From contig NZ_RBWE01000001.1 of NCBI RefSeq assembly GCF_003627965.1, positions 878,607 through 938,423 of the forward strand: a stretch of 59,817 nucleotides of DNA, in the 5' to 3' direction. The notes beneath the pieces were generated by a model. The model had not been told where the DNA came from. It ran no database searches and worked only from the letters and a program-made list of their open reading frames with translations. Every line of letters starts with the position of its first letter. Within the stretch, counting starts at the first letter, position 1. Below are positions 1 through 59,817 of the stretch, piece by piece. This DNA comes from Desulfofundulus salinus (lineage in GTDB: Bacteria > Bacillota > Desulfotomaculia > Desulfotomaculales > Desulfovirgulaceae). Position numbers and translations under genes: made by a program.

Positions 1-156
1 ATGGGCTCATCCAAGGTGATTGTGGCTATAAACAAGGACCCGGAAGCCAATATCTTCAAGGTGGCCGATTACGGGATCGTGGGGGACCTGTTTGAAGTGG
101 TGCCCCTGCTCACACGGGAGTTCAGAAAGCTCCTCGGGAAGGAAAAAGAGTGTTAA
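1..156 (+). CDS. etfA: Electron transfer flavoprotein alpha subunit, C-terminal fragment
   Basis: The gene enters from the left edge, so only about the last 51 codons are seen. They carry the signature end of EtfA ([20 protein letters not shown] then DLFEVVP), which forms part of the FAD-binding domain. EtfA/EtfB pass electrons between acyl-CoA dehydrogenases and other redox partners. The ATG at position 1 is an internal methionine, not the start. A biotin carrier protein follows 61 nt downstream on the same strand, which suggests an acyl-CoA or carboxylic-acid metabolism locus to the left. Confidence 0.88.
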
Positions 157-217
157 AGAGCTAATCCTGTAGATTAGATAACGCGACAGAATCCCATTAT
201 ACAGGAGGTTTAGTTCC

Positions 218-433
218 ATGAGTGTTCCCGTCAATTCTCCCATGGTAGGCAAACTGATCTCGGTTGATGTCAAATTAGGCGATCAGGTCAAGGAAAACGA
301 TCCCGTGGCTACCATCGAGGCCATGAAAATGTACGTTAAAATTTACGCCCCGGCCAGCGGTGTAGTCAAAGAGATTAAGGCCAACCCGGGCGATGTGGTT
401 AATCCCGATACGGTAATTTTAACTTTAGAGTAA
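218..433 (+). CDS. Biotin carrier protein of a biotin-dependent carboxylase or decarboxylase
   Basis: This 71-residue protein is a single biotinyl domain. The biotinylation motif EAMKM is present with the acceptor at Lys37, followed by the usual second half (APASGVVKEI, then VVNPDTVILTLE). It lacks the long N-terminal region of AccB, so it resembles the free-standing carriers of methylmalonyl-CoA decarboxylase, pyruvate carboxylase or transcarboxylase systems. An AGGAGG at 203-208 sets the ATG start. The partner carboxylase is not in the window, so the substrate cannot be told. Confidence 0.88.
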   Translation: MSVPVNSPMVGKLISVDVKLGDQVKENDPVATIEAMKMYVKIYAPASGVVKEIKANPGDVVNPDTVILTLE

Positions 434-495
434 GGTAAGGGCTTATACAATTGTATCAGACTTGTTATTGCTGCAGTTTAAAAGCAGTCCATCAA

Positions 496-535
496 GGAGA
501 GAGGCCTTCTAATTGAGGTTAAGAAGGCCCTCTCC
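496..535 (+). terminator. Probable intrinsic terminator after the biotin carrier gene
   Basis: A GGAGAGAGGCCTTCT arm (496-510) pairs with AGAAGGCCCTCTCC (522-535) around an 11-nt loop, with one bulge. The T-rich stretch lies some 15 nt beyond, so it is not a textbook terminator. It separates the carrier gene from the TRAP operon. Confidence 0.5.
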
Positions 536-744
536 CATCCTGTTCCGGGCCTTTTTACTCCGGTGATAACACAACAAGAGAAAGCTTTGAAAATACCGCA
601 AAATTCAAAAACTAAAAAATATTAACCAGGTTCATACATGAATAAAATTTAAAAATACAGGCAGAAGGGAGGGAAGTTCCAGGGATACCATTTTGCAGTT
701 CTCCGGCGGCCTTAATCACCAAACAATTATTTCAAGGAGGTATT

Positions 745-1755
745 ATGGTGGTGTCTTTCAGGAACAGGTTTAGGGTTTTGTTAGCAGTCACGCTGGCCAT
801 TTTGCTGGTTCTGGCCGTGGCCGGGTGCGGCGGCCAGGGAGGCGGTAAAGTGCAGCGGTTGTCCATTGCCACCGGCAGTACCGGGGGAACCTACTATCCT
901 TATGGCGGCGCCATGGCGGGAATAATTAACAAGCACGTTCAGGGCGTTGAGGCTACGGCCGAAGTTACCGGTGCCTCCGTGGAAAACGCCCGCCTGCTGG
1001 ACAGCAACGAGGCACAAATTGCACTGATGATGAACGACGTTGTTTACCACGCCATCAAGGGAGAGCAGGCTTTTAACAAGCCCATCGAGTTGCGTACCCT
1101 GTTTGCCATGTACCCCCACTTTTTCCACGTAGTGACGTTGAAAGACAGCAAAGTTAATTCCATGGCCGACTTGAAGGGCAAAAAAGTTTCCGTAGGAGCG
1201 CCGGGTAGCGGCACCGAGACCATGGCCAACCAGGTGTTAAACGCCCTCGGCCTGAGTTACGACCAGTTCCAGGTATTCCGTTTGTCCTTTACCGAAAATA
1301 CTGAAGCCTTGCGGGATAAGGTAATTGACGTGGGCATATGGTCGGTCGGCCCTCCCACGTCCTCCATCATGGATCTCGCCACCACGCACCAGATCAAGCT
1401 TTTGAGCTTCAGCAAGGAAGAGATGGCTAAGGTCTACGAGAAGTACCCCTACTACGGTGAGATGAAGCTGGAGGCCGGGACCTACAAAGGCGTCGACGAG
1501 GAAATAACGGCCCCGTCGGTATGGAACAGCGTGATGGTACACAAGAACATGTCCGAAGACTTGGCCTACAAGATTGTCAAAGCTATTTTTGAAAACAAAG
1601 AAGAAATCGTCCAGGTGTACTCCGGTGCCAAGTACACCACCCCCGAAAATTCCATCCAAAACGCCGTGGCGCCCCTGCACCCCGGTGCGGTGAAATACTT
1701 TAAAGAAATTGGGTTGGAAGTTCCCCAGCACCTCATTCCCCCGGAGATGAAGTAG
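745..1755 (+). CDS. TRAP transporter solute-binding protein, TAXI family
   Basis: This 336-residue protein starts with a lipoprotein signal peptide: a basic N terminus, a hydrophobic stretch and the lipobox VAGC with Cys28. It should therefore be a membrane-anchored extracytoplasmic binding protein. The mature part has the TAXI pattern (LSIATGSTGGTYYPYGG near residue 40, and a later VSVGAPGSGTETMA). TAXI proteins deliver substrates to TRAP permeases driven by ion gradients. An AAGGAGG lies just before the ATG. It heads a three-gene operon with a DUF1850 protein and a fused permease. The ligand is unknown; C4 or amino acids are family precedents only. Confidence 0.92.
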   Translation: MVVSFRNRFRVLLAVTLAILLVLAVAGCGGQGGGKVQRLSIATGSTGGTYYPYGGAMAGIINKHVQGVEATAEVTGASVENARLLDSNEAQIALMMNDVVYHAIKGEQAFNKPIELRTLFAMYPHFFHVVTLKDSKVNSMADLKGKKVSVGAPGSGTETMANQVLNALGLSYDQFQVFRLSFTENTEALRDKVIDVGIWSVGPPTSSIMDLATTHQIKLLSFSKEEMAKVYEKYPYYGEMKLEAGTYKGVDEEITAPSVWNSVMVHKNMSEDLAYKIVKAIFENKEEIVQVYSGAKYTTPENSIQNAVAPLHPGAVKYFKEIGLEVPQHLIPPEMK

Positions 1756-1756
1756 T

Positions 1757-2251
1757 TTGATTAAAGCCGGTAAATGTAAGGTTTGGGTGCTCGTGCCAAG
1801 CCTCTTCTTGATTTTTGCGTTGCTGGTGCCGGTGTTGGTTCTGCTGGGTTATCATATGGCCTCGCGACCACATATGCTGCTGGTGCGTGAGGTTAATTCA
1901 GGCCGTGAGTTACGGGTGGGCTACATCAACCAGGGGGAGAAGTTTGAGATTCGTTACATGCACTCCGTCGACCGCCTGCCCGTGTACGAAGAGTTCCAAT
2001 TAATCAATGGCGAACTGGTTCTCACCGGCACCAGGTTCCTTTCTTTCGGAGCGGGGTTGGGGTACGCTGGCGAGGGACTTTTGCGCGGCGAAGGCAAGTG
2101 GAACATCATCGAGGGCATGTACCGGCGAGTGGATTCCCTGCCGTTGAGAGTAGGTACCATTGCCGACCACACCTTGCTTTACCGTGGGCGGGAAATTCAC
2201 CTGGGCGACCACTTTGATGGGCAGGCGCTGGTGCGTATCGAAGTAAAATAG
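1757..2251 (+). CDS. DUF1850 domain protein of the TRAP-TAXI operon
   Basis: This 164-residue protein starts at TTG one base after the TAXI stop codon, with GGAG at 1743-1746 inside the upstream gene, so translation is probably coupled. One membrane segment (about residues 10-31) is followed by an extracytoplasmic domain with FEIRYMHSVDRLPVYEEF and a later GEGLLRGEGKW, the pattern of DUF1850. DUF1850 genes commonly sit between TAXI binding proteins and fused TRAP permeases, and their role is not established. Position supports an accessory part in this transporter. Confidence 0.8.
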   Translation: MIKAGKCKVWVLVPSLFLIFALLVPVLVLLGYHMASRPHMLLVREVNSGRELRVGYINQGEKFEIRYMHSVDRLPVYEEFQLINGELVLTGTRFLSFGAGLGYAGEGLLRGEGKWNIIEGMYRRVDSLPLRVGTIADHTLLYRGREIHLGDHFDGQALVRIEVK

Positions 2252-2277
2252 TTTTATTTGGAAAGGAGGAGCGCACT

Positions 2278-4197
2278 ATGAGTGATCCCGCATTGAGCCC
2301 CAGCGGGGAAAGAAGGAAAAGGGATTTTCTAACTCCCCTTGCCATCACGGCCGTATCCCTGATCCTGACCTTCTTTCACCTTTATACTGCAGGTGTATCT
2401 ATGCTTACGGCCTGGATACAAAGGGACATCCACCTGGTTTTGATCCTTATTATAGTATTCCTGGCACTACCGGCACGCAGGGGCGGTGAACGGAACCGGG
2501 CCACCATTCTGGACTGGGTTCTTATTGCTTTAGCCCTGGCGTCGGGATCTTATATCGTGGTAAATTACCAGGACATCGTGCAGCGGTTGGGTGCGCCCAA
2601 CACCGCCGACATTGTTTTCGGTATTATTATGATCGGTTTAATCCTGGAGGCTACCCGCCGGGCTACCGGGTGGGTGCTGGTGATCATTGCCGGCACGTTT
2701 TTGCTTTATAACTTTATCGGGCCCTATATCCCGGGATTGCTGGGCCATAAGGGCTACTCCGTAAGCCGTGTTGTCTCCCAGATGTACCTGACCACCGAGG
2801 GGATATTTGGTGTGCCCCTGGGGGTTTCGGCCAGTTATATTTTCCTGTTCATTTTCCTGACCTCCATGCTGGAAAAACTGGGCATGGGCGATTTCCTGCT
2901 CAGACTGGCCATGGCCCTGATGGGCCGCTTTGCCGGGGGACCGGCCAAAACGGCCGTGCTGGCCAGCGGCTTCATGGGCTCCATTTCGGGCAGCGCGGTG
3001 GCCAACGTGGTGGGTACCGGTACCTTTACCATACCCCTCATGAAGCGCAATGGCTACAAGCCGCACTTTGCCGGGGCGGTGGAAGCCTGTGCCTCCTCCG
3101 GCGGGCAGCTCATGCCGCCCATTATGGGTGCGGCGGCCTTCATCATCGCGGAATTCCTGGGTATTCCCTATATCAACGTGGTGGTGGCGGCGATCATACC
3201 GGCGCTATTGTATTACCTGTGCGTTCTCTTCGGCGTCCACTTTGAAGCCTGCCGGCTGGGCTTAACCGGGCTGCCCAGGGAACAGCTGCCCAATGCCTGG
3301 AAGGTGTTAAGGGAGGGCGGCCATTTCCTGATCCCCCTGGTCGTCCTGGTCTATTTCCTGGCTGTGCTCCAGTACACACCCGTTCGCTCCGGATTTTACG
3401 CCATTATCGCCATGTTCATTGTCTCCTTCTTTAATAAGGAGACCCGGATAAACTGGTCGCGCTTTAAAGAAGGAGCCGTGGCGGCTGCGCAAAATACGTG
3501 TACCGTGGCCCTGGCCTGTGCTGCGGCAGGCCTGGTGATCGGCAGTATCAATATCACGGGTGCCGGGTTGAAGATCTCCTCGTTCATTGTCGCCCTTTCC
3601 GCCGGCACCCTGTGGCTCGCGCTTTTGATGACCGCCGTGGTGGCCCTGATCATGGGCATGGGCCTGCCTACCACCGCCGCATACATCGTGACCGGCACCA
3701 TGGCCGCGCCGGCGCTGATCAAGCTGGGCGTGCTGCCCCTGGCTGCCCACCTGTTCGTCTTCTACTTTGCCATTATTTCCGCTATTACTCCGCCGGTGGC
3801 CCTGGCGGCCTATGCCGCGGCGGGTATTGCCAAGGACGATCCCATGAGAATAGGTTTCACGGCCTGTAAAATTGGCCTGGCCGCCTTTATCGTGCCCTTC
3901 ATGTTTGCCTACGAGCCGACCCTGATCGCAGAAGGCGACTTCTGGCACATTGCCTGGGCCGTACTAACGGCCATCATCGGGGTAATGGCCCTGGCCGGGA
4001 GTACCATTGGCTTTGTGGTGCGGGCGGCCAGCGTGCCGGAGAGAGCCATGCTGCTGGCCGGTTCCCTGATGACCCTTTATCCGGGTATATACACAGATAT
4101 CATCGGCTTAATCTTGATTGCTTTGGCCCTCGGTGCCAACATTATCAAGGGGAAAAAGCTGGTCGGGAAAGTTTCGGCCCAGAGCTTTATACCGTGA
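2278..4197 (+). CDS. TRAP transporter permease, fused DctQM type
   Basis: This 639-residue polytopic membrane protein has the small and large TRAP membrane subunits fused, as is usual for TAXI systems. DctM-type motifs include GSISGSAVANVVGTG, EACASSGGQLMPP and the repeat-like MGMGLPTTAAYIV, which line the substrate path. A GAAAGGAGG lies about 9 nt before the ATG. It closes the TRAP operon, and a terminator follows at 4246-4279. Confidence 0.93.
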   Translation: MSDPALSPSGERRKRDFLTPLAITAVSLILTFFHLYTAGVSMLTAWIQRDIHLVLILIIVFLALPARRGGERNRATILDWVLIALALASGSYIVVNYQDIVQRLGAPNTADIVFGIIMIGLILEATRRATGWVLVIIAGTFLLYNFIGPYIPGLLGHKGYSVSRVVSQMYLTTEGIFGVPLGVSASYIFLFIFLTSMLEKLGMGDFLLRLAMALMGRFAGGPAKTAVLASGFMGSISGSAVANVVGTGTFTIPLMKRNGYKPHFAGAVEACASSGGQLMPPIMGAAAFIIAEFLGIPYINVVVAAIIPALLYYLCVLFGVHFEACRLGLTGLPREQLPNAWKVLREGGHFLIPLVVLVYFLAVLQYTPVRSGFYAIIAMFIVSFFNKETRINWSRFKEGAVAAAQNTCTVALACAAAGLVIGSINITGAGLKISSFIVALSAGTLWLALLMTAVVALIMGMGLPTTAAYIVTGTMAAPALIKLGVLPLAAHLFVFYFAIISAITPPVALAAYAAAGIAKDDPMRIGFTACKIGLAAFIVPFMFAYEPTLIAEGDFWHIAWAVLTAIIGVMALAGSTIGFVVRAASVPERAMLLAGSLMTLYPGIYTDIIGLILIALALGANIIKGKKLVGKVSAQSFIP

Positions 4198-4245
4198 TTA
4201 TGCACACAACCCTGGCAGGTTGCAAATAAACCGGAGGTTAAAGAT

Positions 4246-4279
4246 AAGGTTCCCCACCAGTGGGGGCCTTAGTTTTTTT
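4246..4279 (+). terminator. Rho-independent terminator after the TRAP operon
   Basis: An AAGGTTCCCCAC arm and a GTGGGGGCCTT arm form a GC-rich hairpin directly followed by a run of seven T. The rest of the 4198-4455 gap shows no gene; the trmK ribosome-binding site is at 4442-4447. Confidence 0.85.
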
Positions 4280-4455
4280 GCCGCCCTTATCTTGCGGTTG
4301 GGCGCTGGTAAATGTTACAATATACCGTAGCATAACGCCGGGGGTTGTCCCTCGTGCTCCGGTGCTCCTGGCCGGCCTCCCCCCGGTTTAAACTTCGGCG
4401 ATTTATTTAACGTGAACTTGTAATCATAAACAACGAAAAATGGAGGGACTATTTA

Positions 4456-5148
4456 TTGCGTCTGACCAGGCGTCTTGCGGCCATTGCCGCCTATGTACCA
4501 CCGGGGGCAGTGGTGGCGGATATTGGGACTGATCATGCCCTGTTGCCCATCTATCTGGTGGAGAAGGGTATCTGTCCCAAAGCGGTGGCTACCGAATTGA
4601 ATGCCGGGCCTTACCGCAGCGCCCGTACAGCGGTTCACCTGCAGGGCCTGGACGGTAAAATTGATGTGCGCCAGGGTGACGGCCTGCGCCCCCTTTTACC
4701 CGTGGAAGCGCAAGTGATTGTGCTGGCCGGCCTGGGGGGTAACACCATCCGGCAGATTCTGGCCGCTGCCCCGGAGGTGCTGGCCGCCGTCAGGCGGCTG
4801 ATCCTGCAGCCCATGGTGGATGCGGGGGATCTGCGGTTGTGGTTGGTGGAAGAGGGCTGGCGCCTGGTTGATGAAACGCTGGTAGAAGAGGACGGCCATT
4901 TGTATGTGATTGTGGTGGCCGAACCCGGCCTGGAAAAAGTAACGGATCCTTTTACGCTGGAGATCGGCCCGCGCCTGGTAGAAAAGAAACACCCGCTCCT
5001 TCCCGCTTACCTGAACAAATTAATGGCGGAGTACCAGCGTGTTCTAAAGGCCCTGGCCCGCAGCCGTAGTCCCCGGGCTAAGGACAAGTCCCTTGAACTT
5101 TCGGCCAAGCTGGCCCGGTTGAAGGAGGTGTTAATGAAGTGTCAGTGA
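4456..5148 (+). CDS. trmK: tRNA (adenine(22)-N1)-methyltransferase
   Basis: This 230-residue class I SAM methyltransferase methylates A22 of tRNA in Gram-positive bacteria. The SAM site begins VVADIGTDHALLPIYL near residue 20, followed by the TrmK-specific IVLAGLGGNTIRQIL and LQPMVDAGDLRLWL. The start is TTG with GGAGGG at 4442-4447. It overlaps the nif3-like gene by 10 nt, the usual Firmicutes pairing. In many relatives the pair follows dnaG-rpoD, which are not present here. Confidence 0.9.
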   Translation: MRLTRRLAAIAAYVPPGAVVADIGTDHALLPIYLVEKGICPKAVATELNAGPYRSARTAVHLQGLDGKIDVRQGDGLRPLLPVEAQVIVLAGLGGNTIRQILAAAPEVLAAVRRLILQPMVDAGDLRLWLVEEGWRLVDETLVEEDGHLYVIVVAEPGLEKVTDPFTLEIGPRLVEKKHPLLPAYLNKLMAEYQRVLKALARSRSPRAKDKSLELSAKLARLKEVLMKCQ

Positions 5149-6260
5149 CTGGTGCAAACATTGCCGCCATCATTGAGGAGATGGCTCCCCTGGAGCTGGC
5201 GGAACCATGGGATAACCCCGGCTGGCAGTTGGGGGATCCGGGGGCTCCGGTCCGGCGCATACTGCTCTGCCTGGACGTAAATGAGGCGGTATGCCGGGAA
5301 GCCCTGGAAAGGGATGTTCAGCTGATTGTGGCTCACCACCCCCTGTTTTTTAAAGAGCTGAAGCAAATCCGGATGGACCGGCCCGGTGGAGCACTGGTGG
5401 CCGGCCTCATCCGCGCCGGTGTTTCCGTTTATGCCGCCCACACCAATCTGGACCGCTGTCGCGGTGGAGTAAATGACGTCCTGGCCCGGCGCTTGCGGTT
5501 GCAGGATATCCAGGTACTGAGTCCCGGAAAGGAACAATACTTGAAACTGGTGGTTTTTGTGCCCCTGGATCACGTGGATGCGGTGCGCTCGGCCATCGGG
5601 GCAGCCGGGGCCGGGTGGATTGGGAATTACAGTGATTGCACCTTTGGGGTGGAGGGAACAGGTACGTTCAGGCCCCTGGAAGGGACCAATCCCTATATCG
5701 GCCGGCAGGGCCGTCTTGAGCAGGTAAGGGAGGTCCGGCTGGAAACCATCGTCCCCCAGAGGCTGGTGGAGCGGGTGGTGCGGGCCATGCTGGAGGTCCA
5801 TCCCTACGAGGAGGTGGCCTACGATCTCTATCCCCTGGCCAACCAGGTCACCCCTTCCAGCGGCCTGGGCAGGATGGGCGTGCTACCGGAGTCGTTGCCC
5901 CTGGAGGACTTTGTTATTCGGGTAAAAGAAACCCTCCAGTTACCCGCGCTACGCTGGGGAGGAGAGAAAGGACGTCCGGTTAAGCGGGTGGCCCTTTGTG
6001 GCGGTTCCGGTGGTGATCTCTGGCCCAGGGCCCTGGCGCTTAACGCGGACGTCTTCGTGACGGGAGATATCGGCTATCATACCGCCCGGGATATGCTTAC
6101 GGCGGGGTTGGCTTTTGTGGATGCCGGTCACTTTGGTACCGAAAGGGTAATCCTGCCGGTCCTGCAGGAATACTTACACCATGCCTGCCAGGAAAGGGGT
6201 CTGGCTGTAGAGTGCTTGCTTAGCAATGCGGAAGGGGATCCTTATTTCTTCTTATCTTAG
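5139..6260 (+). CDS. Nif3-like dinuclear metal centre hexameric protein (YqfO type)
   Basis: This 373-residue protein has the two Nif3 halves separated by a PII-like insert typical of YqfO. The N-terminal half has IVAHHPLFFKEL and AAHTNLD, and the C-terminal half has TGDIGYHTARDML and DAGHFGTE; these supply the His/Asp/Glu ligands of the dinuclear site. The GTG start is set by AAGGAGGTG at 5122-5130, inside trmK. The family may act as a cyclohydrolase or metal chaperone, but its role is unsettled. Confidence 0.9.
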   Translation: MSVTGANIAAIIEEMAPLELAEPWDNPGWQLGDPGAPVRRILLCLDVNEAVCREALERDVQLIVAHHPLFFKELKQIRMDRPGGALVAGLIRAGVSVYAAHTNLDRCRGGVNDVLARRLRLQDIQVLSPGKEQYLKLVVFVPLDHVDAVRSAIGAAGAGWIGNYSDCTFGVEGTGTFRPLEGTNPYIGRQGRLEQVREVRLETIVPQRLVERVVRAMLEVHPYEEVAYDLYPLANQVTPSSGLGRMGVLPESLPLEDFVIRVKETLQLPALRWGGEKGRPVKRVALCGGSGGDLWPRALALNADVFVTGDIGYHTARDMLTAGLAFVDAGHFGTERVILPVLQEYLHHACQERGLAVECLLSNAEGDPYFFLS

Positions 6261-6389
6261 TGACTCTTGGCGCGCCGATGGGTTGCTGCCCGGTTGCCAC
6301 TTACCGGTGCTACACGTTAGCTCAGGATAACACTGTTCCTTTCTGAACCACGAGCACATTATATTTACGGCCTACTAATGTATGGCCAG

Positions 6390-6425
6390 AATCCGGTGAC
6401 CAGATGGTTGCCGGATTTTTGTGTT
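6390..6425 (+). terminator. Rho-independent terminator downstream of the nif3-like gene
   Basis: AATCCGGTGACCA pairs with TGGTTGCCGGATT (two G-U pairs) and is followed by a T-rich tail. It lies 130 nt after the nif3-like stop codon; the sequence between shows no gene. Confidence 0.75.
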
Positions 6426-6441
6426 TTTAAAAGCATCTTAC

Positions 6442-6470
6442 GGATATGGCTTGTTAATCAAGCCATATCC
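6442..6470. promoter_or_regulatory. Perfect 12-bp inverted repeat upstream of kamA
   Basis: GGATATGGCTTG and CAAGCCATATCC flank TTAAT. There is no T-run after it, so it is not an obvious terminator. It lies just upstream of the candidate kamA promoter, where an operator would be expected. No regulator can be assigned. Confidence 0.45.
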
Positions 6471-6506
6471 AGCCTGACGGGAAAAATGGGTGGATTATTG
6501 AACTGT

Positions 6507-6533
6507 TTGCCTCACAATTATGTGTGTTATAAT
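6507..6533 (+). promoter_or_regulatory. Extended -10 promoter for the kamA operon
   Basis: TGTTATAAT (6525-6533) is a perfect -10 with an upstream TG. The -35 is poor (TTGCCT at 15 nt). It lies about 75 nt before the kamA ATG. Confidence 0.5.
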
Positions 6534-6608
6534 AGGGGAAACATGGCAACTTATAAACACCCATGAAGTTGTCAGGTATCTTTTAGAAAAATTCTTGGGA
6601 GTGGTCTG

Positions 6609-7838
6609 ATGAATAACCAGTTAAAGTTGTGGGAAAGGTGGCAGGTAACTGAAGAGGAATGGAACGACTGGCACTGGCACCTGGAGCATCGCATTACCAC
6701 CGTGGATGAGCTGACCCGGTTTATTAAACTTACTGCCGGTGAAATGAAGAACATTGCAGCCTGCCTGAAAAAATTTCGCATGGCCATAACGCCCTACTAT
6801 GCCGGCTTAATGGATCCGGTCGATCATAAATGCCCCATACGGCTCCAGGCCGTACCGCAACCCGAAGAACTGCAAACGGTGCCCGGGGATATGCGCGACC
6901 CCCTTCATGAGGAAGCCGATTCACCGGTGCCCGGACTGACGCACCGTTACCCCGACCGGGTGCTCCTTTTGGTCACCGATTGTTGTTTTATGTACTGCCG
7001 GCACTGTACCCGCAGGCGGCTGACCGGCCAGCGGGACCGGCCCTTGCCCAAATCCCACCTGGACAGGGCCATTGCCTATATCCAGAACAATCCGCGCGTT
7101 CGAGACGTGGTGATTTCCGGTGGGGACCCTCTCACCTTAACGGATGAGCAACTGGAATACATTCTGCGCAAATTGCGGGCCATTCACCACGTGGAAATTA
7201 TCCGCATTGGCACCCGCGTTCCCGTGGTTCTGCCCCAGCGCATAACTCCGGAACTCTGTGCCATGCTGGAAAAATATCACCCCCTGTGGATTAATACCCA
7301 TTTCAATCACCCCCGCGAAATAACCCCCCAGGCAGCCAGTGCCTGTGCCCGCCTGGCCGGTGCCGGTATCCCCCTGGGTAACCAGGCGGTACTTTTACGG
7401 GGGGTAAACGACCGGCCGGACGTCATGCTCCAATTGGTGCATAAGTTGCTGCAAATCAGGGTGCGCCCCTATTACCTGTACCAGTGCGATCTCTCCGAAG
7501 GAATCGGCCATTTCCGCACGCCGGTAAGCACCGGGATAGAAATTATTGAAAGTCTGCGCGGTCATACCAGCGGGCTGGCCGTCCCCACCTTTGTCATTGA
7601 CGCTCCGGGAGGAGGCGGCAAAATACCCCTGGGGCCGAACTACGTCTTATCCCAGGGGCAGGGGAAGATAGTCCTGCGCAACTTTGAGGGAAACATCCAC
7701 GTCTATACGGAACCTGGCTGGGAGGAAAAGAGATACGCCGGCAAGGGCGCGGGAGTGGCCGGATTATTACAGGGAAAGGCGGTTACCTTCCAGGCAAACA
7801 AGGAGAGCAGGGTGGCCCAGGTCAAAGGGGGTACTTGA
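6609..7838 (+). CDS. ablA: KamA family radical SAM protein (lysine 2,3-aminomutase-like)
   Basis: The 409-residue protein has the radical SAM motif at Cys126, Cys130 and Cys133 (CFMYCRHC) followed by the RRR of the family. A C-terminal GGGGKIPL supplies the PLP-binding lysine of lysine 2,3-aminomutases. The enzyme would turn L-lysine into beta-lysine. The next gene resembles beta-lysine N6-acetyltransferase, so the pair probably makes N6-acetyl-beta-lysine, a compatible solute. Other KamA enzymes act on glutamate, arginine or EF-P, so substrate assignment rests on the neighbour. GGGAGTGG precedes the ATG. Confidence 0.82.
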   Translation: MNNQLKLWERWQVTEEEWNDWHWHLEHRITTVDELTRFIKLTAGEMKNIAACLKKFRMAITPYYAGLMDPVDHKCPIRLQAVPQPEELQTVPGDMRDPLHEEADSPVPGLTHRYPDRVLLLVTDCCFMYCRHCTRRRLTGQRDRPLPKSHLDRAIAYIQNNPRVRDVVISGGDPLTLTDEQLEYILRKLRAIHHVEIIRIGTRVPVVLPQRITPELCAMLEKYHPLWINTHFNHPREITPQAASACARLAGAGIPLGNQAVLLRGVNDRPDVMLQLVHKLLQIRVRPYYLYQCDLSEGIGHFRTPVSTGIEIIESLRGHTSGLAVPTFVIDAPGGGGKIPLGPNYVLSQGQGKIVLRNFEGNIHVYTEPGWEEKRYAGKGAGVAGLLQGKAVTFQANKESRVAQVKGGT

Positions 7839-7839
7839 C

Positions 7840-8682
7840 TTGGGTGACCGGATGATCAGGCATTATGGACCGGATTTTGGGGTGTCGGCCCGTTTGGACC
7901 AAACCAGCGAACGGATCTGGGTAACTGATTATGAGGCGGGGAATCCGGCGGCACTGCGCAGCTTTCTTAAAAAGCTGGCTTTAAGGCGGGGCATGGGTAA
8001 AATTATCTTTCCGGTCAAATCCGGGGATTTGCTCAAAATCCAGGGTGGCGGGTTTCATGTGGAAGGTATGATCGATGGTTATTTTCAAGGGGAGAATGCC
8101 TATTTCCTGGCAGCCTTCCTCAGGGCAGAGCGGAGAGACTCCAGGGTTTTAAACCAGGAACAAAAAGTGCTCCAGGAGATACTGGCCAGCAAAAAGGACT
8201 GGCGGGGTAGTTTGCCGCCGGGATTCACCCTGCGCCAGGCAGGAGGGGATGACATATTCCCCATGGCCAGGTTGTTCAAAAAGGTTTTCCGCAGCTACCC
8301 CACGCCGGTATATGATCCCTTTTACCTGGCCTGCTCCATGAAAAAGGGAGATCTTTTCATGGTTGTTTATCACGGTGACCGGTTGGCGAGCGTGGCGGCA
8401 GCCGAAATTCAATGGGAGCACCGCAGGGCCGAACTGACCAACTGTGCCACCGATCCCGCCTACCGGGGTATGGGTTTGAATAGCCTTTTGCTTTTGCACC
8501 TCGAAAAACAGTGCCTGGAACGCAATATTAACTGTCTTTACAGCCTGGCCCGGGCCTCGTCTTACGGAATGAACCTGGTCCTTCACCGCCTGGGTTATGT
8601 CTTCCGGGGTACGCTCATCAACAACTGCCACATTGATGGCGGGTTTGAAAACATGAATATCTGGGTTAGACCGGTGGAATAA
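7840..8682 (+). CDS. ablB: Putative beta-lysine N6-acetyltransferase (GNAT)
   Basis: About 280 residues with a C-terminal GNAT fold: LTNCATDPAYRGMGLNSLLL is the acetyl-CoA binding segment, and ARASSYGMNLVLHRLGY follows. The family transfers acetyl to the epsilon amino group of beta-lysine. The TTG at 7840 follows AAAGGGGG at 7824-7830 and the kamA stop by one base; ATG at 7852 is an alternative. An in-frame extension reaches back into kamA but has no start signal. Its place directly after kamA supports the name. Confidence 0.8.
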   Translation: MGDRMIRHYGPDFGVSARLDQTSERIWVTDYEAGNPAALRSFLKKLALRRGMGKIIFPVKSGDLLKIQGGGFHVEGMIDGYFQGENAYFLAAFLRAERRDSRVLNQEQKVLQEILASKKDWRGSLPPGFTLRQAGGDDIFPMARLFKKVFRSYPTPVYDPFYLACSMKKGDLFMVVYHGDRLASVAAAEIQWEHRRAELTNCATDPAYRGMGLNSLLLLHLEKQCLERNINCLYSLARASSYGMNLVLHRLGYVFRGTLINNCHIDGGFENMNIWVRPVE

Positions 8683-8710
8683 GAATCGGATGAAAAAAGG
8701 AGGACTTAAA

Positions 8711-9475
8711 GTGGGAAAAAATAAGTGGCTTTCTTTGTTACTGGGTTTTGTCTTTGCGCTGGCCATCCTGGCCGGCTGCAGTTCCAGTGGTGGTACGGAA
8801 CAGGAGCCTGCCTTTACCTACGCCATGTCCGGGCAGTACCGTCCTTTTAACTACTTCGACGAAAACAACCAGCTCACCGGGTTTGACGTGGAAATTGGCC
8901 GGGCCCTGGCTGAAAAGATGGGCATGAAGCCCGTGCCCATTGCTACACCCTGGGAAGGATTGATCAGCGGCTTAAAGGCGAAAAAGTACGATGCCATCCT
9001 TGGCAGTATGACCATCACGCCGGAAAGGCAAAAGCAGGTGGACTTTTCCGATCCCTATTACGTTTCCGGCCCCCAACTCTTTGTGCGCGGCGATTCCTAT
9101 ATTAAGGGTATCCAGGACATAAAAAGCAACACGCCCGTGGGTGTGCTGATCTCCAGTGTTTACGACCAGGAAGCCCGGAAATATACCAAAAACATCAAGA
9201 ACTACACCAGTGATGTGACCGCCCTGCAGGATCTGGCCCGGGGACGGGTGGAAGCGGTAATTACCGACCGGTTTGTGGGTACAATTGCCGCCCGCGAGCA
9301 AAAGCTGGACATCAAGCCGGTGGGAGATCTGCTTTTTGTTGAAAACGTGGGCATAGCCTTTCGCAAGGGCGACCCGCTGCGGGAAAAGGTAAATCAAGCG
9401 CTGGAAGAAATCAAGGCTGACGGGACCTACCTGGCCATCAGCAAGAAATACTTCGGCACCGATATAAGTAAGTAG
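8711..9475 (+). CDS. Amino-acid ABC transporter substrate-binding lipoprotein
   Basis: This family 3 periplasmic-type binding protein (about 254 residues) has a lipoprotein signal with lipobox LAGC. The core shows FNYFDENNQLTGFDVEIGRAL and MTITPERQKQVDFSDPYY, the pattern of polar amino-acid binders. GTG at 8711 is chosen because AAAGGAGG lies 7 nt before it; an ATG at 8690 would put that site inside the gene. It is followed by matching permease and ATPase genes and preceded by the kamA-ablB pair, so lysine or a beta-lysine derivative is a reasonable but untested ligand. Confidence 0.9.
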   Translation: MGKNKWLSLLLGFVFALAILAGCSSSGGTEQEPAFTYAMSGQYRPFNYFDENNQLTGFDVEIGRALAEKMGMKPVPIATPWEGLISGLKAKKYDAILGSMTITPERQKQVDFSDPYYVSGPQLFVRGDSYIKGIQDIKSNTPVGVLISSVYDQEARKYTKNIKNYTSDVTALQDLARGRVEAVITDRFVGTIAAREQKLDIKPVGDLLFVENVGIAFRKGDPLREKVNQALEEIKADGTYLAISKKYFGTDISK

Positions 9476-9532
9476 TGTTGTTTTTACTCCGGTGCGCTGC
9501 CCGGATAGACATCACTTGCGGGAGGACGCAAA

Positions 9533-10183
9533 ATGGACTTCTTACACTACCTGGTAACCTCCATACCCTTTTTTATCCGGGCTGCTGCGGTTACGGTGGA
9601 ACTTACCGCTACCGCCCTGGCCATGGGCATGGTTATTGGACTGGTGTTTGCCCTCATGAAAATATCCGGGCGCAGATTCTGGCGTTATATCGCCGACACG
9701 TATATTACCGTCATTCGCGGCACCCCCCTCATTGTACAGCTCTTTGCCATTTATTTTGGCCTGGCTACCATTGTGGACTTTGGCAGCTTCTGGTCGGCGG
9801 CCATCGCTCTGGCCGTGCATAACGGCGCTTACATTGCGGAGATTTTTCGCGGCGGTATTCAATCCATTGACCGGGGACAAATGGAGGCCGCCCGTTCCCT
9901 GGGCATGAGCTACGGCCTGGCCATGCGCCGCGTTATATTACCCCAGGCCTTTAAGCGGGTCGTACCTCCTTTAGGCAACCAGTTTATTATCGGTTTAAAG
10001 GATTCATCGCTGGCCGCCTTCGTAACTATGAAAGAGTTGTTTGGTGTTTCCATGCAATTGGCTTCCACCCACTTTGCGGAGCTGCAATTTTATACCATCG
10101 CCGGCCTGTATTACCTGGCCCTGGTTGTTCTCTTTACCTTCCTGGTCAACCGCCTGGAACGCCGTTTGAAAGTAGAAAGTTAA
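9533..10183 (+). CDS. Amino-acid ABC transporter permease
   Basis: The 216-residue inner-membrane protein has about five TM segments and the HisMQ-type EAA loop ([20 protein letters not shown]), which docks on the ATPase. A single permease probably forms a homodimer. GGGAGGACG precedes the ATG. It sits between its binding protein and ATPase. Confidence 0.92.
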
Positions 10184-10196
10184 GGGGGAAGGGGAA

Positions 10197-10925
10197 ATGA
10201 GCCTGGTCAAGGTGCGCAATCTCAATAAGTGGTTTGGTCGCCTGCATGCCCTCAAGGACGTCAACCTGGAGGTGCGGGAGGGGGAGGTGGCGGTGCTGAT
10301 CGGGGCCAGCGGTTCCGGCAAAAGCACGCTGCTGCGCTGCTTGAATTTCCTGGAACGGCCCGAACAGGGCCAGGTTATATTTGACGGTAAAGTGATTGAT
10401 CCCCGGCAGGATGACCTCAATCTTTTACGCCGGGAGGTAGGCATGGTCTTCCAGCATTTTAACCTTTTTCCCCATATGAGCGTGCTGGAAAATATTATCG
10501 AAGCACCGGTCATGGTGAAAAAGGTGCCCAGGGGAAAAGCCATAGAAGAAGCACTGGCCCTGTTGCACAAGGTGGGGCTGGCCGATAAGGTGGACGCCTA
10601 CCCCTGTCAGCTTTCCGGCGGGCAGCAGCAGAGGGTGGCCATTGCCCGTGCCCTGGCCATGCATCCCCGGTTGATGCTTTTTGATGAGCCCACTTCAGCC
10701 CTGGATCCGGAGCTGGTGGGGGAAGTGCTGGCGGTGATGAAGCAACTGGCCCGGGAAGGCATGACCATGGTCGTGGTGACCCACGAAATGGGCTTTGCCC
10801 GGGAGGTAGCGGACCGGGTAATCTTTATGGATGAAGGGCGGATTGTGGAAGAAGGAGAACCGGCCCAGATTTTCAGCCGGCCACAAAAGAGCCGCACCAG
10901 GGATTTCTTGAGCAGGGTCCTGTGA
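10197..10925 (+). CDS. Amino-acid ABC transporter ATP-binding protein
   Basis: This 242-residue ATPase has Walker A (GASGSGKST), the signature LSGGQQQR, Walker B with [14 protein letters not shown] and the H-loop [10 protein letters not shown]. It is the GlnQ/HisP type and completes the importer. It starts 13 nt after the permease stop with GGGGGAAGGGG upstream. A strong terminator follows. Confidence 0.95.
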
Positions 10926-10954
10926 AATTTCACTTCATTCCCCACCACCTTCAT

Positions 10955-11003
10955 AGAAAAACTCCCTTTGCAGGCCAATTTGCGAAAGGGGGTTTTTCTT
11001 TGT
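10955..11003 (+). terminator. Rho-independent terminator ending the kamA-ABC operon
   Basis: AGAAAAACTCCCTTTGC pairs with GCGAAAGGGGGTTTTTCT, an extended stem with a single mismatch and a 10-nt loop, followed by T residues. Confidence 0.88.
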
Positions 11004-11033
11004 TTAATTAACTTTTTAAAAAATCCCCGACCA

Positions 11034-11063
11034 GTCATATCTTTCCTGCCGGAAAAATACCTT
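11034..11063 (+). promoter_or_regulatory. Candidate sigma-E sporulation promoter for ytrH-ytrI
   Basis: GTCATATCT resembles the sigma-E -35 (GTCATATT), and AATACCTT 13 nt later resembles the -10 (CATACANT). It lies about 30 nt before the ytrH ATG. B. subtilis ytrH is sigma-E dependent, which makes the match more credible. Confidence 0.45.
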
Positions 11064-11094
11064 TGTTATAAACTTGTCCCGGGAGTGATCCGGC

Positions 11095-11421
11095 ATGGAG
11101 ACGTTTCTCAATAAGATGGTGTTGATTTATTTTACGGCTCTGGGCATTCTGCTGGGGGCATCGCTGGTAGGATCCCTGGCTGCCGTTCTGGTTCGGGAAC
11201 CGCCGGTGATCACCATGCTTAAACTGGCCCGGGATATTAAGATCTGGGCCATTGCCGCCGCCATCGGGGGCACCTTTTCTACCTTTGAAATCTTTGAAAG
11301 CGGGCTTTTCCAGGGAGAGGTGCGTGCGGTGATCAAGCAGCTTTTTTACATCGTCAGTGCCCTGGCCGGCACTCAGACGGCCCATTACCTGATTCTGGCC
11401 CTGTGCGGAGGTAATAAATGA
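11095..11421 (+). CDS. ytrH: YtrH family sporulation protein
   Basis: This 108-residue membrane protein has about three hydrophobic segments and the family pattern (ALGILLGASLVGSLAAVLVR, then IKIWAIAAAIGGTFSTFEIFESGLF). YtrH is a mother-cell sporulation protein needed for robust spores. It overlaps the next gene by 4 nt (ATGA), the conserved ytrH-ytrI order. It supports a spore-forming host. Confidence 0.88.
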   Translation: METFLNKMVLIYFTALGILLGASLVGSLAAVLVREPPVITMLKLARDIKIWAIAAAIGGTFSTFEIFESGLFQGEVRAVIKQLFYIVSALAGTQTAHYLILALCGGNK

Positions 11422-11912
11422 AAGCTCGCTTGCTGGCGGCCTTGTTAATTGGAATGCTTTCAGGCGGTGCCCTGGTTAATGCCCTGCTGGGACAGCAGGT
11501 AGACCGGTTGACCCTGGTCAACAACGAGCTGCAGGAAAAGCTGGCGGCCACGGAAAAGGAATTGCAGCAGGTAAAAGAAAATTTGGCCAGCCGCCGTCCT
11601 CAAACCATTACTGCCCTGGAGGTTAACGTCACGCTGGTCCAGGAAAAGGAAATACCCGGGTTGGATCAGGCCAGGGCCCGCCTGGTTATAGAAAATCACG
11701 TGCGGGAATGGCTGCATCCTTTACTGGGGCAGGAGTTGAGCCGTCTGGATCACCTGCTGATCCCCCGGGTGGTGGACCGGCGCCAGGTGGATGTAGACGG
11801 GAGAAAGTATGTGCTGGGAGTAAAACTGGTGGTAGTGGCAGAGCGGACAATTATTTACCTGGAAGCGTTGCCCCAAAAGAACGTCTATGCCCCCGGGATG
11901 TCCCCGCAATAA
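11418..11912 (+). CDS. ytrI: Sporulation membrane protein, YtrI-like
   Basis: The 164-residue protein has one N-terminal membrane anchor (residues 5-25), a coiled coil (about residues 28-58: LTLVNNELQEKLAATEKELQ) and a small soluble domain. This anchor-coiled-coil layout and the overlap with ytrH fit YtrI, although sequence conservation in YtrI is low. The name therefore rests largely on context. Confidence 0.72.
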   Translation: MKARLLAALLIGMLSGGALVNALLGQQVDRLTLVNNELQEKLAATEKELQQVKENLASRRPQTITALEVNVTLVQEKEIPGLDQARARLVIENHVREWLHPLLGQELSRLDHLLIPRVVDRRQVDVDGRKYVLGVKLVVVAERTIIYLEALPQKNVYAPGMSPQ

Positions 11913-12029
11913 AAAGCTTATCCTTACCCTGTAGGGTATTCTATTTTTGTCTATCTAATGTCCGCTGTTAAATCTTCCTCCCTGAAAAAAAGAGACACCT
12001 CCCTAAAAACCTCCCTAAAAAGCTGAGTT

Positions 12030-12274
12030 ATCCCCACTTTCCAACTACCCTGTTTTGGCTCCCGCTCGCTCCGGTGAGCCTCGCGGGCCAAACTAGTGCT
12101 CGGCTCAAAGCTCCGGCAGGCTTCCGGCAAATTCGGCATCCTGCCTCAGTTGCCGGCCTCGGGCATCCATGCCCTCGGGCCTGCCTTCGCTTTTCGCCTC
12201 GCCAAGTTTGGCTGGCCGCTCGGCTCAAGTCGCTCGCTTCCGAGCCAAAACAGGGGCTTTAAAAAACTGGGGAT
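12030..12274. repeat. 245-bp GC-rich element with terminal inverted repeats
   Basis: ATCCCCA(C/G)TTT outer ends and perfect inner arms CCCTGTTTTGGCTC (12048-12061) and GAGCCAAAACAGGG (12242-12255) bound a block rich in short palindromes. No convincing gene lies inside it. It looks like a non-autonomous repeat or intergenic structured element. It fills most of the 11913-12496 gap. Confidence 0.5.
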
Positions 12275-12294
12275 ACTTCAGCCCTAAAAAGGTA

Positions 12295-12323
12295 TTGACA
12301 GAGCGGGTGGCGCGTGCTAATCT
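12295..12323 (+). promoter_or_regulatory. Sigma-A promoter for the iron-sulfur/cytochrome/Tat operon
   Basis: A perfect TTGACA is 17 nt from TAATCT, which has an upstream TG (extended -10). The leader to the next ATG is about 165 nt; no riboswitch was recognised in it. Confidence 0.72.
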
Positions 12324-12496
12324 AGAATCACCAATACCCCTACGGGTACCCGTTGCAACAACCAGTGACTTTTTATCTTAATCTTGAAGTTTAATTTAAA
12401 TGTATATCTTTGGAAGCGGAAGTCGTCCCTCTCACTTCGGTGCTCCAAACAGGACGAAAACCCGGGTTGTTCAAAAATTTTAAAGGGGGGTAACAG

Positions 12497-13507
12497 ATGT
12501 CTTTGTTATCACGGCGGGATTTTATCAAGCGCACCCTGGCGGCAGGCGTAGCTTCCGGGCTGGTGCTTTCCGGGTTGGGGAAGGCAGCCGAAGGTGCCAC
12601 CATTACCCCCCGGGGGACCTTCTATGATTTAACGAAATGTGACGGCTGCAAGGGATTGAAGGTACCCCGGTGTGTTAGCGCCTGCCGGGAGGAAAACAGT
12701 TTCAAGTTTCCAAAACCAGCCGAACACATCGAATACTACTGGCCCCAAAAGAAAAAAGAAGACTGGCAGGATAAAAAGGACCTGACTACCCGCCTGACGC
12801 CCTATAACTGGACCTTTGTGCAGCATGTGCAGGTAAAACATAATGGCCGCACGGTGGACGTATTTATCCCCAGAAGATGTATGCACTGCGACAATCCTCC
12901 CTGTGCCAACCTCTGTCCCTTTGGGGCTCAGGGCAAGACCCCCGAGGGTCCGGTGATCATCAACCCCAATCTCTGCCTGGGGGGTGCCAAGTGCCGGGAT
13001 GTTTGTCCCTGGGGAATACCCGCCCGGCAGGCAGGGGTGGGACTGTACATGAAGTTAGCCCCCAGGTACGTGGGAGGCGGGGTAATGTACAAGTGCGACC
13101 TGTGCTACCACCGGGTAAAGGAAGGGAAAATCCCGGCCTGCGTGGAGGCCTGCCCCAGGGGTGCCATTGCCTTTGGCGATAAGGAAGAAATGCGGGCTTT
13201 GGCCTGGAAACGGGCCCGGGAAATTGGCGGTTATGTTTACGGGGATAAGGAAAATGGCGGGACATCCACCTTTTACGTTTCGCCGGTGCCTTTTGAACTC
13301 ATTCATGAACAATTGCTGGCCCAAAAGAAGAAGCAGCCCAATCCCACTGCTCCGGGATTTCCCGGCATGCCGGTGGGGGTGGGGAACTTCCTGGATTCGG
13401 TCAACGGTATTGCCGGTGCTTTGCTGGTGGCCCCGCTGGCGGGAACCTTCGCAGCCGGCTATGCGGCCTACAGGACAATGAAGGGGGAGGAAGACCATGG
13501 CGGATAA
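12497..13507 (+). CDS. Tat-exported 4Fe-4S ferredoxin-type redox subunit (FdhB/HybA-like)
   Basis: The 336-residue protein begins with a twin-arginine signal (SRRDFIK, hydrophobic stretch, cut near residue 35). The mature part has four Cys clusters: CDGCKGLKVPRCVSAC, CMHCDNPPCANLC, CLGGAKCRDVCP and CDLCYHRVKEGKIPACVEACP, for several 4Fe-4S clusters. It ends with a hydrophobic C terminus. It would wire electrons between a periplasmic-side catalytic subunit and the cytochrome b encoded next. No molybdopterin or hydrogenase catalytic subunit is in the window. GGGGGG lies before the ATG. Confidence 0.88.
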   Translation: MSLLSRRDFIKRTLAAGVASGLVLSGLGKAAEGATITPRGTFYDLTKCDGCKGLKVPRCVSACREENSFKFPKPAEHIEYYWPQKKKEDWQDKKDLTTRLTPYNWTFVQHVQVKHNGRTVDVFIPRRCMHCDNPPCANLCPFGAQGKTPEGPVIINPNLCLGGAKCRDVCPWGIPARQAGVGLYMKLAPRYVGGGVMYKCDLCYHRVKEGKIPACVEACPRGAIAFGDKEEMRALAWKRAREIGGYVYGDKENGGTSTFYVSPVPFELIHEQLLAQKKKQPNPTAPGFPGMPVGVGNFLDSVNGIAGALLVAPLAGTFAAGYAAYRTMKGEEDHGG

Positions 13508-14231
13508 GATTCTGGTACGGGAAAACAAGGTGCGCCGCCACAATGTATCGGTGCTGTTTGTCCACTGGGCCGTGGCCATTTCCACCATCCTGCTTATTTT
13601 CAGCGGTTTCGGTCAGATGCCCATGTACCGGCGCTATATGGTCTATAAGATTCCGGGCCTGGGGTGGTCGGCAGATTTCTCGGTAACCCTGTACATGCAC
13701 TATGTGGCCGCAGCGGTGTTGATGTTTGCGGTAGCTTACCACATTGTTTTTCACGTCCTGCGCAAGGAATACGGCATCTTGCCCAGGAAAGGCGACCTGA
13801 AAGAGTCTTATATGATCATCAAGGCTATGCTTACCGGTGGCAAGGAGCCTCCCAGCGACAAGTTTCTGGCCGAGCAAAGACTGGCCTATGCTTACATTGG
13901 CTTCTGGCTTCTGGTTATCATTGTCACCGGGATCATCAAGGTATTGAAAAATCTGCCGGGCATTAATTTCACGGGTAACACCATGATCTGGGTCACCGAT
14001 ATACACACTTTTGCCACCTTTATGTTGATTTTCGGCATTCTGGCCCACCTGGCGGCTTTCCTTTTCAAAGCCAACAGGCCCCTTTTGCGGGGTATGTTTA
14101 CCGGCAAGGTGGACCTGGAATACGTGAAGCACCGGCATCCCCTGTGGTATGATCGCATGGTTAAAAAGCAGGCCAAATCTCCAGACTCCCGGGAACGGGC
14201 GGCTAATTTACCACAGGACATGACGGTTTAA
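13497..14231 (+). CDS. Cytochrome b subunit, formate dehydrogenase gamma-like
   Basis: The 244-residue protein has four membrane segments with candidate haem histidines in VLFVHWAVAIS, YMHYVAAAVLMF, AYHIVFHVL and TDIHTFATFMLIFGILAHLAAF. This is the pattern of di-haem cytochrome b of formate dehydrogenases and hydrogenases. It overlaps the iron-sulfur gene by 11 nt. It should link that subunit to the menaquinone pool. Confidence 0.87.
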   Translation: MADKILVRENKVRRHNVSVLFVHWAVAISTILLIFSGFGQMPMYRRYMVYKIPGLGWSADFSVTLYMHYVAAAVLMFAVAYHIVFHVLRKEYGILPRKGDLKESYMIIKAMLTGGKEPPSDKFLAEQRLAYAYIGFWLLVIIVTGIIKVLKNLPGINFTGNTMIWVTDIHTFATFMLIFGILAHLAAFLFKANRPLLRGMFTGKVDLEYVKHRHPLWYDRMVKKQAKSPDSRERAANLPQDMTV

Positions 14232-14262
14232 TGCTGGCCAGCAAAGGCGGGAGGTGAAGGGG

Positions 14263-15021
14263 ATGGATGGGAAGACCATGTCCCTGGCGGGGCATCTTGG
14301 GGAACTGCGTAGAGTAGTTATTGTCTCAACCATAGCTTTAATAGCCTGTGCGATCATTGCCTTCTTTGCCTTTGGCGATCAGCTGCTGGCCTTCTTGACC
14401 AGGCCCTTGAAAGAGCTGGGTGTGCCCGTAATTGCCACCCGGGTGGGTGAGGCGTTCATAACCAAAATTAAGGTCAGCTTCCTGGCGGGATTCATCCTTG
14501 CGTTTCCGGTTATGGTGTGGCAGGTGCTGGGTTTTATCCTGCCCGCCCTCACCCGGGGGGAAAGGCGCCTTTTGCTCGTGCTCTTTCCCTTCTCGGTGAC
14601 CTTTTTTGCAGCCGGGGTTGCTTTTGCCTACTTTACGGTCTTTCCCCTCACCGTACGGTTTTTGCTGGTACTGGTAACGGAAGGGCTGCAGCCCATGATC
14701 ACCGTGCGCGATTATCTTTCCTTTGTGCTGGCTTTCTTCATTCCCTTTGGTTTGGTTTTCCAGCTGCCCCTGGTGGCCTTTGTTCTGACCCGGATGGGGC
14801 TGGTCACGCCCCGCTGGCTGGTAAAAAAACGCAAATACGCCTTGCTAATAAATTTTATTCTCGCGGCTATCTTAACACCGGGCTCTGATGTAATCTCCCA
14901 GTTGATGATGGCCATGCCCATGGCGTTGCTGTACGAGGCAGGCGTTCTGGTGTCCTACCTGGTTTACCGCCTGTCCCGGTCTAAAATGAACAAAGTGAGC
15001 ATGGTAGAGATCAACACTTAA
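14263..15021 (+). CDS. tatC: Sec-independent protein translocase TatC
   Basis: About 252 residues with six TM segments and the TatC hallmarks ([13 protein letters not shown] at the N terminus, [20 protein letters not shown], and a central loop after RPLKEL). TatC recognises twin-arginine signals. GGAGGTGA at 14250-14257 favours ATG at 14263 over the GTG 9 nt upstream. It lies in the same operon as a Tat substrate, the iron-sulfur subunit. Confidence 0.94.
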
Positions 15022-15047
15022 ATCGGAACGAAAAAGGAGGGATATCT

Positions 15048-15260
15048 ATGTTTGGTATGGGACCGTGGGAGCTGATTTTAATCCTGATTATTGCCCTGGT
15101 TATCTTTGGACCGTCCAAACTACCGGAAGTAGGGCAGGCTCTGGGGAAAGGCTTGAGGGAATTTCGCCGGGCGGCCAACTCGGTCAGGGAAGAGATAAAG
15201 GAAGAAGTGATGCAGGATCAGACCACAAATGTGACGAAAACGGTTAGGGCGCAGGACTAA
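15048..15260 (+). CDS. tatA: Sec-independent protein translocase TatA
   Basis: The 70-residue protein has an N-terminal TM helix ([14 protein letters not shown]), the hinge [20 protein letters not shown] and an amphipathic and charged tail. AAGGAGGG precedes the ATG. With TatC it gives a minimal TatAC system, as is usual in Firmicutes; no TatB is present here. Confidence 0.94.
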
Positions 15261-15290
15261 AATGCCGGTTTAAAAACACGCCGCCGGGGC

Positions 15291-15419
15291 CGTGTGCCGG
15301 TGGTGCCAGGCGCAAGGCTTGCGAAGTGCCGGTAACAGCCCCGATCAGTTGCCTTAGTAGCGTGGGCGAGATCCGGTCGGAAGCGAGACGGGGTGTGGTC
15401 GGTGCGGTAGGACCGGCAC
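15291..15419. repeat. Structured GC-rich repeat element, copy A
   Basis: GTGCCGGT (15326-15333) and ACCGGCAC (15412-15419) form an 8-bp inverted repeat around about 78 nt. The core at 15318-15342 (CTTGCGAAGTGCCGGTAACA and onward) recurs at 59746-59770 with two differences. The GTGTG at 15293 and the phrases GGTAACAGC and GAAGCGAGAC recall the 5' domain of bacterial group II introns, but no domain V or reverse transcriptase is visible. Treat it as a dispersed structured repeat or an intron remnant. Confidence 0.4.
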
Positions 15420-15449
15420 GCGGTTTTCAGGTGTGGTAGGGGTGGTTAT

Positions 15450-15617
15450 ATGGGTAACGGAGACTTGAAGGAGGAAATTGCCCGCCTGGAGGAAGAAATT
15501 GCCGAACTCAAAAGGCGCTGGCCGGCCCATTCGGTTAAACCGGCCATGGTTGAGCAGCTTGAGGGACTGGAAGAAAAGCTGGAGCACTTACGCCGGATGG
15601 AAGAACGGGAACTATGA
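15450..15617 (+). CDS. Small 55-residue coiled-coil protein of unknown function
   Basis: ATG at 15450 follows AGGGGTGG (15439-15446). The product is two amphipathic, Glu/Lys/Leu-rich helices (LKEEIARLEEEIAELKRRW and VEQLEGLEEKLEHLRRMEE) joined by PAHSVKPAM, so a helical hairpin is likely. Small proteins of this layout occur in related Clostridia, but I know no function. It is probably real given the codon use, RBS and absence of a competing gene. Confidence 0.65.
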   Translation: MGNGDLKEEIARLEEEIAELKRRWPAHSVKPAMVEQLEGLEEKLEHLRRMEEREL

Positions 15618-15625
15618 ATATCAAC

Positions 15626-15776
15626 CACGTGGTGCGGCCGTGTAAAATTTAAGTAGGCGCCCATGACGCATTCAGCGCCACTAACAGCGGACAAAATGGC
15701 AGGCGAGTACAGAGTTACCTACTGAATCTTAATACGAACGAGGCACCTACTGGAGCTTGACACGGACACGTGGTGC
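15626..15776. mobile_element. MITE-like element with terminal inverted repeats and 10-bp flanking repeats
   Basis: CACGTGGTGC occurs at 15626-15635 and again at 15767-15776. Between them a roughly 130-bp segment begins CCGTGT...AGTAGGCGCC and ends GGCACCTACT...ACACGG, imperfect inverted repeats of about 24 bp. There is no coding capacity. A closely similar left end is seen at 32811-32831. This looks like a small non-autonomous transposon just upstream of the rnpB promoter. Confidence 0.55.
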
Positions 15777-15783
15777 ACGGAAT

Positions 15784-15812
15784 TTGCAAAAACAATTTGA
15801 ATGTGCTATAAT
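15784..15812 (+). promoter_or_regulatory. Sigma-A promoter of rnpB
   Basis: TTGCAA is 17 nt from a perfect TATAAT with an upstream TG. Transcription would start near 15820, just before the RNase P RNA 5' end. Confidence 0.85.
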
Positions 15813-15829
15813 CATCTATGCGAAACGAG

Positions 15830-16270
15830 TTGCTGTGAGTAAACCGGGTGGTCGCGGGTGCCCGCGGGGGCACCTGAGGAAAGTCCGAGCTCCACAGGGC
15901 AGGGTGCTGGGTAACACCCAGTGGGGGCGACCCCAAGGAAAGTGCCACAGAAATGCAGACCGCCCAGCACTCAGCCCAGCAGTTTAAAAGGATACTTCAT
16001 GACAGGCATGGACGGATAACTGCGAGGTAAAACACCTTCAACTGTTGGGCTGAGTGCTGGGCAAGGGTGGAACGGTGCGGTAAGAGCGCACCAGCGGCCA
16101 CGGCGACGGGCCGGCTAGGTAAACCCCACCTGGAGCAAGACCGAATAGGGGGACAATGGGGTGGCCCGCTCCGTCCCCGGGTAAAGGTCGCTAGAGGCGT
16201 CAGGCAACTGGCGTCCCAGATAGATGATCACCCAAGACAGAACTCGGCTTACAGGTTTGCTCACAGCATT
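15830..16270 (+). ncRNA. rnpB: RNase P RNA (bacterial type A)
   Basis: The catalytic RNA of RNase P, which matures tRNA 5' ends. The universally conserved GAGGAAAGTCC (15876-15886) and the 3' AGACAGAACTCGGCTTACAG (around 16235) are present. Helix P1 is formed by GCTGTGAGTAAACC (15832-15845) and GGTTTGCTCACAGC (16254-16267), which fixes the approximate ends. Internal pairs such as GTGCTGGGTAACACCCAG give the usual specificity-domain hairpins. The layout looks like type A rather than the Bacillus type B. A strong promoter and a terminator flank it. Confidence 0.95.
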
Positions 16271-16279
16271 AATAAAAAG

Positions 16280-16312
16280 ACCGGACTGTTCTTGAAGAAC
16301 AGTCCGGTTTCG
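16280..16312. terminator. Bidirectional terminator between rnpB and the glycosyltransferase gene
   Basis: ACCGGACTGTTCTT pairs perfectly with AAGAACAGTCCGGT around a 1-nt turn (open to a larger loop). It is followed by T-rich sequence on the plus strand and preceded by AATAAAAAG, which reads T-rich on the minus strand. It therefore serves rnpB and the convergent gene. Confidence 0.85.
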
Positions 16313-16373
16313 TTATTTTCCACAACCTTTTCCCGGCTTAATATTCCCATGTTAAACCCTGCCAGGTATTTTC

Positions 16374-17474
16374 CTATTGTGAATCGGGGTTTTCGTTGGC
16401 CAGCCGGGAAGTGGCGCTTGTCCAGGTCCACCGGTTGCTGGCATAATAATTCCATGCCGTCGAGGCGAGAATTCCTGCCCCGTTGGCCATGATGGCCGGT
16501 ATGCGGAGGTAGCAGTGTAAAGCACTTAAAACCGCTACATTGATCACCATGCCCGCACCGGAGCATAGGTAAAATTTTACTGCCCGGCTCAGCATGTGGT
16601 CCTCCTTTTGCTGCGTCCAGGTAAAAAGGTCGTTCAGCAGGAAATTGCCGAATATGGCCAGGCTGGTGGACAGCAGGGCGGAAAGCACCATATCCAGGAA
16701 AAACAAACGGGTAAAGAGCAGGAAGAAGAACATGTTTACCGCGATCCCTGTTGTTCCCACGAGGCAAAACTTCCAGAAGCGCAGGTCTTCGGGGCTGCTT
16801 AAAACCAGTCGTACCAGGTGGCGCAGGTAATTGACCTGTTCGGTCAAACTCATTTTGGAGTGATTACCCCGGCGGCGCTCAAATACGTAGGGAACTTCAG
16901 CCGGCCGGTGGTAACGCCCGCGCACCAGCACTTCCATGAGAATCTTCCATCCCAGGGGTGAGAGTCTCACTTCTTCAATTACCTCTTTTTTCAGCATGAA
17001 AAACCCGCTCAAGGGATCATTGATCGGACGCACCTTTTTCAAGGCCAGACGGCCAATCAGTCGGGCGGTCAGGGAAATTGCTCTCCTTAAGGGGGTTAAG
17101 CCGCCGTCTTCACCCCCGGGTACAAAACGGGAAGCAATGACCAGGTCGTTTCCCTTTTCGATGCTTTCTAACAGGCGGGGAAGGACCTCCGGCGGGTGCT
17201 GGAGATCCGCGTCCATTACCGCCAGCACGTCGCCCCTGGCCGTCCTGAACCCTTCCACCACGGCCGTGGCCAGACCCCGCTGGTTTTGCCGGTGGATGAA
17301 CCTGACGTTGGGGTTGTTACGGCTTAATTCTTCCAGCACTTTAGTCGTGCCGTCGGTACTATCATCCACAAATAAAATTTCAAATTCTTTTCCCTTCAGG
17401 GACTGGCAAATGCGTTTGGTCAGGGGAATGATATTATGTTCTTCGTTGTAAGTAGGGATGATTACCGTAAGCAA
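16374..17474 (-). CDS. Family 2 glycosyltransferase with C-terminal GtrA-like membrane domain
   Basis: The N-terminal 230 residues are a dolichyl-phosphate-mannose-synthase-type GT2 domain (TVIIPTYNEEHNIIPL, the DVLAVMDADLQHPPEVL metal site and GEDGGLTPLRRAIS). The rest has four TM segments like GtrA. Such enzymes load a sugar onto a polyprenyl phosphate and may flip it. A TTG start at 17474 has GGGAGGT 7 nt before it; an upstream in-frame TTG at 17504 overlaps the neighbour and lacks an RBS. It lies downstream of a PIG-V-like gene, a likely user of the lipid-linked sugar. Confidence 0.87.
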   Translation of the reverse strand: MLTVIIPTYNEEHNIIPLTKRICQSLKGKEFEILFVDDSTDGTTKVLEELSRNNPNVRFIHRQNQRGLATAVVEGFRTARGDVLAVMDADLQHPPEVLPRLLESIEKGNDLVIASRFVPGGEDGGLTPLRRAISLTARLIGRLALKKVRPINDPLSGFFMLKKEVIEEVRLSPLGWKILMEVLVRGRYHRPAEVPYVFERRRGNHSKMSLTEQVNYLRHLVRLVLSSPEDLRFWKFCLVGTTGIAVNMFFFLLFTRLFFLDMVLSALLSTSLAIFGNFLLNDLFTWTQQKEDHMLSRAVKFYLCSGAGMVINVAVLSALHCYLRIPAIMANGAGILASTAWNYYASNRWTWTSATSRLANENPDSQ

Positions 17475-17491
17475 AGGCGTTACCTCCCGGT

Positions 17492-18595
17492 TTAAGCGAC
17501 CCAATACCCGCGGGCAAAAAGCAAATAGAGAAAGAAGAACAGGGATGAAGTTAGGGCAAGGATGAAATTGTGCCCCCGTTCTACTTTGACCAGCCGGGCC
17601 AGGGTCAGGTAAATCGGAAATAATACCATCACAAATCGCGGCATGCTCAATAGCGGTGCGTGGGGTGCCGGAGAGAAAAGCGGCACCAAAAGCCCGATCA
17701 ACGCAAATAACGTGTAGGATGGGCGTTCTTTACCCAGGGACATGAAGAACAACGCCAACCCCGCCAGAGTAAAGGAAAGGTCCAGCAATTGACGCCCAAA
17801 GCTCCGGTTTTCCCACAGGAGCACCGCGGCCTGTTCCACACTTAGCCATGGCCAGGCAAAGGAGCGGTGCCAGAATTGCTGGGCCTCGACAAAGGCCAGG
17901 GGGTTGCCCAGTTCTGCCTGCAGGAAAATCATGAAAAACAGCAAGCCCGCAGGGATCAGGGCTAGAAAAAGAACGTCCTTGCTTATTTTCCCTTTCGTCG
18001 CACGCCAGTATTCCCACAGCCCGGGAAAAAGTAAAAAGACCCCCGTGTTCCGCGTGGATGCGGCCAGCATGCCGCAAAGGCCGGCCGGAAGCCACCGTCC
18101 CTGGCGCAAGAAGTAAAAGGTTAACAGCACCAGCAAAAGGTAAAGGGATTCGGTATAAATGGCGGACAGGTAAAAGGCGGTTGGAAATAGGGCCAGATAC
18201 CACATGGCCCGCCGGGATGTTTGCGGGTCATAGTCCATGCTGGCCAGCCGGTAAAAAATGGCCAGGATACCGGCCAGGGAAAGATTGGATATAAAGATGC
18301 CGGCCGCTGCCGGGTCCACACCCAGCCGGCTGAGCAGGTGAATGAGCAAGGGGTAAAGGGGGAAGAAGGCAGCGGACTTTTGGTTATAACCCTCCTGGGC
18401 GATTCTCAGGTACCAGCCCGCATCCCAGCGGTTGAGCCCCTGGCCCACAAGGGCAAAAAACTGCCTGGGATCATAATGGCCCGGGAAAAAAATAACGGCA
18501 AAATACCCGGCCAGCACTATTAACAGCTGGTGGGCCAGGTAGATAGTAATTATATCTAAATTAAATAGAGAAAACAGCCGCCGGAACATAACCAC
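17492..18595 (-). CDS. Polytopic mannosyltransferase-like membrane protein (PIG-V family-like)
   Basis: The 367-residue protein has about ten TM segments. The first extracytoplasmic loop has GLNRWDAGWYLRIAQEGY, the acidic motif expected of GT-C enzymes, followed by AFFPLYPLLI and AMWYLALFPTAFYLSAIYTESLYLL, both typical of the PIG-V/Mannosyltransf_2 family. It would use a polyprenyl-phosphate sugar on the outer face. The start is GTG 18595 or ATG 18589. It is followed closely by the GT2-GtrA gene. The acceptor is unknown. Confidence 0.8.
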   Translation of the reverse strand: MVMFRRLFSLFNLDIITIYLAHQLLIVLAGYFAVIFFPGHYDPRQFFALVGQGLNRWDAGWYLRIAQEGYNQKSAAFFPLYPLLIHLLSRLGVDPAAAGIFISNLSLAGILAIFYRLASMDYDPQTSRRAMWYLALFPTAFYLSAIYTESLYLLLVLLTFYFLRQGRWLPAGLCGMLAASTRNTGVFLLFPGLWEYWRATKGKISKDVLFLALIPAGLLFFMIFLQAELGNPLAFVEAQQFWHRSFAWPWLSVEQAAVLLWENRSFGRQLLDLSFTLAGLALFFMSLGKERPSYTLFALIGLLVPLFSPAPHAPLLSMPRFVMVLFPIYLTLARLVKVERGHNFILALTSSLFFFLYLLFARGYWVA

Positions 18596-18644
18596 ACCCC
18601 ATAAGTTTTACTTTTGAGTTTCTATTTATACACCAGCCCGGTTA

Positions 18645-18683
18645 AAAATAAAAAGCGAGATCCTCAAGTCATCCTGATCTCGC
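18645..18683 (-). terminator. Rho-independent terminator of the small Cys-rich gene
   Basis: Read on the minus strand, GCGAGATC and GATCTCGC form a stem followed by TTTTTATTTT. It ends the 18709-18915 gene and insulates the glycosyltransferase pair. Confidence 0.75.
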
Positions 18684-18708
18684 CCTTAATATATGTGTTT
18701 AACGTTGT

Positions 18709-18915
18709 TTATGCATCCTTGTATTGGCGGAGATGGAAGTGGTTATGCTGGATGTGCAGAACATGGCGCGCACCGCACTGGGGGCAGTTAATAGACTGCT
18801 CGTCCACAAAGCGCATCTCACCGATGTGCCGGCTGCAGCAGGTAACCTCCACGCCGGTAATGCGCCCGTCCGGAAGATGATTTACCCGGTAGTCCACCAG
18901 GGCTTTTTTGCTCAC
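18709..18915 (-). CDS. Small hypothetical Cys-rich protein
   Basis: The 68-residue product has CCSRH at about residues 26-30 and CPQCG at about 44-48, which could bind one zinc ion; it ends in a His-rich stretch (HVLHIQHNHFH). GTG start with TTAGGAGTGG upstream and a good terminator support a real gene. I do not recognise the family. It is transcribed alone, divergent from the helicase genes. Confidence 0.65.
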   Translation of the reverse strand: MSKKALVDYRVNHLPDGRITGVEVTCCSRHIGEMRFVDEQSINCPQCGARHVLHIQHNHFHLRQYKDA

Positions 18916-19059
18916 GGGATACCACTCCTAACAGACATTTTTTCTATTATACCGTGAATACTGGGAATGAGTAAATTTCAACGTTTATGTCACCCTGGCA
19001 AATGGTGTATAATGGCCATAGTGAGAGAGTAAAGTGCCAGAGAAAGGACGGTTTAGTCA

Positions 19060-19833
19060 TTGGTACAGAAAAAAGAAACCGGTGCCCGGCGTAAACGCCG
19101 GCCACGGCGCTGCCGGTCAAAGATTGTATTACCTGCAGTACCGTTAAAGCTCGATCGCTTTCAGGAAGAAGCAATTGCCGCTTTGCTGGACGGATATACC
19201 GTCCTGGTAGCTGCACCAACGGGAACCGGTAAAACCCTGATTGCCGAAAAACTGCTGGAACATATATTGGCTGCGGGCAAGGGAGCGGTGTATACGTCGC
19301 CCATTAAAGCCCTGTCCAACCAGAAATACCGGGACTTCGGGCGGCTTTTCGGCCCGGAGCGGGTAGGGTTAATTACGGGGGACCTTTCCATTAACGAAAG
19401 GGCTCCCCTGCTGGTGATGACCACGGAAATTTTTCGCAACTGGTGTTTTGCCAATCCCGGGGAACTGGAGCACACCTCCCACGTCATTTTTGACGAGATG
19501 CACTACCTGGACGACCCGGATCGGGGTACAGCCTGGGAGGAAAGCATCATCTTCGCCCCGCCCCACATGAAGATTTTAGGCCTCTCCGCTACCGTACCCA
19601 ATATCCAGGAAATCTCTTCCTGGATGGCCGAGGTGCGGGGAGAAGTGGTGAAAGTGATCGAAGAACGGTGCCGGGCCGTTCCCCTGGAAATCTCCTGGAT
19701 TGCCCCCGGGGGAGATGTGCTGGATGAGGAAGAGGCCCGGGAGGAAATTGCAGAAAGGCAGGAAATCCGCCGCTGGCGCCGTCACCGCTGGAACGATATG
19801 ATGGTCGCCGGGCGGGAGGAATTAGATTATTAG
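19060..19833 (+). CDS. Ski2-like DExH helicase, N-terminal part (apparent frameshift)
   Basis: The 257-residue piece holds RecA domain 1: motif I AAPTGTGKT, Ia TSPIKALSNQKYRDF, motif II as FDEMHYLDD, and motif III LGLSATVPN. The order and the basic N terminus fit Ski2/Mtr4-like RNA helicases. It stops at TAG 19831, and the second RecA domain continues one frame away at 19841. Deleting one T at 19830-19831 would join the frames as EELDYRGVMTLA. So this is either a frameshifted gene, a sequence error or, less likely, a two-subunit helicase. The TTG start has a weak RBS. Confidence 0.8.
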   Translation: MVQKKETGARRKRRPRRCRSKIVLPAVPLKLDRFQEEAIAALLDGYTVLVAAPTGTGKTLIAEKLLEHILAAGKGAVYTSPIKALSNQKYRDFGRLFGPERVGLITGDLSINERAPLLVMTTEIFRNWCFANPGELEHTSHVIFDEMHYLDDPDRGTAWEESIIFAPPHMKILGLSATVPNIQEISSWMAEVRGEVVKVIEERCRAVPLEISWIAPGGDVLDEEEAREEIAERQEIRRWRRHRWNDMMVAGREELDY

Positions 19834-19840
19834 AGGTGTT

Positions 19841-21403
19841 ATGACCTTGGCCGCCATATTTTCCAGCCCAACCTGTGTAGAAGTGATTGAAGCCATTCAG
19901 GACCACCTGCCGGCCCTTTATTTTGCCTTCGGCCGCGGACGGACCGAGTTGCTGGCGGAAGAACTGGGCCGGGAGTGGGATTTTCTTACTCCCGGGGAGA
20001 AGCGTTCCGTCCGATGGATGATTCAGGAGGCAGAGGAGAATAATCCCGGCCTTTTCGGTCCCCGGCGCCAAAACCTGCGCCGCCTGCTGCTTCAGGGCAT
20101 TGGCTACCACCATGCCGGCCTGTCGCCGCTGCTCAAGGACCTGGTGGAAAGACTGTATGAATCCCGGCTGATTTATGTTCTTTTCTGCACGGAAACCTTT
20201 GCCGTGGGGGTCAACTTTCCCGCTGCCAGTACGGTTTTTGACGCCTGCCGCAAGTGGGACGGCCAGGAGTTTCGTCCCCTTTTAAACCGGGAATTTTTCC
20301 AGATGGCCGGCCGGGCGGGCCGGCGCGGGTATGACCCGGTGGGGCGGGTTTTCGTGCGCATCGACGAGCGTTTCCCCGAACAAACCGGCTTTTACCGGGA
20401 GGGCGAGGTGGAACCGGTCCGGGGCAGGCTCACCATTTCGCCCAATACGGTCCTGAGCCTTTTGCACTGGAAAACCGATGCAGAAATACGCCGCCTGCTG
20501 GAAAAAAACTTATCCGTCTATCAAAGCAATAAAGAAAGCCGTCAGCTCCGCCAGGAAGTGCACAAGCTGGAAGAAAAGGCGGCGGAACTGGCCCGGTGTT
20601 TTTGCCCCGACCGGGGCCAGCCCTGCTGCGAACTTTACCGGGTCAAACTGCGTAAGGAGCTGAACCAGCTTAAGAAAAGCAAGCACCGCAATCGCGCGGA
20701 CAGCAAGCTGCGGCGGCAGGAGATTCAAATCCTGTTGCAAAAGGGACGTAAAAAGTGCCGCTACAAGGTATGCCTGGACGCGGCCAAAAAGGCGCGCCGG
20801 CTGGAAGAAAGAATCCACCTGCTGCACAAGCGTTTGAAGCAGCTGGAAAAACACTCCCGGGATTACGTCCGGGAGTTTGAGAATGTGTGGGGCCTCCTGG
20901 AAAAACTGGGTTATGTGCAGGGCCGGGAGCTTTTACCCCGTGGGAAATTTGCCCTTTACGTGCACGTGCAGGAAATACTGGTTACCGAGCTGGTTTTCTC
21001 GGGTATTATCCTGGAATCCCCTCCCGCCGAGGCGGCCGCCATCCTGGCCGGGGTGGACTACCAGCCCGGGCGGGATGAACAGGTAATCCCACCACCCTTC
21101 TCTCTGGAGAGGGTGGAAGAACTGCGCCGCTTTTTGCTCCAGAGCGGGGTACCGGAGTACTTTTGTGTCTGGTCGCCCCTGCCCGCCGCCCTGGCCGCAG
21201 CCTGGTATGAGGGGGCTTCCTTTGAACAGCTTTTGGGTATGACCAACCTCCAGGAAGGGGATGTCTTTTCGATCCTGCGCCGGGAAATTGACCTGCTGCG
21301 CCAGATTGAAAGGGCCGCCGGGGAAGAGCGCGCCCTGGCCCTGCTGGCCAGGGAACTGCGCCGTCGGCTGGACCGGGATGAGGTGGCCGTGGTGGGGGTG
21401 TAA
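19841..21403 (+). CDS. Ski2-like DExH helicase, C-terminal part (apparent frameshift)
   Basis: The 520-residue piece carries RecA domain 2 with IGYHHAGLSPLLKDLVERLY, FAVGVNFPAASTVFD and motif VI QMAGRAGRRGYD. A long coiled-coil-like insert with a Cys cluster (CFCPDRGQPCC) follows, then a helical C-terminal region. Motifs IV-VI are useless without motifs I-III, which lie in the preceding gene in another frame. Its ATG has only a weak GAGGTG 2 nt upstream, which argues against independent translation. Codon use stays normal on both sides. Confidence 0.82.
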   Translation: MTLAAIFSSPTCVEVIEAIQDHLPALYFAFGRGRTELLAEELGREWDFLTPGEKRSVRWMIQEAEENNPGLFGPRRQNLRRLLLQGIGYHHAGLSPLLKDLVERLYESRLIYVLFCTETFAVGVNFPAASTVFDACRKWDGQEFRPLLNREFFQMAGRAGRRGYDPVGRVFVRIDERFPEQTGFYREGEVEPVRGRLTISPNTVLSLLHWKTDAEIRRLLEKNLSVYQSNKESRQLRQEVHKLEEKAAELARCFCPDRGQPCCELYRVKLRKELNQLKKSKHRNRADSKLRRQEIQILLQKGRKKCRYKVCLDAAKKARRLEERIHLLHKRLKQLEKHSRDYVREFENVWGLLEKLGYVQGRELLPRGKFALYVHVQEILVTELVFSGIILESPPAEAAAILAGVDYQPGRDEQVIPPPFSLERVEELRRFLLQSGVPEYFCVWSPLPAALAAAWYEGASFEQLLGMTNLQEGDVFSILRREIDLLRQIERAAGEERALALLARELRRRLDRDEVAVVGV

Positions 21404-21409
21404 AGAAAA

Positions 21410-21437
21410 AAGCGGGCTTTTAGCCCGTTGTGTTTTT
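21410..21437 (+). terminator. Rho-independent terminator after the helicase
   Basis: GCGGGCT and AGCCCGT pair around a short loop and are followed by TGTGTTTTT. Confidence 0.75.
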
Positions 21438-21447
21438 GCTATCGAAC

Positions 21448-21485
21448 AGGAGTTATGTATGAGCTGGCTGTTAAGGAGTTATGTA
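21448..21485. repeat. Direct repeat AGGAGTTATGTA, 26-nt period
   Basis: Identical 12-mers lie at 21448-21459 and 21474-21485 in the gap between the helicase and agr-like operons. A hairpin (GCTGG CGCT CCAGC) lies at about 21499-21512. No function assigned. Confidence 0.4.
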
Positions 21486-21532
21486 CAGGATGACCACCGC
21501 TGGCGCTCCAGCAGTAGCTTTTTCTCTCTAGC

Positions 21533-21582
21533 TTTTACTTGACTTTTTCTTGACTTTTACTTGACCTTACTTGACCTTACTT
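21533..21582. repeat. Tandem 10/11-nt repeat overlapping the agrD stop codon
   Basis: On the minus strand the unit AAGTAAGGTC occurs twice, followed by 11-nt variants AAGTAAAAGTC and AAGAAAAAGTC and a partial unit. The first unit includes the last codon and the stop of agrD. It has the look of replication slippage. Confidence 0.6.
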
Positions 21583-21705
21583 GCGTAACTCGGCGGGCAC
21601 TTCCGGCTGGTACAACAAGCCCCAGCTGGCCGGGTAAATACCCGTGGCGGCCACCACCATAGCCACGGTGGCAACAAGCCCTAAAAACCAGTGCTTAAGC
21701 CGCAT
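21577..21705 (-). CDS. agrD: AgrD-like autoinducer prepeptide with serine at the ring position
   Basis: The 42-residue peptide has a basic N terminus (MRLKHWF), an amphipathic/hydrophobic leader, a core PASWGLLYQ and a C terminus PEVPAELRK. Aligned with clostridial AgrD such as ACLWFTHQPEEP (recalled from C. perfringens), Ser27 takes the place of the ring Cys. The product would be a five-residue lactone, SWGLL, instead of a thiolactone. AAAGGAGGTG lies 6 nt before the ATG, inside the end of agrB, with an 11-nt overlap. It is the last gene of the minus-strand operon. Confidence 0.85.
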   Translation of the reverse strand: MRLKHWFLGLVATVAMVVAATGIYPASWGLLYQPEVPAELRK

Positions 21706-22342
21706 TCTTCACACCTCCTTTGCCGGGTATGAATATAGAGTGCAGCCGGCTCAGAAAAACGTCCAGCCATTCCACGAAGCGGTAGCCGGCCGGGGTGACA
21801 GTGAAGGATTGAAAGGCCAGGCCCAGGGCGCTGGCGGCCACCAGGTCACCCCGCAGGGGAACGAACCAGACCAGGGCCAGGTAGCACAAGGGTACCAGAA
21901 GGGAGATTATTTTCAGCGCCCGGCGATGGCCTTCCCGGGTGATTGGCTTGGCCGGGGTATCCGCCGGCGCCCAGATTAGGGCAACTATAATGGCGAAGAG
22001 TACCGCAGCCAGGGCCATTTCCGTGACAGGGGCGTTACTTTCGCCCAGCCAGCGGGCCAGAAAACCCAGGCCTGTGAAGGTGGTTAGAGAGCTAATGAGG
22101 CAGCGATAGTAGGCGGTACAGTGGGCTCCCCCGGCGGCCAAGCGGAAAACTACACTGGCCAGCACTACCGCCGCAACCTGGAAGAAGATGCCCAGGAGAA
22201 GGGGTATAGTTACAAAACAAACAAGCTTCACCACTGCGCCCAGGAGCAGCTCCAGGCCGTAGGCCATCACCGCCGTTCGCTCCTCCTGCTGCAGTTCTTT
22301 GCCCAGCCAGGAGGCGATCCTCTGGGCCAGGTCGTGGATCAT
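21695..22342 (-). CDS. agrB: AgrB-type autoinducer-processing membrane peptidase
   Basis: The 215-residue polytopic protein has the AgrB signature GGAHCTAYYRCL with candidate catalytic His74 and Cys81, the same 7-residue spacing as in S. aureus AgrB. AgrB cuts the C terminus of AgrD and catalyses ring closure. Its ATG overlaps the kinase stop by one base (TAATG), and it overlaps agrD by 11 nt. This tight coupling supports a single quorum-sensing unit. Confidence 0.92.
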   Translation of the reverse strand: MIHDLAQRIASWLGKELQQEERTAVMAYGLELLLGAVVKLVCFVTIPLLLGIFFQVAAVVLASVVFRLAAGGAHCTAYYRCLISSLTTFTGLGFLARWLGESNAPVTEMALAAVLFAIIVALIWAPADTPAKPITREGHRRALKIISLLVPLCYLALVWFVPLRGDLVAASALGLAFQSFTVTPAGYRFVEWLDVFLSRLHSIFIPGKGGVKNAA

Positions 22343-23184
22343 TACTCTCCACCTGCCTTGGGTAGGGTTACCGTAAAGATGGTAGGCGGGGAGGTTAGCC
22401 GCACCTGCCCACCGTGCTGTTCCACTATCTCCCGTACAATGGCCAGCCCAAGGCCCCGGTTTTCCCCCTTGGTGGAAAAACCGGGCTCAAAAATCTTTTC
22501 CTTTATATCCTCTCTTATTTCCGGGCCGGAGTTGCCTACCGAGAGGATATAGCTTTGCTCGTCTTCTCTTATTTCCAGCCTGACGTAACGGTCTTTCGTC
22601 GCTAAAAACATCACCGCTTCCATGGCGTTGTCCAGCAGGTTGCCCAGCATCCGGTTCAGGTTGTGGGGGCGCATGGTCAGCTTGCTCAGGTCGGTTTCAA
22701 TGACCAGGCCGAAGCTGATGTTCCTGTTGGCCGCCACGGCCGCCTTTTGCTGGATCAGCGCGGCCACCTCGGGCTGCTTCAGCCGCAGGGTTTGGGACAA
22801 GATGCGGATGTCTCCTGTCACCTCGGCCAGGTACTCCCGGGCACTTTCCAGCTTACCCATCTGGAGCATGCCGTACACGGCCTGCAGGTGGCTGATGAAG
22901 TCGTGGCGCTGGGCCCGGATGTTGCGGATCATTTCCTCCAGGTCCTGGATATGCCTGGCCTGTTGGCGTATTAAATTGTCCTGTTCTTCCAAAACAAGCA
23001 GCTTCCGCAGCAAAATAAATCCCAGAGTAACATTGCCAAAAACTACTATGTCCACTATTGTAACCCAGGCTAGCGGAATGGATGCATTAATGAAAGCCAG
23101 GTATTGAGTAAACAGGGAGATTATTAATGCCTGTCCTAAACTGAAAACTACTATTAGATAGTTGGGAAATGATAGCGTACTCAT
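22342..23184 (-). CDS. AgrC-like sensor histidine kinase with only two TM segments
   Basis: The 280-residue kinase has two N-terminal membrane segments (about residues 8-30 and 38-60), a coiled linker, the phospho-acceptor motif RAQRHDFISHLQ with His94, a Spo0B-type helical hairpin and a GHKL ATPase domain (NRMLGNLLDNAMEAV, then STKGENRGLGLAIV). Classic AgrC has about six TM segments in one chain; here the missing part may be the membrane protein encoded 3 nt upstream. No response regulator is in the operon. Confidence 0.9.
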   Translation of the reverse strand: MSTLSFPNYLIVVFSLGQALIISLFTQYLAFINASIPLAWVTIVDIVVFGNVTLGFILLRKLLVLEEQDNLIRQQARHIQDLEEMIRNIRAQRHDFISHLQAVYGMLQMGKLESAREYLAEVTGDIRILSQTLRLKQPEVAALIQQKAAVAANRNISFGLVIETDLSKLTMRPHNLNRMLGNLLDNAMEAVMFLATKDRYVRLEIREDEQSYILSVGNSGPEIREDIKEKIFEPGFSTKGENRGLGLAIVREIVEQHGGQVRLTSPPTIFTVTLPKAGGE

Positions 23185-23187
23185 CGG

Positions 23188-23688
23188 TTAATCCTGCTCC
23201 CGGTCTTTTGTTTGGTTGGAACGGTAAATGCCTGGTGAGCGTAATGTAACCTTTTTTCTTATACACCATAAGGTGATTGAAGCCAGCAAAATTAGTTCGG
23301 GGATGGCTAATAAAATACGAAGAGTCTGAGAGTGCCAAATTTGAGGCATTGTTTTTCCCGTAAGCATAATTATTACAGGCCATATAAGTATTTCCACTGT
23401 TATTAGGATAACTATGCCGATCATAGCCACACAAATGGCCACAGGAACAGAAGTTTTGAAAAACATAATCACAAGAAGAGCGATTACGATTATCCCGATT
23501 AAGGTATGTACCCCGTAGGGTATGGGCAGTTCACGTACAAAATATGAACACAGTGAAGAAAGTACTCCTGCCGGAATAATCCGCTGCCATTTAAGCTCTA
23601 AGCCCATAAGGGTTAAACCCAAGGTCAGGATGATGACACTCTCCGGAATAGACTGAAAAATCAAAGCCAGCAGAGGCATTTGGTCCAT
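23188..23688 (-). CDS. Multi-pass membrane protein of the agr-like operon, unknown family
   Basis: The product has about five or six hydrophobic segments and a short basic tail (SPGIYRSNQTKDREQD), without enzyme motifs. ATG 23688 follows GGAGAG by 6 nt and gives 166 residues beginning MDQMPLLALIFQSIPE. An in-frame TTG at 23823 with AAGGAGA upstream would add 45 polar residues and is a serious alternative. The gene stops 3 nt before the kinase start, so the two are coupled. I infer that it supplies the peptide-sensing membrane part lacking in the kinase; this is not established. Confidence 0.7.
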   Translation of the reverse strand: MDQMPLLALIFQSIPESVIILTLGLTLMGLELKWQRIIPAGVLSSLCSYFVRELPIPYGVHTLIGIIVIALLVIMFFKTSVPVAICVAMIGIVILITVEILIWPVIIMLTGKTMPQIWHSQTLRILLAIPELILLASITLWCIRKKVTLRSPGIYRSNQTKDREQD

Positions 23689-23835
23689 GGTTGTCTCTCC
23701 ATTTAAGATTGTCGGTATAATACTCATCACGGGTTTCAGCCACCCATTACCAGTTTCCCCGTCCTTGGTGCCACTCGTTTTCCATTTAAAACCATAGTTT
23801 GGTATATATTTCTGCGGAAACAAAAAATCTCCTTC

Positions 23836-23904
23836 TTTTCAACAAAATTTTTTTTCTAATTTTCAACATAAATTTTTATTACTTCTGTTTTTCACGTTGA
23901 GCAA
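23836..23904 (-). promoter_or_regulatory. Candidate promoter and direct repeats ahead of the agr-like operon
   Basis: On the minus strand TTGCTC (23899-23904) is 17 nt from TAATAA (23876-23881). Downstream, two identical TGTTGAAAA boxes (23860-23868 and 23836-23844) repeat with a 24-bp period in AT-rich DNA. Direct repeats at about two helical turns suit a regulator, but none is identified. Confidence 0.4.
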
Positions 23905-23955
23905 AGACGGAGCTAAAAAATAAACCTACCCCTGAGGCAGTTAAGTACGTTTGCT

Positions 23956-24483
23956 TCAAAAGGCAGAGGGGGATATGGCAGATCGGTATTGCTGTGCCCG
24001 CCGTCTATAATTGACGACCAGTTTTTGAAATTTTTCCGTTTCCTGTGCTGAAAGTTGTCGAACTACCCGGGCCGGAGAACCCAGCGCCAGATGCCCCGGG
24101 GGAATTTCCTGTCCCTCCACCACCAGTGCCCCGGCACCCACCACGGCCCCCTGGCCCACGCGGGCACCGTTAAGGACGATGGCTCCCATGCCGATAAGTG
24201 AGCCGTCTTCAATGGTGCACCCGTGGAGAATGGCGCCGTGGCCTACCGTAACCCGATTTCCGATTTTCAAGGGGTAGCCGGGATCTTCATGCAATAGACA
24301 CCCGTCCTGAATGTTTGTTTCCTCACCTATTTTGACCTCATCTACATCACCACGGATAACCGTATTAAACCAGACGCTGCTGCCCCGGCCGATTTCCACC
24401 CGGCCAACTACTCTGGCCCCCGGGGCAATAAAAACATCTTCCGCTAACTGTGGCTTATAGCCTTCAAACTCATAAATGCCCAT
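23956..24483 (-). CDS. Gamma-carbonic anhydrase family protein
   Basis: The 175-residue protein is a left-handed beta-helix made of hexapeptide repeats (VVGRVEIGRGSSVWFNTVIRGD, and so on). The metal-ligand histidines are visible in QDGCLLHEDPGYP and VTVGHGAILHGCTI. Some members hydrate CO2, while others are PaaY-like thioesterases or of unknown activity. The RBS AAAAGGGGTGG precedes the ATG. It is monocistronic, between the agr-like operon and a candidate small RNA. Confidence 0.88.
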   Translation of the reverse strand: MGIYEFEGYKPQLAEDVFIAPGARVVGRVEIGRGSSVWFNTVIRGDVDEVKIGEETNIQDGCLLHEDPGYPLKIGNRVTVGHGAILHGCTIEDGSLIGMGAIVLNGARVGQGAVVGAGALVVEGQEIPPGHLALGSPARVVRQLSAQETEKFQKLVVNYRRRAQQYRSAISPSAF

Positions 24484-24617
24484 GGTTTATCCACCCCTTT
24501 TTATAAGAACTATACCTCACTCCTCCGGAGAAAGGCAACCGGTTTAAGAAGCCTTTAGGTAGCCGTTTTACTAGCTGACCTGAAAGGGGTATTTAAGCAC
24601 TGTCGTGTATTAAGCCC

Positions 24618-24694
24618 CAAAAAAAGTGCCCTTATTGTTAAGGGCTTTTGATGGGGAAAGGAGAGGCGGTTTGTTCAGGTTGTGAAAATTTTCA
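24618..24694 (-). ncRNA. Candidate short transcript or attenuated leader
   Basis: A near-consensus minus-strand promoter (24701-24729) is followed within about 75 nt by an intrinsic terminator: GCCCTT and AAGGGC arms (24640-24645 and 24628-24633) then ACTTTTTTT. The transcript would stop 135 nt before the carbonic anhydrase start. It is either a small RNA or a leader with attenuation. Its 5' end includes the palindrome GTGAAAATTTTCAC. The hairpin could also simply end acuA transcription. Confidence 0.4.
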
Positions 24695-24695
24695 C
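24682..24695. promoter_or_regulatory. Perfect 14-bp palindrome at the predicted start site
   Basis: GTGAAAATTTTCAC covers the expected +1 of the 24701-24729 promoter, where a repressor would block initiation. The cognate protein is unknown. Confidence 0.45.
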
Positions 24696-24700
24696 TACCA

Positions 24701-24729
24701 AGTATACACCATACTTTTTCCTTTGTCAA
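24701..24729 (-). promoter_or_regulatory. Sigma-A promoter upstream of the candidate RNA and carbonic anhydrase gene
   Basis: Read on the minus strand, a perfect TTGACA is 17 nt from TATACT. Confidence 0.8.
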
Positions 24730-24796
24730 GAAAAAAGTTGAGTACAAGTCTTGAAGTTAGTGCATGACTTCTGTACTGTTCTCTTATGTGGTAGTA

Positions 24797-25429
24797 CTAA
24801 TCAACCAGCGAATTCTGATAGGTGAGATCTTCAAACGCTTTAACATGCGTTTTACTTACCCTCTTGCCGAAGCGCACCATCAACATATTGGCCGGATGTT
24901 CCAAAATTTCCGGATCGTCTGTTCCCCGTCTTTTAAAACCTGCGCTTCCGAAAAGTCGGGTCAGCATGCGCTGGTAGCCAAAGGCGTCCAGTCCGCTTCC
25001 CTGCAGATCCCAGTGCCAGTAGAATTCGGTGGTGATGACCACGTAATCCTCCAGCATCTCGTTCTTGAAGGCCTGTTGTAGCAATTCTTTTGCTATGCCC
25101 AGACGTTGCCAGCTCCGGCTGACTTCAATGGCTCCCAGTTCCAGCAGGCGGGGATGCCTGCTCCAACGGGTATATTCACTGGGTCTGTGAAAGAGTACAT
25201 ACCCAATGATTTCTTGCCCGTGCCGGGCAATATACACCAGCCCTTCCGGGTTACCGGCGGCAATCATTAAAGCTTCTTTTTGCCGTACGGGGCTGCGGAA
25301 GTTGCGCAACCGTTCGTTCATAGTAAGAGTAGCAAGGTATTCTTTACTGACAGGCCCTTCAATAAATACCGTACCCTGTGGTGTGGTTAACTGTTTTATT
25401 TCGGTTGTTTTGGTACTAGCAGTTAACAT
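24797..25429 (-). CDS. acuA: Acetoin-utilization protein AcuA (GNAT protein acetyltransferase)
   Basis: The product matches B. subtilis AcuA closely in recalled pattern and in length (210 residues): TPQGTVFIEGPVS, LLELGAIEVSRSWQRLGIAKELL (acetyl-CoA site) and DYVVITTEFYWHWDLQGSGL. AcuA acetylates and inactivates acetyl-CoA synthetase. ATG 25429 is chosen; an in-frame extension to 25525 is AT-rich and lacks an RBS. The usual acuB, acuC and acsA partners are absent here. Confidence 0.9.
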   Translation of the reverse strand: MLTASTKTTEIKQLTTPQGTVFIEGPVSKEYLATLTMNERLRNFRSPVRQKEALMIAAGNPEGLVYIARHGQEIIGYVLFHRPSEYTRWSRHPRLLELGAIEVSRSWQRLGIAKELLQQAFKNEMLEDYVVITTEFYWHWDLQGSGLDAFGYQRMLTRLFGSAGFKRRGTDDPEILEHPANMLMVRFGKRVSKTHVKAFEDLTYQNSLVD

Positions 25430-25535
25430 GGTCGTCCACCGATCTTTCTTTATATTTTTCTTTATATTTTTACCTCGATGGGTAAAGCCACTCTGGTTAT
25501 AAAAATATTCTGATAAAATCCCCAAAAATCCTGCC

Positions 25536-25563
25536 GCCGGAAAAAACTTTTTCCGGCTTTTTT
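25536..25563. terminator. Hairpin with T-run between acuA and the NtrC-type gene
   Basis: GCCGGAAAAA and TTTTTCCGGC form a perfect stem followed by six T on the plus strand. On the minus strand a T-run follows after 8 nt, so it can plausibly end the regulator gene. Confidence 0.6.
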
Positions 25564-25588
25564 AAAAGATTATTCCTGCACCCAACAA

Positions 25589-26941
25589 CTAACCGGTGAT
25601 GATACCGTATTTTTGCGCCCGGTATAAGAGGGCCGAGCGGGTAATGCCCAGCAACTGGGCAGCACGAGTTTGATTACCCCCGCTTTTCTGCAGGGCCTTA
25701 ATGATCAGTTCCTTTTCCACCTGTTCCAGGGAGATGCCTTCATCGGGGAAGCGGATCACCAGTTCCTTTTCATTTTGGGGCGTGTTCAAAAGCTCCTTGG
25801 GCAGGTGTTCGGGTAGTATCTCGCTGCCCTGGCAAATAATGGCCGCCCGCTCAATAACGTTCTGCAGTTCCCGGATATTTCCCGGCCAGTGGTAACTGCA
25901 CAACAGTTCCATGGCTGCCGGGGAAATTTTGTTCACCAGGTACTTGGGGCGGAATTTTTCTAAAAAATGGTTGGCTAAAAGAGGAATATCCTCCTTTCTT
26001 TCCCGTAGTGGCGGCAGGTGGATCTGGAACACATTGAGGCGGTAATAGAGATCCTCCCGAAAAAGCCCCTTTTCTATGGCTTCCGTCAGGTTGCGGTTTG
26101 TAGCCGCAATAACCCGCACATCCACATGGATTGTTTCGGTGCCTCCCACCCGTTCGAAGGACATTTCCTGGAGCACCCGCAGGAGCTTGGCCTGCATGGA
26201 AAGAGACATTTCGGTAATTTCATCCAGGAAAATCGTGCCCCGGTCGGCCAGTTCAAAACGGCCCAGTTTACGGGCAGAGGCCCCGGTAAAAGCTCCCTTT
26301 TCATGGCCAAAAAGTTCGCTTTCCAGTAATTGTTCGGGTAGGGCCGCACAGTTAATGGCGACAAAGGGCCCGTCCCGTCGGGGGCTGTTCTGGTGAATGG
26401 CTACCGCGGCCACCTCCTTACCGGTACCGCTTTCCCCGGTAATTAACACGGTGGCATCGCTCGCGGCCACCCGCTCGATCAGCTTAATCACTTCCTGGAT
26501 GGCCGGGCTTTTCCCCACCAATTTGCTGTACTTTTTGGTTAACTCGGAGCGCAGGAAACTAACTTCGGTGGCCAGCTGGGTGATCACCAAGTTTTGCTTG
26601 ATAACCATTTTCAATTCATCCAGGTCGAAGGGCTTGGTGATGTAATCTGCCGCCCCGATTTTCATGGCCTCAATGGCCGTCTCAATGGTACCGTGGGCGG
26701 TGAGAATAACCACCGGGATTTTAGGCTGCATTTCCCTGGCCTTGCGGAGTACATCCATCCCGTCCATCTCGGGCATTTTTAGGTCCAGAATTACCAGGGA
26801 AGGTTGTTCCTCGCGGATTAGTTCCAGTCCTTTTGACGGGGAGGTGGTGGACAACACATGGTAGCCTTCCTGTTGCATGGCCCGTTCCAGTGCCCAGCAA
26901 AGATGCTGTTCGTCATCAATGATTAGAATTGTTGGTACCAT
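25589..26941 (-). CDS. Sigma-54-dependent response regulator (NtrC family)
   Basis: The 450-residue protein has a receiver domain (phospho-acceptor Asp53 in ILDLKMPEMDG), an AAA+ domain with Walker A GESGTGKE, the sigma-54 contact loop GAFTGA, Walker B GTIFLDEITEM, and a Fis-type helix-turn-helix at the end (GGNQTRAAQLLGITRSALL). It activates sigma-54 promoters when phosphorylated by the overlapping kinase gene. A candidate sigma-54 promoter and two palindromes lie beyond the kinase gene, reading away from it. Confidence 0.95.
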   Translation of the reverse strand: MVPTILIIDDEQHLCWALERAMQQEGYHVLSTTSPSKGLELIREEQPSLVILDLKMPEMDGMDVLRKAREMQPKIPVVILTAHGTIETAIEAMKIGAADYITKPFDLDELKMVIKQNLVITQLATEVSFLRSELTKKYSKLVGKSPAIQEVIKLIERVAASDATVLITGESGTGKEVAAVAIHQNSPRRDGPFVAINCAALPEQLLESELFGHEKGAFTGASARKLGRFELADRGTIFLDEITEMSLSMQAKLLRVLQEMSFERVGGTETIHVDVRVIAATNRNLTEAIEKGLFREDLYYRLNVFQIHLPPLRERKEDIPLLANHFLEKFRPKYLVNKISPAAMELLCSYHWPGNIRELQNVIERAAIICQGSEILPEHLPKELLNTPQNEKELVIRFPDEGISLEQVEKELIIKALQKSGGNQTRAAQLLGITRSALLYRAQKYGIITG

Positions 26942-28469
26942 GGTTAGCCCCTCCTGTTGGATCCATTATGGGTAGGCATACGGTAAAGGTGGCTCCTTTT
27001 TCACTGGATGTTACATCAATGTTTCCGCCATGGCTGGCGACGATCTGGTGGCTTATGGACAGCCCCAGTCCGGTTCCGTCTTTCCGGGTAGTATAAAAAG
27101 GATCGAAAATCCGTGAGATTTCCTCACTGGCAATTCCCGGGCCGGTGTCGCTGAACTGGATGTATACGTGGTTGTTATCGGCGTAGGTTTTGATGGTTAA
27201 CCTGCCTCCGTTGGGCATGGCCTGGACGGCATTCAGGATTAAATTGACAAACACCTGTTTAATGCGTTCTCCGTCCACTTCTATAAGCGGGATGTCCGGA
27301 TCCTTTTCTACAGTTAACTGTACTTGATGTTGCCTTAGCAGGGGAGTGGTAAAGGTAAGCACTTTATCCAGCAGGGAATTTACCGACGCGGGATGGACGA
27401 AATTTTTCGTCGGCCGGCCGAAATCCAGCAATTCCTGGATGATTCTGTTCTGCCGGTCGATTTGTTCTTTTATGATATCGGTATACTGCCTGATATCGTG
27501 TACGTCCTTTAAGTCCTGCTCCATCACCTGGATGATGGTTTTAACAACGGAAATGGGGTTGCGCAATTCATGGGCGATGCCGGTTACCAGGCGGCCGAGG
27601 GCGGCCAGACGTTCGGACCGGTGCAGTTGCTCCTCCAGCTTTTCTTTTTCTGCGATGGAGCGGGCCATGCGGTTGATAGCCCGGGCAATTTGACCGGCTT
27701 CCCCTGGGAGATCCGGAAGCAAGTGGTTCAAATCCTTCTCCAAATGGCCCAGCCCTTCCTTAATCTGATTTACAGACCTGACGAGATTATGGACTAAAAA
27801 CAGGACCCCTCCGGTGCAGGCAAAGAAAACAAACAGGGTCACATAGCGGGAGATAAGGCGAAAGTAGCGGCTCTGGGCAAAGATGGGATGCAGGCGTTCA
27901 TCTACCCACGCCACCGCCACCAGCTTGCCGTCAATAATTAGAGGTGTTAGATATTCAAAGGTTTCATCATTTAAACTGGTAGTCAAGCGGGCCAGGGGAC
28001 GCTGGCTGGCCACTACCGCCATCAACCCCGAATCGGCCTCATTCAAAATGCGTCTTTCCCTTTCCCGGCTTTCCTGGGGTGAAAGCTGGCGGTACTCGTG
28101 GAGAAAACCCTGCACGAAAATTTGTTTACTATCGGGCAAATAAAGGCCAAACCTGACGCCGGGATAGTTGGGCACCAGGGGGGCGGTGACCTCGGCAAAG
28201 CTGGCCTGCAGGTAACTGGCCTGGCTTTCGGGATTAAGGTTTGTAAATTTCTCGTCCCTCAGTTTTTTTTGCAGGGTTTCTTTCAGGCCGGGGACAACCT
28301 GCTTGTGCAATAAAGAGCCAAGGCGCTCCTCCAGGGAGGAAATCATGGCCTCTTCGCTTTTGGTGGCAAAGATAAGGTCGTAAAGCAGCAATAAAACCGG
28401 AATCAGCAGTAGCACCACAGTGATAGCCATAATTTGAAAGCGCAAACTGCGCCAGCTGACCCTCTTCAT
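26916..28469 (-). CDS. Membrane sensor histidine kinase partnered with the NtrC-type regulator
   Basis: About 517 residues: a TM segment near the N terminus, a roughly 180-residue extracytoplasmic sensor region, a second TM, a HAMP-like linker, HisKA (GIAHELRNPISVVK) and HATPase (NLILNAVQAMP, then DGTGLGLSISHQIV). Its 3' end overlaps the regulator start by 26 nt. ATG 28469 has GAGGGAGAG just upstream; TTG 28508 is the longer alternative. The signal is not evident, although nearby target genes are TauE/SafE exporters. Confidence 0.92.
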   Translation of the reverse strand: MKRVSWRSLRFQIMAITVVLLLIPVLLLLYDLIFATKSEEAMISSLEERLGSLLHKQVVPGLKETLQKKLRDEKFTNLNPESQASYLQASFAEVTAPLVPNYPGVRFGLYLPDSKQIFVQGFLHEYRQLSPQESRERERRILNEADSGLMAVVASQRPLARLTTSLNDETFEYLTPLIIDGKLVAVAWVDERLHPIFAQSRYFRLISRYVTLFVFFACTGGVLFLVHNLVRSVNQIKEGLGHLEKDLNHLLPDLPGEAGQIARAINRMARSIAEKEKLEEQLHRSERLAALGRLVTGIAHELRNPISVVKTIIQVMEQDLKDVHDIRQYTDIIKEQIDRQNRIIQELLDFGRPTKNFVHPASVNSLLDKVLTFTTPLLRQHQVQLTVEKDPDIPLIEVDGERIKQVFVNLILNAVQAMPNGGRLTIKTYADNNHVYIQFSDTGPGIASEEISRIFDPFYTTRKDGTGLGLSISHQIVASHGGNIDVTSSEKGATFTVCLPIMDPTGGANHGTNNSNH

Positions 28470-28516
28470 GCTCTCCCTCATTCCTGCCAACCGGATGATG
28501 GATAACAAACACCTGC

Positions 28517-28532
28517 TGTCTGAAAACAGACA
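28517..28532. promoter_or_regulatory. Candidate upstream activator site 1
   Basis: TGTCTGAAAACAGACA is a perfect palindrome with a 4-nt centre. It lies about 185 bp upstream of the predicted sigma-54 start and next to an NtrC-type regulator operon. Confidence 0.5.
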
Positions 28533-28594
28533 CCGGTTTCCCTTTGGTAATTAACTTCACAATCTCTTTTTTGCTCACTGGTTAGAACCCCAAC

Positions 28595-28610
28595 TGTCTG
28601 TTTTTAAACA
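28595..28610. promoter_or_regulatory. Candidate upstream activator site 2
   Basis: TGTCTGTTTTTAAACA keeps the left half of site 1 and four of six bases in the right half. It lies 78 bp from site 1, about 105 bp before the predicted start. Confidence 0.4.
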
Positions 28611-28673
28611 AAACCCATCCCATGTTGAGAGGCGAAACCTGCTTTTTTCCGGGCATAACAGGCTGGTACGAAA

Positions 28674-28689
28674 AATGCAAAACCGATTA
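28674..28689 (+). promoter_or_regulatory. Candidate sigma-54 promoter
   Basis: TGGTACGAAAAATGCA matches the -24/-12 consensus TGGCACG-N4-TTGCA at 14 of the defined or free positions, with the invariant GG and GC exactly 10 nt apart. It reads toward the 28853 gene and the TauE/SafE operon. Confidence 0.55.
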
Positions 28690-28852
28690 ATAACTTTTTT
28701 CACAAGCCTTCGCGTTTATTATAACATAGCGATTGTCGCAAAAGAAACATCATCCGGGTAATTACCAGGAGTTTTTTATCGGCTAACATGTGCATGGGGT
28801 TACAAGCACAAAGCCTTCGCGGGTACTGGTCAAGTGAGGTGAGTGAGGGGTC

Positions 28853-29524
28853 ATGGTGGAGAGAGATATGTTGCAACTTTTTAATCGCCGCAAGGAAGAG
28901 TTCTTAAAAAAGATCACCCAACAGGCCACGGAAGGCAAGGGGGAAAAGGCCGGTGTAATGCGCGAGCTCAAAAAATTTCTGGACTGGTTCGAGTTCTGGT
29001 TGCAGAGCGAGGAAAGCATTGATATAGAACATGCTACTCCCGCCCCCGAGGAAAAAAACTTCGACCAATTTTTAGACGAAGTGCTGGCCGAGACCAGGCG
29101 CATCCTGGCGGAACAAAACGTCGAGGTGACATACACTTTACCCGGGCAAAACCTGGGGATCAGCGAGTCCTGGAAGTGCGTAAAGGTATTTGGCAACAAC
29201 GATATTTACTACCGCATTGGCCGGACCCGGCCGCGGAAAGGGCCCTACCAGGGCCGGGAGCTTTTAGTTATCGACCTGGTTATGGATGGCTATAAAAAGC
29301 AGGTTTTTCTGCCCCTTTTGGAACTGAAGGCGGAAATTGAAAAGCGCCTGGGGGCCGTGCTGGAAAGGGAACTGCCCAAGGTGGAGGCGACCGGCAAATA
29401 CCGGCTGAAAGTGATCCTGCCCTATGAAGTTGTACGCAGGGGCGATACCCGGCTGGCGGCACGCAAGTTTGCCGACTTCATTGCCGTAACCAAGCCGTTA
29501 ATTAACAGGTTGGGCATTCGATGA
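28853..29524 (+). CDS. Conserved-looking protein of unknown function, possible sigma-54 target
   Basis: The 223-residue soluble protein has an N-terminal helical half, with Glu/Lys-rich segments to about residue 90, and a C-terminal alpha/beta half with YYRIGRTRPRKGPYQGRELLVIDLVMDG and LPYEVVRRGDTRLAARKFADFI. I do not recognise the family. There are no membrane segments. It is the first gene after the candidate sigma-54 promoter and precedes a TauE/SafE exporter by 213 nt. Confidence 0.72.
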   Translation: MVERDMLQLFNRRKEEFLKKITQQATEGKGEKAGVMRELKKFLDWFEFWLQSEESIDIEHATPAPEEKNFDQFLDEVLAETRRILAEQNVEVTYTLPGQNLGISESWKCVKVFGNNDIYYRIGRTRPRKGPYQGRELLVIDLVMDGYKKQVFLPLLELKAEIEKRLGAVLERELPKVEATGKYRLKVILPYEVVRRGDTRLAARKFADFIAVTKPLINRLGIR

Positions 29525-29591
29525 TGGCCGCCTATTAGTGCGAGAGGTTTAGGGATAGGCATTACTTAAAGAGGGGGTGAAAAAACCGGCA

Positions 29592-29640
29592 AAAACAAGC
29601 GAAAGGGTTAACAAGCAAAAGGGTCAATAAGCAATAGGGA
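29592..29640. repeat. Three imperfect 16-nt tandem repeats
   Basis: AACAAGCGAAAGGGTT, AACAAGCAAAAGGGTC and AATAAGCAATAGGG follow each other directly. A small GGGAC GAGT GTCCC hairpin overlaps the end. They lie in the 29525-29737 gap upstream of the TauE/SafE gene. Confidence 0.5.
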
Positions 29641-29737
29641 CGAGTGTCCCGGTAAGCAGGCCGGATGGTTTCCGGAATTAAGTCAAGGTGTCCGGGATTT
29701 GAGGCCATAATAAAAATGGATCCTGGAGGGATAAGAC

Positions 29738-30691
29738 ATGCTTGATTGGTTGGCTACCTTTACAGGGGGCGGGCTGGCGGCTAAAGCGACCGCAGCCGTG
29801 ACCACCACTGGAGCGGCGGTAAGCACGGCTGCCGGGACCCCGGGTATGCCCTGGTGGGTGTGGCCGCTGCTCCTGTTTATTACCACCTTTGTGTTGGGTA
29901 TTGTGGCCGTGCTTGGGGGTGTAGGTGGCGGTGTTTTGTTTGTTCCCATCGTGGGCAGCTTTTTTCCCTTTAACCTGGACTTTGTCCGCGGGGCGGGCCT
30001 GCTGGTGGCCCTGGCCGGGGCGTTGGCGGCAGGACCGGGCCTTTTAAAACTTAACCTGGCCAACCTGCGCCTTGCCCTGCCGGTGGCTTTAATTGCATCC
30101 ACCTTCAGCATGGTGGGAGCGTTTATCGGCCTGGCCCTGCCCAACAACGTGGTGCAGACCGCTTTGGGTATTACCATCGTGCTCATTGCCATTTTATTCG
30201 TAGTTTCAAAAAACACGGAGTTTCCCCAGGTAGGAGGAAGCGATAAGCTGGCCCGGTTTTTAGGAATAGGGGGCACCTATTACGAACGTTCCTCTGGTAA
30301 AACCGTAGACTGGTCGGTATGGCGGACGCCACAGGGTTTCCTTTTGTTCATCGCTATCGGGATCATGGCCGGCATGTTCGGCCTGGGTGCCGGGTGGGCG
30401 AATGTGCCGGTGCTGAACCTGCTCATGGGTGCACCACTTAAAGTAGCAGTGGGCACCAGCAAGTTCCTCCTCTCCATTACCGATACGTCGGCGGCCTGGG
30501 TCTATTTAAACCAGGGTGCTGTGCTGCCCGTTATTGCCGTGCCTTCCATCGTGGGCATCATGTTAGGTTCCTTCGTTGGGGTGCGGTTGCTGGCCACGGC
30601 CAAGCCCAGGGCCGTAAAATACCTGGTGATCGTTTTGCTCCTGGCTGCCGGGCTGCGTTCACTGCTCAAGGGCCTGGGGATCTGGAACTAG
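29738..30691 (+). CDS. Sulfite exporter TauE/SafE family permease (TSUP)
   Basis: The 317-residue membrane protein has about eight TM segments in two halves. The first half holds VLGGVGGGVLFVPIV, and the second repeats the theme with GMFGLGAGWANVPVLNLLMGAPLKVAVGTSK. TSUP proteins export sulfite, sulfoacetate or other organic anions. CTGGAGGG precedes the ATG. A small three-TM protein follows 26 nt later, a common accessory arrangement. Substrate not determined. Confidence 0.92.
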   Translation: MLDWLATFTGGGLAAKATAAVTTTGAAVSTAAGTPGMPWWVWPLLLFITTFVLGIVAVLGGVGGGVLFVPIVGSFFPFNLDFVRGAGLLVALAGALAAGPGLLKLNLANLRLALPVALIASTFSMVGAFIGLALPNNVVQTALGITIVLIAILFVVSKNTEFPQVGGSDKLARFLGIGGTYYERSSGKTVDWSVWRTPQGFLLFIAIGIMAGMFGLGAGWANVPVLNLLMGAPLKVAVGTSKFLLSITDTSAAWVYLNQGAVLPVIAVPSIVGIMLGSFVGVRLLATAKPRAVKYLVIVLLLAAGLRSLLKGLGIWN

Positions 30692-30717
30692 GTGTGAGAG
30701 AATAAGGAGGGGAAAAA

Positions 30718-31200
30718 ATGGCCAAGCCGCAAGCGGAAATGCTGAAAAGTCCCGCGCCGAAAGAAGCACCGGCAAAAGCGCCCGCGGCGCCACAGGTGGA
30801 GGTGGCGCCGGAGCAGCTGGCCTACGCCAACGTGCTCCTCTACGGATCCTGGCTGGGGATCGCCCTGTTGCTTTTGAGCAACATTATTTATCTCACCGGA
30901 CTGGTGAAGCCGTACATTGAACCGGCCATGCTTCCCCAGTACTGGGGCATGAAGGCCAGCGAGTTTGTCCAGGTGGCGCATATGCCCACCGGGTGGAGCT
31001 GGTTAAAGATGCTCGGTTACAGTGACTTCCTGAACTTTATCGGCATGGCCCTCCTGGCTTCGTTGACCATCGTTGGGTACTTGATTCTATTGCCGGCTTA
31101 CCTGTCCAGGAAGGACGTACCGTATACTTTTATAGTCCTTACCGAAATAGTGGTGCTCGTTCTGGCGGCTTCGGGTATCCTGGCCGTGGGCGGACACTAA
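30718..31200 (+). CDS. Small three-TM protein accompanying the TauE/SafE permease (DUF1634-like)
   Basis: The 160-residue protein has an Ala/Pro/Lys-rich cytoplasmic N terminus (about 38 residues) and three TM segments, with an extracytoplasmic loop after the first. DUF1634 proteins commonly sit beside TSUP permeases and have three TM helices; I use that as a guess from size and position rather than a clear motif. AAGGAGGGG precedes the ATG. Confidence 0.65.
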   Translation: MAKPQAEMLKSPAPKEAPAKAPAAPQVEVAPEQLAYANVLLYGSWLGIALLLLSNIIYLTGLVKPYIEPAMLPQYWGMKASEFVQVAHMPTGWSWLKMLGYSDFLNFIGMALLASLTIVGYLILLPAYLSRKDVPYTFIVLTEIVVLVLAASGILAVGGH

Positions 31201-31225
31201 AGGCATATTGATGGCGAAAAGTGCG

Positions 31226-31281
31226 CGGCGGCCCTGGTATCAAATGTGGCCACGGCCTGAACTTCAGGGGCCGCCTTTTTT
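31226..31281 (+). terminator. Rho-independent terminator between the two TauE/SafE modules
   Basis: GGCGGCCC and GGGCCGCC arms enclose a 29-nt loop and are followed by seven T. It ends the plus-strand module. Confidence 0.7.
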
Positions 31282-31320
31282 AAAGGCCACCTTGTGAGCG
31301 ATACCACAATACCGCTGGCG

Positions 31321-31641
31321 TTAGCGAATGAAATAATTCACAAGGCCGTACAGGCAAAGGGCGGTGGGGATGGACAGGGTAAACACGGGCAAGAGAAGCT
31401 GCCAGCGGTTAACCCGGGCATCTTTTTCCGCCCGCACAGCGCGGGAAATTTCAATTTCGGCAAAGGGGCGGCTCAACTTTTTTTCCCACGTGCCAAAAGG
31501 CGGTAGCCCCGGATGGTCCGGGAGAGGGAAATTCCGGAGCGGTTCGTAAAGGTAGATGATATTCCGCTGGTGGTAAGTGGCGGACATCCCGTCGGGCCGT
31601 TTTTTATTTCGCTGTTGATTGCCTTTCGGCGGCCAGTACAT
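31321..31641 (-). CDS. Small membrane-anchored protein downstream of the second TauE/SafE gene
   Basis: ATG 31641 gives 106 residues: a basic N terminus (PPKGNQQRNKKRPDG), a Pro-rich middle and one C-terminal TM segment (WQLLLPVFTLSIPTALCLYGL). The longer in-frame reading to 31707 overlaps the upstream permease. I recognise no family. Its closeness to the permease (16 nt) suggests an accessory subunit. Confidence 0.55.
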   Translation of the reverse strand: MYWPPKGNQQRNKKRPDGMSATYHQRNIIYLYEPLRNFPLPDHPGLPPFGTWEKKLSRPFAEIEISRAVRAEKDARVNRWQLLLPVFTLSIPTALCLYGLVNYFIR

Positions 31642-31657
31642 CGCCCTCGCCCCCTTC

Positions 31658-32647
31658 TTAAAGACTTTTAAAGTTTTGCGGCATATTGTCGCGGGGTAAC
31701 GCATCATTCCAGCGTACCTGGCAGAGGGAGATTAAGGTAAAGCCGAGCATGGTGACCAGGGCCGACCCAAACATGAGCGCGGTGGTATAAAAGGGGGCCA
31801 GGCTAGCCGCCCGGCTGCCCAGCAGCACCACGGCGGAGCTTAATCCCCACCAGGCCAGGAAAATGCTTTCCTCCGGGTTTTGTAATTTCTCCCGCCGGAG
31901 ATGCCACGCGTAGATGTAACCGGCCAGATAGCCGGCGCCGAGGCTCATGAAGGTTAACCTTGCTCCGGAAAAAGTGGACAGGTCGGGAAGGAAGATAATC
32001 GCGGCAAAGGCCCCGATCAAATACAGGGTAAAAGAAGCGGTGGCCCGAGCCTGCCGGCGGGATAAACCTGTCAGGTACATCAAAAGCGGTTCCAGCAGGG
32101 CACGGGTGTTTAATCCGGCCAGGCCTGTACAAAGACCGATGGATCCACCAACCAGGCTTACCCGGCCTACCGTGATGTACTTTGGAAATGGGAGCCCCGG
32201 TGTAGCAAGGGGGTATCTCCAGAATAAACCGCCCGGTGGGAGCGGGTTTTCGTCCTCGTAGCCGAATTGGCAGTAGTGGCGATAACGGCGGGCAGCGATA
32301 AGGGCGGTGATGACCAGAACGGTGCTGTATATGAAAACGAGGATTGCCGCACCTGCCGGCAGGGTGCTGAGCCGGAGAAGGAGTTGCTTGCCGGTCACCA
32401 TAAAGGGCAGGGATAAAATGGCCAAGGTCATGCCCAGCCGTTTGTAGGCATGCCGGGTGATTTCAGGGTGGTATATTAACTTTAGTTTACCGGCTGCATT
32501 GAGGAGAATGCCGCTGCCTACGGCTGTAGGTAGGGGCAGGCCGGTAATAATCAGCAGGGGGACGGTAAACAACTGGTAAGCAGGACCGCCAGCGCGATAT
32601 AAAAATCCTCCGGCAAAACCGATCGAGAAAAAGATGGCCGGGATCAT
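31658..32647 (-). CDS. TauE/SafE family permease, second copy
   Basis: The 329-residue membrane protein has about eight or nine TM segments, with AGGFLYRAGGPAYQLFTVPLL in the first half and GLCTGLAGLNTRALLEPLLMYLTGL in the second, a divergent TSUP pattern. It is not a close duplicate of the 29738 gene. It converges with it and is controlled by its own promoter with CRP/FNR-like sites at 32700-32796. Confidence 0.85.
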   Translation of the reverse strand: MIPAIFFSIGFAGGFLYRAGGPAYQLFTVPLLIITGLPLPTAVGSGILLNAAGKLKLIYHPEITRHAYKRLGMTLAILSLPFMVTGKQLLLRLSTLPAGAAILVFIYSTVLVITALIAARRYRHYCQFGYEDENPLPPGGLFWRYPLATPGLPFPKYITVGRVSLVGGSIGLCTGLAGLNTRALLEPLLMYLTGLSRRQARATASFTLYLIGAFAAIIFLPDLSTFSGARLTFMSLGAGYLAGYIYAWHLRREKLQNPEESIFLAWWGLSSAVVLLGSRAASLAPFYTTALMFGSALVTMLGFTLISLCQVRWNDALPRDNMPQNFKSL

Positions 32648-32699
32648 TTTATCCCTCCCCTAATAAGTGGCGCGATCAAAATAAAGGTCAAAGTGTGCA

Positions 32700-32718
32700 T
32701 GTGATAACTAGCACATAA
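32700..32718. promoter_or_regulatory. CRP/FNR-like operator, copy 1
   Basis: TGTGATAACTAGCACATAA contains TGTGA-N6-GCACA, close to the CRP consensus. It lies just downstream of the minus-strand start predicted at about 32724. Confidence 0.55.
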
Positions 32719-32730
32719 CCTGTTGCTGGT

Positions 32731-32759
32731 ATAATAACATAAAAGGATTTGTAGGGCAA
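32731..32759 (-). promoter_or_regulatory. Promoter for the second TauE/SafE operon
   Basis: On the minus strand TTGCCC (32754-32759) is 17 nt from TATTAT (32731-32736). The predicted start, about 32724, places operator copy 2 at -61.5, the class I CRP position. Confidence 0.6.
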
Positions 32760-32777
32760 TAGGCTGACAGGCCAACT

Positions 32778-32796
32778 TGTGATATATAGCACATAA
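32778..32796. promoter_or_regulatory. CRP/FNR-like operator, copy 2
   Basis: TGTGATATATAGCACATAA is identical to copy 1 except at two central bases. The copies are 78 bp apart on the same helical side within about half a turn. Confidence 0.58.
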
Positions 32797-32810
32797 AATT
32801 CGATACTTCC

Positions 32811-32831
32811 GCCGTGTAAAAACTAAGTAGG
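32811..32831. repeat. Copy of the MITE left end
   Basis: GCCGTGTAAAA-AC-TAAGTAGG matches 15637-15657 at 19 of 21 positions. No matching right end is found downstream, so it is a fragment. Confidence 0.5.
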
Positions 32832-32838
32832 TAACGGA

Positions 32839-32866
32839 TTGACATTGACAGCCTCCGTCTTATGAC
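32839..32866 (+). promoter_or_regulatory. Candidate promoter for the flavoprotein-MvhD gene
   Basis: A perfect TTGACA (32839-32844) is 16 nt from TATGAC. A second TTGACA overlaps at 32845 but is too close. The start codon is 170 nt further. Confidence 0.5.
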
Positions 32867-33038
32867 TAAATTTTTAACCGATCTGGCCCGGGCATAACTG
32901 GGGCAAGCCAGCTAAAACCGGTAGTTCCGGATTTTTCAGAATGGATGAAGGAATTAGACCTCCGGTAACGAATCATAACGGTAATGTACTGAATTAAACT
33001 GCAAAAGCGATCCGTTTGCTCCAGAAGGGGGTTTTATA

Positions 33039-35075
33039 ATGATCGCGCCGTTGCCGCCCTGCAGTGCCAATTGTCCGGTTAATACCGATGTGCCCGGTTA
33101 CCTGGCCGCCATAGCCCGGGGAGATTATCAAAAGGCTGCCAGGCTGATCCGGGCCAACAATACCTTTGCCTCGGTATGTGGCTGGGTTTGTCCCCATCCC
33201 TGCGAAGATCATTGCCGGCGGGGACAGGTGGATGCCCCGCTATCGGTACGGGCGTTAAAGAGGTTTGCCCTGGAAAAGGCCGGGGGAGAAAGTCTTTTTC
33301 CCGATAAGCCGACTGCGCAGTCCCTTCCTTACCGGGTGGCCATAGTGGGGGCTGGTCCGGCGGGACTGACCGCAGCCTGGGATCTGGCAAGAGCCGGGTA
33401 TACCGTGACGGTATTTGAGCGCCAGCCCGAGGCCGGGGGACATTTATATGCTTCCCTGCCCACCTATCGCCTGCCCCGCCGGGTGGTGAGGGAGGATGTG
33501 GGGCGCATCGCCGCTGCCGGCGTGGAGATACGTACCGGGGTAGAGATTGGCAAAGATGTTTCATTAACCGACCTGCAAAAGGAATACGATGCGGTAATCC
33601 TGGCCGTGGGCCTTTCTAAAAGCCGGAGCTTAAACCTGCCGGGGTTTGATCATCCCGATGTCCTGCTGGCCCTGCCCTTCCTGCAGGGGACCAACCTGGG
33701 CCGACCGGTGAACATTAAAAAAAGGGTGATTGTCATTGGTGGGGGCGATGTTGCCATGGACGTGGCCCGGACCGCCCTGCGCCTGGGGGCTCAGGAGGTA
33801 CGGGTGGTTTGTCTGGAGACCTGCGACATTATGCCCGCCCACCCATGGGAGGTAAAGGAAGCCCAGGAGGAAGGGGTAGAACTCTGCGCCGGATGGGGAC
33901 CCGTCCGGGCGGTGGTGGAGGAAGGGCTGGTTCAGGGGTTGGAAGTTAAAGGGGTGTTATCGGTTTTTGATGAACAGGGTTGTTTTAACCCCACCTTTGA
34001 TGAAGGCAGACTCTCATTTGTTCCCGGTGAAATGATCATTCAGGCCATCGGGCAGTGTGCCGATCTTTCGTGCCTGGCGGACAGTCCGGTGGCGGTAAAC
34101 GAACGGGGCCAGCTAATGGTGAACCGGGATACCCTGGAAACCAGCGTGTCCGGGGTATTTGCCTGCGGGGAGGTGGCCTGTGGTCCCGGCCCGGCCATTG
34201 CCGCCGTGGCCAGCGGCCACCGGGTTGCCGCTGCAGTGCGGGCTTATCTGGAAGGAGTATCCCTTCCGGCCGGTAACGTAGCAACCATCGGTGAGTTGCC
34301 AGAACGGGTACGCACCCGTTTGCCGTCCTTTGCCAGACAGGAAATACCCGTACTTCCTGCCGACCAGCGCCGGTATTCCTTTGTGGTACAGGAATTGGAG
34401 TTTCCCCCGGTGCAGGCCCTGCGGGAAGCGGAGCGCTGCCTGCGCTGTGGTTTGGGGGCGGAAGTGCTTAAGGAACGTTGCGCCGCCTGCCTTACCTGTC
34501 AGCGGGTTTGTCCCTACGGAGTGCCGGTGGTGGAAGGAAGAGCGAACATACCGGTGGAGGGTTGCCAGGGGTGTGGTATCTGTGCGGCGGCCTGTCCGGC
34601 CGGGGCTATTGTGCTTAAGGGATTGCCGGGGGAAGAAGTGCATGCCCTTTTGGAGGGGGAAAAGGGGCGGGTCGGCGGGGTAAGTTCCGCGACCGATCCA
34701 CCGCTGGCCGTCTTTGTTTGCCAGCGGGCTTATTTCCAGGGACTGGCCCCGGAAGTTATCTCTTCCACCCCGGGGTTGGGGCAGGTCCGTCTGGTTTCCC
34801 TGCCCACGGCCGGCGCGCTGGACCCGCTGTGGTTGCTGAAAGCGCTGGATGAGGGGGCTTTAGGCGTAGCAGTGATCACCTGTGGAGAAAACAACTGCCG
34901 TCATGTCGGTGGGGCTGCCCGGGTCAAGGAGCAATTAAAGCGCTTCCAAAAGTTGCTCGCAGAATTGGGGTACGAACCGTTCCGTTTGCAGTGGCACTGT
35001 TTGGGTGCCGGTGGAGATCCCCTCGCCTGGCTCAGTGAATTTGCCCGGAGTCTTGTACAGGCAAATAAATCCTGA
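33039..35075 (+). CDS. NfnB/GltD-like flavoprotein fused to ferredoxin and MvhD domains
   Basis: The 678-residue protein has four parts. A GltD-type N terminus carries CSANCPVNTDVPGYL and CGWVCPHPCEDHCRRG. An FAD domain (VAIVGAGPAGLTAAWDLARA) and an NAD(P) domain (VIVIGGGDVAMDVARTALRLG) follow. Next are ferredoxin clusters (CAACLTCQRVCP, CQGCGICAAACP). Last is an MvhD-like end (VFVCQRAYF, ITCGENNCRHVGG, LQWHCLGAGG). NfnB parts oxidise NADPH, and MvhD passes electrons to HdrA-type proteins, so it may link NAD(P)H to heterodisulfide-reductase-like partners. GGGGG precedes the ATG. Its end overlaps the opposite-strand kinase by 44 nt. Confidence 0.88.
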   Translation: MIAPLPPCSANCPVNTDVPGYLAAIARGDYQKAARLIRANNTFASVCGWVCPHPCEDHCRRGQVDAPLSVRALKRFALEKAGGESLFPDKPTAQSLPYRVAIVGAGPAGLTAAWDLARAGYTVTVFERQPEAGGHLYASLPTYRLPRRVVREDVGRIAAAGVEIRTGVEIGKDVSLTDLQKEYDAVILAVGLSKSRSLNLPGFDHPDVLLALPFLQGTNLGRPVNIKKRVIVIGGGDVAMDVARTALRLGAQEVRVVCLETCDIMPAHPWEVKEAQEEGVELCAGWGPVRAVVEEGLVQGLEVKGVLSVFDEQGCFNPTFDEGRLSFVPGEMIIQAIGQCADLSCLADSPVAVNERGQLMVNRDTLETSVSGVFACGEVACGPGPAIAAVASGHRVAAAVRAYLEGVSLPAGNVATIGELPERVRTRLPSFARQEIPVLPADQRRYSFVVQELEFPPVQALREAERCLRCGLGAEVLKERCAACLTCQRVCPYGVPVVEGRANIPVEGCQGCGICAAACPAGAIVLKGLPGEEVHALLEGEKGRVGGVSSATDPPLAVFVCQRAYFQGLAPEVISSTPGLGQVRLVSLPTAGALDPLWLLKALDEGALGVAVITCGENNCRHVGGAARVKEQLKRFQKLLAELGYEPFRLQWHCLGAGGDPLAWLSEFARSLVQANKS

Positions 35076-36684
35076 ATTCGCTGCCGGCCCCCTCTTGACT
35101 GTTCACTTCAATCCTCCCGCCGTGGTTTTCAATAATGCGGTAGGATATGGTCAACCCCAGGCCGGTCCCGGCATCCTTGGTGGTGAAAAAGGGTGTGCTC
35201 AGCCGGGATAATATCTCCCCGGACATACCGTGGCCCGTGTCCCGTACCACCAGCAGGATTTCATCGGACTCGGCCAGCCAGCGGGAGATGAGGGTCAGTC
35301 TTCTTACCGGCTGTTCTTCCATGGCCTGCAGGGCGTTGTGAATTAAGTTCAGCAGTACCTGTTTGAGCTGGTCCGGTTGCGCCTTGATGGAGGGTAATTC
35401 CGGGGCAAGATCCGTGACCAGCTCCACCTGGGTCAAAAGGCACTGGCTCTCCACCAGGGGTAAAAGTTCATTGATCAGCCGGTTCAGGTCCACGTTTTCC
35501 CCGTGGGTGGAGTGGGGGCGGGCCAGCACGAGAAAATCACTGATGATTTCATTGGTCCGATCGACTTCCTGGATAATTACATCCAGGTATTCTTTATTTT
35601 TTGCATCCTCCACGCGTTCGCTCAGGAGCTGCGCAAATCCCTTGATGGAAGTAAGGGGATTGCGCAGTTCATGGGCCATGCCGGCGGCCATCTGGCCAAC
35701 CACTACCAGCTTTTCCTGGTTGTGCTGGAGTTCCCGCTGGTGGCGCAGTTCCGTAATATCGTTGAAGACGGTGACCGCGCCGCTAACCCGGCCGTGCCTA
35801 TCCCGCAGGACATCGGAACTGATCAACAGGTAAAAGTCTTTTCCATTAAATTTATACTGTATCTCCAGGGGGCCCAGTGCTTCGCTCCTTTCCAGAGCCT
35901 GCAGAGTAATCAGGTTATTTCTGTCCGTGTGAGGGAAAATATCCCAGATATGACGACCTATGGCACTGGAGACCGCTACTCCGGAGATTTGTTCTGCCGT
36001 CCGGTTAAACATGATTACCCTTCCGGTGGCATCGACGACAATTACTCCCCCTACCATGCGTTCTAAAATTGTATCCGAGGTTTGTTTTAACAGATCGTAT
36101 TTTACTTCGGTGCTGATATCCCGGAAGTAAATAATGATGCCCTCCCGGTTATTTCCCCGCATCAGGGGTCTCGTTTCCAGGGCCAGGTGGATCTGTTCGC
36201 CGTTTTTGCCGGTAATCTCGATTTCCCGGCACAGCAGGAGGGATTCAGGATCCCCACCCGGGGGGCAGCTGGTTGTCTTCTCTTCCTGGAGCCATTGTTG
36301 CAATTCCGTTAATTTTTTTCCTACCACTTCTTCCCGGGTGTATCCCACCAGCTGTTCCCATGTCCCGTTGATATAGCTGATGTTTAGTTCGTTATCCACG
36401 ATCATGATGGCCATGGGGATACTACCCAGAATATCATTGAGGCGGTATTGCTTTTCATGGTTTTCTTTCCGGGGAGGGCCCTGGAGGTGGTACTTGTATA
36501 TAATAAAGGGCAGCAATACGGATGTCAAAAGCAGTAGGGTCAGGCTTAAGACCAGATTTAATATTGTCCCCTGTTCGAGGGTTTTCTCCAGGGCAATAAT
36601 CGTGCTTATATGAAGGATAAGAGAATAGAGTAAAATGGCCAGGGAGGCCGCTATTAAGACCTGGGGCCAGTTCCGCGCAAACAA
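35032..36684 (-). CDS. PAS-domain sensor histidine kinase (NtrB-like)
   Basis: The 550-residue kinase has two N-terminal TM segments (about residues 8-28 and 40-62) with almost no external loop, two PAS domains (about 85-200 and 205-320), HisKA with AAGMAHELRNPLTSIKGF, and HATPase with NLIHNALQAME and DAGTGLGLTISYRI. It probably senses an intracellular or membrane redox cue. The TTG start has AAGGGTGG upstream. No response regulator is adjacent, and its last 44 nt overlap the flavoprotein gene tail to tail. Confidence 0.92.
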   Translation of the reverse strand: MFARNWPQVLIAASLAILLYSLILHISTIIALEKTLEQGTILNLVLSLTLLLLTSVLLPFIIYKYHLQGPPRKENHEKQYRLNDILGSIPMAIMIVDNELNISYINGTWEQLVGYTREEVVGKKLTELQQWLQEEKTTSCPPGGDPESLLLCREIEITGKNGEQIHLALETRPLMRGNNREGIIIYFRDISTEVKYDLLKQTSDTILERMVGGVIVVDATGRVIMFNRTAEQISGVAVSSAIGRHIWDIFPHTDRNNLITLQALERSEALGPLEIQYKFNGKDFYLLISSDVLRDRHGRVSGAVTVFNDITELRHQRELQHNQEKLVVVGQMAAGMAHELRNPLTSIKGFAQLLSERVEDAKNKEYLDVIIQEVDRTNEIISDFLVLARPHSTHGENVDLNRLINELLPLVESQCLLTQVELVTDLAPELPSIKAQPDQLKQVLLNLIHNALQAMEEQPVRRLTLISRWLAESDEILLVVRDTGHGMSGEILSRLSTPFFTTKDAGTGLGLTISYRIIENHGGRIEVNSQEGAGSEFRIYLPVQDSGQIH

Positions 36685-36856
36685 ACCGCATCCACCCTTA
36701 TTTCGAGAGCATTCAAAGCACTAACTAATTCAACGTTTAGAATCATTTTCCTGCCCGTGGTGACAAACTTTTCCTTAAAAACATCGAAGATTTTATTTTT
36801 TTGTCCACTCATGGTATAAAAGATTTATGGCCATTAAATTAACCAGCGGAGGTGGG

Positions 36857-37891
36857 ATGTTGAACAGGACGCAGAAACAAATTTTCCGTGCTCTGATGGC
36901 AAAACCCAGCACTTTTTGGCAGCTAATCAGGGAACAGGATGGACACCTGGCTCATTTTACGCAGGTAATGGAAGAAATGCTTGCCCGGGGCTTGGCCCGC
37001 TATGAAGGCAGTCATATTTATCTCACCGATAAAGGGAAAAAGCTGGCCCAGGACCAGGGTATATCCCCCTTAGAACCGCTGGCCTGTCCCACTTGTGACG
37101 GGAAAACCGTTACCTTGCAGGGCAGGTTTTCCCGGGTGCTGGAAGAGTTTAAGGAGATTGCCCGGCAAAGGCCACCGGCCATTGCCGAATTTGATCAGGG
37201 GTATGTGGACACAATGAGTACCGTAGCCCGGGTGGCCATCATGTACCAGCGGGGTGACCTGGAAAACCAGGATATCCTGCTCATAGGAGATGACGATTTG
37301 ACCAGCATTGCCATAGCCCTTACCGGTATGGCCAGGCACATTACTGTTTTAGAGGTGGATGACCGGCTGGTAGAGTTTATTGATCTCCAGGCCAGGAAAA
37401 AAGGTTGGACTAATCTTTCGGTACACAGGTATGATGTGCGCCACCCTCTCCCCCGGGAGTTTCAGGGCCAGTACGATACTTTTTTGATTGATCCGGTAGA
37501 AACACTGCCGGGCATCCGCCTGTTTTTGTCCCGCTGCGCCCTGTCTTTGCGGGGGAAAGGCAGTGCTGGTTATTTCGGTTTGACCCACCTGGAGGCTTCG
37601 AGGGACAAATGGTATTTCATTCAGAGGCTGATCCTGGAAATGAATTTTGTGATTACAGATATAATCCATAACTTCCAGGAATACGAACTGGAAAGGGAAG
37701 GATTTGTGAGCAAAAACTATCCCCTTGTCCAAAGAGCCTTCGGCCCGTTGCCTGTACCGGACACCAACTGGTATACCTCTAACTTTTTCCGGTTGGAGGC
37801 TGTAGGGAAGCCACGGGTTCCGGAACAAGAAAATATTCCCACCGGGCGCGAGTTTTACTTTGATGACGAAGCTTACGCTACTTTACCGTAG
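36857..37891 (+). CDS. bpsA: N4-bis(aminopropyl)spermidine synthase, branched polyamine synthase
   Basis: About 344 residues: an N-terminal winged-helix-like part and zinc-like CPTC, then a Rossmann domain with the diagnostic GDDDLTSIAIALTG, VLEVDDRLVEFI and FLIDPVETLPGI, and a late YFGLTHLEAS. BpsA adds two aminopropyl groups to spermidine to give the branched polyamine used by thermophiles to stabilise nucleic acids. ATG 36857 has GGAGGTG upstream; ATG 36827 lies too close to a possible -10 and has no RBS. The stop codon lies within the left flanking repeat of the 37.9-38.3 kb element. Confidence 0.87.
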   Translation: MLNRTQKQIFRALMAKPSTFWQLIREQDGHLAHFTQVMEEMLARGLARYEGSHIYLTDKGKKLAQDQGISPLEPLACPTCDGKTVTLQGRFSRVLEEFKEIARQRPPAIAEFDQGYVDTMSTVARVAIMYQRGDLENQDILLIGDDDLTSIAIALTGMARHITVLEVDDRLVEFIDLQARKKGWTNLSVHRYDVRHPLPREFQGQYDTFLIDPVETLPGIRLFLSRCALSLRGKGSAGYFGLTHLEASRDKWYFIQRLILEMNFVITDIIHNFQEYELEREGFVSKNYPLVQRAFGPLPVPDTNWYTSNFFRLEAVGKPRVPEQENIPTGREFYFDDEAYATLP

Positions 37892-38305
37892 TGCTCTACC
37901 TGTCAACGGACAGTGAAAATGTCACCTGAAAAATGCTTTATCTGGACTGAGAAAATGTCACCCATATTGATCATTCATCCGGACTGAGAAAATGTCACTT
38001 TTAAGTTAATGGGAGGCGACGGTCTTGACGGCCACCCCTCACGTGGTTAAGTTAAAAACACCGACGGGGCGGCTCCGGGGAACATGCGATAAGGACGCAG
38101 CACACCCCGTCAGGTAAGCAATTGTACCACATGAGGGGACCCCGGCCGTCAAGACTACCCTTCGGCGCCGCCTGAAAGCCTCAAGGGCTCACCAAAGAAC
38201 ATGCAAAACTCAAGAAAATGTCTCCTCTCTCCATGGTGACATTTTCTCAGACCGCTTACAGGGTGACAATATCACAGTCCGACGACATACCGTAGTGCTC
38301 TACCT
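37884..38305. mobile_element. Non-autonomous transposon-like element with multiple terminal repeats
   Basis: TACCGTAGTGCTCTACC flanks the element at 37884-37900 and 38288-38304. The insert (37901-38287) begins TGT and ends ACA. Its left end has three GGAC(T/A)G(A/T)GAAAATGTCAC units at 37908, 37944 and 37981, with a 36-37 nt period; the right end has two inverted units at 38235-38253 and 38262-38280. Such multiple end repeats recall IS21- or Tn7-type transposons. There is no transposase gene; the middle is a nested inverted repeat (38022-38155). It fills most of the 37892-38452 gap. Confidence 0.6.
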
Positions 38306-38333
38306 TGCGTACGCGGGTAGTTTGTGTTAGAAT
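38305..38333 (+). promoter_or_regulatory. Sigma-A promoter of the rpsB operon
   Basis: TTGCGT is 17 nt from TAGAAT with an upstream TG. The mobile element's right flank ends exactly at the first -35 base. A GTGTG-AATTA-CACAC hairpin and a roughly 110-nt leader follow, possibly an S2 autoregulatory leader. Confidence 0.7.
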
Positions 38334-38452
38334 ACATCCTGGTGTGAATTACACACGCCGCCAAACTTCTACAGGGGTGCCTCGTAAGGGGTTTTGTGGA
38401 AGAATGAAGGTGGCGGAGGAATCAAAACCAGCAGGGGAGGAGGTGTATTGGG

Positions 38453-39160
38453 GTGGCGATTATTTCCATGAAGCAGCTCCTTGAGGCCGGGGTACATTTC
38501 GGGCACCAGACCCGGCGGTGGAATCCCAAAATGGCTCCGTACATTTTTACGGACCGGAACGGTATTTATATTATTGACCTGCAAAAAACCGTTCGCAAGA
38601 TAGAAGAGGCCTACAACTTCGTGCGGAACCTGGCCGCCGAGGGTGGAACCATTCTCTTTGTGGGTACCAAAAAGCAGGCGCAGGAGTCGGTGAAGGAAGA
38701 AGCCGAACGGTGCGGGATGTTTTACGTGAACCAGCGCTGGTTGGGTGGCATGCTGACCAATTTCCAGACCATTCGCCGGCGTATCGAGCGCCTGCACGAA
38801 CTGGAGCGCATGGAAGCCGACGGGACTCTGGCCGTCCTGCCGAAGAAGGAAGTGGCTGAACTCATGCATGAAAAGGAAAGGCTGCAGAAGTTTCTCGGCG
38901 GTATTAAGCATATGCGCAAATTGCCCGATGCCCTTTTTGTCATTGATCCCCGCAAGGAGCGCATTGCGGTGGCCGAGGCCCGGAAGCTCAAGATACCCAT
39001 TGTGGCAATAGTGGATACCAACTGTGATCCCGACGAGATCGATTATGTGATTCCCGGAAACGACGATGCCATCAGGGCAGTGCGCCTGCTTACCAGCAAA
39101 ATTGCCGATGCCGTTCTAGAGGGACGGCAGGGTGAGCAGGTTGCAGCAGCAGCGCAATAA
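38453..39160 (+). CDS. rpsB: 30S ribosomal protein S2
   Basis: The 235-residue protein has the S2 start [25 protein letters not shown] and the conserved [18 protein letters not shown] and [26 protein letters not shown]. The GTG start follows GGGAGGAGGTG by 8 nt. It opens the rpsB-tsf-pyrH-frr group. Confidence 0.97.
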
Positions 39161-39175
39161 AGGGTAGAGGTTTGG

Positions 39176-39226
39176 TGGGGGCCCCGCAAGAAATAATTGC
39201 TTACGGGGAACCCCTGCTTTTTTCTA
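39176..39226 (+). terminator. Terminator or attenuator between rpsB and tsf
   Basis: GGGGCCCCG and CGGGGAACCCC arms enclose an A/T-rich loop with its own GCAAG/TTGC pair, followed by TTTTTT. It may reduce read-through into tsf. Confidence 0.65.
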
Positions 39227-39309
39227 TTCTTTTTTGTTTGGCAAGCTTACATAATGGACATAATACTTTGAAGGAAAAATCTGGGATAAAAGGAGGCAGG
39301 AATTAACCA

Positions 39310-39963
39310 ATGGCTGAAATAACAGCGGCAATGGTCAAAGAATTGCGCGAGCGTACCGGGGCCGGCATGATGGACTGTAAAAAGGCCCTTATGGAAACTA
39401 ACGGGGACATGGAAAAGGCCGTGGACTTTTTACGGGAAAAGGGCCTGGCTGCCGCGGCCAAGAAGGCCGGGCGGATTGCCGCCGAGGGCGTGGTGGATGC
39501 CTACATCCACGGCGGGGGGCGCATTGGCGTCCTGGTGGAGGTAAACTGTGAAACCGACTTTGTGGCCAAGACCGACGAATTCCGGCTGTTCGTGCGGGAT
39601 ATCGCCATGCAGGTGGCCGCGGCCCGGCCGGAGTACGTGCGGCGCGAGGATGTGCCGGAACACGTGATTGCCCGGGAAAAGGAAGTCCTGGCGGCCCAGG
39701 CAGTCAATGAAGGAAAACCGGAGAAAGTGATCGAAAAAATCGTGCAGGGGCGACTGGATAAATTCTTTAAAGAGGTTTGCCTCCTGGAGCAGCCTTTTAT
39801 TAAAAATCCCGATATTACCGTGCAGGAGCTTTTAAACGAGAAAATTGCCAAAATAGGCGAAAACATCGTCATTCGCCGCTTTACCCGGTATGAACTGGGT
39901 GAAGGCCTGGCCAAACGGCAGGATGATTTTGCGGAGCAGGTTGCGGCCATGACCAGGTCTTGA
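39310..39963 (+). CDS. tsf: Elongation factor Ts
   Basis: The 217-residue guanine-nucleotide exchange factor for EF-Tu. It has the N-terminal [20 protein letters not shown] and the core [14 protein letters not shown]. Length fits the short thermophile/Firmicutes form. AAAGGAGGCAGG precedes the ATG. Confidence 0.97.
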
Positions 39964-41326
<1,363 letters not shown>

Positions 41327-41331
41327 CGGTC

Positions 41332-41547
41332 ATGGTCAAGGGGGAGCAAATACCCGATGTGCTGGCTCTGGAGGTAGAAGAAGCGTTTTCTTTGTGCCAC
41401 TTGCTGGGCTGGCAGGTTCATGTGCAGACAACAGCTCCTCCCCGGGGGAATCCCCGGGGGCCACAGCGTGTTGTTCGCTTTACCGTCATCGCCCCCAGGA
41501 AAGGTGTGTTGACGGTGGCGCGGGAAGAAGCGGGAAAGGAGGTGTAA
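41332..41547 (+). CDS. Small hypothetical protein in the frr-uppS interval
   Basis: The 71-residue product has a helical N terminus (DVLALEVEEAFSLCHLLGW), a Pro/Gly/Arg-rich loop and a strand-like end (QRVVRFTVIAPRKGVLTVA). It begins 5 nt after frr without its own RBS and ends just before the ferredoxin gene, whose RBS it contains. I do not recognise the family; the look recalls PASTA-like small domains, but without proof. Confidence 0.65.
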   Translation: MVKGEQIPDVLALEVEEAFSLCHLLGWQVHVQTTAPPRGNPRGPQRVVRFTVIAPRKGVLTVAREEAGKEV

Positions 41548-41550
41548 TCC

Positions 41551-41718
41551 TTGGCCTATCGCATTACTGAAGAATGTTTGGCCTGCGGGACCTGTCTTGA
41601 GTCCTGCCCCAACGAAGCCATTATTGAAGGCGACACTTACAGAATTGACCCCGACAAATGCGAGAATTGCGGTACCTGTGTCGAGGCCTGTCCTACCGGA
41701 GCCATTATCGAAGAGTAA
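41551..41718 (+). CDS. Small 2[4Fe-4S] ferredoxin
   Basis: The 55-residue ferredoxin starts at TTG with AAAGGAGG upstream. It has two full cluster motifs, CLACGTCLESCP and CENCGTCVEACP, each with a following acidic stretch, so it is a clostridial-type low-potential electron carrier. Its location between frr and uppS is unusual for model organisms; it may feed the IspG step of the same operon, which needs electrons, but this is inference. A terminator follows. Confidence 0.93.
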   Translation: MAYRITEECLACGTCLESCPNEAIIEGDTYRIDPDKCENCGTCVEACPTGAIIEE

Positions 41719-41725
41719 TGGATAA

Positions 41726-41753
41726 AACCCCCTCTTCCGGAGGGGGTTGTTTT
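41726..41753 (+). terminator. Rho-independent terminator after the ferredoxin gene
   Basis: AACCCCCTC and GAGGGGGTT form a perfect 9-bp stem with a TTCCG loop and a TTGTTTT tail. Confidence 0.85.
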
Positions 41754-41778
41754 AGTCGGGTAATAGGGGGGGAACCCT

Positions 41779-42603
41779 TTGCTGAAAGACCTGGTGCGCG
41801 TTTTGCGGAGCGGCGGGAAAAGGAATTCTTCTTTAGAGGAAGAAAGGCTTTTAGCGCAGCTTGATTTGAACCGTCTGCCCCGTCATGTGGCCATTATTAT
41901 GGATGGCAACGGCCGCTGGGCGCAAAAAAGGGGCTTGCCCAGAACCTGCGGCCACCGGGCCGGGGTGGAGTCGTTACGGGAAACGGTGCGTACCTGTGCC
42001 GAGCTGGGCATTGGCTACCTTACCGTTTACGCCTTTTCCACGGAAAACTGGAAGCGCCCCAGGGATGAAGTGGATGTATTGATGAATTTGCTGGTGGAAT
42101 ACCTGCACAAGGAAATAGAAGAATTATGTACCAATGGTATCCGCCTTCATCCCATTGGCCGCATACGAGAGTTGCCTTCCCATGCCCGAAAGGCCCTGGA
42201 CATGGCCGTCTCCCGCACCAGGAACAACCAGAAGATGGTCCTCAACCTGGCCCTGAATTACGGTGGACGGGTCGAGCTGGTGGATGCCGTGCGGTCCATT
42301 GTAAAAGAAGCGCTGGACGGAAATCTTACCCCGGGGCAAATTGACGAATCCACCATTTCCAGTCACCTTTATACCGCCGGTCAGCCGGACCCGGACCTGT
42401 TGATTCGACCTTCCGGTGATTACCGGGTGAGCAACTTTCTACTGTGGCAGCTTTCTTACACCGAATTCTGGATGACCACCGTGATGTGGCCCGATTTTCG
42501 ACGGGTGCACCTTTTGCAAGCCCTGGTGGATTTTCAGCGGCGGGAACGGCGCTTTGGTGGCCTGATTAGAGGTGAAAAAAGGTGCTCAGGCACAGAATCT
42601 TGA
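41779..42603 (+). CDS. uppS: Undecaprenyl diphosphate synthase (isoprenyl transferase)
   Basis: The 274-residue cis-prenyltransferase has HVAIIMDGNGRWAQKRGLPR (catalytic Asp, P-loop), VYAFSTENWKRP and DLLIRPSGDYRVSNFLLWQ. It makes the lipid carrier for peptidoglycan. The TTG start follows AGGGGGGG. A 22-nt overlap with cdsA couples the pair. The N-terminal 30 residues are longer than average. Confidence 0.95.
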   Translation: MLKDLVRVLRSGGKRNSSLEEERLLAQLDLNRLPRHVAIIMDGNGRWAQKRGLPRTCGHRAGVESLRETVRTCAELGIGYLTVYAFSTENWKRPRDEVDVLMNLLVEYLHKEIEELCTNGIRLHPIGRIRELPSHARKALDMAVSRTRNNQKMVLNLALNYGGRVELVDAVRSIVKEALDGNLTPGQIDESTISSHLYTAGQPDPDLLIRPSGDYRVSNFLLWQLSYTEFWMTTVMWPDFRRVHLLQALVDFQRRERRFGGLIRGEKRCSGTES

Positions 42604-43370
42604 GTGCACTGGTGGGCATTCCCCTCTTCATTGCCGCCGTCTGGCACGGGAACCTGCCCCTTTTGGTGTTCACCGGGCTGCTGATGGTGCTGGCTGCCAT
42701 AGAAATGGTTGCTCTGTTTCAGCGCTTAGATTTATATCCGCCCCACGGACTGGCTGTGTTGGGAAGTCTTTTCCTGCTTGGTAGCGCATATTTATACAGG
42801 GATGCGGGCCTGGGGGGAGCAATTGCACTGATACTATTTTTCATCCTGGTCTTCATGGCATTTCTTTATCCGGCATTTTCTCCGGTGGAAGGTGCCGTTA
42901 CCCTGCTGGCTACCCTTTATATCGGTTTGTTCGTTTATATTTATCTCCTGCGCTTGTTGCCCAACGGCTGGATATGGTTGACCTTCACGCTGGTGGGCAC
43001 CTGGACCAGTGATACCGTTGCTTATTTTATTGGAAAAAGGTGGGGACGGCGCCGGCTGGCGCCGGCTTTAAGCCCGGGCAAAACCGTAGAGGGGGCAGTG
43101 GGAGGTCTGGCGGGCAGCCTGCTGGCGGCAGTTGCTTTCGTGATCATTTACCCTTTTCTTCCCCGCGGTCCCCTGCTTCTTTTGGGGCTGCTTTTAGGGC
43201 TTGCGGCAGTCGTAGGGGACCTGGTGGAGTCAGCTTTTAAGCGGCAGGCGGGGGTAAAGGATGCCGGGGATATCATTCCCGGCCACGGGGGTATCCTCGA
43301 TCGTTTTGACAGTATGCTCTTTACTGCTCCATTAGTATACTACTATGTGGGTATGTTTATAATAAGCTGA
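42582..43370 (+). CDS. cdsA: Phosphatidate cytidylyltransferase
   Basis: The 262-residue polytopic enzyme makes CDP-diacylglycerol. The C-terminal signature runs from LSPGKTVEGAVGGL through GDLVESAFKRQAGVKDAGD to IPGHGGILDRFDS. GTG start inside uppS with AGAGGTG upstream. Confidence 0.95.
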   Translation: MLRHRILSALVGIPLFIAAVWHGNLPLLVFTGLLMVLAAIEMVALFQRLDLYPPHGLAVLGSLFLLGSAYLYRDAGLGGAIALILFFILVFMAFLYPAFSPVEGAVTLLATLYIGLFVYIYLLRLLPNGWIWLTFTLVGTWTSDTVAYFIGKRWGRRRLAPALSPGKTVEGAVGGLAGSLLAAVAFVIIYPFLPRGPLLLLGLLLGLAAVVGDLVESAFKRQAGVKDAGDIIPGHGGILDRFDSMLFTAPLVYYYVGMFIIS

Positions 43371-43380
43371 GGTGACTCGG

Positions 43381-44454
43381 GTGCCCAGGTCTTTACGGGT
43401 AGCTATCCTGCTCTCTACTGTTTTACTTTTTTATCTGGCCTGGAAATACATTATTCCTGAATTACTGGTCATTTTAAATTTCTTTTTGACCGTACTTACC
43501 CCCTTTATTTTGGCGGTAATTATTGCCGTACTCATTGAACCTATGGTACGCTTTCTTCATCAAGGTTGTCGCATCAACCGTTCGCTGGCTGTTGGCCTGT
43601 CCATGCTGGTGGTTATCGGCGGGGTGGGAGCTTTGTTAACCCTGCTGGTACTGCGCCTGGCGGTGGAGCTTTCCGAGCTGTCGGTGCGCCTTCCCCAGTA
43701 CATGGGGCCTTTACAGGCGGAGATCAACCGGTGGGTGGAGCAGGGTAAAATCTTTTATTTTCAACTTCCGCCGCTGGTTACCGGGCGTATTCAAGAAAAT
43801 ATGGGCACCTTCACCGGCTGGCTTTCCCATGTGGCCGGCTCTTTGGCTGGCTCTCTGCTGCATTTAATTACTTCTCTGCCCAACGCGGTGCTGGCCATCG
43901 TGGTCGGTCTTATTGCTACCTATTTTATTAGCCGGGATTACCAGTTGATCATAAAACTGTGGTTAAAAACAGCTCCCGAGCCCTGGGGACAGCGGGTGGT
44001 GGAGGTAAGCCGCCAGGTCATGGGGGCTTCCTTCGGTTATTTGCGCGCCCAGTCTTTTTTGGTGACTCTGACGACCATCCAGAGCATTGTGGGGCTTTAT
44101 ATAATTGGAGCCAAGTATTCCCTGACTATTGGTTTACTGATTGGACTTTTTGATATCATTCCGGTGCTGGGACCGGCAACGATTTATATACCCTGGGCCA
44201 TATGGTCCTTTATTACCGGTCAAATTACCTTTGGAGTGAAGCTGGTGGTGCTTTACCTGCTGGTTTGGGGGGTAAGGCAGACTCTGGAGGCCAGAGTGGT
44301 AGCGGCCAGCCTGGGGTTGCATCCCCTGGCCGTACTGGTGGCCATGTATGTGGGGTTGAAGGCCATTGGCGTGCTGGGCCTGGTTCTGGGCCCCCTGACC
44401 CTCATCGCCCTGCAGGCCGCCCTGGGCACCATCAAGCCCGTGAATCACAGGTAG
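43381..44454 (+). CDS. ytvI: Sporulation integral membrane protein YtvI (AI-2E transporter family)
   Basis: About 357 residues with eight TM segments and the family core (GLFDIIPVLGPATIYIPWAI, then LEARVVAASLGLHPLAVLVAMYVGLKA). YtvI is a sporulation branch of the AI-2E exporter superfamily; the branch assignment is by overall resemblance. GTG 43381 has GAGGTGA 5 nt upstream; GTG 43372 lacks an RBS. It lies between cdsA and dxr. Confidence 0.8.
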   Translation: MPRSLRVAILLSTVLLFYLAWKYIIPELLVILNFFLTVLTPFILAVIIAVLIEPMVRFLHQGCRINRSLAVGLSMLVVIGGVGALLTLLVLRLAVELSELSVRLPQYMGPLQAEINRWVEQGKIFYFQLPPLVTGRIQENMGTFTGWLSHVAGSLAGSLLHLITSLPNAVLAIVVGLIATYFISRDYQLIIKLWLKTAPEPWGQRVVEVSRQVMGASFGYLRAQSFLVTLTTIQSIVGLYIIGAKYSLTIGLLIGLFDIIPVLGPATIYIPWAIWSFITGQITFGVKLVVLYLLVWGVRQTLEARVVAASLGLHPLAVLVAMYVGLKAIGVLGLVLGPLTLIALQAALGTIKPVNHR

Positions 44455-44469
44455 GAGACGGATATTAAC

Positions 44470-45621
44470 ATGAAAGAGATTGTCATCCTCGGCAGTACCG
44501 GTTCCATTGGCCGGCAGGCCCTGGACGTGATCAGGCGGTTTTCCGATAAAATGCGTGTGGCCGGCCTTGCCGCCGGAAGCAACTGGCCCCTTATGGTTGA
44601 ACAGATCCGGGAATTCCGTCCGCGGGTGGTTGCCCTGGCCCGGGAGGAGGAGGCCCGGGAATTGGAGCGGCACCTGCCCCCCGGGGACTTACCCGAGCTT
44701 TTCTGGGGTTCTGAAGGCCTGGAAACCGTGGCTACTTCCATAGACAGCGGAGTGGTTTTAAACGCCCTCACGGGAACCGTGGGGCTGGGTCCTACGGTGG
44801 CGGCACTAAAAAAGGGCCTGGATATTGCCCTGGCCAACAAGGAAACACTGGTAGCCGCGGGTGAGCCGGTCATGAAGCTTGCCCGGGAAAAGGGAGCCAG
44901 TATTTTACCGGTGGACAGCGAGCATTCGGCCATCTGGCAGTGTCTTGCCGGCCAGCCTCAAAACAGGGTGGGTAAGATTATCCTTACGGCTTCGGGGGGG
45001 CCTTTCCGCAAAGAACCGGCCGATCTTTCCCGGGTCACCGTAGACGAGGCCCTGGCTCATCCCAACTGGCGGATGGGTAAAAAGATTACCATAGACTCGG
45101 CCACCCTGATGAATAAGGGGCTGGAAGTGCTTGAGGCTCACTGGCTTTTTGCCGTGGATTATGATCAAATAGAAGTGGTGGTCCATCCCCAGAGTATTAT
45201 CCACTCGATGGTGGAATTTGTCGATGGCTCGGTCATGGCCCAGCTGGGCTTGCCGGATATGCGCTTGCCCATCCAGTACGCCCTGTCTTACCCCGACCGC
45301 TGGCCCAATGAATTGCCCCGGGTGGACTGGCTTGCTTTAGGCGAACTCACCTTTGAACCGCCGGACACCAATCGCTTTCCCTGTCTGGCCCTGGCCTATG
45401 CCGCCGGTCGCACCGGCGGGACCATGCCGGCAGTGCTTAATGCCGCCAATGAGATCGCTGTGGAGGCTTTCCTGGCCGGCGAAATTGGTTTCACCGCCAT
45501 TCCGCAGCTTGTGGCCGGGGTCATGGAGGAGCACGAGGTTATTCCCGAGCCCACTTTAGAAGAAATTCTGGCAGCGGACCAGTGGGCCCGCCGGACAGCG
45601 CGGGAAAAAGTAAGAGGGTGA
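44470..45621 (+). CDS. dxr: 1-deoxy-D-xylulose 5-phosphate reductoisomerase
   Basis: The 383-residue enzyme commits DXP to the MEP isoprenoid pathway. NADPH site GSTGSIGRQALDVI, then ALANKETLVAAG, LPVDSEHSAIWQCL and MGKKITIDSATLMNKGLEVLEA with metal and substrate ligands. Together with ispG and uppS downstream and upstream, this stretch builds undecaprenyl phosphate. Confidence 0.97.
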   Translation: MKEIVILGSTGSIGRQALDVIRRFSDKMRVAGLAAGSNWPLMVEQIREFRPRVVALAREEEARELERHLPPGDLPELFWGSEGLETVATSIDSGVVLNALTGTVGLGPTVAALKKGLDIALANKETLVAAGEPVMKLAREKGASILPVDSEHSAIWQCLAGQPQNRVGKIILTASGGPFRKEPADLSRVTVDEALAHPNWRMGKKITIDSATLMNKGLEVLEAHWLFAVDYDQIEVVVHPQSIIHSMVEFVDGSVMAQLGLPDMRLPIQYALSYPDRWPNELPRVDWLALGELTFEPPDTNRFPCLALAYAAGRTGGTMPAVLNAANEIAVEAFLAGEIGFTAIPQLVAGVMEEHEVIPEPTLEEILAADQWARRTAREKVRG

Positions 45622-45626
45622 TGGCG

Positions 45627-46646
45627 ATGCAGACATTCTGGGCCTCCATTCTGGTTTTCGGATTGCTGATTATTTTCCACGAACTGGGCCATTTCATTGC
45701 CGCCAAGCGAGTTGGCATCAAGGTTCATGAGTTCAGCGTGGGATTTGGCCCGAAGCTTTTAAGTATCCCCCGGGGGGAAACTGCCTACAACCTGCGCCTG
45801 TTTCCCCTGGGCGGCTTTGTGCGCATGGCGGGGATGGATCCCACGGAGGAAGTAGAGGACGAGGAAAAGAGTTATAAGAACAAGACCGTGGGCCAGCGGG
45901 CTGCCGTGATTGCGGCCGGTCCATTAATGAATTTTTTCCTGGCCGCCCTTTTGCTGATGGTTATCTTTATGGTCCATGGCTTTCCAACTCCTACCACCAC
46001 CATCGGTAAACTGGTTCCCGGTCAACCCGCTGAAAATGCCGGGTTAAAACCTGGGGATCAGATCATTGCCATTAACGACCAGCCGGTAACGCGCTGGGAG
46101 GATATAACCCGTCTGGTAAATACCCATCCGGGGCAGCCCATTACCGTGACGGTGTTGCGGGATGGATGGAAGGAAAAGTTTAACCTGGTCACGGCCGTAA
46201 ATGCCGAAGGGCAGGGTATGATCGGCATTTACCCCCGCCAGGAGATGCGTCCTCTGGGCCCCTTTGCGGCTCTGTACCGGGGAATGGAGTATACGGTACG
46301 CCTCAGCGGATTGATCCTGGAGTTTGTCGGCAGGATGATCGTGGGCCAGGCCCCGGCCGAGGTGGGTGGGCCGGTGCGCATTGTCCAGGAAATTCATACC
46401 GCCGTCCAGCTGGGGTTCTTTTACCTCCTGCAGCTGGCCGCCTTTTTAAGCATCAACCTGGGCCTGTTCAACCTTTTGCCCATTCCCGCCCTGGATGGCA
46501 GCAGGCTTCTTTTCCTGGCCCTGGAAGGGTTGAGGGGACGGCCGGTGGATCCTGCCAAGGAAAATTTTGTCCACCTGGTGGGCTTTGGCTTGTTGCTACT
46601 CTTAATTATGGTCATCACATATAAAGATATATTGGGATTGCTCTAA
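45627..46646 (+). CDS. rseP: RIP metalloprotease RseP (site-2 protease family)
   Basis: About 339 residues: the zinc motif HELGH in the first TM helix, one PDZ domain ([22 protein letters not shown]), and the C-terminal [15 protein letters not shown] with the third zinc ligand Asp. It performs regulated intramembrane cleavage of anti-sigma factors or signal peptides. ATG 45627 has AGAGGG 8 nt upstream; ATG 45621 overlaps the dxr stop. Confidence 0.93.
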
Positions 46647-46659
46647 CGGGGGGAGGTCC

Positions 46660-47721
46660 GTGCAGCGAAGACACACACGCCCCATCTATCTCGGTGGGGT
46701 GCAGGTAGGGGGAGAGGCGCCCGTTTCGGTGCAGTCCATGACCAATACCGATACCCGGGATGTCCAGGCCACCCTGGACCAGATCGACAGGCTGGTCCAG
46801 GCGGGCTGTGAAATTGTGCGGGTGGCCGTACCCGATCAACAGGCGGCCCGGGCACTAAAAGAAATCAAGGCCAGGTGTCCCATCCCATTGGTGGCTGATA
46901 TTCATTTTGACTACCGCCTGGCCCTGGCGGCCCTGGAAAGCGGTGTGGATGGCCTGCGCATTAATCCGGGCAATATCGGGGGCCGGGAAAGGGTGGCCGC
47001 CGTTGTGGATGCCGCCCGGAAAAGAAAGGTCCCCATCCGCATTGGGGTTAATGCCGGATCCCTGGAAAAAGACCTGCTAGCCGAGCATGGTGGACCAACC
47101 CCCCGGGCCATGGTGGAGAGTGCCCTGCGGCATATCCGGTTGCTTGAAGAAATGGATTACCGGGAGATCAAGGTTTCCTTAAAGGCGTCCGATGTACCGG
47201 TGATGCTTGAGGCCTACCGCTTGCTGGCCCGGGAAGTGGATTATCCCTTTCATGTGGGCGTAACCGAGGCCGGAACTGTCCGCTCCGGAACAATCAAATC
47301 GGCCGTGGGTATCGGGGCGCTGCTGGCCCAGGGAATTGGCGACACCATCCGGGTGTCCCTTACCGGGGATCCGGTAGAGGAGGTACGGGTGGGCTATGAA
47401 ATTTTAAAGGCCCTGGGCTTGCGCCGGCGGGGAATCGAGCTTATTTCCTGCCCCACCTGCGGGCGGACGTGTATCGACCTGGAGCGCATTGCCCTGGAGG
47501 TCGAGGAGCGCCTTTCCTGGGTGGACAAACCTTTAAAGGTCGCCGTCATGGGTTGCGCGGTAAACGGCCCCGGGGAGGCCAGCCACGCCGACGTGGGCAT
47601 TGCCGGGGGGAAGGGGATTGGTATTCTCTTCCGGGGCGGCCACATTGTGGAACGTGTTCCTGAAAAAGACCTGGTGGACGCCCTGGTACGGGAAGTGGAA
47701 AACATTTTATCGGAGAAATGA
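46660..47721 (+). CDS. ispG: 4-hydroxy-3-methylbut-2-enyl diphosphate synthase
   Basis: The 353-residue [4Fe-4S] enzyme of the MEP pathway. [14 protein letters not shown] at the N terminus, and Cys ligands in [11 protein letters not shown] and [12 protein letters not shown] at the C terminus. GTG start with GGGGGGAGG upstream. It needs a low-potential electron donor; a ferredoxin gene lies 5 kb upstream in the same block. Confidence 0.97.
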
Positions 47722-47742
47722 GAGTAAGGGGGACTTACATAA

Positions 47743-49458
47743 GTGCGTGTCAGTCAGTTGTTTTTGCCTACTTTAAGGGAAGTGCCGGCTGAAGCAGAGG
47801 TGGTGAGCCACCAGTTATTGCTGCGGGCCGGATTCATCCGCAAGGCGGCGGCGGGAGTGTATACCTTTTTGCCCCTGGCCTGGCGGGTAATTAAAAAGAT
47901 AGAGCAAATTATCCGGGAAGAGATGGATCGCCAGGGCGGCCAGGAAATTATGATGCCCATCATCCAGCCGGCGGAACTCTGGCAGGAGTCCGGCCGTTGG
48001 GACGTATACGGCCCGGAACTGTTCAGGTTGAAGGACCGGCACGGGCGGGATTTCTGCCTCGGCCCGACCCATGAAGAAATTGTAACGGTCCTGGTACGGC
48101 AGGAGGTCAACTCCTACCGCCAGCTGCCCCAGCTGCTTTACCAGATCCAGAACAAATACCGGGATGAACGGCGTCCCCGTTTTGGCCTGTTACGGGGACG
48201 GGAATTTATAATGAAGGATCTCTATTCATTCGACCGGGATGAAGCCGGCCTGGAGATAAGCTATCAAAAAATGTACGAGGCCTACACCCGGGTGTTCACC
48301 CGCTGCGGGTTGAAGTTTCGCCCGGTGGAAGCCGATTCCGGCGCCATTGGCGGCAACGATACCCACGAATTTATGGTGCTGGCCGATTCCGGGGAGGCTT
48401 TAGTGGTTTTTTGCCCGGATGAGTCATGTGGTTATGCGGCCAATGTGGAGCGGGCCACTTCGCCGGTGCAGCATGGCGTAACCGTTGAGGAAATGCCGCG
48501 GCCCCTGGAGACAGTGGATACCCCTGGTATGCACACGGTGGAACAGGTAACCGGTTACCTGGGAGTGGATGCCCGCCGCCTGATCAAAACCCTTCTTTAC
48601 CAAACGGAAAAGGAAGTGGTGGCCGCCCTGGTGCGGGGTGACCGGGAAGTAAACGAGGTTAAGCTGCAAAAGGTCCTGGACGTGCTGCGCCTGGAGCTGG
48701 CCGATGCGGCCACCGTGGAAAGGATCACCGGGGCTACGGTGGGTTACGCCGGCCCGGTTGGCCTGCAAGATGTCCGGCTGGTAGCCGATGAAGAGGTCAT
48801 GTTGCTGGTTAATGCCGTTGCCGGGGCCAACCGGGATGATGCCCACCTGGTCAATGTAAATCCGGGACGCGATTTTACTCCCCAGGTGGTAGCGGATATA
48901 CGTGAGGTGCGGGCCGGGGATCCCTGCCCCAAGTGCGGTGCACCCCTCAAGGAAACCCGCGGTATTGAGGTAGGACAAATTTTCAAGCTGGGAGACAAAT
49001 ACAGCCGCGTTTTGGGAGCCACCTACCTGGATGAGCACGGCCAGAGCCGGACCATGATCATGGGTTGTTACGGCATTGGCGTAACCAGGACCATGGCAGC
49101 GGCCGTGGAGCAAAACCACGATGAAAACGGGATCATCTGGCCGGTGTCCATCGCTCCCTTCCATGTAGTGGTGGTTCCGGTGAACCACAGGGATGAACAG
49201 CAGATGAGCCTGGCCGAAGAGGTTTACCGGGAGCTGGAGGCCAACGGGATAGAAGTGGTCCTGGACGACCGTCCGGAACGGGCGGGGGTAAAGTTCAAAG
49301 ATGCGGATCTGGTGGGTTACCCTCTGCGCATTACTGTGGGCAACCAGGCTGTCCAAACAAGGGAGCTGGAGGTGCGCTACCGGGCTAGCGGGGAAACCCG
49401 GCTGGTGCCGCGGGAGCGGATTACCGATCATGTCCGGGAGTTTATTGCCCAGGCTTAG
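47743..49458 (+). CDS. proS: Prolyl-tRNA synthetase (bacterial type)
   Basis: The 571-residue class II synthetase has the INS editing domain between motifs 2 and 3. Seen are [20 protein letters not shown], motif 2 [18 protein letters not shown], and the late [23 protein letters not shown]. The anticodon-binding domain closes the protein. GTG start after GGGGG. Only 21 nt separate it from ispG, so there is no room for a T-box. Confidence 0.97.
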
Positions 49459-49469
49459 AGGGGATGATT

Positions 49470-50639
49470 ATGGCTATCCTTGAACGGGTGGTCATTTTGT
49501 CGGTAACGGCCGGCACGGGTCATATGCGGGCGGCTCATGCCTTAAGAGAGGCCATTCAACAAAGCAACCCGGCCGCAGAAGTAATTGTCCTGGACACCTT
49601 CCGGTATACAAGCCCTTTTTTAGAAAAGGTGATTTTGGGCACCTACATGGAAATGCTCAAAATCACCCCGGTGGTTTATGGCTACCTTTACCGTCAGGCA
49701 GAACGGGGTCAACCCCTTTCAGGATTTGCCAAGCAGGAATTCAACCGCATCCTGAACAAATTGACCGCCCCCAAACTGGTTAAGTTTTTGAATCAAACCC
49801 GCCCCCAGCTGGTGGTTTGTACCCACCCCTTTCCCGTGGGCATTTTAGACCGGCTGAAAAGCCAGGGCCTTTTCCGGGTGCCGGTTATGGCCACCATTAC
49901 CGATTTTACCGTCCATTCCTTCTGGATCTTTCCCGATGTGGATGCTTACGTGGTGGCCAGCGAAGACTTAAGGGAGCCCTTTGCGGAGTTTGGCATTCCC
50001 CTGGAGCGGGTACACGCAACGGGGATCCCCATAGACCCCGCCTTTGCCCGGCCGGTGGATCGCTTGAGCATCCAGCAGAAGCTTAACCTGGACCCTTGCC
50101 GCCCCACCGTGCTGGTAATGGGAGGCGGTTTGGGTTTGGGCCCTCTAGCCGAAGCGGTGCAATACCTGGGGAACGGCCCCGTACCCTGCCAGTTGCTGGT
50201 GGTTGCCGGGTACAATGAACAGCTGCGGAAACGGCTGTTGCAGCTGGCCGGGTCCAACTGCCACCCCACCAGGGTTTTTGGTTTTGTCGAGAATATCCAC
50301 GAGCTTATGTCGGTGGCCCATATCATGGTGGGCAAGGCCGGCGGATTAAGTTGTGCCGAGGCCCTGGCGAAAGGCATACCCATATTTATTGTGGATCCCC
50401 TGCCGGGTCAGGAGGAACGCAATACCGAATATCTCTGCCGGGCCGGTGCCGCGGTACAGGTGAACAGGGTCCAGGACCTGGGCCGGGAGATTCTGTCCTG
50501 TCTTTTAGATAAAAGGCGTCTTTGGGATATGTCGGCGGCGGCTACGCGTCTTGGTAAGCCCCATGCCGCCGGGGAGGCAGTGGAATTAATGAAAAGGATT
50601 TTACAAAAGGACGTCCTGGCCGCGGTCCGGGAGCAGTAG
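49470..50639 (+). CDS. MGDG synthase family glycosyltransferase (UgtP/MurG-like)
   Basis: About 389 residues. The N-terminal domain has VVILSVTAGTGHMRAAHALREAI and VVCTHPFPVGILDRL; the C-terminal half has VMGGGLGLGP and MVGKAGGLSCAEALAKGIPIFIVDPLPGQEERN, a GT-B fold UDP-sugar site. Members transfer glucose or galactose to diacylglycerol. ATG 49470 is favoured because AGAGGGG lies 6 nt before it. Confidence 0.88.
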   Translation: MAILERVVILSVTAGTGHMRAAHALREAIQQSNPAAEVIVLDTFRYTSPFLEKVILGTYMEMLKITPVVYGYLYRQAERGQPLSGFAKQEFNRILNKLTAPKLVKFLNQTRPQLVVCTHPFPVGILDRLKSQGLFRVPVMATITDFTVHSFWIFPDVDAYVVASEDLREPFAEFGIPLERVHATGIPIDPAFARPVDRLSIQQKLNLDPCRPTVLVMGGGLGLGPLAEAVQYLGNGPVPCQLLVVAGYNEQLRKRLLQLAGSNCHPTRVFGFVENIHELMSVAHIMVGKAGGLSCAEALAKGIPIFIVDPLPGQEERNTEYLCRAGAAVQVNRVQDLGREILSCLLDKRRLWDMSAAATRLGKPHAAGEAVELMKRILQKDVLAAVREQ

Positions 50640-50671
50640 TGGTGTGTTTGACGGTGGCGGGGGGATAGAGT

Positions 50672-51346
50672 GTGTTAACGGAAAAGGAAATTATCTTGCG
50701 GTTGGTACTGGCGGTCGTCCTGGGGGGAATGATCGGCCTGGAACGGGAAAGGCTGTACGTTTCCATCCGTACCTATTCGGCGGGCTTTCGCACCCATATT
50801 CTGGTTTGTGTGGGGTCTGCCCTGGCCATGGTGGTATCGGAGGGCCTTCATTACCAGTTTAAGGGTGATGCGGCCCGGGTGGCCGCCCAGGTAGTCAGCG
50901 GCATCGGTTTTCTCGGTGCCGGAGCCATCCTGCGGGAAGGCCCCCTGGTGCGCGGGCTGACCACCGCCGCCAGTTTGTGGGTGGTGGCCTGTGTCGGCCT
51001 GGCGGCAGGGGGCGGGTTTTACCTGGCGGCCACTCTGGGTACCGTCCTGGTTCTATTTGCCCTGGTCATTTTGGGGGCCATTGAAGATTATGTGCGCAAA
51101 AGACACCAGGCGGATGTATTGAATCTTGTGGTGGCCAGTGCCCCCGAGGACATCCAGAGGGTGGGGGCGTTGCTGGATGAATTTGGTCTTATAGTTAAAA
51201 ATATTGAAGTCGAAAAAATGGGTGATGGAGATCGTCAGTTACTGGAAATCACCGTCCAGTTCCGCCCCCGTGTCAATCGCGTGTTGATACTGAACAAGCT
51301 GGCCTCTTTGCCGGGGGTGTACCGGGTCGAACACCGCCACAGTTAA
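50672..51346 (+). CDS. MgtC/SapB family membrane protein
   Basis: The 224-residue protein has four or five TM segments with the signature LGGMIGLERERLYVSIRTYSAGFRTHILVCVGSAL (in two parts), then VSGIGFLGAGAILREG and GLTTAASLWVVACVGLA, and a C-terminal ACT-like domain. MgtC proteins influence magnesium homeostasis and membrane ATPase activity. It ends the unit upstream of the rimP promoter. Confidence 0.9.
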   Translation: MLTEKEIILRLVLAVVLGGMIGLERERLYVSIRTYSAGFRTHILVCVGSALAMVVSEGLHYQFKGDAARVAAQVVSGIGFLGAGAILREGPLVRGLTTAASLWVVACVGLAAGGGFYLAATLGTVLVLFALVILGAIEDYVRKRHQADVLNLVVASAPEDIQRVGALLDEFGLIVKNIEVEKMGDGDRQLLEITVQFRPRVNRVLILNKLASLPGVYRVEHRHS

Positions 51347-51351
51347 AACCC

Positions 51352-51380
51352 TTGCCAGCCACTGTTTTCTGTGGTATACT
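51352..51380 (+). promoter_or_regulatory. Sigma-A promoter of the rimP-nusA-infB operon
   Basis: TTGCCA is 17 nt from TATACT with an upstream TG (extended -10). It lies right after the mgtC-like gene. Confidence 0.85.
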
Positions 51381-51420
51381 TTGATTTGGTTTATGTTCCG
51401 TCGCCTTTTGTCAGCAACAG

Positions 51421-51439
51421 GAGTGGGTAACACCCACTC
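51421..51439 (+). promoter_or_regulatory. Leader hairpin of the rimP operon
   Basis: GAGTGGGT and ACCCACTC form a perfect 8-bp stem with an AAC loop, about 35 nt after the predicted start, followed by T-rich sequence. It may act in NusA-linked attenuation. Confidence 0.5.
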
Positions 51440-51494
51440 TTTCGTCTTATAATATACAGATACAACCTTAATCGATTAAGAGGAGGAAATGGCC

Positions 51495-51962
51495 GTGGTT
51501 AAAAACAAGGTAGTGGCGACAGTGGAGGAACTGGCCACACCGCTGGTAACCGGCTTGGGGTTAGAGCTGGTCGACGTGGAATATGTGAAGGAGGGGGGGC
51601 GCTGGTACCTGCGCATTTTCATTGATAAGCCCGGGGGAGTAACGCTGGATGACTGTCAGGCGGTGTCCGAAAGCCTGGATCCCCTTTTGGATGAGGTAGA
51701 TCCCATCCCCCATTCATATCACCTGGAAGTTTCTTCCCCCGGCATCGAGCGGCCATTAAAGAAGCCTGCCGATTTTGAGCGCTTCTCGGGCCACCGGGTG
51801 CAGCTTACCACCTTTACCCCCCAGGACGGGCAAAGAAAGTTTACTGGCCGCCTGGAGGGTTTAGAGGACCAGATGGTGGTGCTTACCCTGGATGACGGGC
51901 AGGAACGGCGCATCCCCTTCCCCGAGGTGGCAACGGCACGACTAAAAGCAAGTTGGCTCTAG
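51495..51962 (+). CDS. rimP: Ribosome maturation factor RimP
   Basis: About 155 residues with VTLDDCQAVSESLDPLLDE, the hallmark YHLEVSSPGIERPLKKPADF and a C-terminal Sm-like barrel. It helps 30S assembly. AGGAGG at 51481-51486 is 8 nt from GTG 51495; ATG 51489 is only 2 nt away and is less likely. Confidence 0.94.
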   Translation: MVKNKVVATVEELATPLVTGLGLELVDVEYVKEGGRWYLRIFIDKPGGVTLDDCQAVSESLDPLLDEVDPIPHSYHLEVSSPGIERPLKKPADFERFSGHRVQLTTFTPQDGQRKFTGRLEGLEDQMVVLTLDDGQERRIPFPEVATARLKASWL

Positions 51963-51974
51963 GAGGCAGGCGAG

Positions 51975-53060
51975 ATGAACACCGAAATTTTGACAGCCGT
52001 AAAGGAACTGGAAAAAGAAAAGGGCATTTCGGCCGAGGTTCTTTTTGAGGCCCTTGAAGCGGCCTTGCTTTCCGCGTACCGGCGCAACTTTGGTTCCCTG
52101 CAAAATGCCCGGGTGATTGTTGACCGCCAGACAGGGGATTTCAAGGTTTATTCCCAGCGTACGGTGGTGGAGGAAGTGACCGACCCCCGGCTGGAGATTT
52201 CCCTCGAGGAGGCCCGGAAAATCGACCCCCGCTACCAGGTGGGGGATGTGATTGAAAAAGAGGTCACTCCCCGCAACTTCGGCCGGATAGCCGCCCAAAC
52301 GGCCAAACAGGTGGTGGTCCAGCGGATCCGGGAAGCGGAGCGCAACATAGTGTACGAGGAATTTGCCAGCCGGGAAGGGGATATCGTTACCGGGATTGTC
52401 CAGCGGGTGGAACAAAAGAATGTCTACATCAGCCTGGGCCGGACGGAAGCCATTTTAACCCCGCCGGAGCAGATGCCCGGGGAAGAATACCGTCCCGGAA
52501 ACCGGATCAAAACCTACGTGGTGGAAGTGCGCAAGACCACAAAGGGGCCGCAGATACTGGTTTCCCGTACCCATCCGGGCCTGTTAAAACGGCTTTTGGA
52601 GCTGGAGGTGCCGGAACTCCAGGAAGGGTTGGTGGAGTTAAAGGCTATTGCCCGGGAAGCCGGCTACCGGTCCAAAATCGCCGTTTATTCCCGGGAGGAA
52701 AAACTGGATCCGGTGGGAGCATGTGTGGGTCCCAAGGGCATGCGCATCCAGGCGATTGTTAACGAGCTAAACGGGGAAAAAATTGACGTGATTAAGTGGA
52801 ATCCCGATCCTTCTAAATTTGTGGCCGCGGCCTTAAGCCCGGCCAAAGTGGTGGCGGTGGAGATCTGGGAGGAAGAAAAAATTGCCCGGGTGATTGTGCC
52901 GGATTACCAGCTTTCCCTGGCCATTGGCAAGGAGGGTCAAAATGCCCGCCTGGCGGCCAAGCTCACCGGGTGGAAGATAGATATCAAGAGCGAATCCCAG
53001 ATGCAGGAGATATACGCCCAGGAGTACAGCGAGTACTATGGTGATGACAATGTCCTGTAA
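51975..53060 (+). CDS. nusA: Transcription termination/antitermination protein NusA
   Basis: The 361-residue protein has the N-terminal RNA polymerase-binding domain, an S1 domain (DIVTGIVQRVEQKNVYISLGR) and two KH domains (VGPKGMRIQAIVNELNGEKIDV; LAIGKEGQNARLAAKLTGWKIDI, each a single motif). It lacks the C-terminal acidic repeats of E. coli NusA, as is usual in Firmicutes. Confidence 0.96.
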   Translation: MNTEILTAVKELEKEKGISAEVLFEALEAALLSAYRRNFGSLQNARVIVDRQTGDFKVYSQRTVVEEVTDPRLEISLEEARKIDPRYQVGDVIEKEVTPRNFGRIAAQTAKQVVVQRIREAERNIVYEEFASREGDIVTGIVQRVEQKNVYISLGRTEAILTPPEQMPGEEYRPGNRIKTYVVEVRKTTKGPQILVSRTHPGLLKRLLELEVPELQEGLVELKAIAREAGYRSKIAVYSREEKLDPVGACVGPKGMRIQAIVNELNGEKIDVIKWNPDPSKFVAAALSPAKVVAVEIWEEEKIARVIVPDYQLSLAIGKEGQNARLAAKLTGWKIDIKSESQMQEIYAQEYSEYYGDDNVL

Positions 53061-53177
53061 TTTTGCAAAGACCGCAACAAGCCAGGGTGCGCTTTTTTCG
53101 CGACAACCGAAGAGCGGGCGGCGACCGGACCGGCTGTGTAAATTTATAATATTGTGGGCATCAGGAAGGTGATCCAT

Positions 53178-53444
53178 TTGCCCAGGGTAAAAAAGGTGCC
53201 TCAGCGGATGTGTGTGGGCTGCCAGGAAATGAGACCAAAGAAAGAATTAATCCGGGTGGTGCGTACTCCACAGGACACCGTTGAGATTGATCCTACAGGC
53301 AAGCGTTCCGGGCGCGGAGCCTACATCTGCCCCCGGCGGGAGTGCTTGCAAAAGGCCGTTAAAGGCAAGCGGTTGGAGAAGGCCCTGCAGCGTTCCATTG
53401 CCCCGGAAATCATCCAGTCCCTGGCCGAGGGATTGCAGGAATGA
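53178..53444 (+). CDS. ylxR: YlxR family RNA-binding protein (DUF448)
   Basis: The 88-residue protein has RMCVGCQEMRPKKELIRVV and GRGAYICPRRECLQKAVK, the YlxR pattern with paired Cys. The TTG start follows AGGAAGGTGA. It sits in the conserved nusA-ylxR-ylxQ-infB order and overlaps ylxQ by 4 nt. Confidence 0.92.
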   Translation: MPRVKKVPQRMCVGCQEMRPKKELIRVVRTPQDTVEIDPTGKRSGRGAYICPRRECLQKAVKGKRLEKALQRSIAPEIIQSLAEGLQE

Positions 53445-53758
53445 GGGGCGGGGGAGTAACGCAGCTGCTTTTTCTGGCCCGGCGTGCCGGGCGCATCGTT
53501 GGGGGGGATAGGGCGGTACGCGCCGCCATCCAGCGGGGTTACGCCAGACTGGTGCTTCTGGCCACCAATGCTTCCGGGCGTACCAAAAGGACCTTTTTGT
53601 TTTTGACCCGTTCTATGGGGGTTCCCGTGGTTACCTGGGGACTAAAAGAAGAATTGGGTCGTATCTTGAACCGGGCTACCTGTGCCGTCATGGCCGTTAC
53701 CGATGAAAACTTTTCCCAGGGGATTTTAAAACATTTAGAAAGGGGAGATAGTGGCTAG
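53441..53758 (+). CDS. ylxQ: L7Ae-family ribosomal protein YlxQ
   Basis: The 105-residue protein has the L7Ae/L30e fold pattern (FLARRAGRIVGGDRAVRAAI, LVLLATNASGRTKR), which binds kink-turn RNA. ATGA overlap with ylxR. Its stop codon TAG is the first three bases of the heptamer repeat block. Confidence 0.92.
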   Translation: MRGGGVTQLLFLARRAGRIVGGDRAVRAAIQRGYARLVLLATNASGRTKRTFLFLTRSMGVPVVTWGLKEELGRILNRATCAVMAVTDENFSQGILKHLERGDSG

Positions 53759-53839
53759 TCGTTAGTTGTTAGTCGTTGGTGGTTGGTGGCGACTGACAGC
53801 TGCAACTGACGACTGATGACTAACCACCAGCCACCCACT
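53756..53839. repeat. Inverted heptamer tandem repeat block between ylxQ and infB
   Basis: Five 7-mers on the left (TAGTCGT, TAGTTGT, TAGTCGT, TGGTGGT, TGGTGGC) face five on the right (ACTGACG, ACTGATG, ACTAACC, ACCAGCC, ACCCACT) across GACTGACAGCTGCA. The two sides can pair in RNA as a long hairpin. The block resembles the heptanucleotide repeats known from cyanobacteria. It ends 3 nt before the infB ribosome-binding site. Confidence 0.7.
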
Positions 53840-53853
53840 CTGGAGGTGTTTGC

Positions 53854-56403
53854 ATGGTCAAAAAACGAGTCCACGAACTGGCCAAAGAACTGAACATAGA
53901 AAGTAAGGAGCTGATGCAAAAGCTTAGTAATATGGGCATTTCAGTGAAATCACCCCTCTCCACCCTGCAGGATGCGGAGGTGGAGCGGGTGCTGGCCGAG
54001 TTAAAGGGCGGGAATGAAAAAGTGGTGAACAATAAAGGTGGAAGCCAGCAGGCCCAGGCACCGGCGGCCCAGGCACAGGCCAGGGCGGATAAGCCTAAGG
54101 AGGGCAAAAACAATCATAAAAAACGGCACGCGGAACGCCCCCGGCACCAGCAGGACGCCCGACGCTATGACCGCGGGCCGGGGCTGGTGGACCGGGTACC
54201 CTCCCGTCCTCCGGACCGGCGTTTTCAGGAGCGCCCGTTGAAGGTGGAACCGCCCCAACCCCAGCCAAGGGCTCAGCAACCCCAACAGGTCCAGCAGCCC
54301 GCCAACAAGGTGCAGCAGCCTGCTGCCCGCGGTAGAATGCCTGCCGAAAGAAAGACCCAGGCCGCCCCTCCCCAGGGTGAAGCGACCGGGCGCCAGCCGG
54401 CCAAAACAAGGCCTGAACATTTAAAGGTGCCCAAAGTTCCGCAGGAAATTAAGGCCGTTAGCGAAAAGGTGCGGTCCGATAAAACCCGGGGGGAAAAGAA
54501 ACAGGAAAAACAACATACCGCCCGGGCCCGGGACAGGAAAGAGCTCCTGGATGAAACCCTGGTCGACCGCAAGTTGCGGCCCCTGACCAGCCAGAAAAAG
54601 AAAACGGCGCCCAGGGAGCCGGAACCCAAACCTGTGGTGGAGAAAAAGCCCATTGTTATTGGCGAATCCATTACGGTGAAGGAACTGGCCGAAAAGATGA
54701 AGAAGAGCCCGGCCGAGGTAATTAAGAAACTAATGATGCTGGGTGTGCTGGCCACCATCAACCAGGAAATTGATGCCGATACCGCCACTATCCTGGCCCA
54801 GGAATTGGGTTTTGAAGTGGAAGTCAAGGTGGAACAGGATGTCGAGGCTCTCTTCATGCAGGAGCCGGAAGATGATCCCGCCGATTTACAGCCGCGCCCT
54901 TGTGTGGTTACGGTTATGGGCCACGTGGATCACGGGAAAACTTCCCTGCTGGATGCTATTCGCGAGACCAATGTTACCGCCACGGAAGCCGGTGGGATTA
55001 CCCAGCATATCGGTGCCTATCAGGTAGAGCATAATAATAAAAAGATTACCTTTCTGGACACCCCGGGTCATGAAGCTTTTACCGCCATGCGTGCCCGGGG
55101 AGCCAGGGTCACGGATATCGCCATTTTAGTGGTGGCGGCAGACGACGGGGTAATGCCCCAAACCGTAGAAGCCATCAACCATGCCAAAGCTGCAGGCGTA
55201 CCCATTATAGTGGCCATCAACAAGATCGACCGGCCCGATGCCAATCCCGACCGGGTTAAACAGCAGCTTACCGAGTACGGTCTGGTGGCTGAAGAATGGG
55301 GCGGCGACACGGTGATGGTTCCCGTCAGCGCCAGGACACGCCAGGGGTTGGAAGATCTCCTGGAAATGATTCTGCTGGTGGCCGAAATGCAGGAATTAAA
55401 GGCCAATCCCAACCGTCCCGCCAGGGGAACGGTGATTGAGGCCGAACTGGATAAGGGGCGAGGTCCGGTGGCCACGGTGCTGGTGCAAAACGGCACGCTC
55501 TCGGTGGGCGATAACCTGGTGGCGGGTACGACCTGGGCGCGGGTGCGGGCCATGATGGACTATAAAGGCCGGCGGGTGAAAAAGGCGGGTCCTTCCACGC
55601 CGGTAGAGGTCCTTGGTTTTTCGGAAGTACCCCAGGCCGGCGACCAGTTTTTTGTAGTGCCTGATGAAAAGACCGCCCGTCAAATAGCCGAAAAGCGGGC
55701 CAACCGCAAGCGCGAAGAGGAATTTAAGGCCGCCATGCCCCGGGTTTCCCTGGACGCCCTCTTTAACCAGATTAAAGAAGGCCAGGTTAAGGAACTGCGG
55801 GTGATCATCAAGGCCGATGTACAGGGTTCGGCCGAGGCGTTGAAACAGGCCCTCGAGCGTCTATCCACGGAAGAAGTAAAGGTAAACATCATCCACCAGG
55901 GTGTGGGGGCAATCACCGAAACGGACATCATGCTTGCTTCGGCTTCCAACGCCATTATCATCGGCTTTAACGTACGTCCCGATGTTAACGCCCGCCGCGT
56001 GGCTGAGAAAGAAAAGGTGGATATCCGCCTCTACCGGGTAATTTACGATGCCATCGAAGACGTCAAGGCGGCCATGAGCGGTCTTTTGGAGCCCGAGTAC
56101 CGGGAAGTGATCCTTGGCCGGGCCGAAGTACGGAAAACCTTTAAGATTTCTAAAGTGGGCACCATTGCCGGCTGTTACGTGACCGATGGCAAAATTGTCC
56201 GGGATGCCGGCGTCAGGGTCATCCGGGATGGTGTGGTTATTTATGAAGGCAAGCTGGATTCCTTAAAACGGTTCAAGGACGACGTCCGGGAAGTGATGCA
56301 GGGCTACGAATGCGGCCTCGCCCTGGAAAAGTATAATGAGATCAGGGAGGGCGATATCATCGAGGCCTTTACCATGGAAGCGGTAAAAAGGGAACTGGCC
56401 TAG
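53854..56403 (+). CDS. infB: Translation initiation factor IF-2
   Basis: The 849-residue GTPase has an N-terminal IF2_N domain ([20 protein letters not shown]), a long Gln/Pro/Lys-rich variable region (about residues 60-260), a second IF2_N, and the G domain ([35 protein letters not shown]). Domains II-IV follow. GGAGGTG precedes the ATG. Confidence 0.97.
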
Positions 56404-56428
56404 CAGGGTGAACGGGGAGGTGCGGATT

Positions 56429-56788
56429 GTGCCCTATCGTCCGGAACGGTTGGCCGAAATCATTAAGAAAGAAGTATCGGACATGCTACGGGATGAACTT
56501 AAGGATCCGCGCATCGGTTTTGTCACCATTACCGGGGTCGAGGTATCGCCTGACCTGCGCTATGCCAGGATCTTTTTCAGTGTCCTGGGTTCGGAGGAGG
56601 AGGCTAAAGCTTCCCTTGAAGCTTTAAATCGCGCCCGGGGCTACGTGCGCAGTGAACTGGGGCGGCGGATCCGCTTGAGATATGCCCCGGAAATTTCCTT
56701 TAAGCTGGATCCTTCCATCCAGCGGGGTATCCGGGTGATGGAGCTGCTGCATGACGTGAAAGAACGGGGTGCCGCGGGTGATGACTAG
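56429..56788 (+). CDS. rbfA: Ribosome-binding factor A
   Basis: About 119 residues with the RbfA KH-like pattern ([59 protein letters not shown]). GTG 56429 is favoured, with GGGGAGGTG about 7 nt upstream and the usual family start; GTG 56408 would precede that site. It overlaps the nrnA gene by a few bases. Confidence 0.95.
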
Positions 56789-57752
56789 CCTGGGTACAAT
56801 AGCAGAATGCCTTAAAAAGTCCAGGCGGGTAGTTTTAAGCGGGCACGTCATGCCCGACGGGGACTGCCTGGGTTCGGTAGCGGCCCTTGGCCTCGGTCTT
56901 TTAAAATTGGGCAAGGAAGTAACCCTGGCCAGTCCCGATCCCCTGCCCGAGCTATACCACTTTCTTCCCGGGGCGGACCGCTTTCTCATCGGGGAGCAGG
57001 CCTTGAAGGGGGATTATGATACCTTTGTGGTCCTGGATAGTTCCGTGCCCGAGCGGCTGGGCCCGTTAAAAGATCTGCTTTTTCGCGATTTGGTGGTCTG
57101 TATCATTGACCATCATGTGGGCAAACACGATTTTGGTCACCACGTCTATGTCGATCCGAAAGCGGCGGCAACCGGTGAAATTATCCAGGACCTTTTGGAT
57201 TTGCTGCAGGTACAGCCGCAGGTGGAGATAGCCAGCTGCCTTTATACGGCCATTGTTACCGATACCGGTTCCTTTCGTTACCAGAACACTACCCCCCTCA
57301 CCCACCGCCGGGTGGCCAGGCTCATGGACGAAGGGGTTGATGCTGCCCGGCTGAATGTATTGTTGTTTGAACAGAAATCCCTTTTACACCTGCGGGTTCT
57401 CCAGGCGGCCCTGCAGACGCTGGATCTTACCCCCTGTGGACGGGTAGCCTGGATGAGCGTTACCCGCGAAACACTTGATAGTTTGGGAGCCCGGGAGGAG
57501 CATACCGACGGGCTCATCGACTATGTGCGTTCCCTGCGCGGGGTGGAGGTGGCCCTGTTGTTTCGGGAAATTGTTCCCGGCCGCTGGAAGGTAGGTTTAC
57601 GCTCCCGGGGGCGGGTGGATGTGCAGCGCGTAGCCTCCCGGTTTAACGGCGGGGGCCACCTCCGGGCTGCAGGAGCGGTGGTGGAAGGAGAAGGAGGGGT
57701 GATCACCAAAAGGGTGGTAGAGGCCGTCCTGAAAGCGATGCAGGAGGAGTAA
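56781..57752 (+). CDS. nrnA: DHH family phosphoesterase (NrnA-like nanoRNase/pAp phosphatase)
   Basis: About 323 residues. [26 protein letters not shown] and the name-giving IIDHHVG ligate two metals; the DHHA1 domain ends with [12 protein letters not shown]. The enzyme degrades short RNA oligomers and pAp. ATG 56781 or GTG 56778 are both possible starts. It is in its usual place between rbfA and truB. Confidence 0.93.
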
Positions 57753-57753
57753 A

Positions 57754-58677
57754 ATGGATGGTATTTTGAATATTTTAAAGCCGCCCGGGATGACCTCCCA
57801 TGATGTGGTGGCCTTTATCCGGCGCCTGGTTGGTGGTGAGAAGACGGGTCATACCGGCACCCTCGACCCGGGGGCGGCGGGGGTGCTGCCGGTATGCGTG
57901 GGGCGGGCCACCCGGGTAATCCAGTTTCTTCCCGGTGATAAGGAATACCGGGCGGAAATTACCTTTGGCCGGGCTACTTCTACCGGCGATGCCTTTGGGG
58001 AAGTGGTTTACCGGGGCGATGCCACAACACTAACCAGCGGGGCGTTAGAAGAAGCTTTGCGGGCCTTTGTGGGAGAAATCATGCAGGTTCCGCCCATGAC
58101 TTCGGCGGTCCGTTACCAGGGTAAAAAGCTTTATGAGCTGGCCCGGCAGGGAGTGGAGGTGAAACGACAGCCTCGACGGGTAAATATTTATTCCCTGCGG
58201 TTGGTGCGCATGGATCGCGCAGGTACACCTCATCCCCGGGCGCTGGTAGATGTGGCCTGTTCCGCCGGAACATACATACGCACATTGTGCGCCGATTTGG
58301 GACAACTATTGGGGTGCGGGGCGTATATGAGTTTTCTTTTACGCACCAGGGCGGGCGCTTTTTCCATAGATAAAGCACTTACCCTGGAAGAAGTGGAGGA
58401 ATGTGCCCGGCAGGGTACGCTTTTAAGTAAGCTGGTGAAAGTGGAGCAGGCGCTGGAGCATTTGCCCTGCATATATGTCCGGCCGGGGGCAGTGGATCGG
58501 GTTAAGTCCGGCAGCCCTTTATACTGGCCGGGTGTGGCCACAGCACCCGATTTTTTGCAGGAAGGCCAGCTGGTTAGACTGTGTACCGACCGGGCTATTT
58601 TGGCTGTGGCCAGGTCAGTGGCCGACCCGAAACGGCCGGGGTACTACCAGTTTCAACCTGTAAGGGTGTTAATTTAA
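57754..58677 (+). CDS. truB: tRNA pseudouridine(55) synthase TruB
   Basis: The 307-residue enzyme has LNILKPPGMTSHDVV, the catalytic GHTGTLDPGAAGVLPV, then PPMTSAVRYQGKKLYELARQG and CSAGTYIRTLCADLG. The C-terminal PUA-like part is present. It starts one base after nrnA. AGGAGGAG precedes the ATG. Confidence 0.96.
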   Translation: MDGILNILKPPGMTSHDVVAFIRRLVGGEKTGHTGTLDPGAAGVLPVCVGRATRVIQFLPGDKEYRAEITFGRATSTGDAFGEVVYRGDATTLTSGALEEALRAFVGEIMQVPPMTSAVRYQGKKLYELARQGVEVKRQPRRVNIYSLRLVRMDRAGTPHPRALVDVACSAGTYIRTLCADLGQLLGCGAYMSFLLRTRAGAFSIDKALTLEEVEECARQGTLLSKLVKVEQALEHLPCIYVRPGAVDRVKSGSPLYWPGVATAPDFLQEGQLVRLCTDRAILAVARSVADPKRPGYYQFQPVRVLI

Positions 58678-58731
58678 TACATACATCTTAATACATACAT
58701 CCTATGTGTAGCCACGGGGGCTTGATGGACT

Positions 58732-59688
58732 GTGAAAGTTTACGAAACATGGGAAGGACTGCGAAACCAATACGCAAATTTAATGGTCGGCCTGGGGAAC
58801 TTCGATGGAGTACACCTGGGACACCGGCAGTTAATTTGCAAAATGGTGGCCGCGGCCCGTGAAAAGAAAGCCACGCCGGCAGTTTTTACCTTTCATCCCC
58901 ATCCCCTGGCGGTGTTAGATCCGGAACATGCCCCCCCTTTGCTGCTTACCCCCCACGCCAAGGAAAGGATCATGTGCCGCCTGGGCGTGGAAGTTTTGCT
59001 GCGCGTTCCCTTTACTGCCGGGTTTGCCCGGATTGGTCCGCGGGAGTTTATTGAAGAGGTATTATACCGGGGATTGGGTGTAAAAGCCGTTTTCGTGGGT
59101 TATAACTATACCTTCGGCTACCGGGGGGAGGGTACTCCCGAACTTTTAAAGGAATACAGTCACAAGTACGGGTTCGAAGTACATGTGGTACCTCCGGTGA
59201 CTGTGGACGGCCAGGTGGTCAGCAGCACGCTGATCCGTAGCCTGTTGCTGGCCGGGGAAGTTACAAAGGCCGCTCACTTCATGGGTTACTATCCCTTTGT
59301 GGAAGGCCAGGTGGTAACCGGGGACCGGCGGGGAGCAACTTTGGGCTTTCCCACCGCGAATTTAAATCCCGAGGAGGGGCTTTTGGTACCGGCCAACGGG
59401 GTTTACTCGGTGGAGGTGGAGGTGGATGGTGATCGCTTCCTGGGCGTAGCGAACATTGGTACCAAACCCACCTTCAACACTCGAAATGTCCGTCCCAACA
59501 TCGAGGTCCACCTGCTTGATTTTCAGGGAAACCTTTACGGGCAGTGGATTCTCGTGCGCTTCAGGCGCCGCCTGCGGGAAGAGAGACGGTTTGCCTCCGT
59601 GGCCGAGCTGGTAGCCCAGATCCAAAAAGACATCCACCAGGCCAGGATGGAATACGGCGGGGAACAAAGGTCATATAAATACAAGTAA
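58732..59688 (+). CDS. ribF: Bifunctional riboflavin kinase/FAD synthetase
   Basis: The 318-residue protein has the FAD synthetase half (VGLGNFDGVHLGHRQLI, FVGYNYTFGYRGEGT, SSTLIRSLL) and the riboflavin kinase half (GDRRGATLGFPTANLNP, NGVYSVEVEVDG, NIGTKPTF). GTG start. It ends the recognisable operon; rpsO would often follow but lies beyond the window if present. Confidence 0.96.
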   Translation: MKVYETWEGLRNQYANLMVGLGNFDGVHLGHRQLICKMVAAAREKKATPAVFTFHPHPLAVLDPEHAPPLLLTPHAKERIMCRLGVEVLLRVPFTAGFARIGPREFIEEVLYRGLGVKAVFVGYNYTFGYRGEGTPELLKEYSHKYGFEVHVVPPVTVDGQVVSSTLIRSLLLAGEVTKAAHFMGYYPFVEGQVVTGDRRGATLGFPTANLNPEEGLLVPANGVYSVEVEVDGDRFLGVANIGTKPTFNTRNVRPNIEVHLLDFQGNLYGQWILVRFRRRLREERRFASVAELVAQIQKDIHQARMEYGGEQRSYKYK

Positions 59689-59721
59689 AGTAAATATTCA
59701 GTAAAACCGTTATGAGGAGGA

Positions 59722-59817
59722 TGCGGCGCTGTCCGGAGCGAACGACTTGCGAAGCGCCGGTAACAGCACCCGGTGAAGCGAGGCTACCGGCTCGGCTCTC
59801 GAGGACACATGATGAAC
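59722..59817. repeat. Structured GC-rich repeat element, copy B, cut by the window edge
   Basis: Inverted arms CGGCGCT/AGCGCCG (about 59724-59759) and CCGGTA/TACCGG (59757-59762, 59785-59790) are present. The core 59746-59770 matches copy A (15318-15342) at 23 of 25 positions. The phrasing GGTGAAGCGAGGCTACCGG recalls domain I of bacterial group II introns, so an intron may begin here, but its body would lie outside the window. Confidence 0.4.

Follow-up and report, generated by a model that had tools for sequence, protein, structure and literature searches.

Control of sulfate uptake by a sensor kinase is already in print: in Desulfobacteraceae, kinase-sensed sulfate is proposed to control DASS and SulP transporters together with CBS-domain proteins (PMC11887813; for this and the three papers that follow, we draw on excerpts of the text). 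TSUP proteins occur in all 44 sulfate reducers examined in a further study, which calls predictions of their function not feasible, counts 3 of the 44 species as having no other candidate sulfate transporter and lists for D. kuznetsovii 0 SulP, 5 DASS, 2 CysP and 10 CysZ/TSUP proteins (PMC5840216). Nine sigma-54 operons of Desulfovibrio vulgaris carry TSUP or PSE transporters with no substrate assigned (PMC4641369), and an account of Clostridiales sigma-54 regulons, which quotes the sigma-54 consensus as TTGGCATNNNNNTTGCT, includes the groups XhpR (hyp-memP), of Desulfosporosinus, Carboxydocella and Desulfotomaculum, and XptB (sulT, hyp) (PMC6615313). The sulfate carriers of dissimilatory sulfate reducers, the roles of their TSUP proteins and the way in which these organisms sense sulfate are the questions addressed here. 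We analysed a 59,817-nucleotide stretch of the Desulfofundulus salinus genome (hereafter the window) together with related loci, and what we find there is, with somewhat better than even probability, a two-component switch that depends on sigma-54 and serves an operon for the transport of a sulfur oxyanion, most likely sulfate, in sulfate-reducing Desulfotomaculales.

The locus consists of a regulatory gene pair and a transporter operon that point away from each other. On the minus strand, a histidine kinase with HAMP, HisKA and HATPase domains (26916–28469; ATG at 28469, with a TTG at 28508 as the first start in the open reading frame list) precedes an NtrC-family response regulator (25589–26941), downstream of which lies a GNAT acetyltransferase gene (24797–25429, minus; cluster C11) found in 24 of the 54 fetched loci. 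On the plus strand, the operon encodes P223, a protein of 223 residues (28853–29524), the TauE/SafE (TSUP) membrane transporter TauE1 (29738–30691) and the small membrane protein P160 (30718–31200), a third operon gene that the earlier note had not included. TauE1 belongs to the TauE/SafE family by a PF01925 score of 120.2 bits, above the gathering score of 32.6, and searches of its sequence against the PDB returned no match at E values up to 10. P160 is weakly DUF1634-like (E 0.012, below the cut-off) and accompanies TauE1 in all 21 of the clustered loci that hold it. A second TauE/SafE gene, TauE2 (31658–32647, minus), is convergent with the operon here and in several relatives, and the convergent pair that it forms with a 128-residue protein (31321–32647, minus) is kept in the genus. 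Also conserved in the genus are two convergent genes whose ends overlap, one for a GltD-like flavoprotein that has 4Fe-4S and FlpD (MvhD-type) parts towards its C terminus (33039–35075) and one for a PAS histidine kinase (35032–36684).

P223 matches no Pfam or NCBIfam family, and a search of its sequence against the PDB found no convincing relative (best E 0.61). Its structural model (mean pLDDT 84) joins an N-terminal helical hairpin to a C-terminal domain, residues 67–222, with the element order α-β-β-β-α-β-β-α found in type III secretion chaperones and YbjN. Type III chaperones fill seven of the top eight rows of the structure comparison, at Z scores of 8.2–9.4 where a best Z of 7–8 is common; identity across these eight rows is 9–16%, and the top match is 1ry9 (Z 9.4, 3.4 Å over 122 residues). 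Because the best Foldseek E value is only 5.4e-3, the type III chaperone-like or YbjN fold is probable and not certain for the P223 model, and the fold indicates no function. What marks P223 out is its company: a TauE-cluster gene is present in 49 of 52 tallied P223 loci, which makes P223 a recurrent TauE companion and extends the earlier description of it as a protein of no known kind, and an NtrC or kinase gene lies in the fetched stretch in 49 of 52 as well (54 loci were fetched; L080 and L084 dropped out of the open reading frame clustering, in which an overlapping frame was kept). The three loci without TauE are L072, on a 3.4-kb contig, L079, and L073, in which a DASS and a CBS protein stand in its place. 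This tie to TauE genes, taken with the chaperone-like fold, suggests an adaptor role for P223. The operon reads P223–TauE1–P160 in the window and mostly TauE1–P160–P223 in other families of the order, and some P223 loci hold an Alph_Pro_TM protein with TauE.

Paralogues about 31–42% identical to the P223 of the window belong to modules that comprise a different TauE subfamily, a small membrane protein, CBS-domain proteins and, in most cases, an NtrC/kinase pair of their own. In one genus (L081–L083), such a second module (kinase, NtrC, CBS, small membrane protein, TauE, P223, CBS; flipped coordinates about 900–13000) adjoins an acetyl-CoA synthetase gene, assigned by Pfam for L083, and a LytS/LytTR-like pair recognized by eye. 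One gene close to these modules is not named ActP here, as its sequence does not resemble one. The genome of the window has a single P223 match, so a second P223/TauE module seems to be absent from it.

The regulator combines a receiver domain, a sigma-54-interacting AAA+ domain in which the GAFTGA motif can be read, and a Fis-type helix–turn–helix, which places it in the NtrC family. The earlier label of an NtrBC-type pair therefore holds as a domain type and fails as the name of a system: the regulator scores 485 bits against the ntrC equivalog model TIGR01818 (cut-off 558.6), 534.6 against AtoC (cut-off 714) and 453.6 against ZraR (cut-off 760), and the kinase scores 406.1 against AtoS (cut-off 646) and 220.2 against ZraS (cut-off 479). 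In a midpoint-rooted tree of 67 regulators, in which several inner nodes are weakly supported, the 21 regulators of paralogous modules (support 1.0) stand apart from the other 46 (0.776). The recognition helix follows the same division: it is near-identical in regulators of TauE, SulP and DASS loci, typically GNQT(R/K)AAQLLGITRSAL, and differs in those of the paralogous modules. The sensor of the kinase is its extracytoplasmic part, residues 33–208, modelled as a PAS/Cache-like domain (mean pLDDT 84). Its best solved neighbour is WalK (Z 11.8, 3.7 Å over 132 residues), and many of the neighbours of the model are Cache or CitA/DcuS domains; a search of the sensor sequence against the PDB found no relative, with dynein light chain rows at E 0.29–1.4 taken as chance. 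The modelled fold would allow a small-anion ligand and does not name one.

In genomes without P223, a related pair (kinase about 46–53% and regulator about 69–74% identical) faces other transporters. At seven loci of one genus (L163, L164, L165, L166, L168, L169 and L173), the pair is divergent from genes for a CBS protein, an HTH/WCX protein (typed for L163) and a SulP transporter, the last recognized by PF00916 at 328–331 bits in L163, L165 and L166 and by clustering in the other four; the SulP of L163 falls just below the TIGR00815 cut-off (368.7 versus 380.45). All seven full-length SulP proteins carry the motif PXYGLY, which is absent from the truncated SulP of L167. At three loci of another family (L171, L174 and L176), the pair is divergent from a TauE1–P160–CBS–WCX–TauE–DASS array, with DASS typed by PF00939 in all three and by TIGR00785, above its cut-off, in L174. 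G055 and G058 have no SulP match apart from the one at this locus, and G057 has one besides it; no SulP was found in the 7 searched genomes (of 9) of the family of the window, nor in G022 and G037, and G026, a TauE/P223 genome, has one SulP, elsewhere. SulP and DASS are families known for import. As these families replace TauE beside a related regulator, uptake is likelier than export. The three families (SulP, DASS and TSUP) have bicarbonate, dicarboxylates or sulfonates among their substrates as well.

Other arrangements occur beside related kinases. At L175, the genes that face the orthologous kinase/NtrC pair and its sigma-54 site are membrane genes of the complex-I/Mrp type (PF00361, PF00146) and not transporters of the kinds above. 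At L170 (G073:C1:86000–100500), TauE, Alph_Pro_TM and CBS genes lie beside an orthologous NtrC/kinase pair and adjoin genes for an AprA-like protein below the cut-off (443 bits) and a 4Fe-4S protein. A more distant kinase class, about 40–43% identical (L178–L181), shares its stretch with a short NtrC-like, receiver-sized protein and, at 3 of the 4 loci, with a TauE gene; upstream of these kinases, no sigma-54 match reaches a score of 10 and palindromes have three mismatches at best.

The distribution of the kinase family tracks that of aprA. Among 113 genomes of the order, 31 have P223 homologues and 52 have the kinase family; the named P223 carriers are Desulfofundulus, Desulfovirgula, Desulfotomaculum, Desulfoscipio, Desulfallas, Desulfotruncus and Desulfocucumis, with metagenome bins in addition (40 loci). 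Five bins carrying P223 (L106, L118, L119, L121 and L126) are labelled Actinobacteria, Armatimonadetes or Deltaproteobacteria; these labels look wrong, the order being that of the window. The genome of the window has DsrA and AprA above their cut-offs. Across the order, kinase and AprA occur together in 48 genomes, kinase alone in 4, AprA alone in 22 and neither in 39 (p = 4.5e-4 by shuffling within families), and in the four kinase-only genomes (G005, G032, G052 and G067) AprA is absent, weak or fragmentary. For P223 and AprA, the corresponding counts are 30, 1, 40 and 42 (within-family p = 5e-5). The kinase follows DsrA about as tightly as AprA (51, 1, 24 and 37; within-family p = 4.5e-4), and P223 and DsrA give 30, 1, 45 and 37 (within-family p = 0.02). 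Within genus g16, kinase and P223 are present in all three AprA-positive and in none of the four AprA-negative genomes, with DsrA in all seven; in family f15, the two AprA-positive genomes have both kinase and P223 and the nine others have neither. The aprA association is partly shared ancestry.

Of 75 kinase-family matches in AprA-positive genomes, 10 share a contig with aprA and are no more than 40 kb away from it, compared with about 1.8 expected from random placement, and 6 of these 10 score below 190 bits and belong mostly to the more distant class; in the genome of the window, kinase and aprA are 1.3 Mb apart. Sensor-kinase relatives 6–25 kb from aprA, again mostly of the more distant class, are found in G070:C6, G112:C5, G028:C122, G073:C1, G022:C1 and G015:C40. 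In a phylum sample of 398 genomes, some of them from the order of the window, strong sensor matches outside the order come from two genomes of one genus (G115 and G263), both with AprA over the cut-off, and weak ones (E about 1e-6) from G145 and G221, both without AprA. The loci of G115 and G263 (L201 and L202) have a sigma-54 site before a 214-residue protein of no recognized family, which shows no relation to P223 by profile; no palindrome passed the test and no transporter was recognized at either, and these loci do not help with function.

Sulfate is the common ground of the exchanged transporter families, and together with the aprA pattern this makes sulfate or another sulfur oxyanion, on the strength of comparative genomics, a fairly probable substrate. 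The earlier note had suggested an organic-anion or sulfur-compound export module. Its link to sulfur survives in outline, through the SulP and DASS exchange and the aprA association, but export as the default reading does not, as TauE/SafE is a family name and the substitutes beside the same regulator come from import-known families. If export were the function, TauE1 would rid the cell of a sulfur anion (sulfite, thiosulfate or a sulfonate) that is toxic or in surplus and that the kinase senses outside, a reading compatible with the PF01925 assignment of TauE1 and with DsrA above its cut-off in 30 of 31 P223 genomes. We regard it as unlikely: a related regulator and its sites precede SulP or DASS elsewhere, an outward-facing sensor is better suited to uptake, and within genus g16 the system tracks aprA and not dsrA.

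About as unlikely, and fractionally more so, is a circuit for organic acids, in which a carboxylate would be the signal for the Cache-like sensor and carboxylate transporters would be the target. Among the structural neighbours of the sensor are CitA and DcuS, which sense carboxylates, and Cache domains that bind acetate or formate; DASS, CitMHS-like and some SulP proteins move dicarboxylates; and an acetyl-CoA synthetase gene lies beside the paralogous TauE modules of L081–L083, an acetyl-CoA hydrolase/transferase gene beside P223 in L073. Against this, the sensor fold tells nothing of the ligand, the SulP partners carry PXYGLY, and the association with aprA persists within families and within a single genus. 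We thus favour a circuit that responds to sulfate or a related sulfur oxyanion and in which TauE, SulP and DASS replace one another.

The intergenic region of the window contains the elements expected of such a circuit, and the earlier description of them is confirmed to the base. Direct reading of the plus strand identifies a perfect palindrome, TGTCTGAAAACAGACA (UAS1; 28517–28532, no mismatches), a weaker copy with two mismatches, TGTCTGTTTTTAAACA (UAS2; 28595–28610), 78 bp away centre to centre, and a predicted sigma-54 −24/−12 element, TGGTACGAAAAATGCA (28664–28679), with GG at 28665–28666 and GC at 28677–28678 separated by N10. The sigma-54 −24/−12 consensus is TGGYAY..TGC, and the element conforms to it with its GG-N10-GC spacing and is conserved. 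From these positions a transcript start would be expected near 28690, which puts the centre of UAS1 at about −165 and that of UAS2 at about −87. A single RpoN gene was found in the genome.

A genome scan for exact TGTCTGN4CAGACA, proposed in the earlier note, returned UAS1 as the single copy; looser sites proved not to be specific. The form TGTNTGN4CANACA occurs three times in the genome, compared with none for the reversed control, and the other two copies lie inside open reading frames; one has nothing sigma-54-like within 450 nt, and the other has a lone weak match (10/12) pointing towards the palindrome. With up to two mismatches allowed, the genome holds 56 palindromes and 36 matches to the reversed pattern. 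Among 15 of these 56 sites inspected, several have a sigma-54-like neighbour besides the two of this locus (L006, score 11, upstream of the palindrome; L003, L007, L009, L012 and L015, score 10), and loose palindromes are for this reason not specific. In the window itself, two palindromes with at most two mismatches compare with a shuffle mean of 1.13 and with two or more in 27 of 100 shuffles; judged within the window alone, UAS2 is no more than chance.

Comparison across genomes gives a different result, and conservation there is the reason that the finding exceeds chance. We assembled 44 regions of 700 nt upstream of related kinases, anchored on the aligned kinase start, and searched them for palindromes of the TGT..ACA form with at most three mismatches and for the strict sigma-54 pattern TGG[CT]A[CT]N6TGC. 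The set leaves out kinases below 430 bits (L178–L181) and includes near-identical relatives (the window and L046–L049), so the tallies count loci and not events. The 44 regions contain 79 palindromes, compared with 1.22 expected from dinucleotide shuffles, and 38 of them have a strict sigma-54 site, compared with 0.58 sites in the shuffles. Of 28 regions of the P223/TauE type, 27 have a palindrome, 26 a sigma-54 site, and 22 at least two palindromes upstream of the sigma-54 site. The seven SulP regions have palindromes in six and sigma-54 sites in all seven, the exceptions being L165, with no palindrome, and L166, with one only, downstream of the sigma-54 site. Both elements are present in all three TauE1–DASS regions (L171, L174 and L176). 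The six remaining regions (L167, L170, two of L172, L175 and L177) yielded no palindrome and, in two of them, a strict sigma-54 site, although TauE or DASS genes lie near L170, L172 and L177. Both kinds of site are also visible in the untrimmed upstream regions. Five SulP loci (L163, L166, L168, L169 and L173) have an extra palindrome 148–186 nt downstream of the sigma-54 site.

Spacing is conserved along with the sites. Measured from the T of the −24 element, the UAS starts fall mostly into two bands, one at about −56 to −88 and the other at about −142 to −179, and UAS2 is similarly placed in relatives and is perfect in L049 (TGTCTGTTTTCAGACA). When TGTCTGN4CANACA followed after 38–68 bases by the sigma-54 pattern was sought in the 113 genomes of the order, it appeared in five genomes, always at this locus, in a scan that demands TGTCTG and one spacing range, misses most known loci, that of the window included, and is thus no full regulon search. 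The earlier proposal of a sigma-54 promoter with two activator sites under the divergent pair gains support from the conserved spacing and from the recognition helix of the regulator, and this conservation makes it very likely that it is the divergent pair that drives the operon, by way of two UASs and sigma-54.

UAS1 is close to the kinase gene as well, 47 nt ahead of its ATG at 28469 on the minus strand, so the pair may in addition regulate itself. That the palindromes chiefly serve the kinase and regulator genes, with the sigma-54 site and operon regulated otherwise, would fit this proximity but is very improbable, as in L057, L058 and L060, where the sigma-54 site is 318–538 nt from the kinase, the palindromes keep their places relative to the −24 T, one at about −67 to −79 and the other at about −152 to −174, and so track the sigma-54 site when the kinase distance changes. 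Chance matches to loose consensus sequences, for which the shuffle expectation within the window and the weak sigma-54-like neighbours of some looser genome sites might speak, are the least credible explanation of all, given conservation of the sites across genomes.

The sites and their spacing, their conservation, the domain make-up, the replacement of TauE by SulP or by TauE with DASS and the aprA association are computed; for the ligand, the direction of transport, the role of P223 and activation by phosphorylation, we infer the following scheme. The extracytoplasmic PAS/Cache-like domain of the kinase would sense the ligand, or its scarcity, and the kinase would phosphorylate the NtrC-type regulator, which would bind the palindromes at about −165 and −87 and loop to sigma-54 RNA polymerase at 28665–28678. 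Activation of the polymerase would then drive P223–TauE1–P160. TauE1, perhaps together with P160, would move the anion inward rather than outward, and P223 may act on the transporter from the cytosol, as an adaptor or modulator. The switch thus probably controls sulfate uptake in Gram-positive sulfate reducers. A bolder and much more tentative version has one NtrC/sigma-54 two-component system detect sulfate outside the cell and govern its uptake through different carriers. These would be SulP in one genus and TauE with DASS in another family; in the lineage of the window, a TauE/SafE protein would itself import sulfate, with P160 and P223 as partners, and P223 would represent a new family of adaptors that resemble type III chaperones and are dedicated to TauE transporters. 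One regulator whose UAS can be recognized before SulP, TauE with DASS or TauE alone ties an uncharacterized carrier to known ones, and the locus names the exact genes, sites and signal for testing.

In a literature search that covered few subscription journals, we found no NtrC/sigma-54 version of such control, no TauE exchange under conserved sites and no P223, and, judged by titles and the openings of abstracts, no study of this operon. The nearest relatives in function are the systems of Desulfobacteraceae, which likewise belong to sulfate reducers and pair a sensor kinase with DASS and SulP transporters and with CBS-domain proteins; the sensor is of the Cache type there and modelled as PAS/Cache-like here (PMC11887813). 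The combination of DASS or SulP with CBS proteins is found in relatives within the order, whereas the operon of the window itself holds TauE1. The Desulfobacteraceae regulators are of the WalR type, with no sigma-54 named in the excerpt, in contrast to the NtrC-type regulator, sigma-54 promoter and UAS pair described here; the lineage of the window also differs in its TauE/SafE protein and P223 and belongs to a different phylum (PMC11887813). With D. vulgaris, the common feature is control of TSUP transporters by enhancer-binding proteins in a sulfate reducer; the half-sites TGT and ACA occur there in three groups of motifs and are separated by 9, 11 or 12 bp, compared with 10 here, and the operons belong to another phylum and, in the excerpt, have no mention of a P223 or DUF1634-like partner (PMC4641369). 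Among the Clostridiales regulons, XhpR and 14 other groups have a TGT/ACA inverted repeat with a distance of 10–12 bp, and XhpR has a target in Desulfotomaculum; going by the excerpt, XhpR might be the regulator described here (PMC6615313). P223 differs from proteins of the type III chaperone/YbjN fold in its extra N-terminal hairpin and its own conserved residues, the fold match being moderate. With the activators NtrC, AtoC and ZraR, the regulator shares the receiver, the GAFTGA-bearing AAA+ domain, the Fis helix–turn–helix, the paired kinase and the UAS pair upstream of a −24/−12 element; unlike them, it scores below the equivalog cut-offs, and the operon adjacent to it is a transporter operon.
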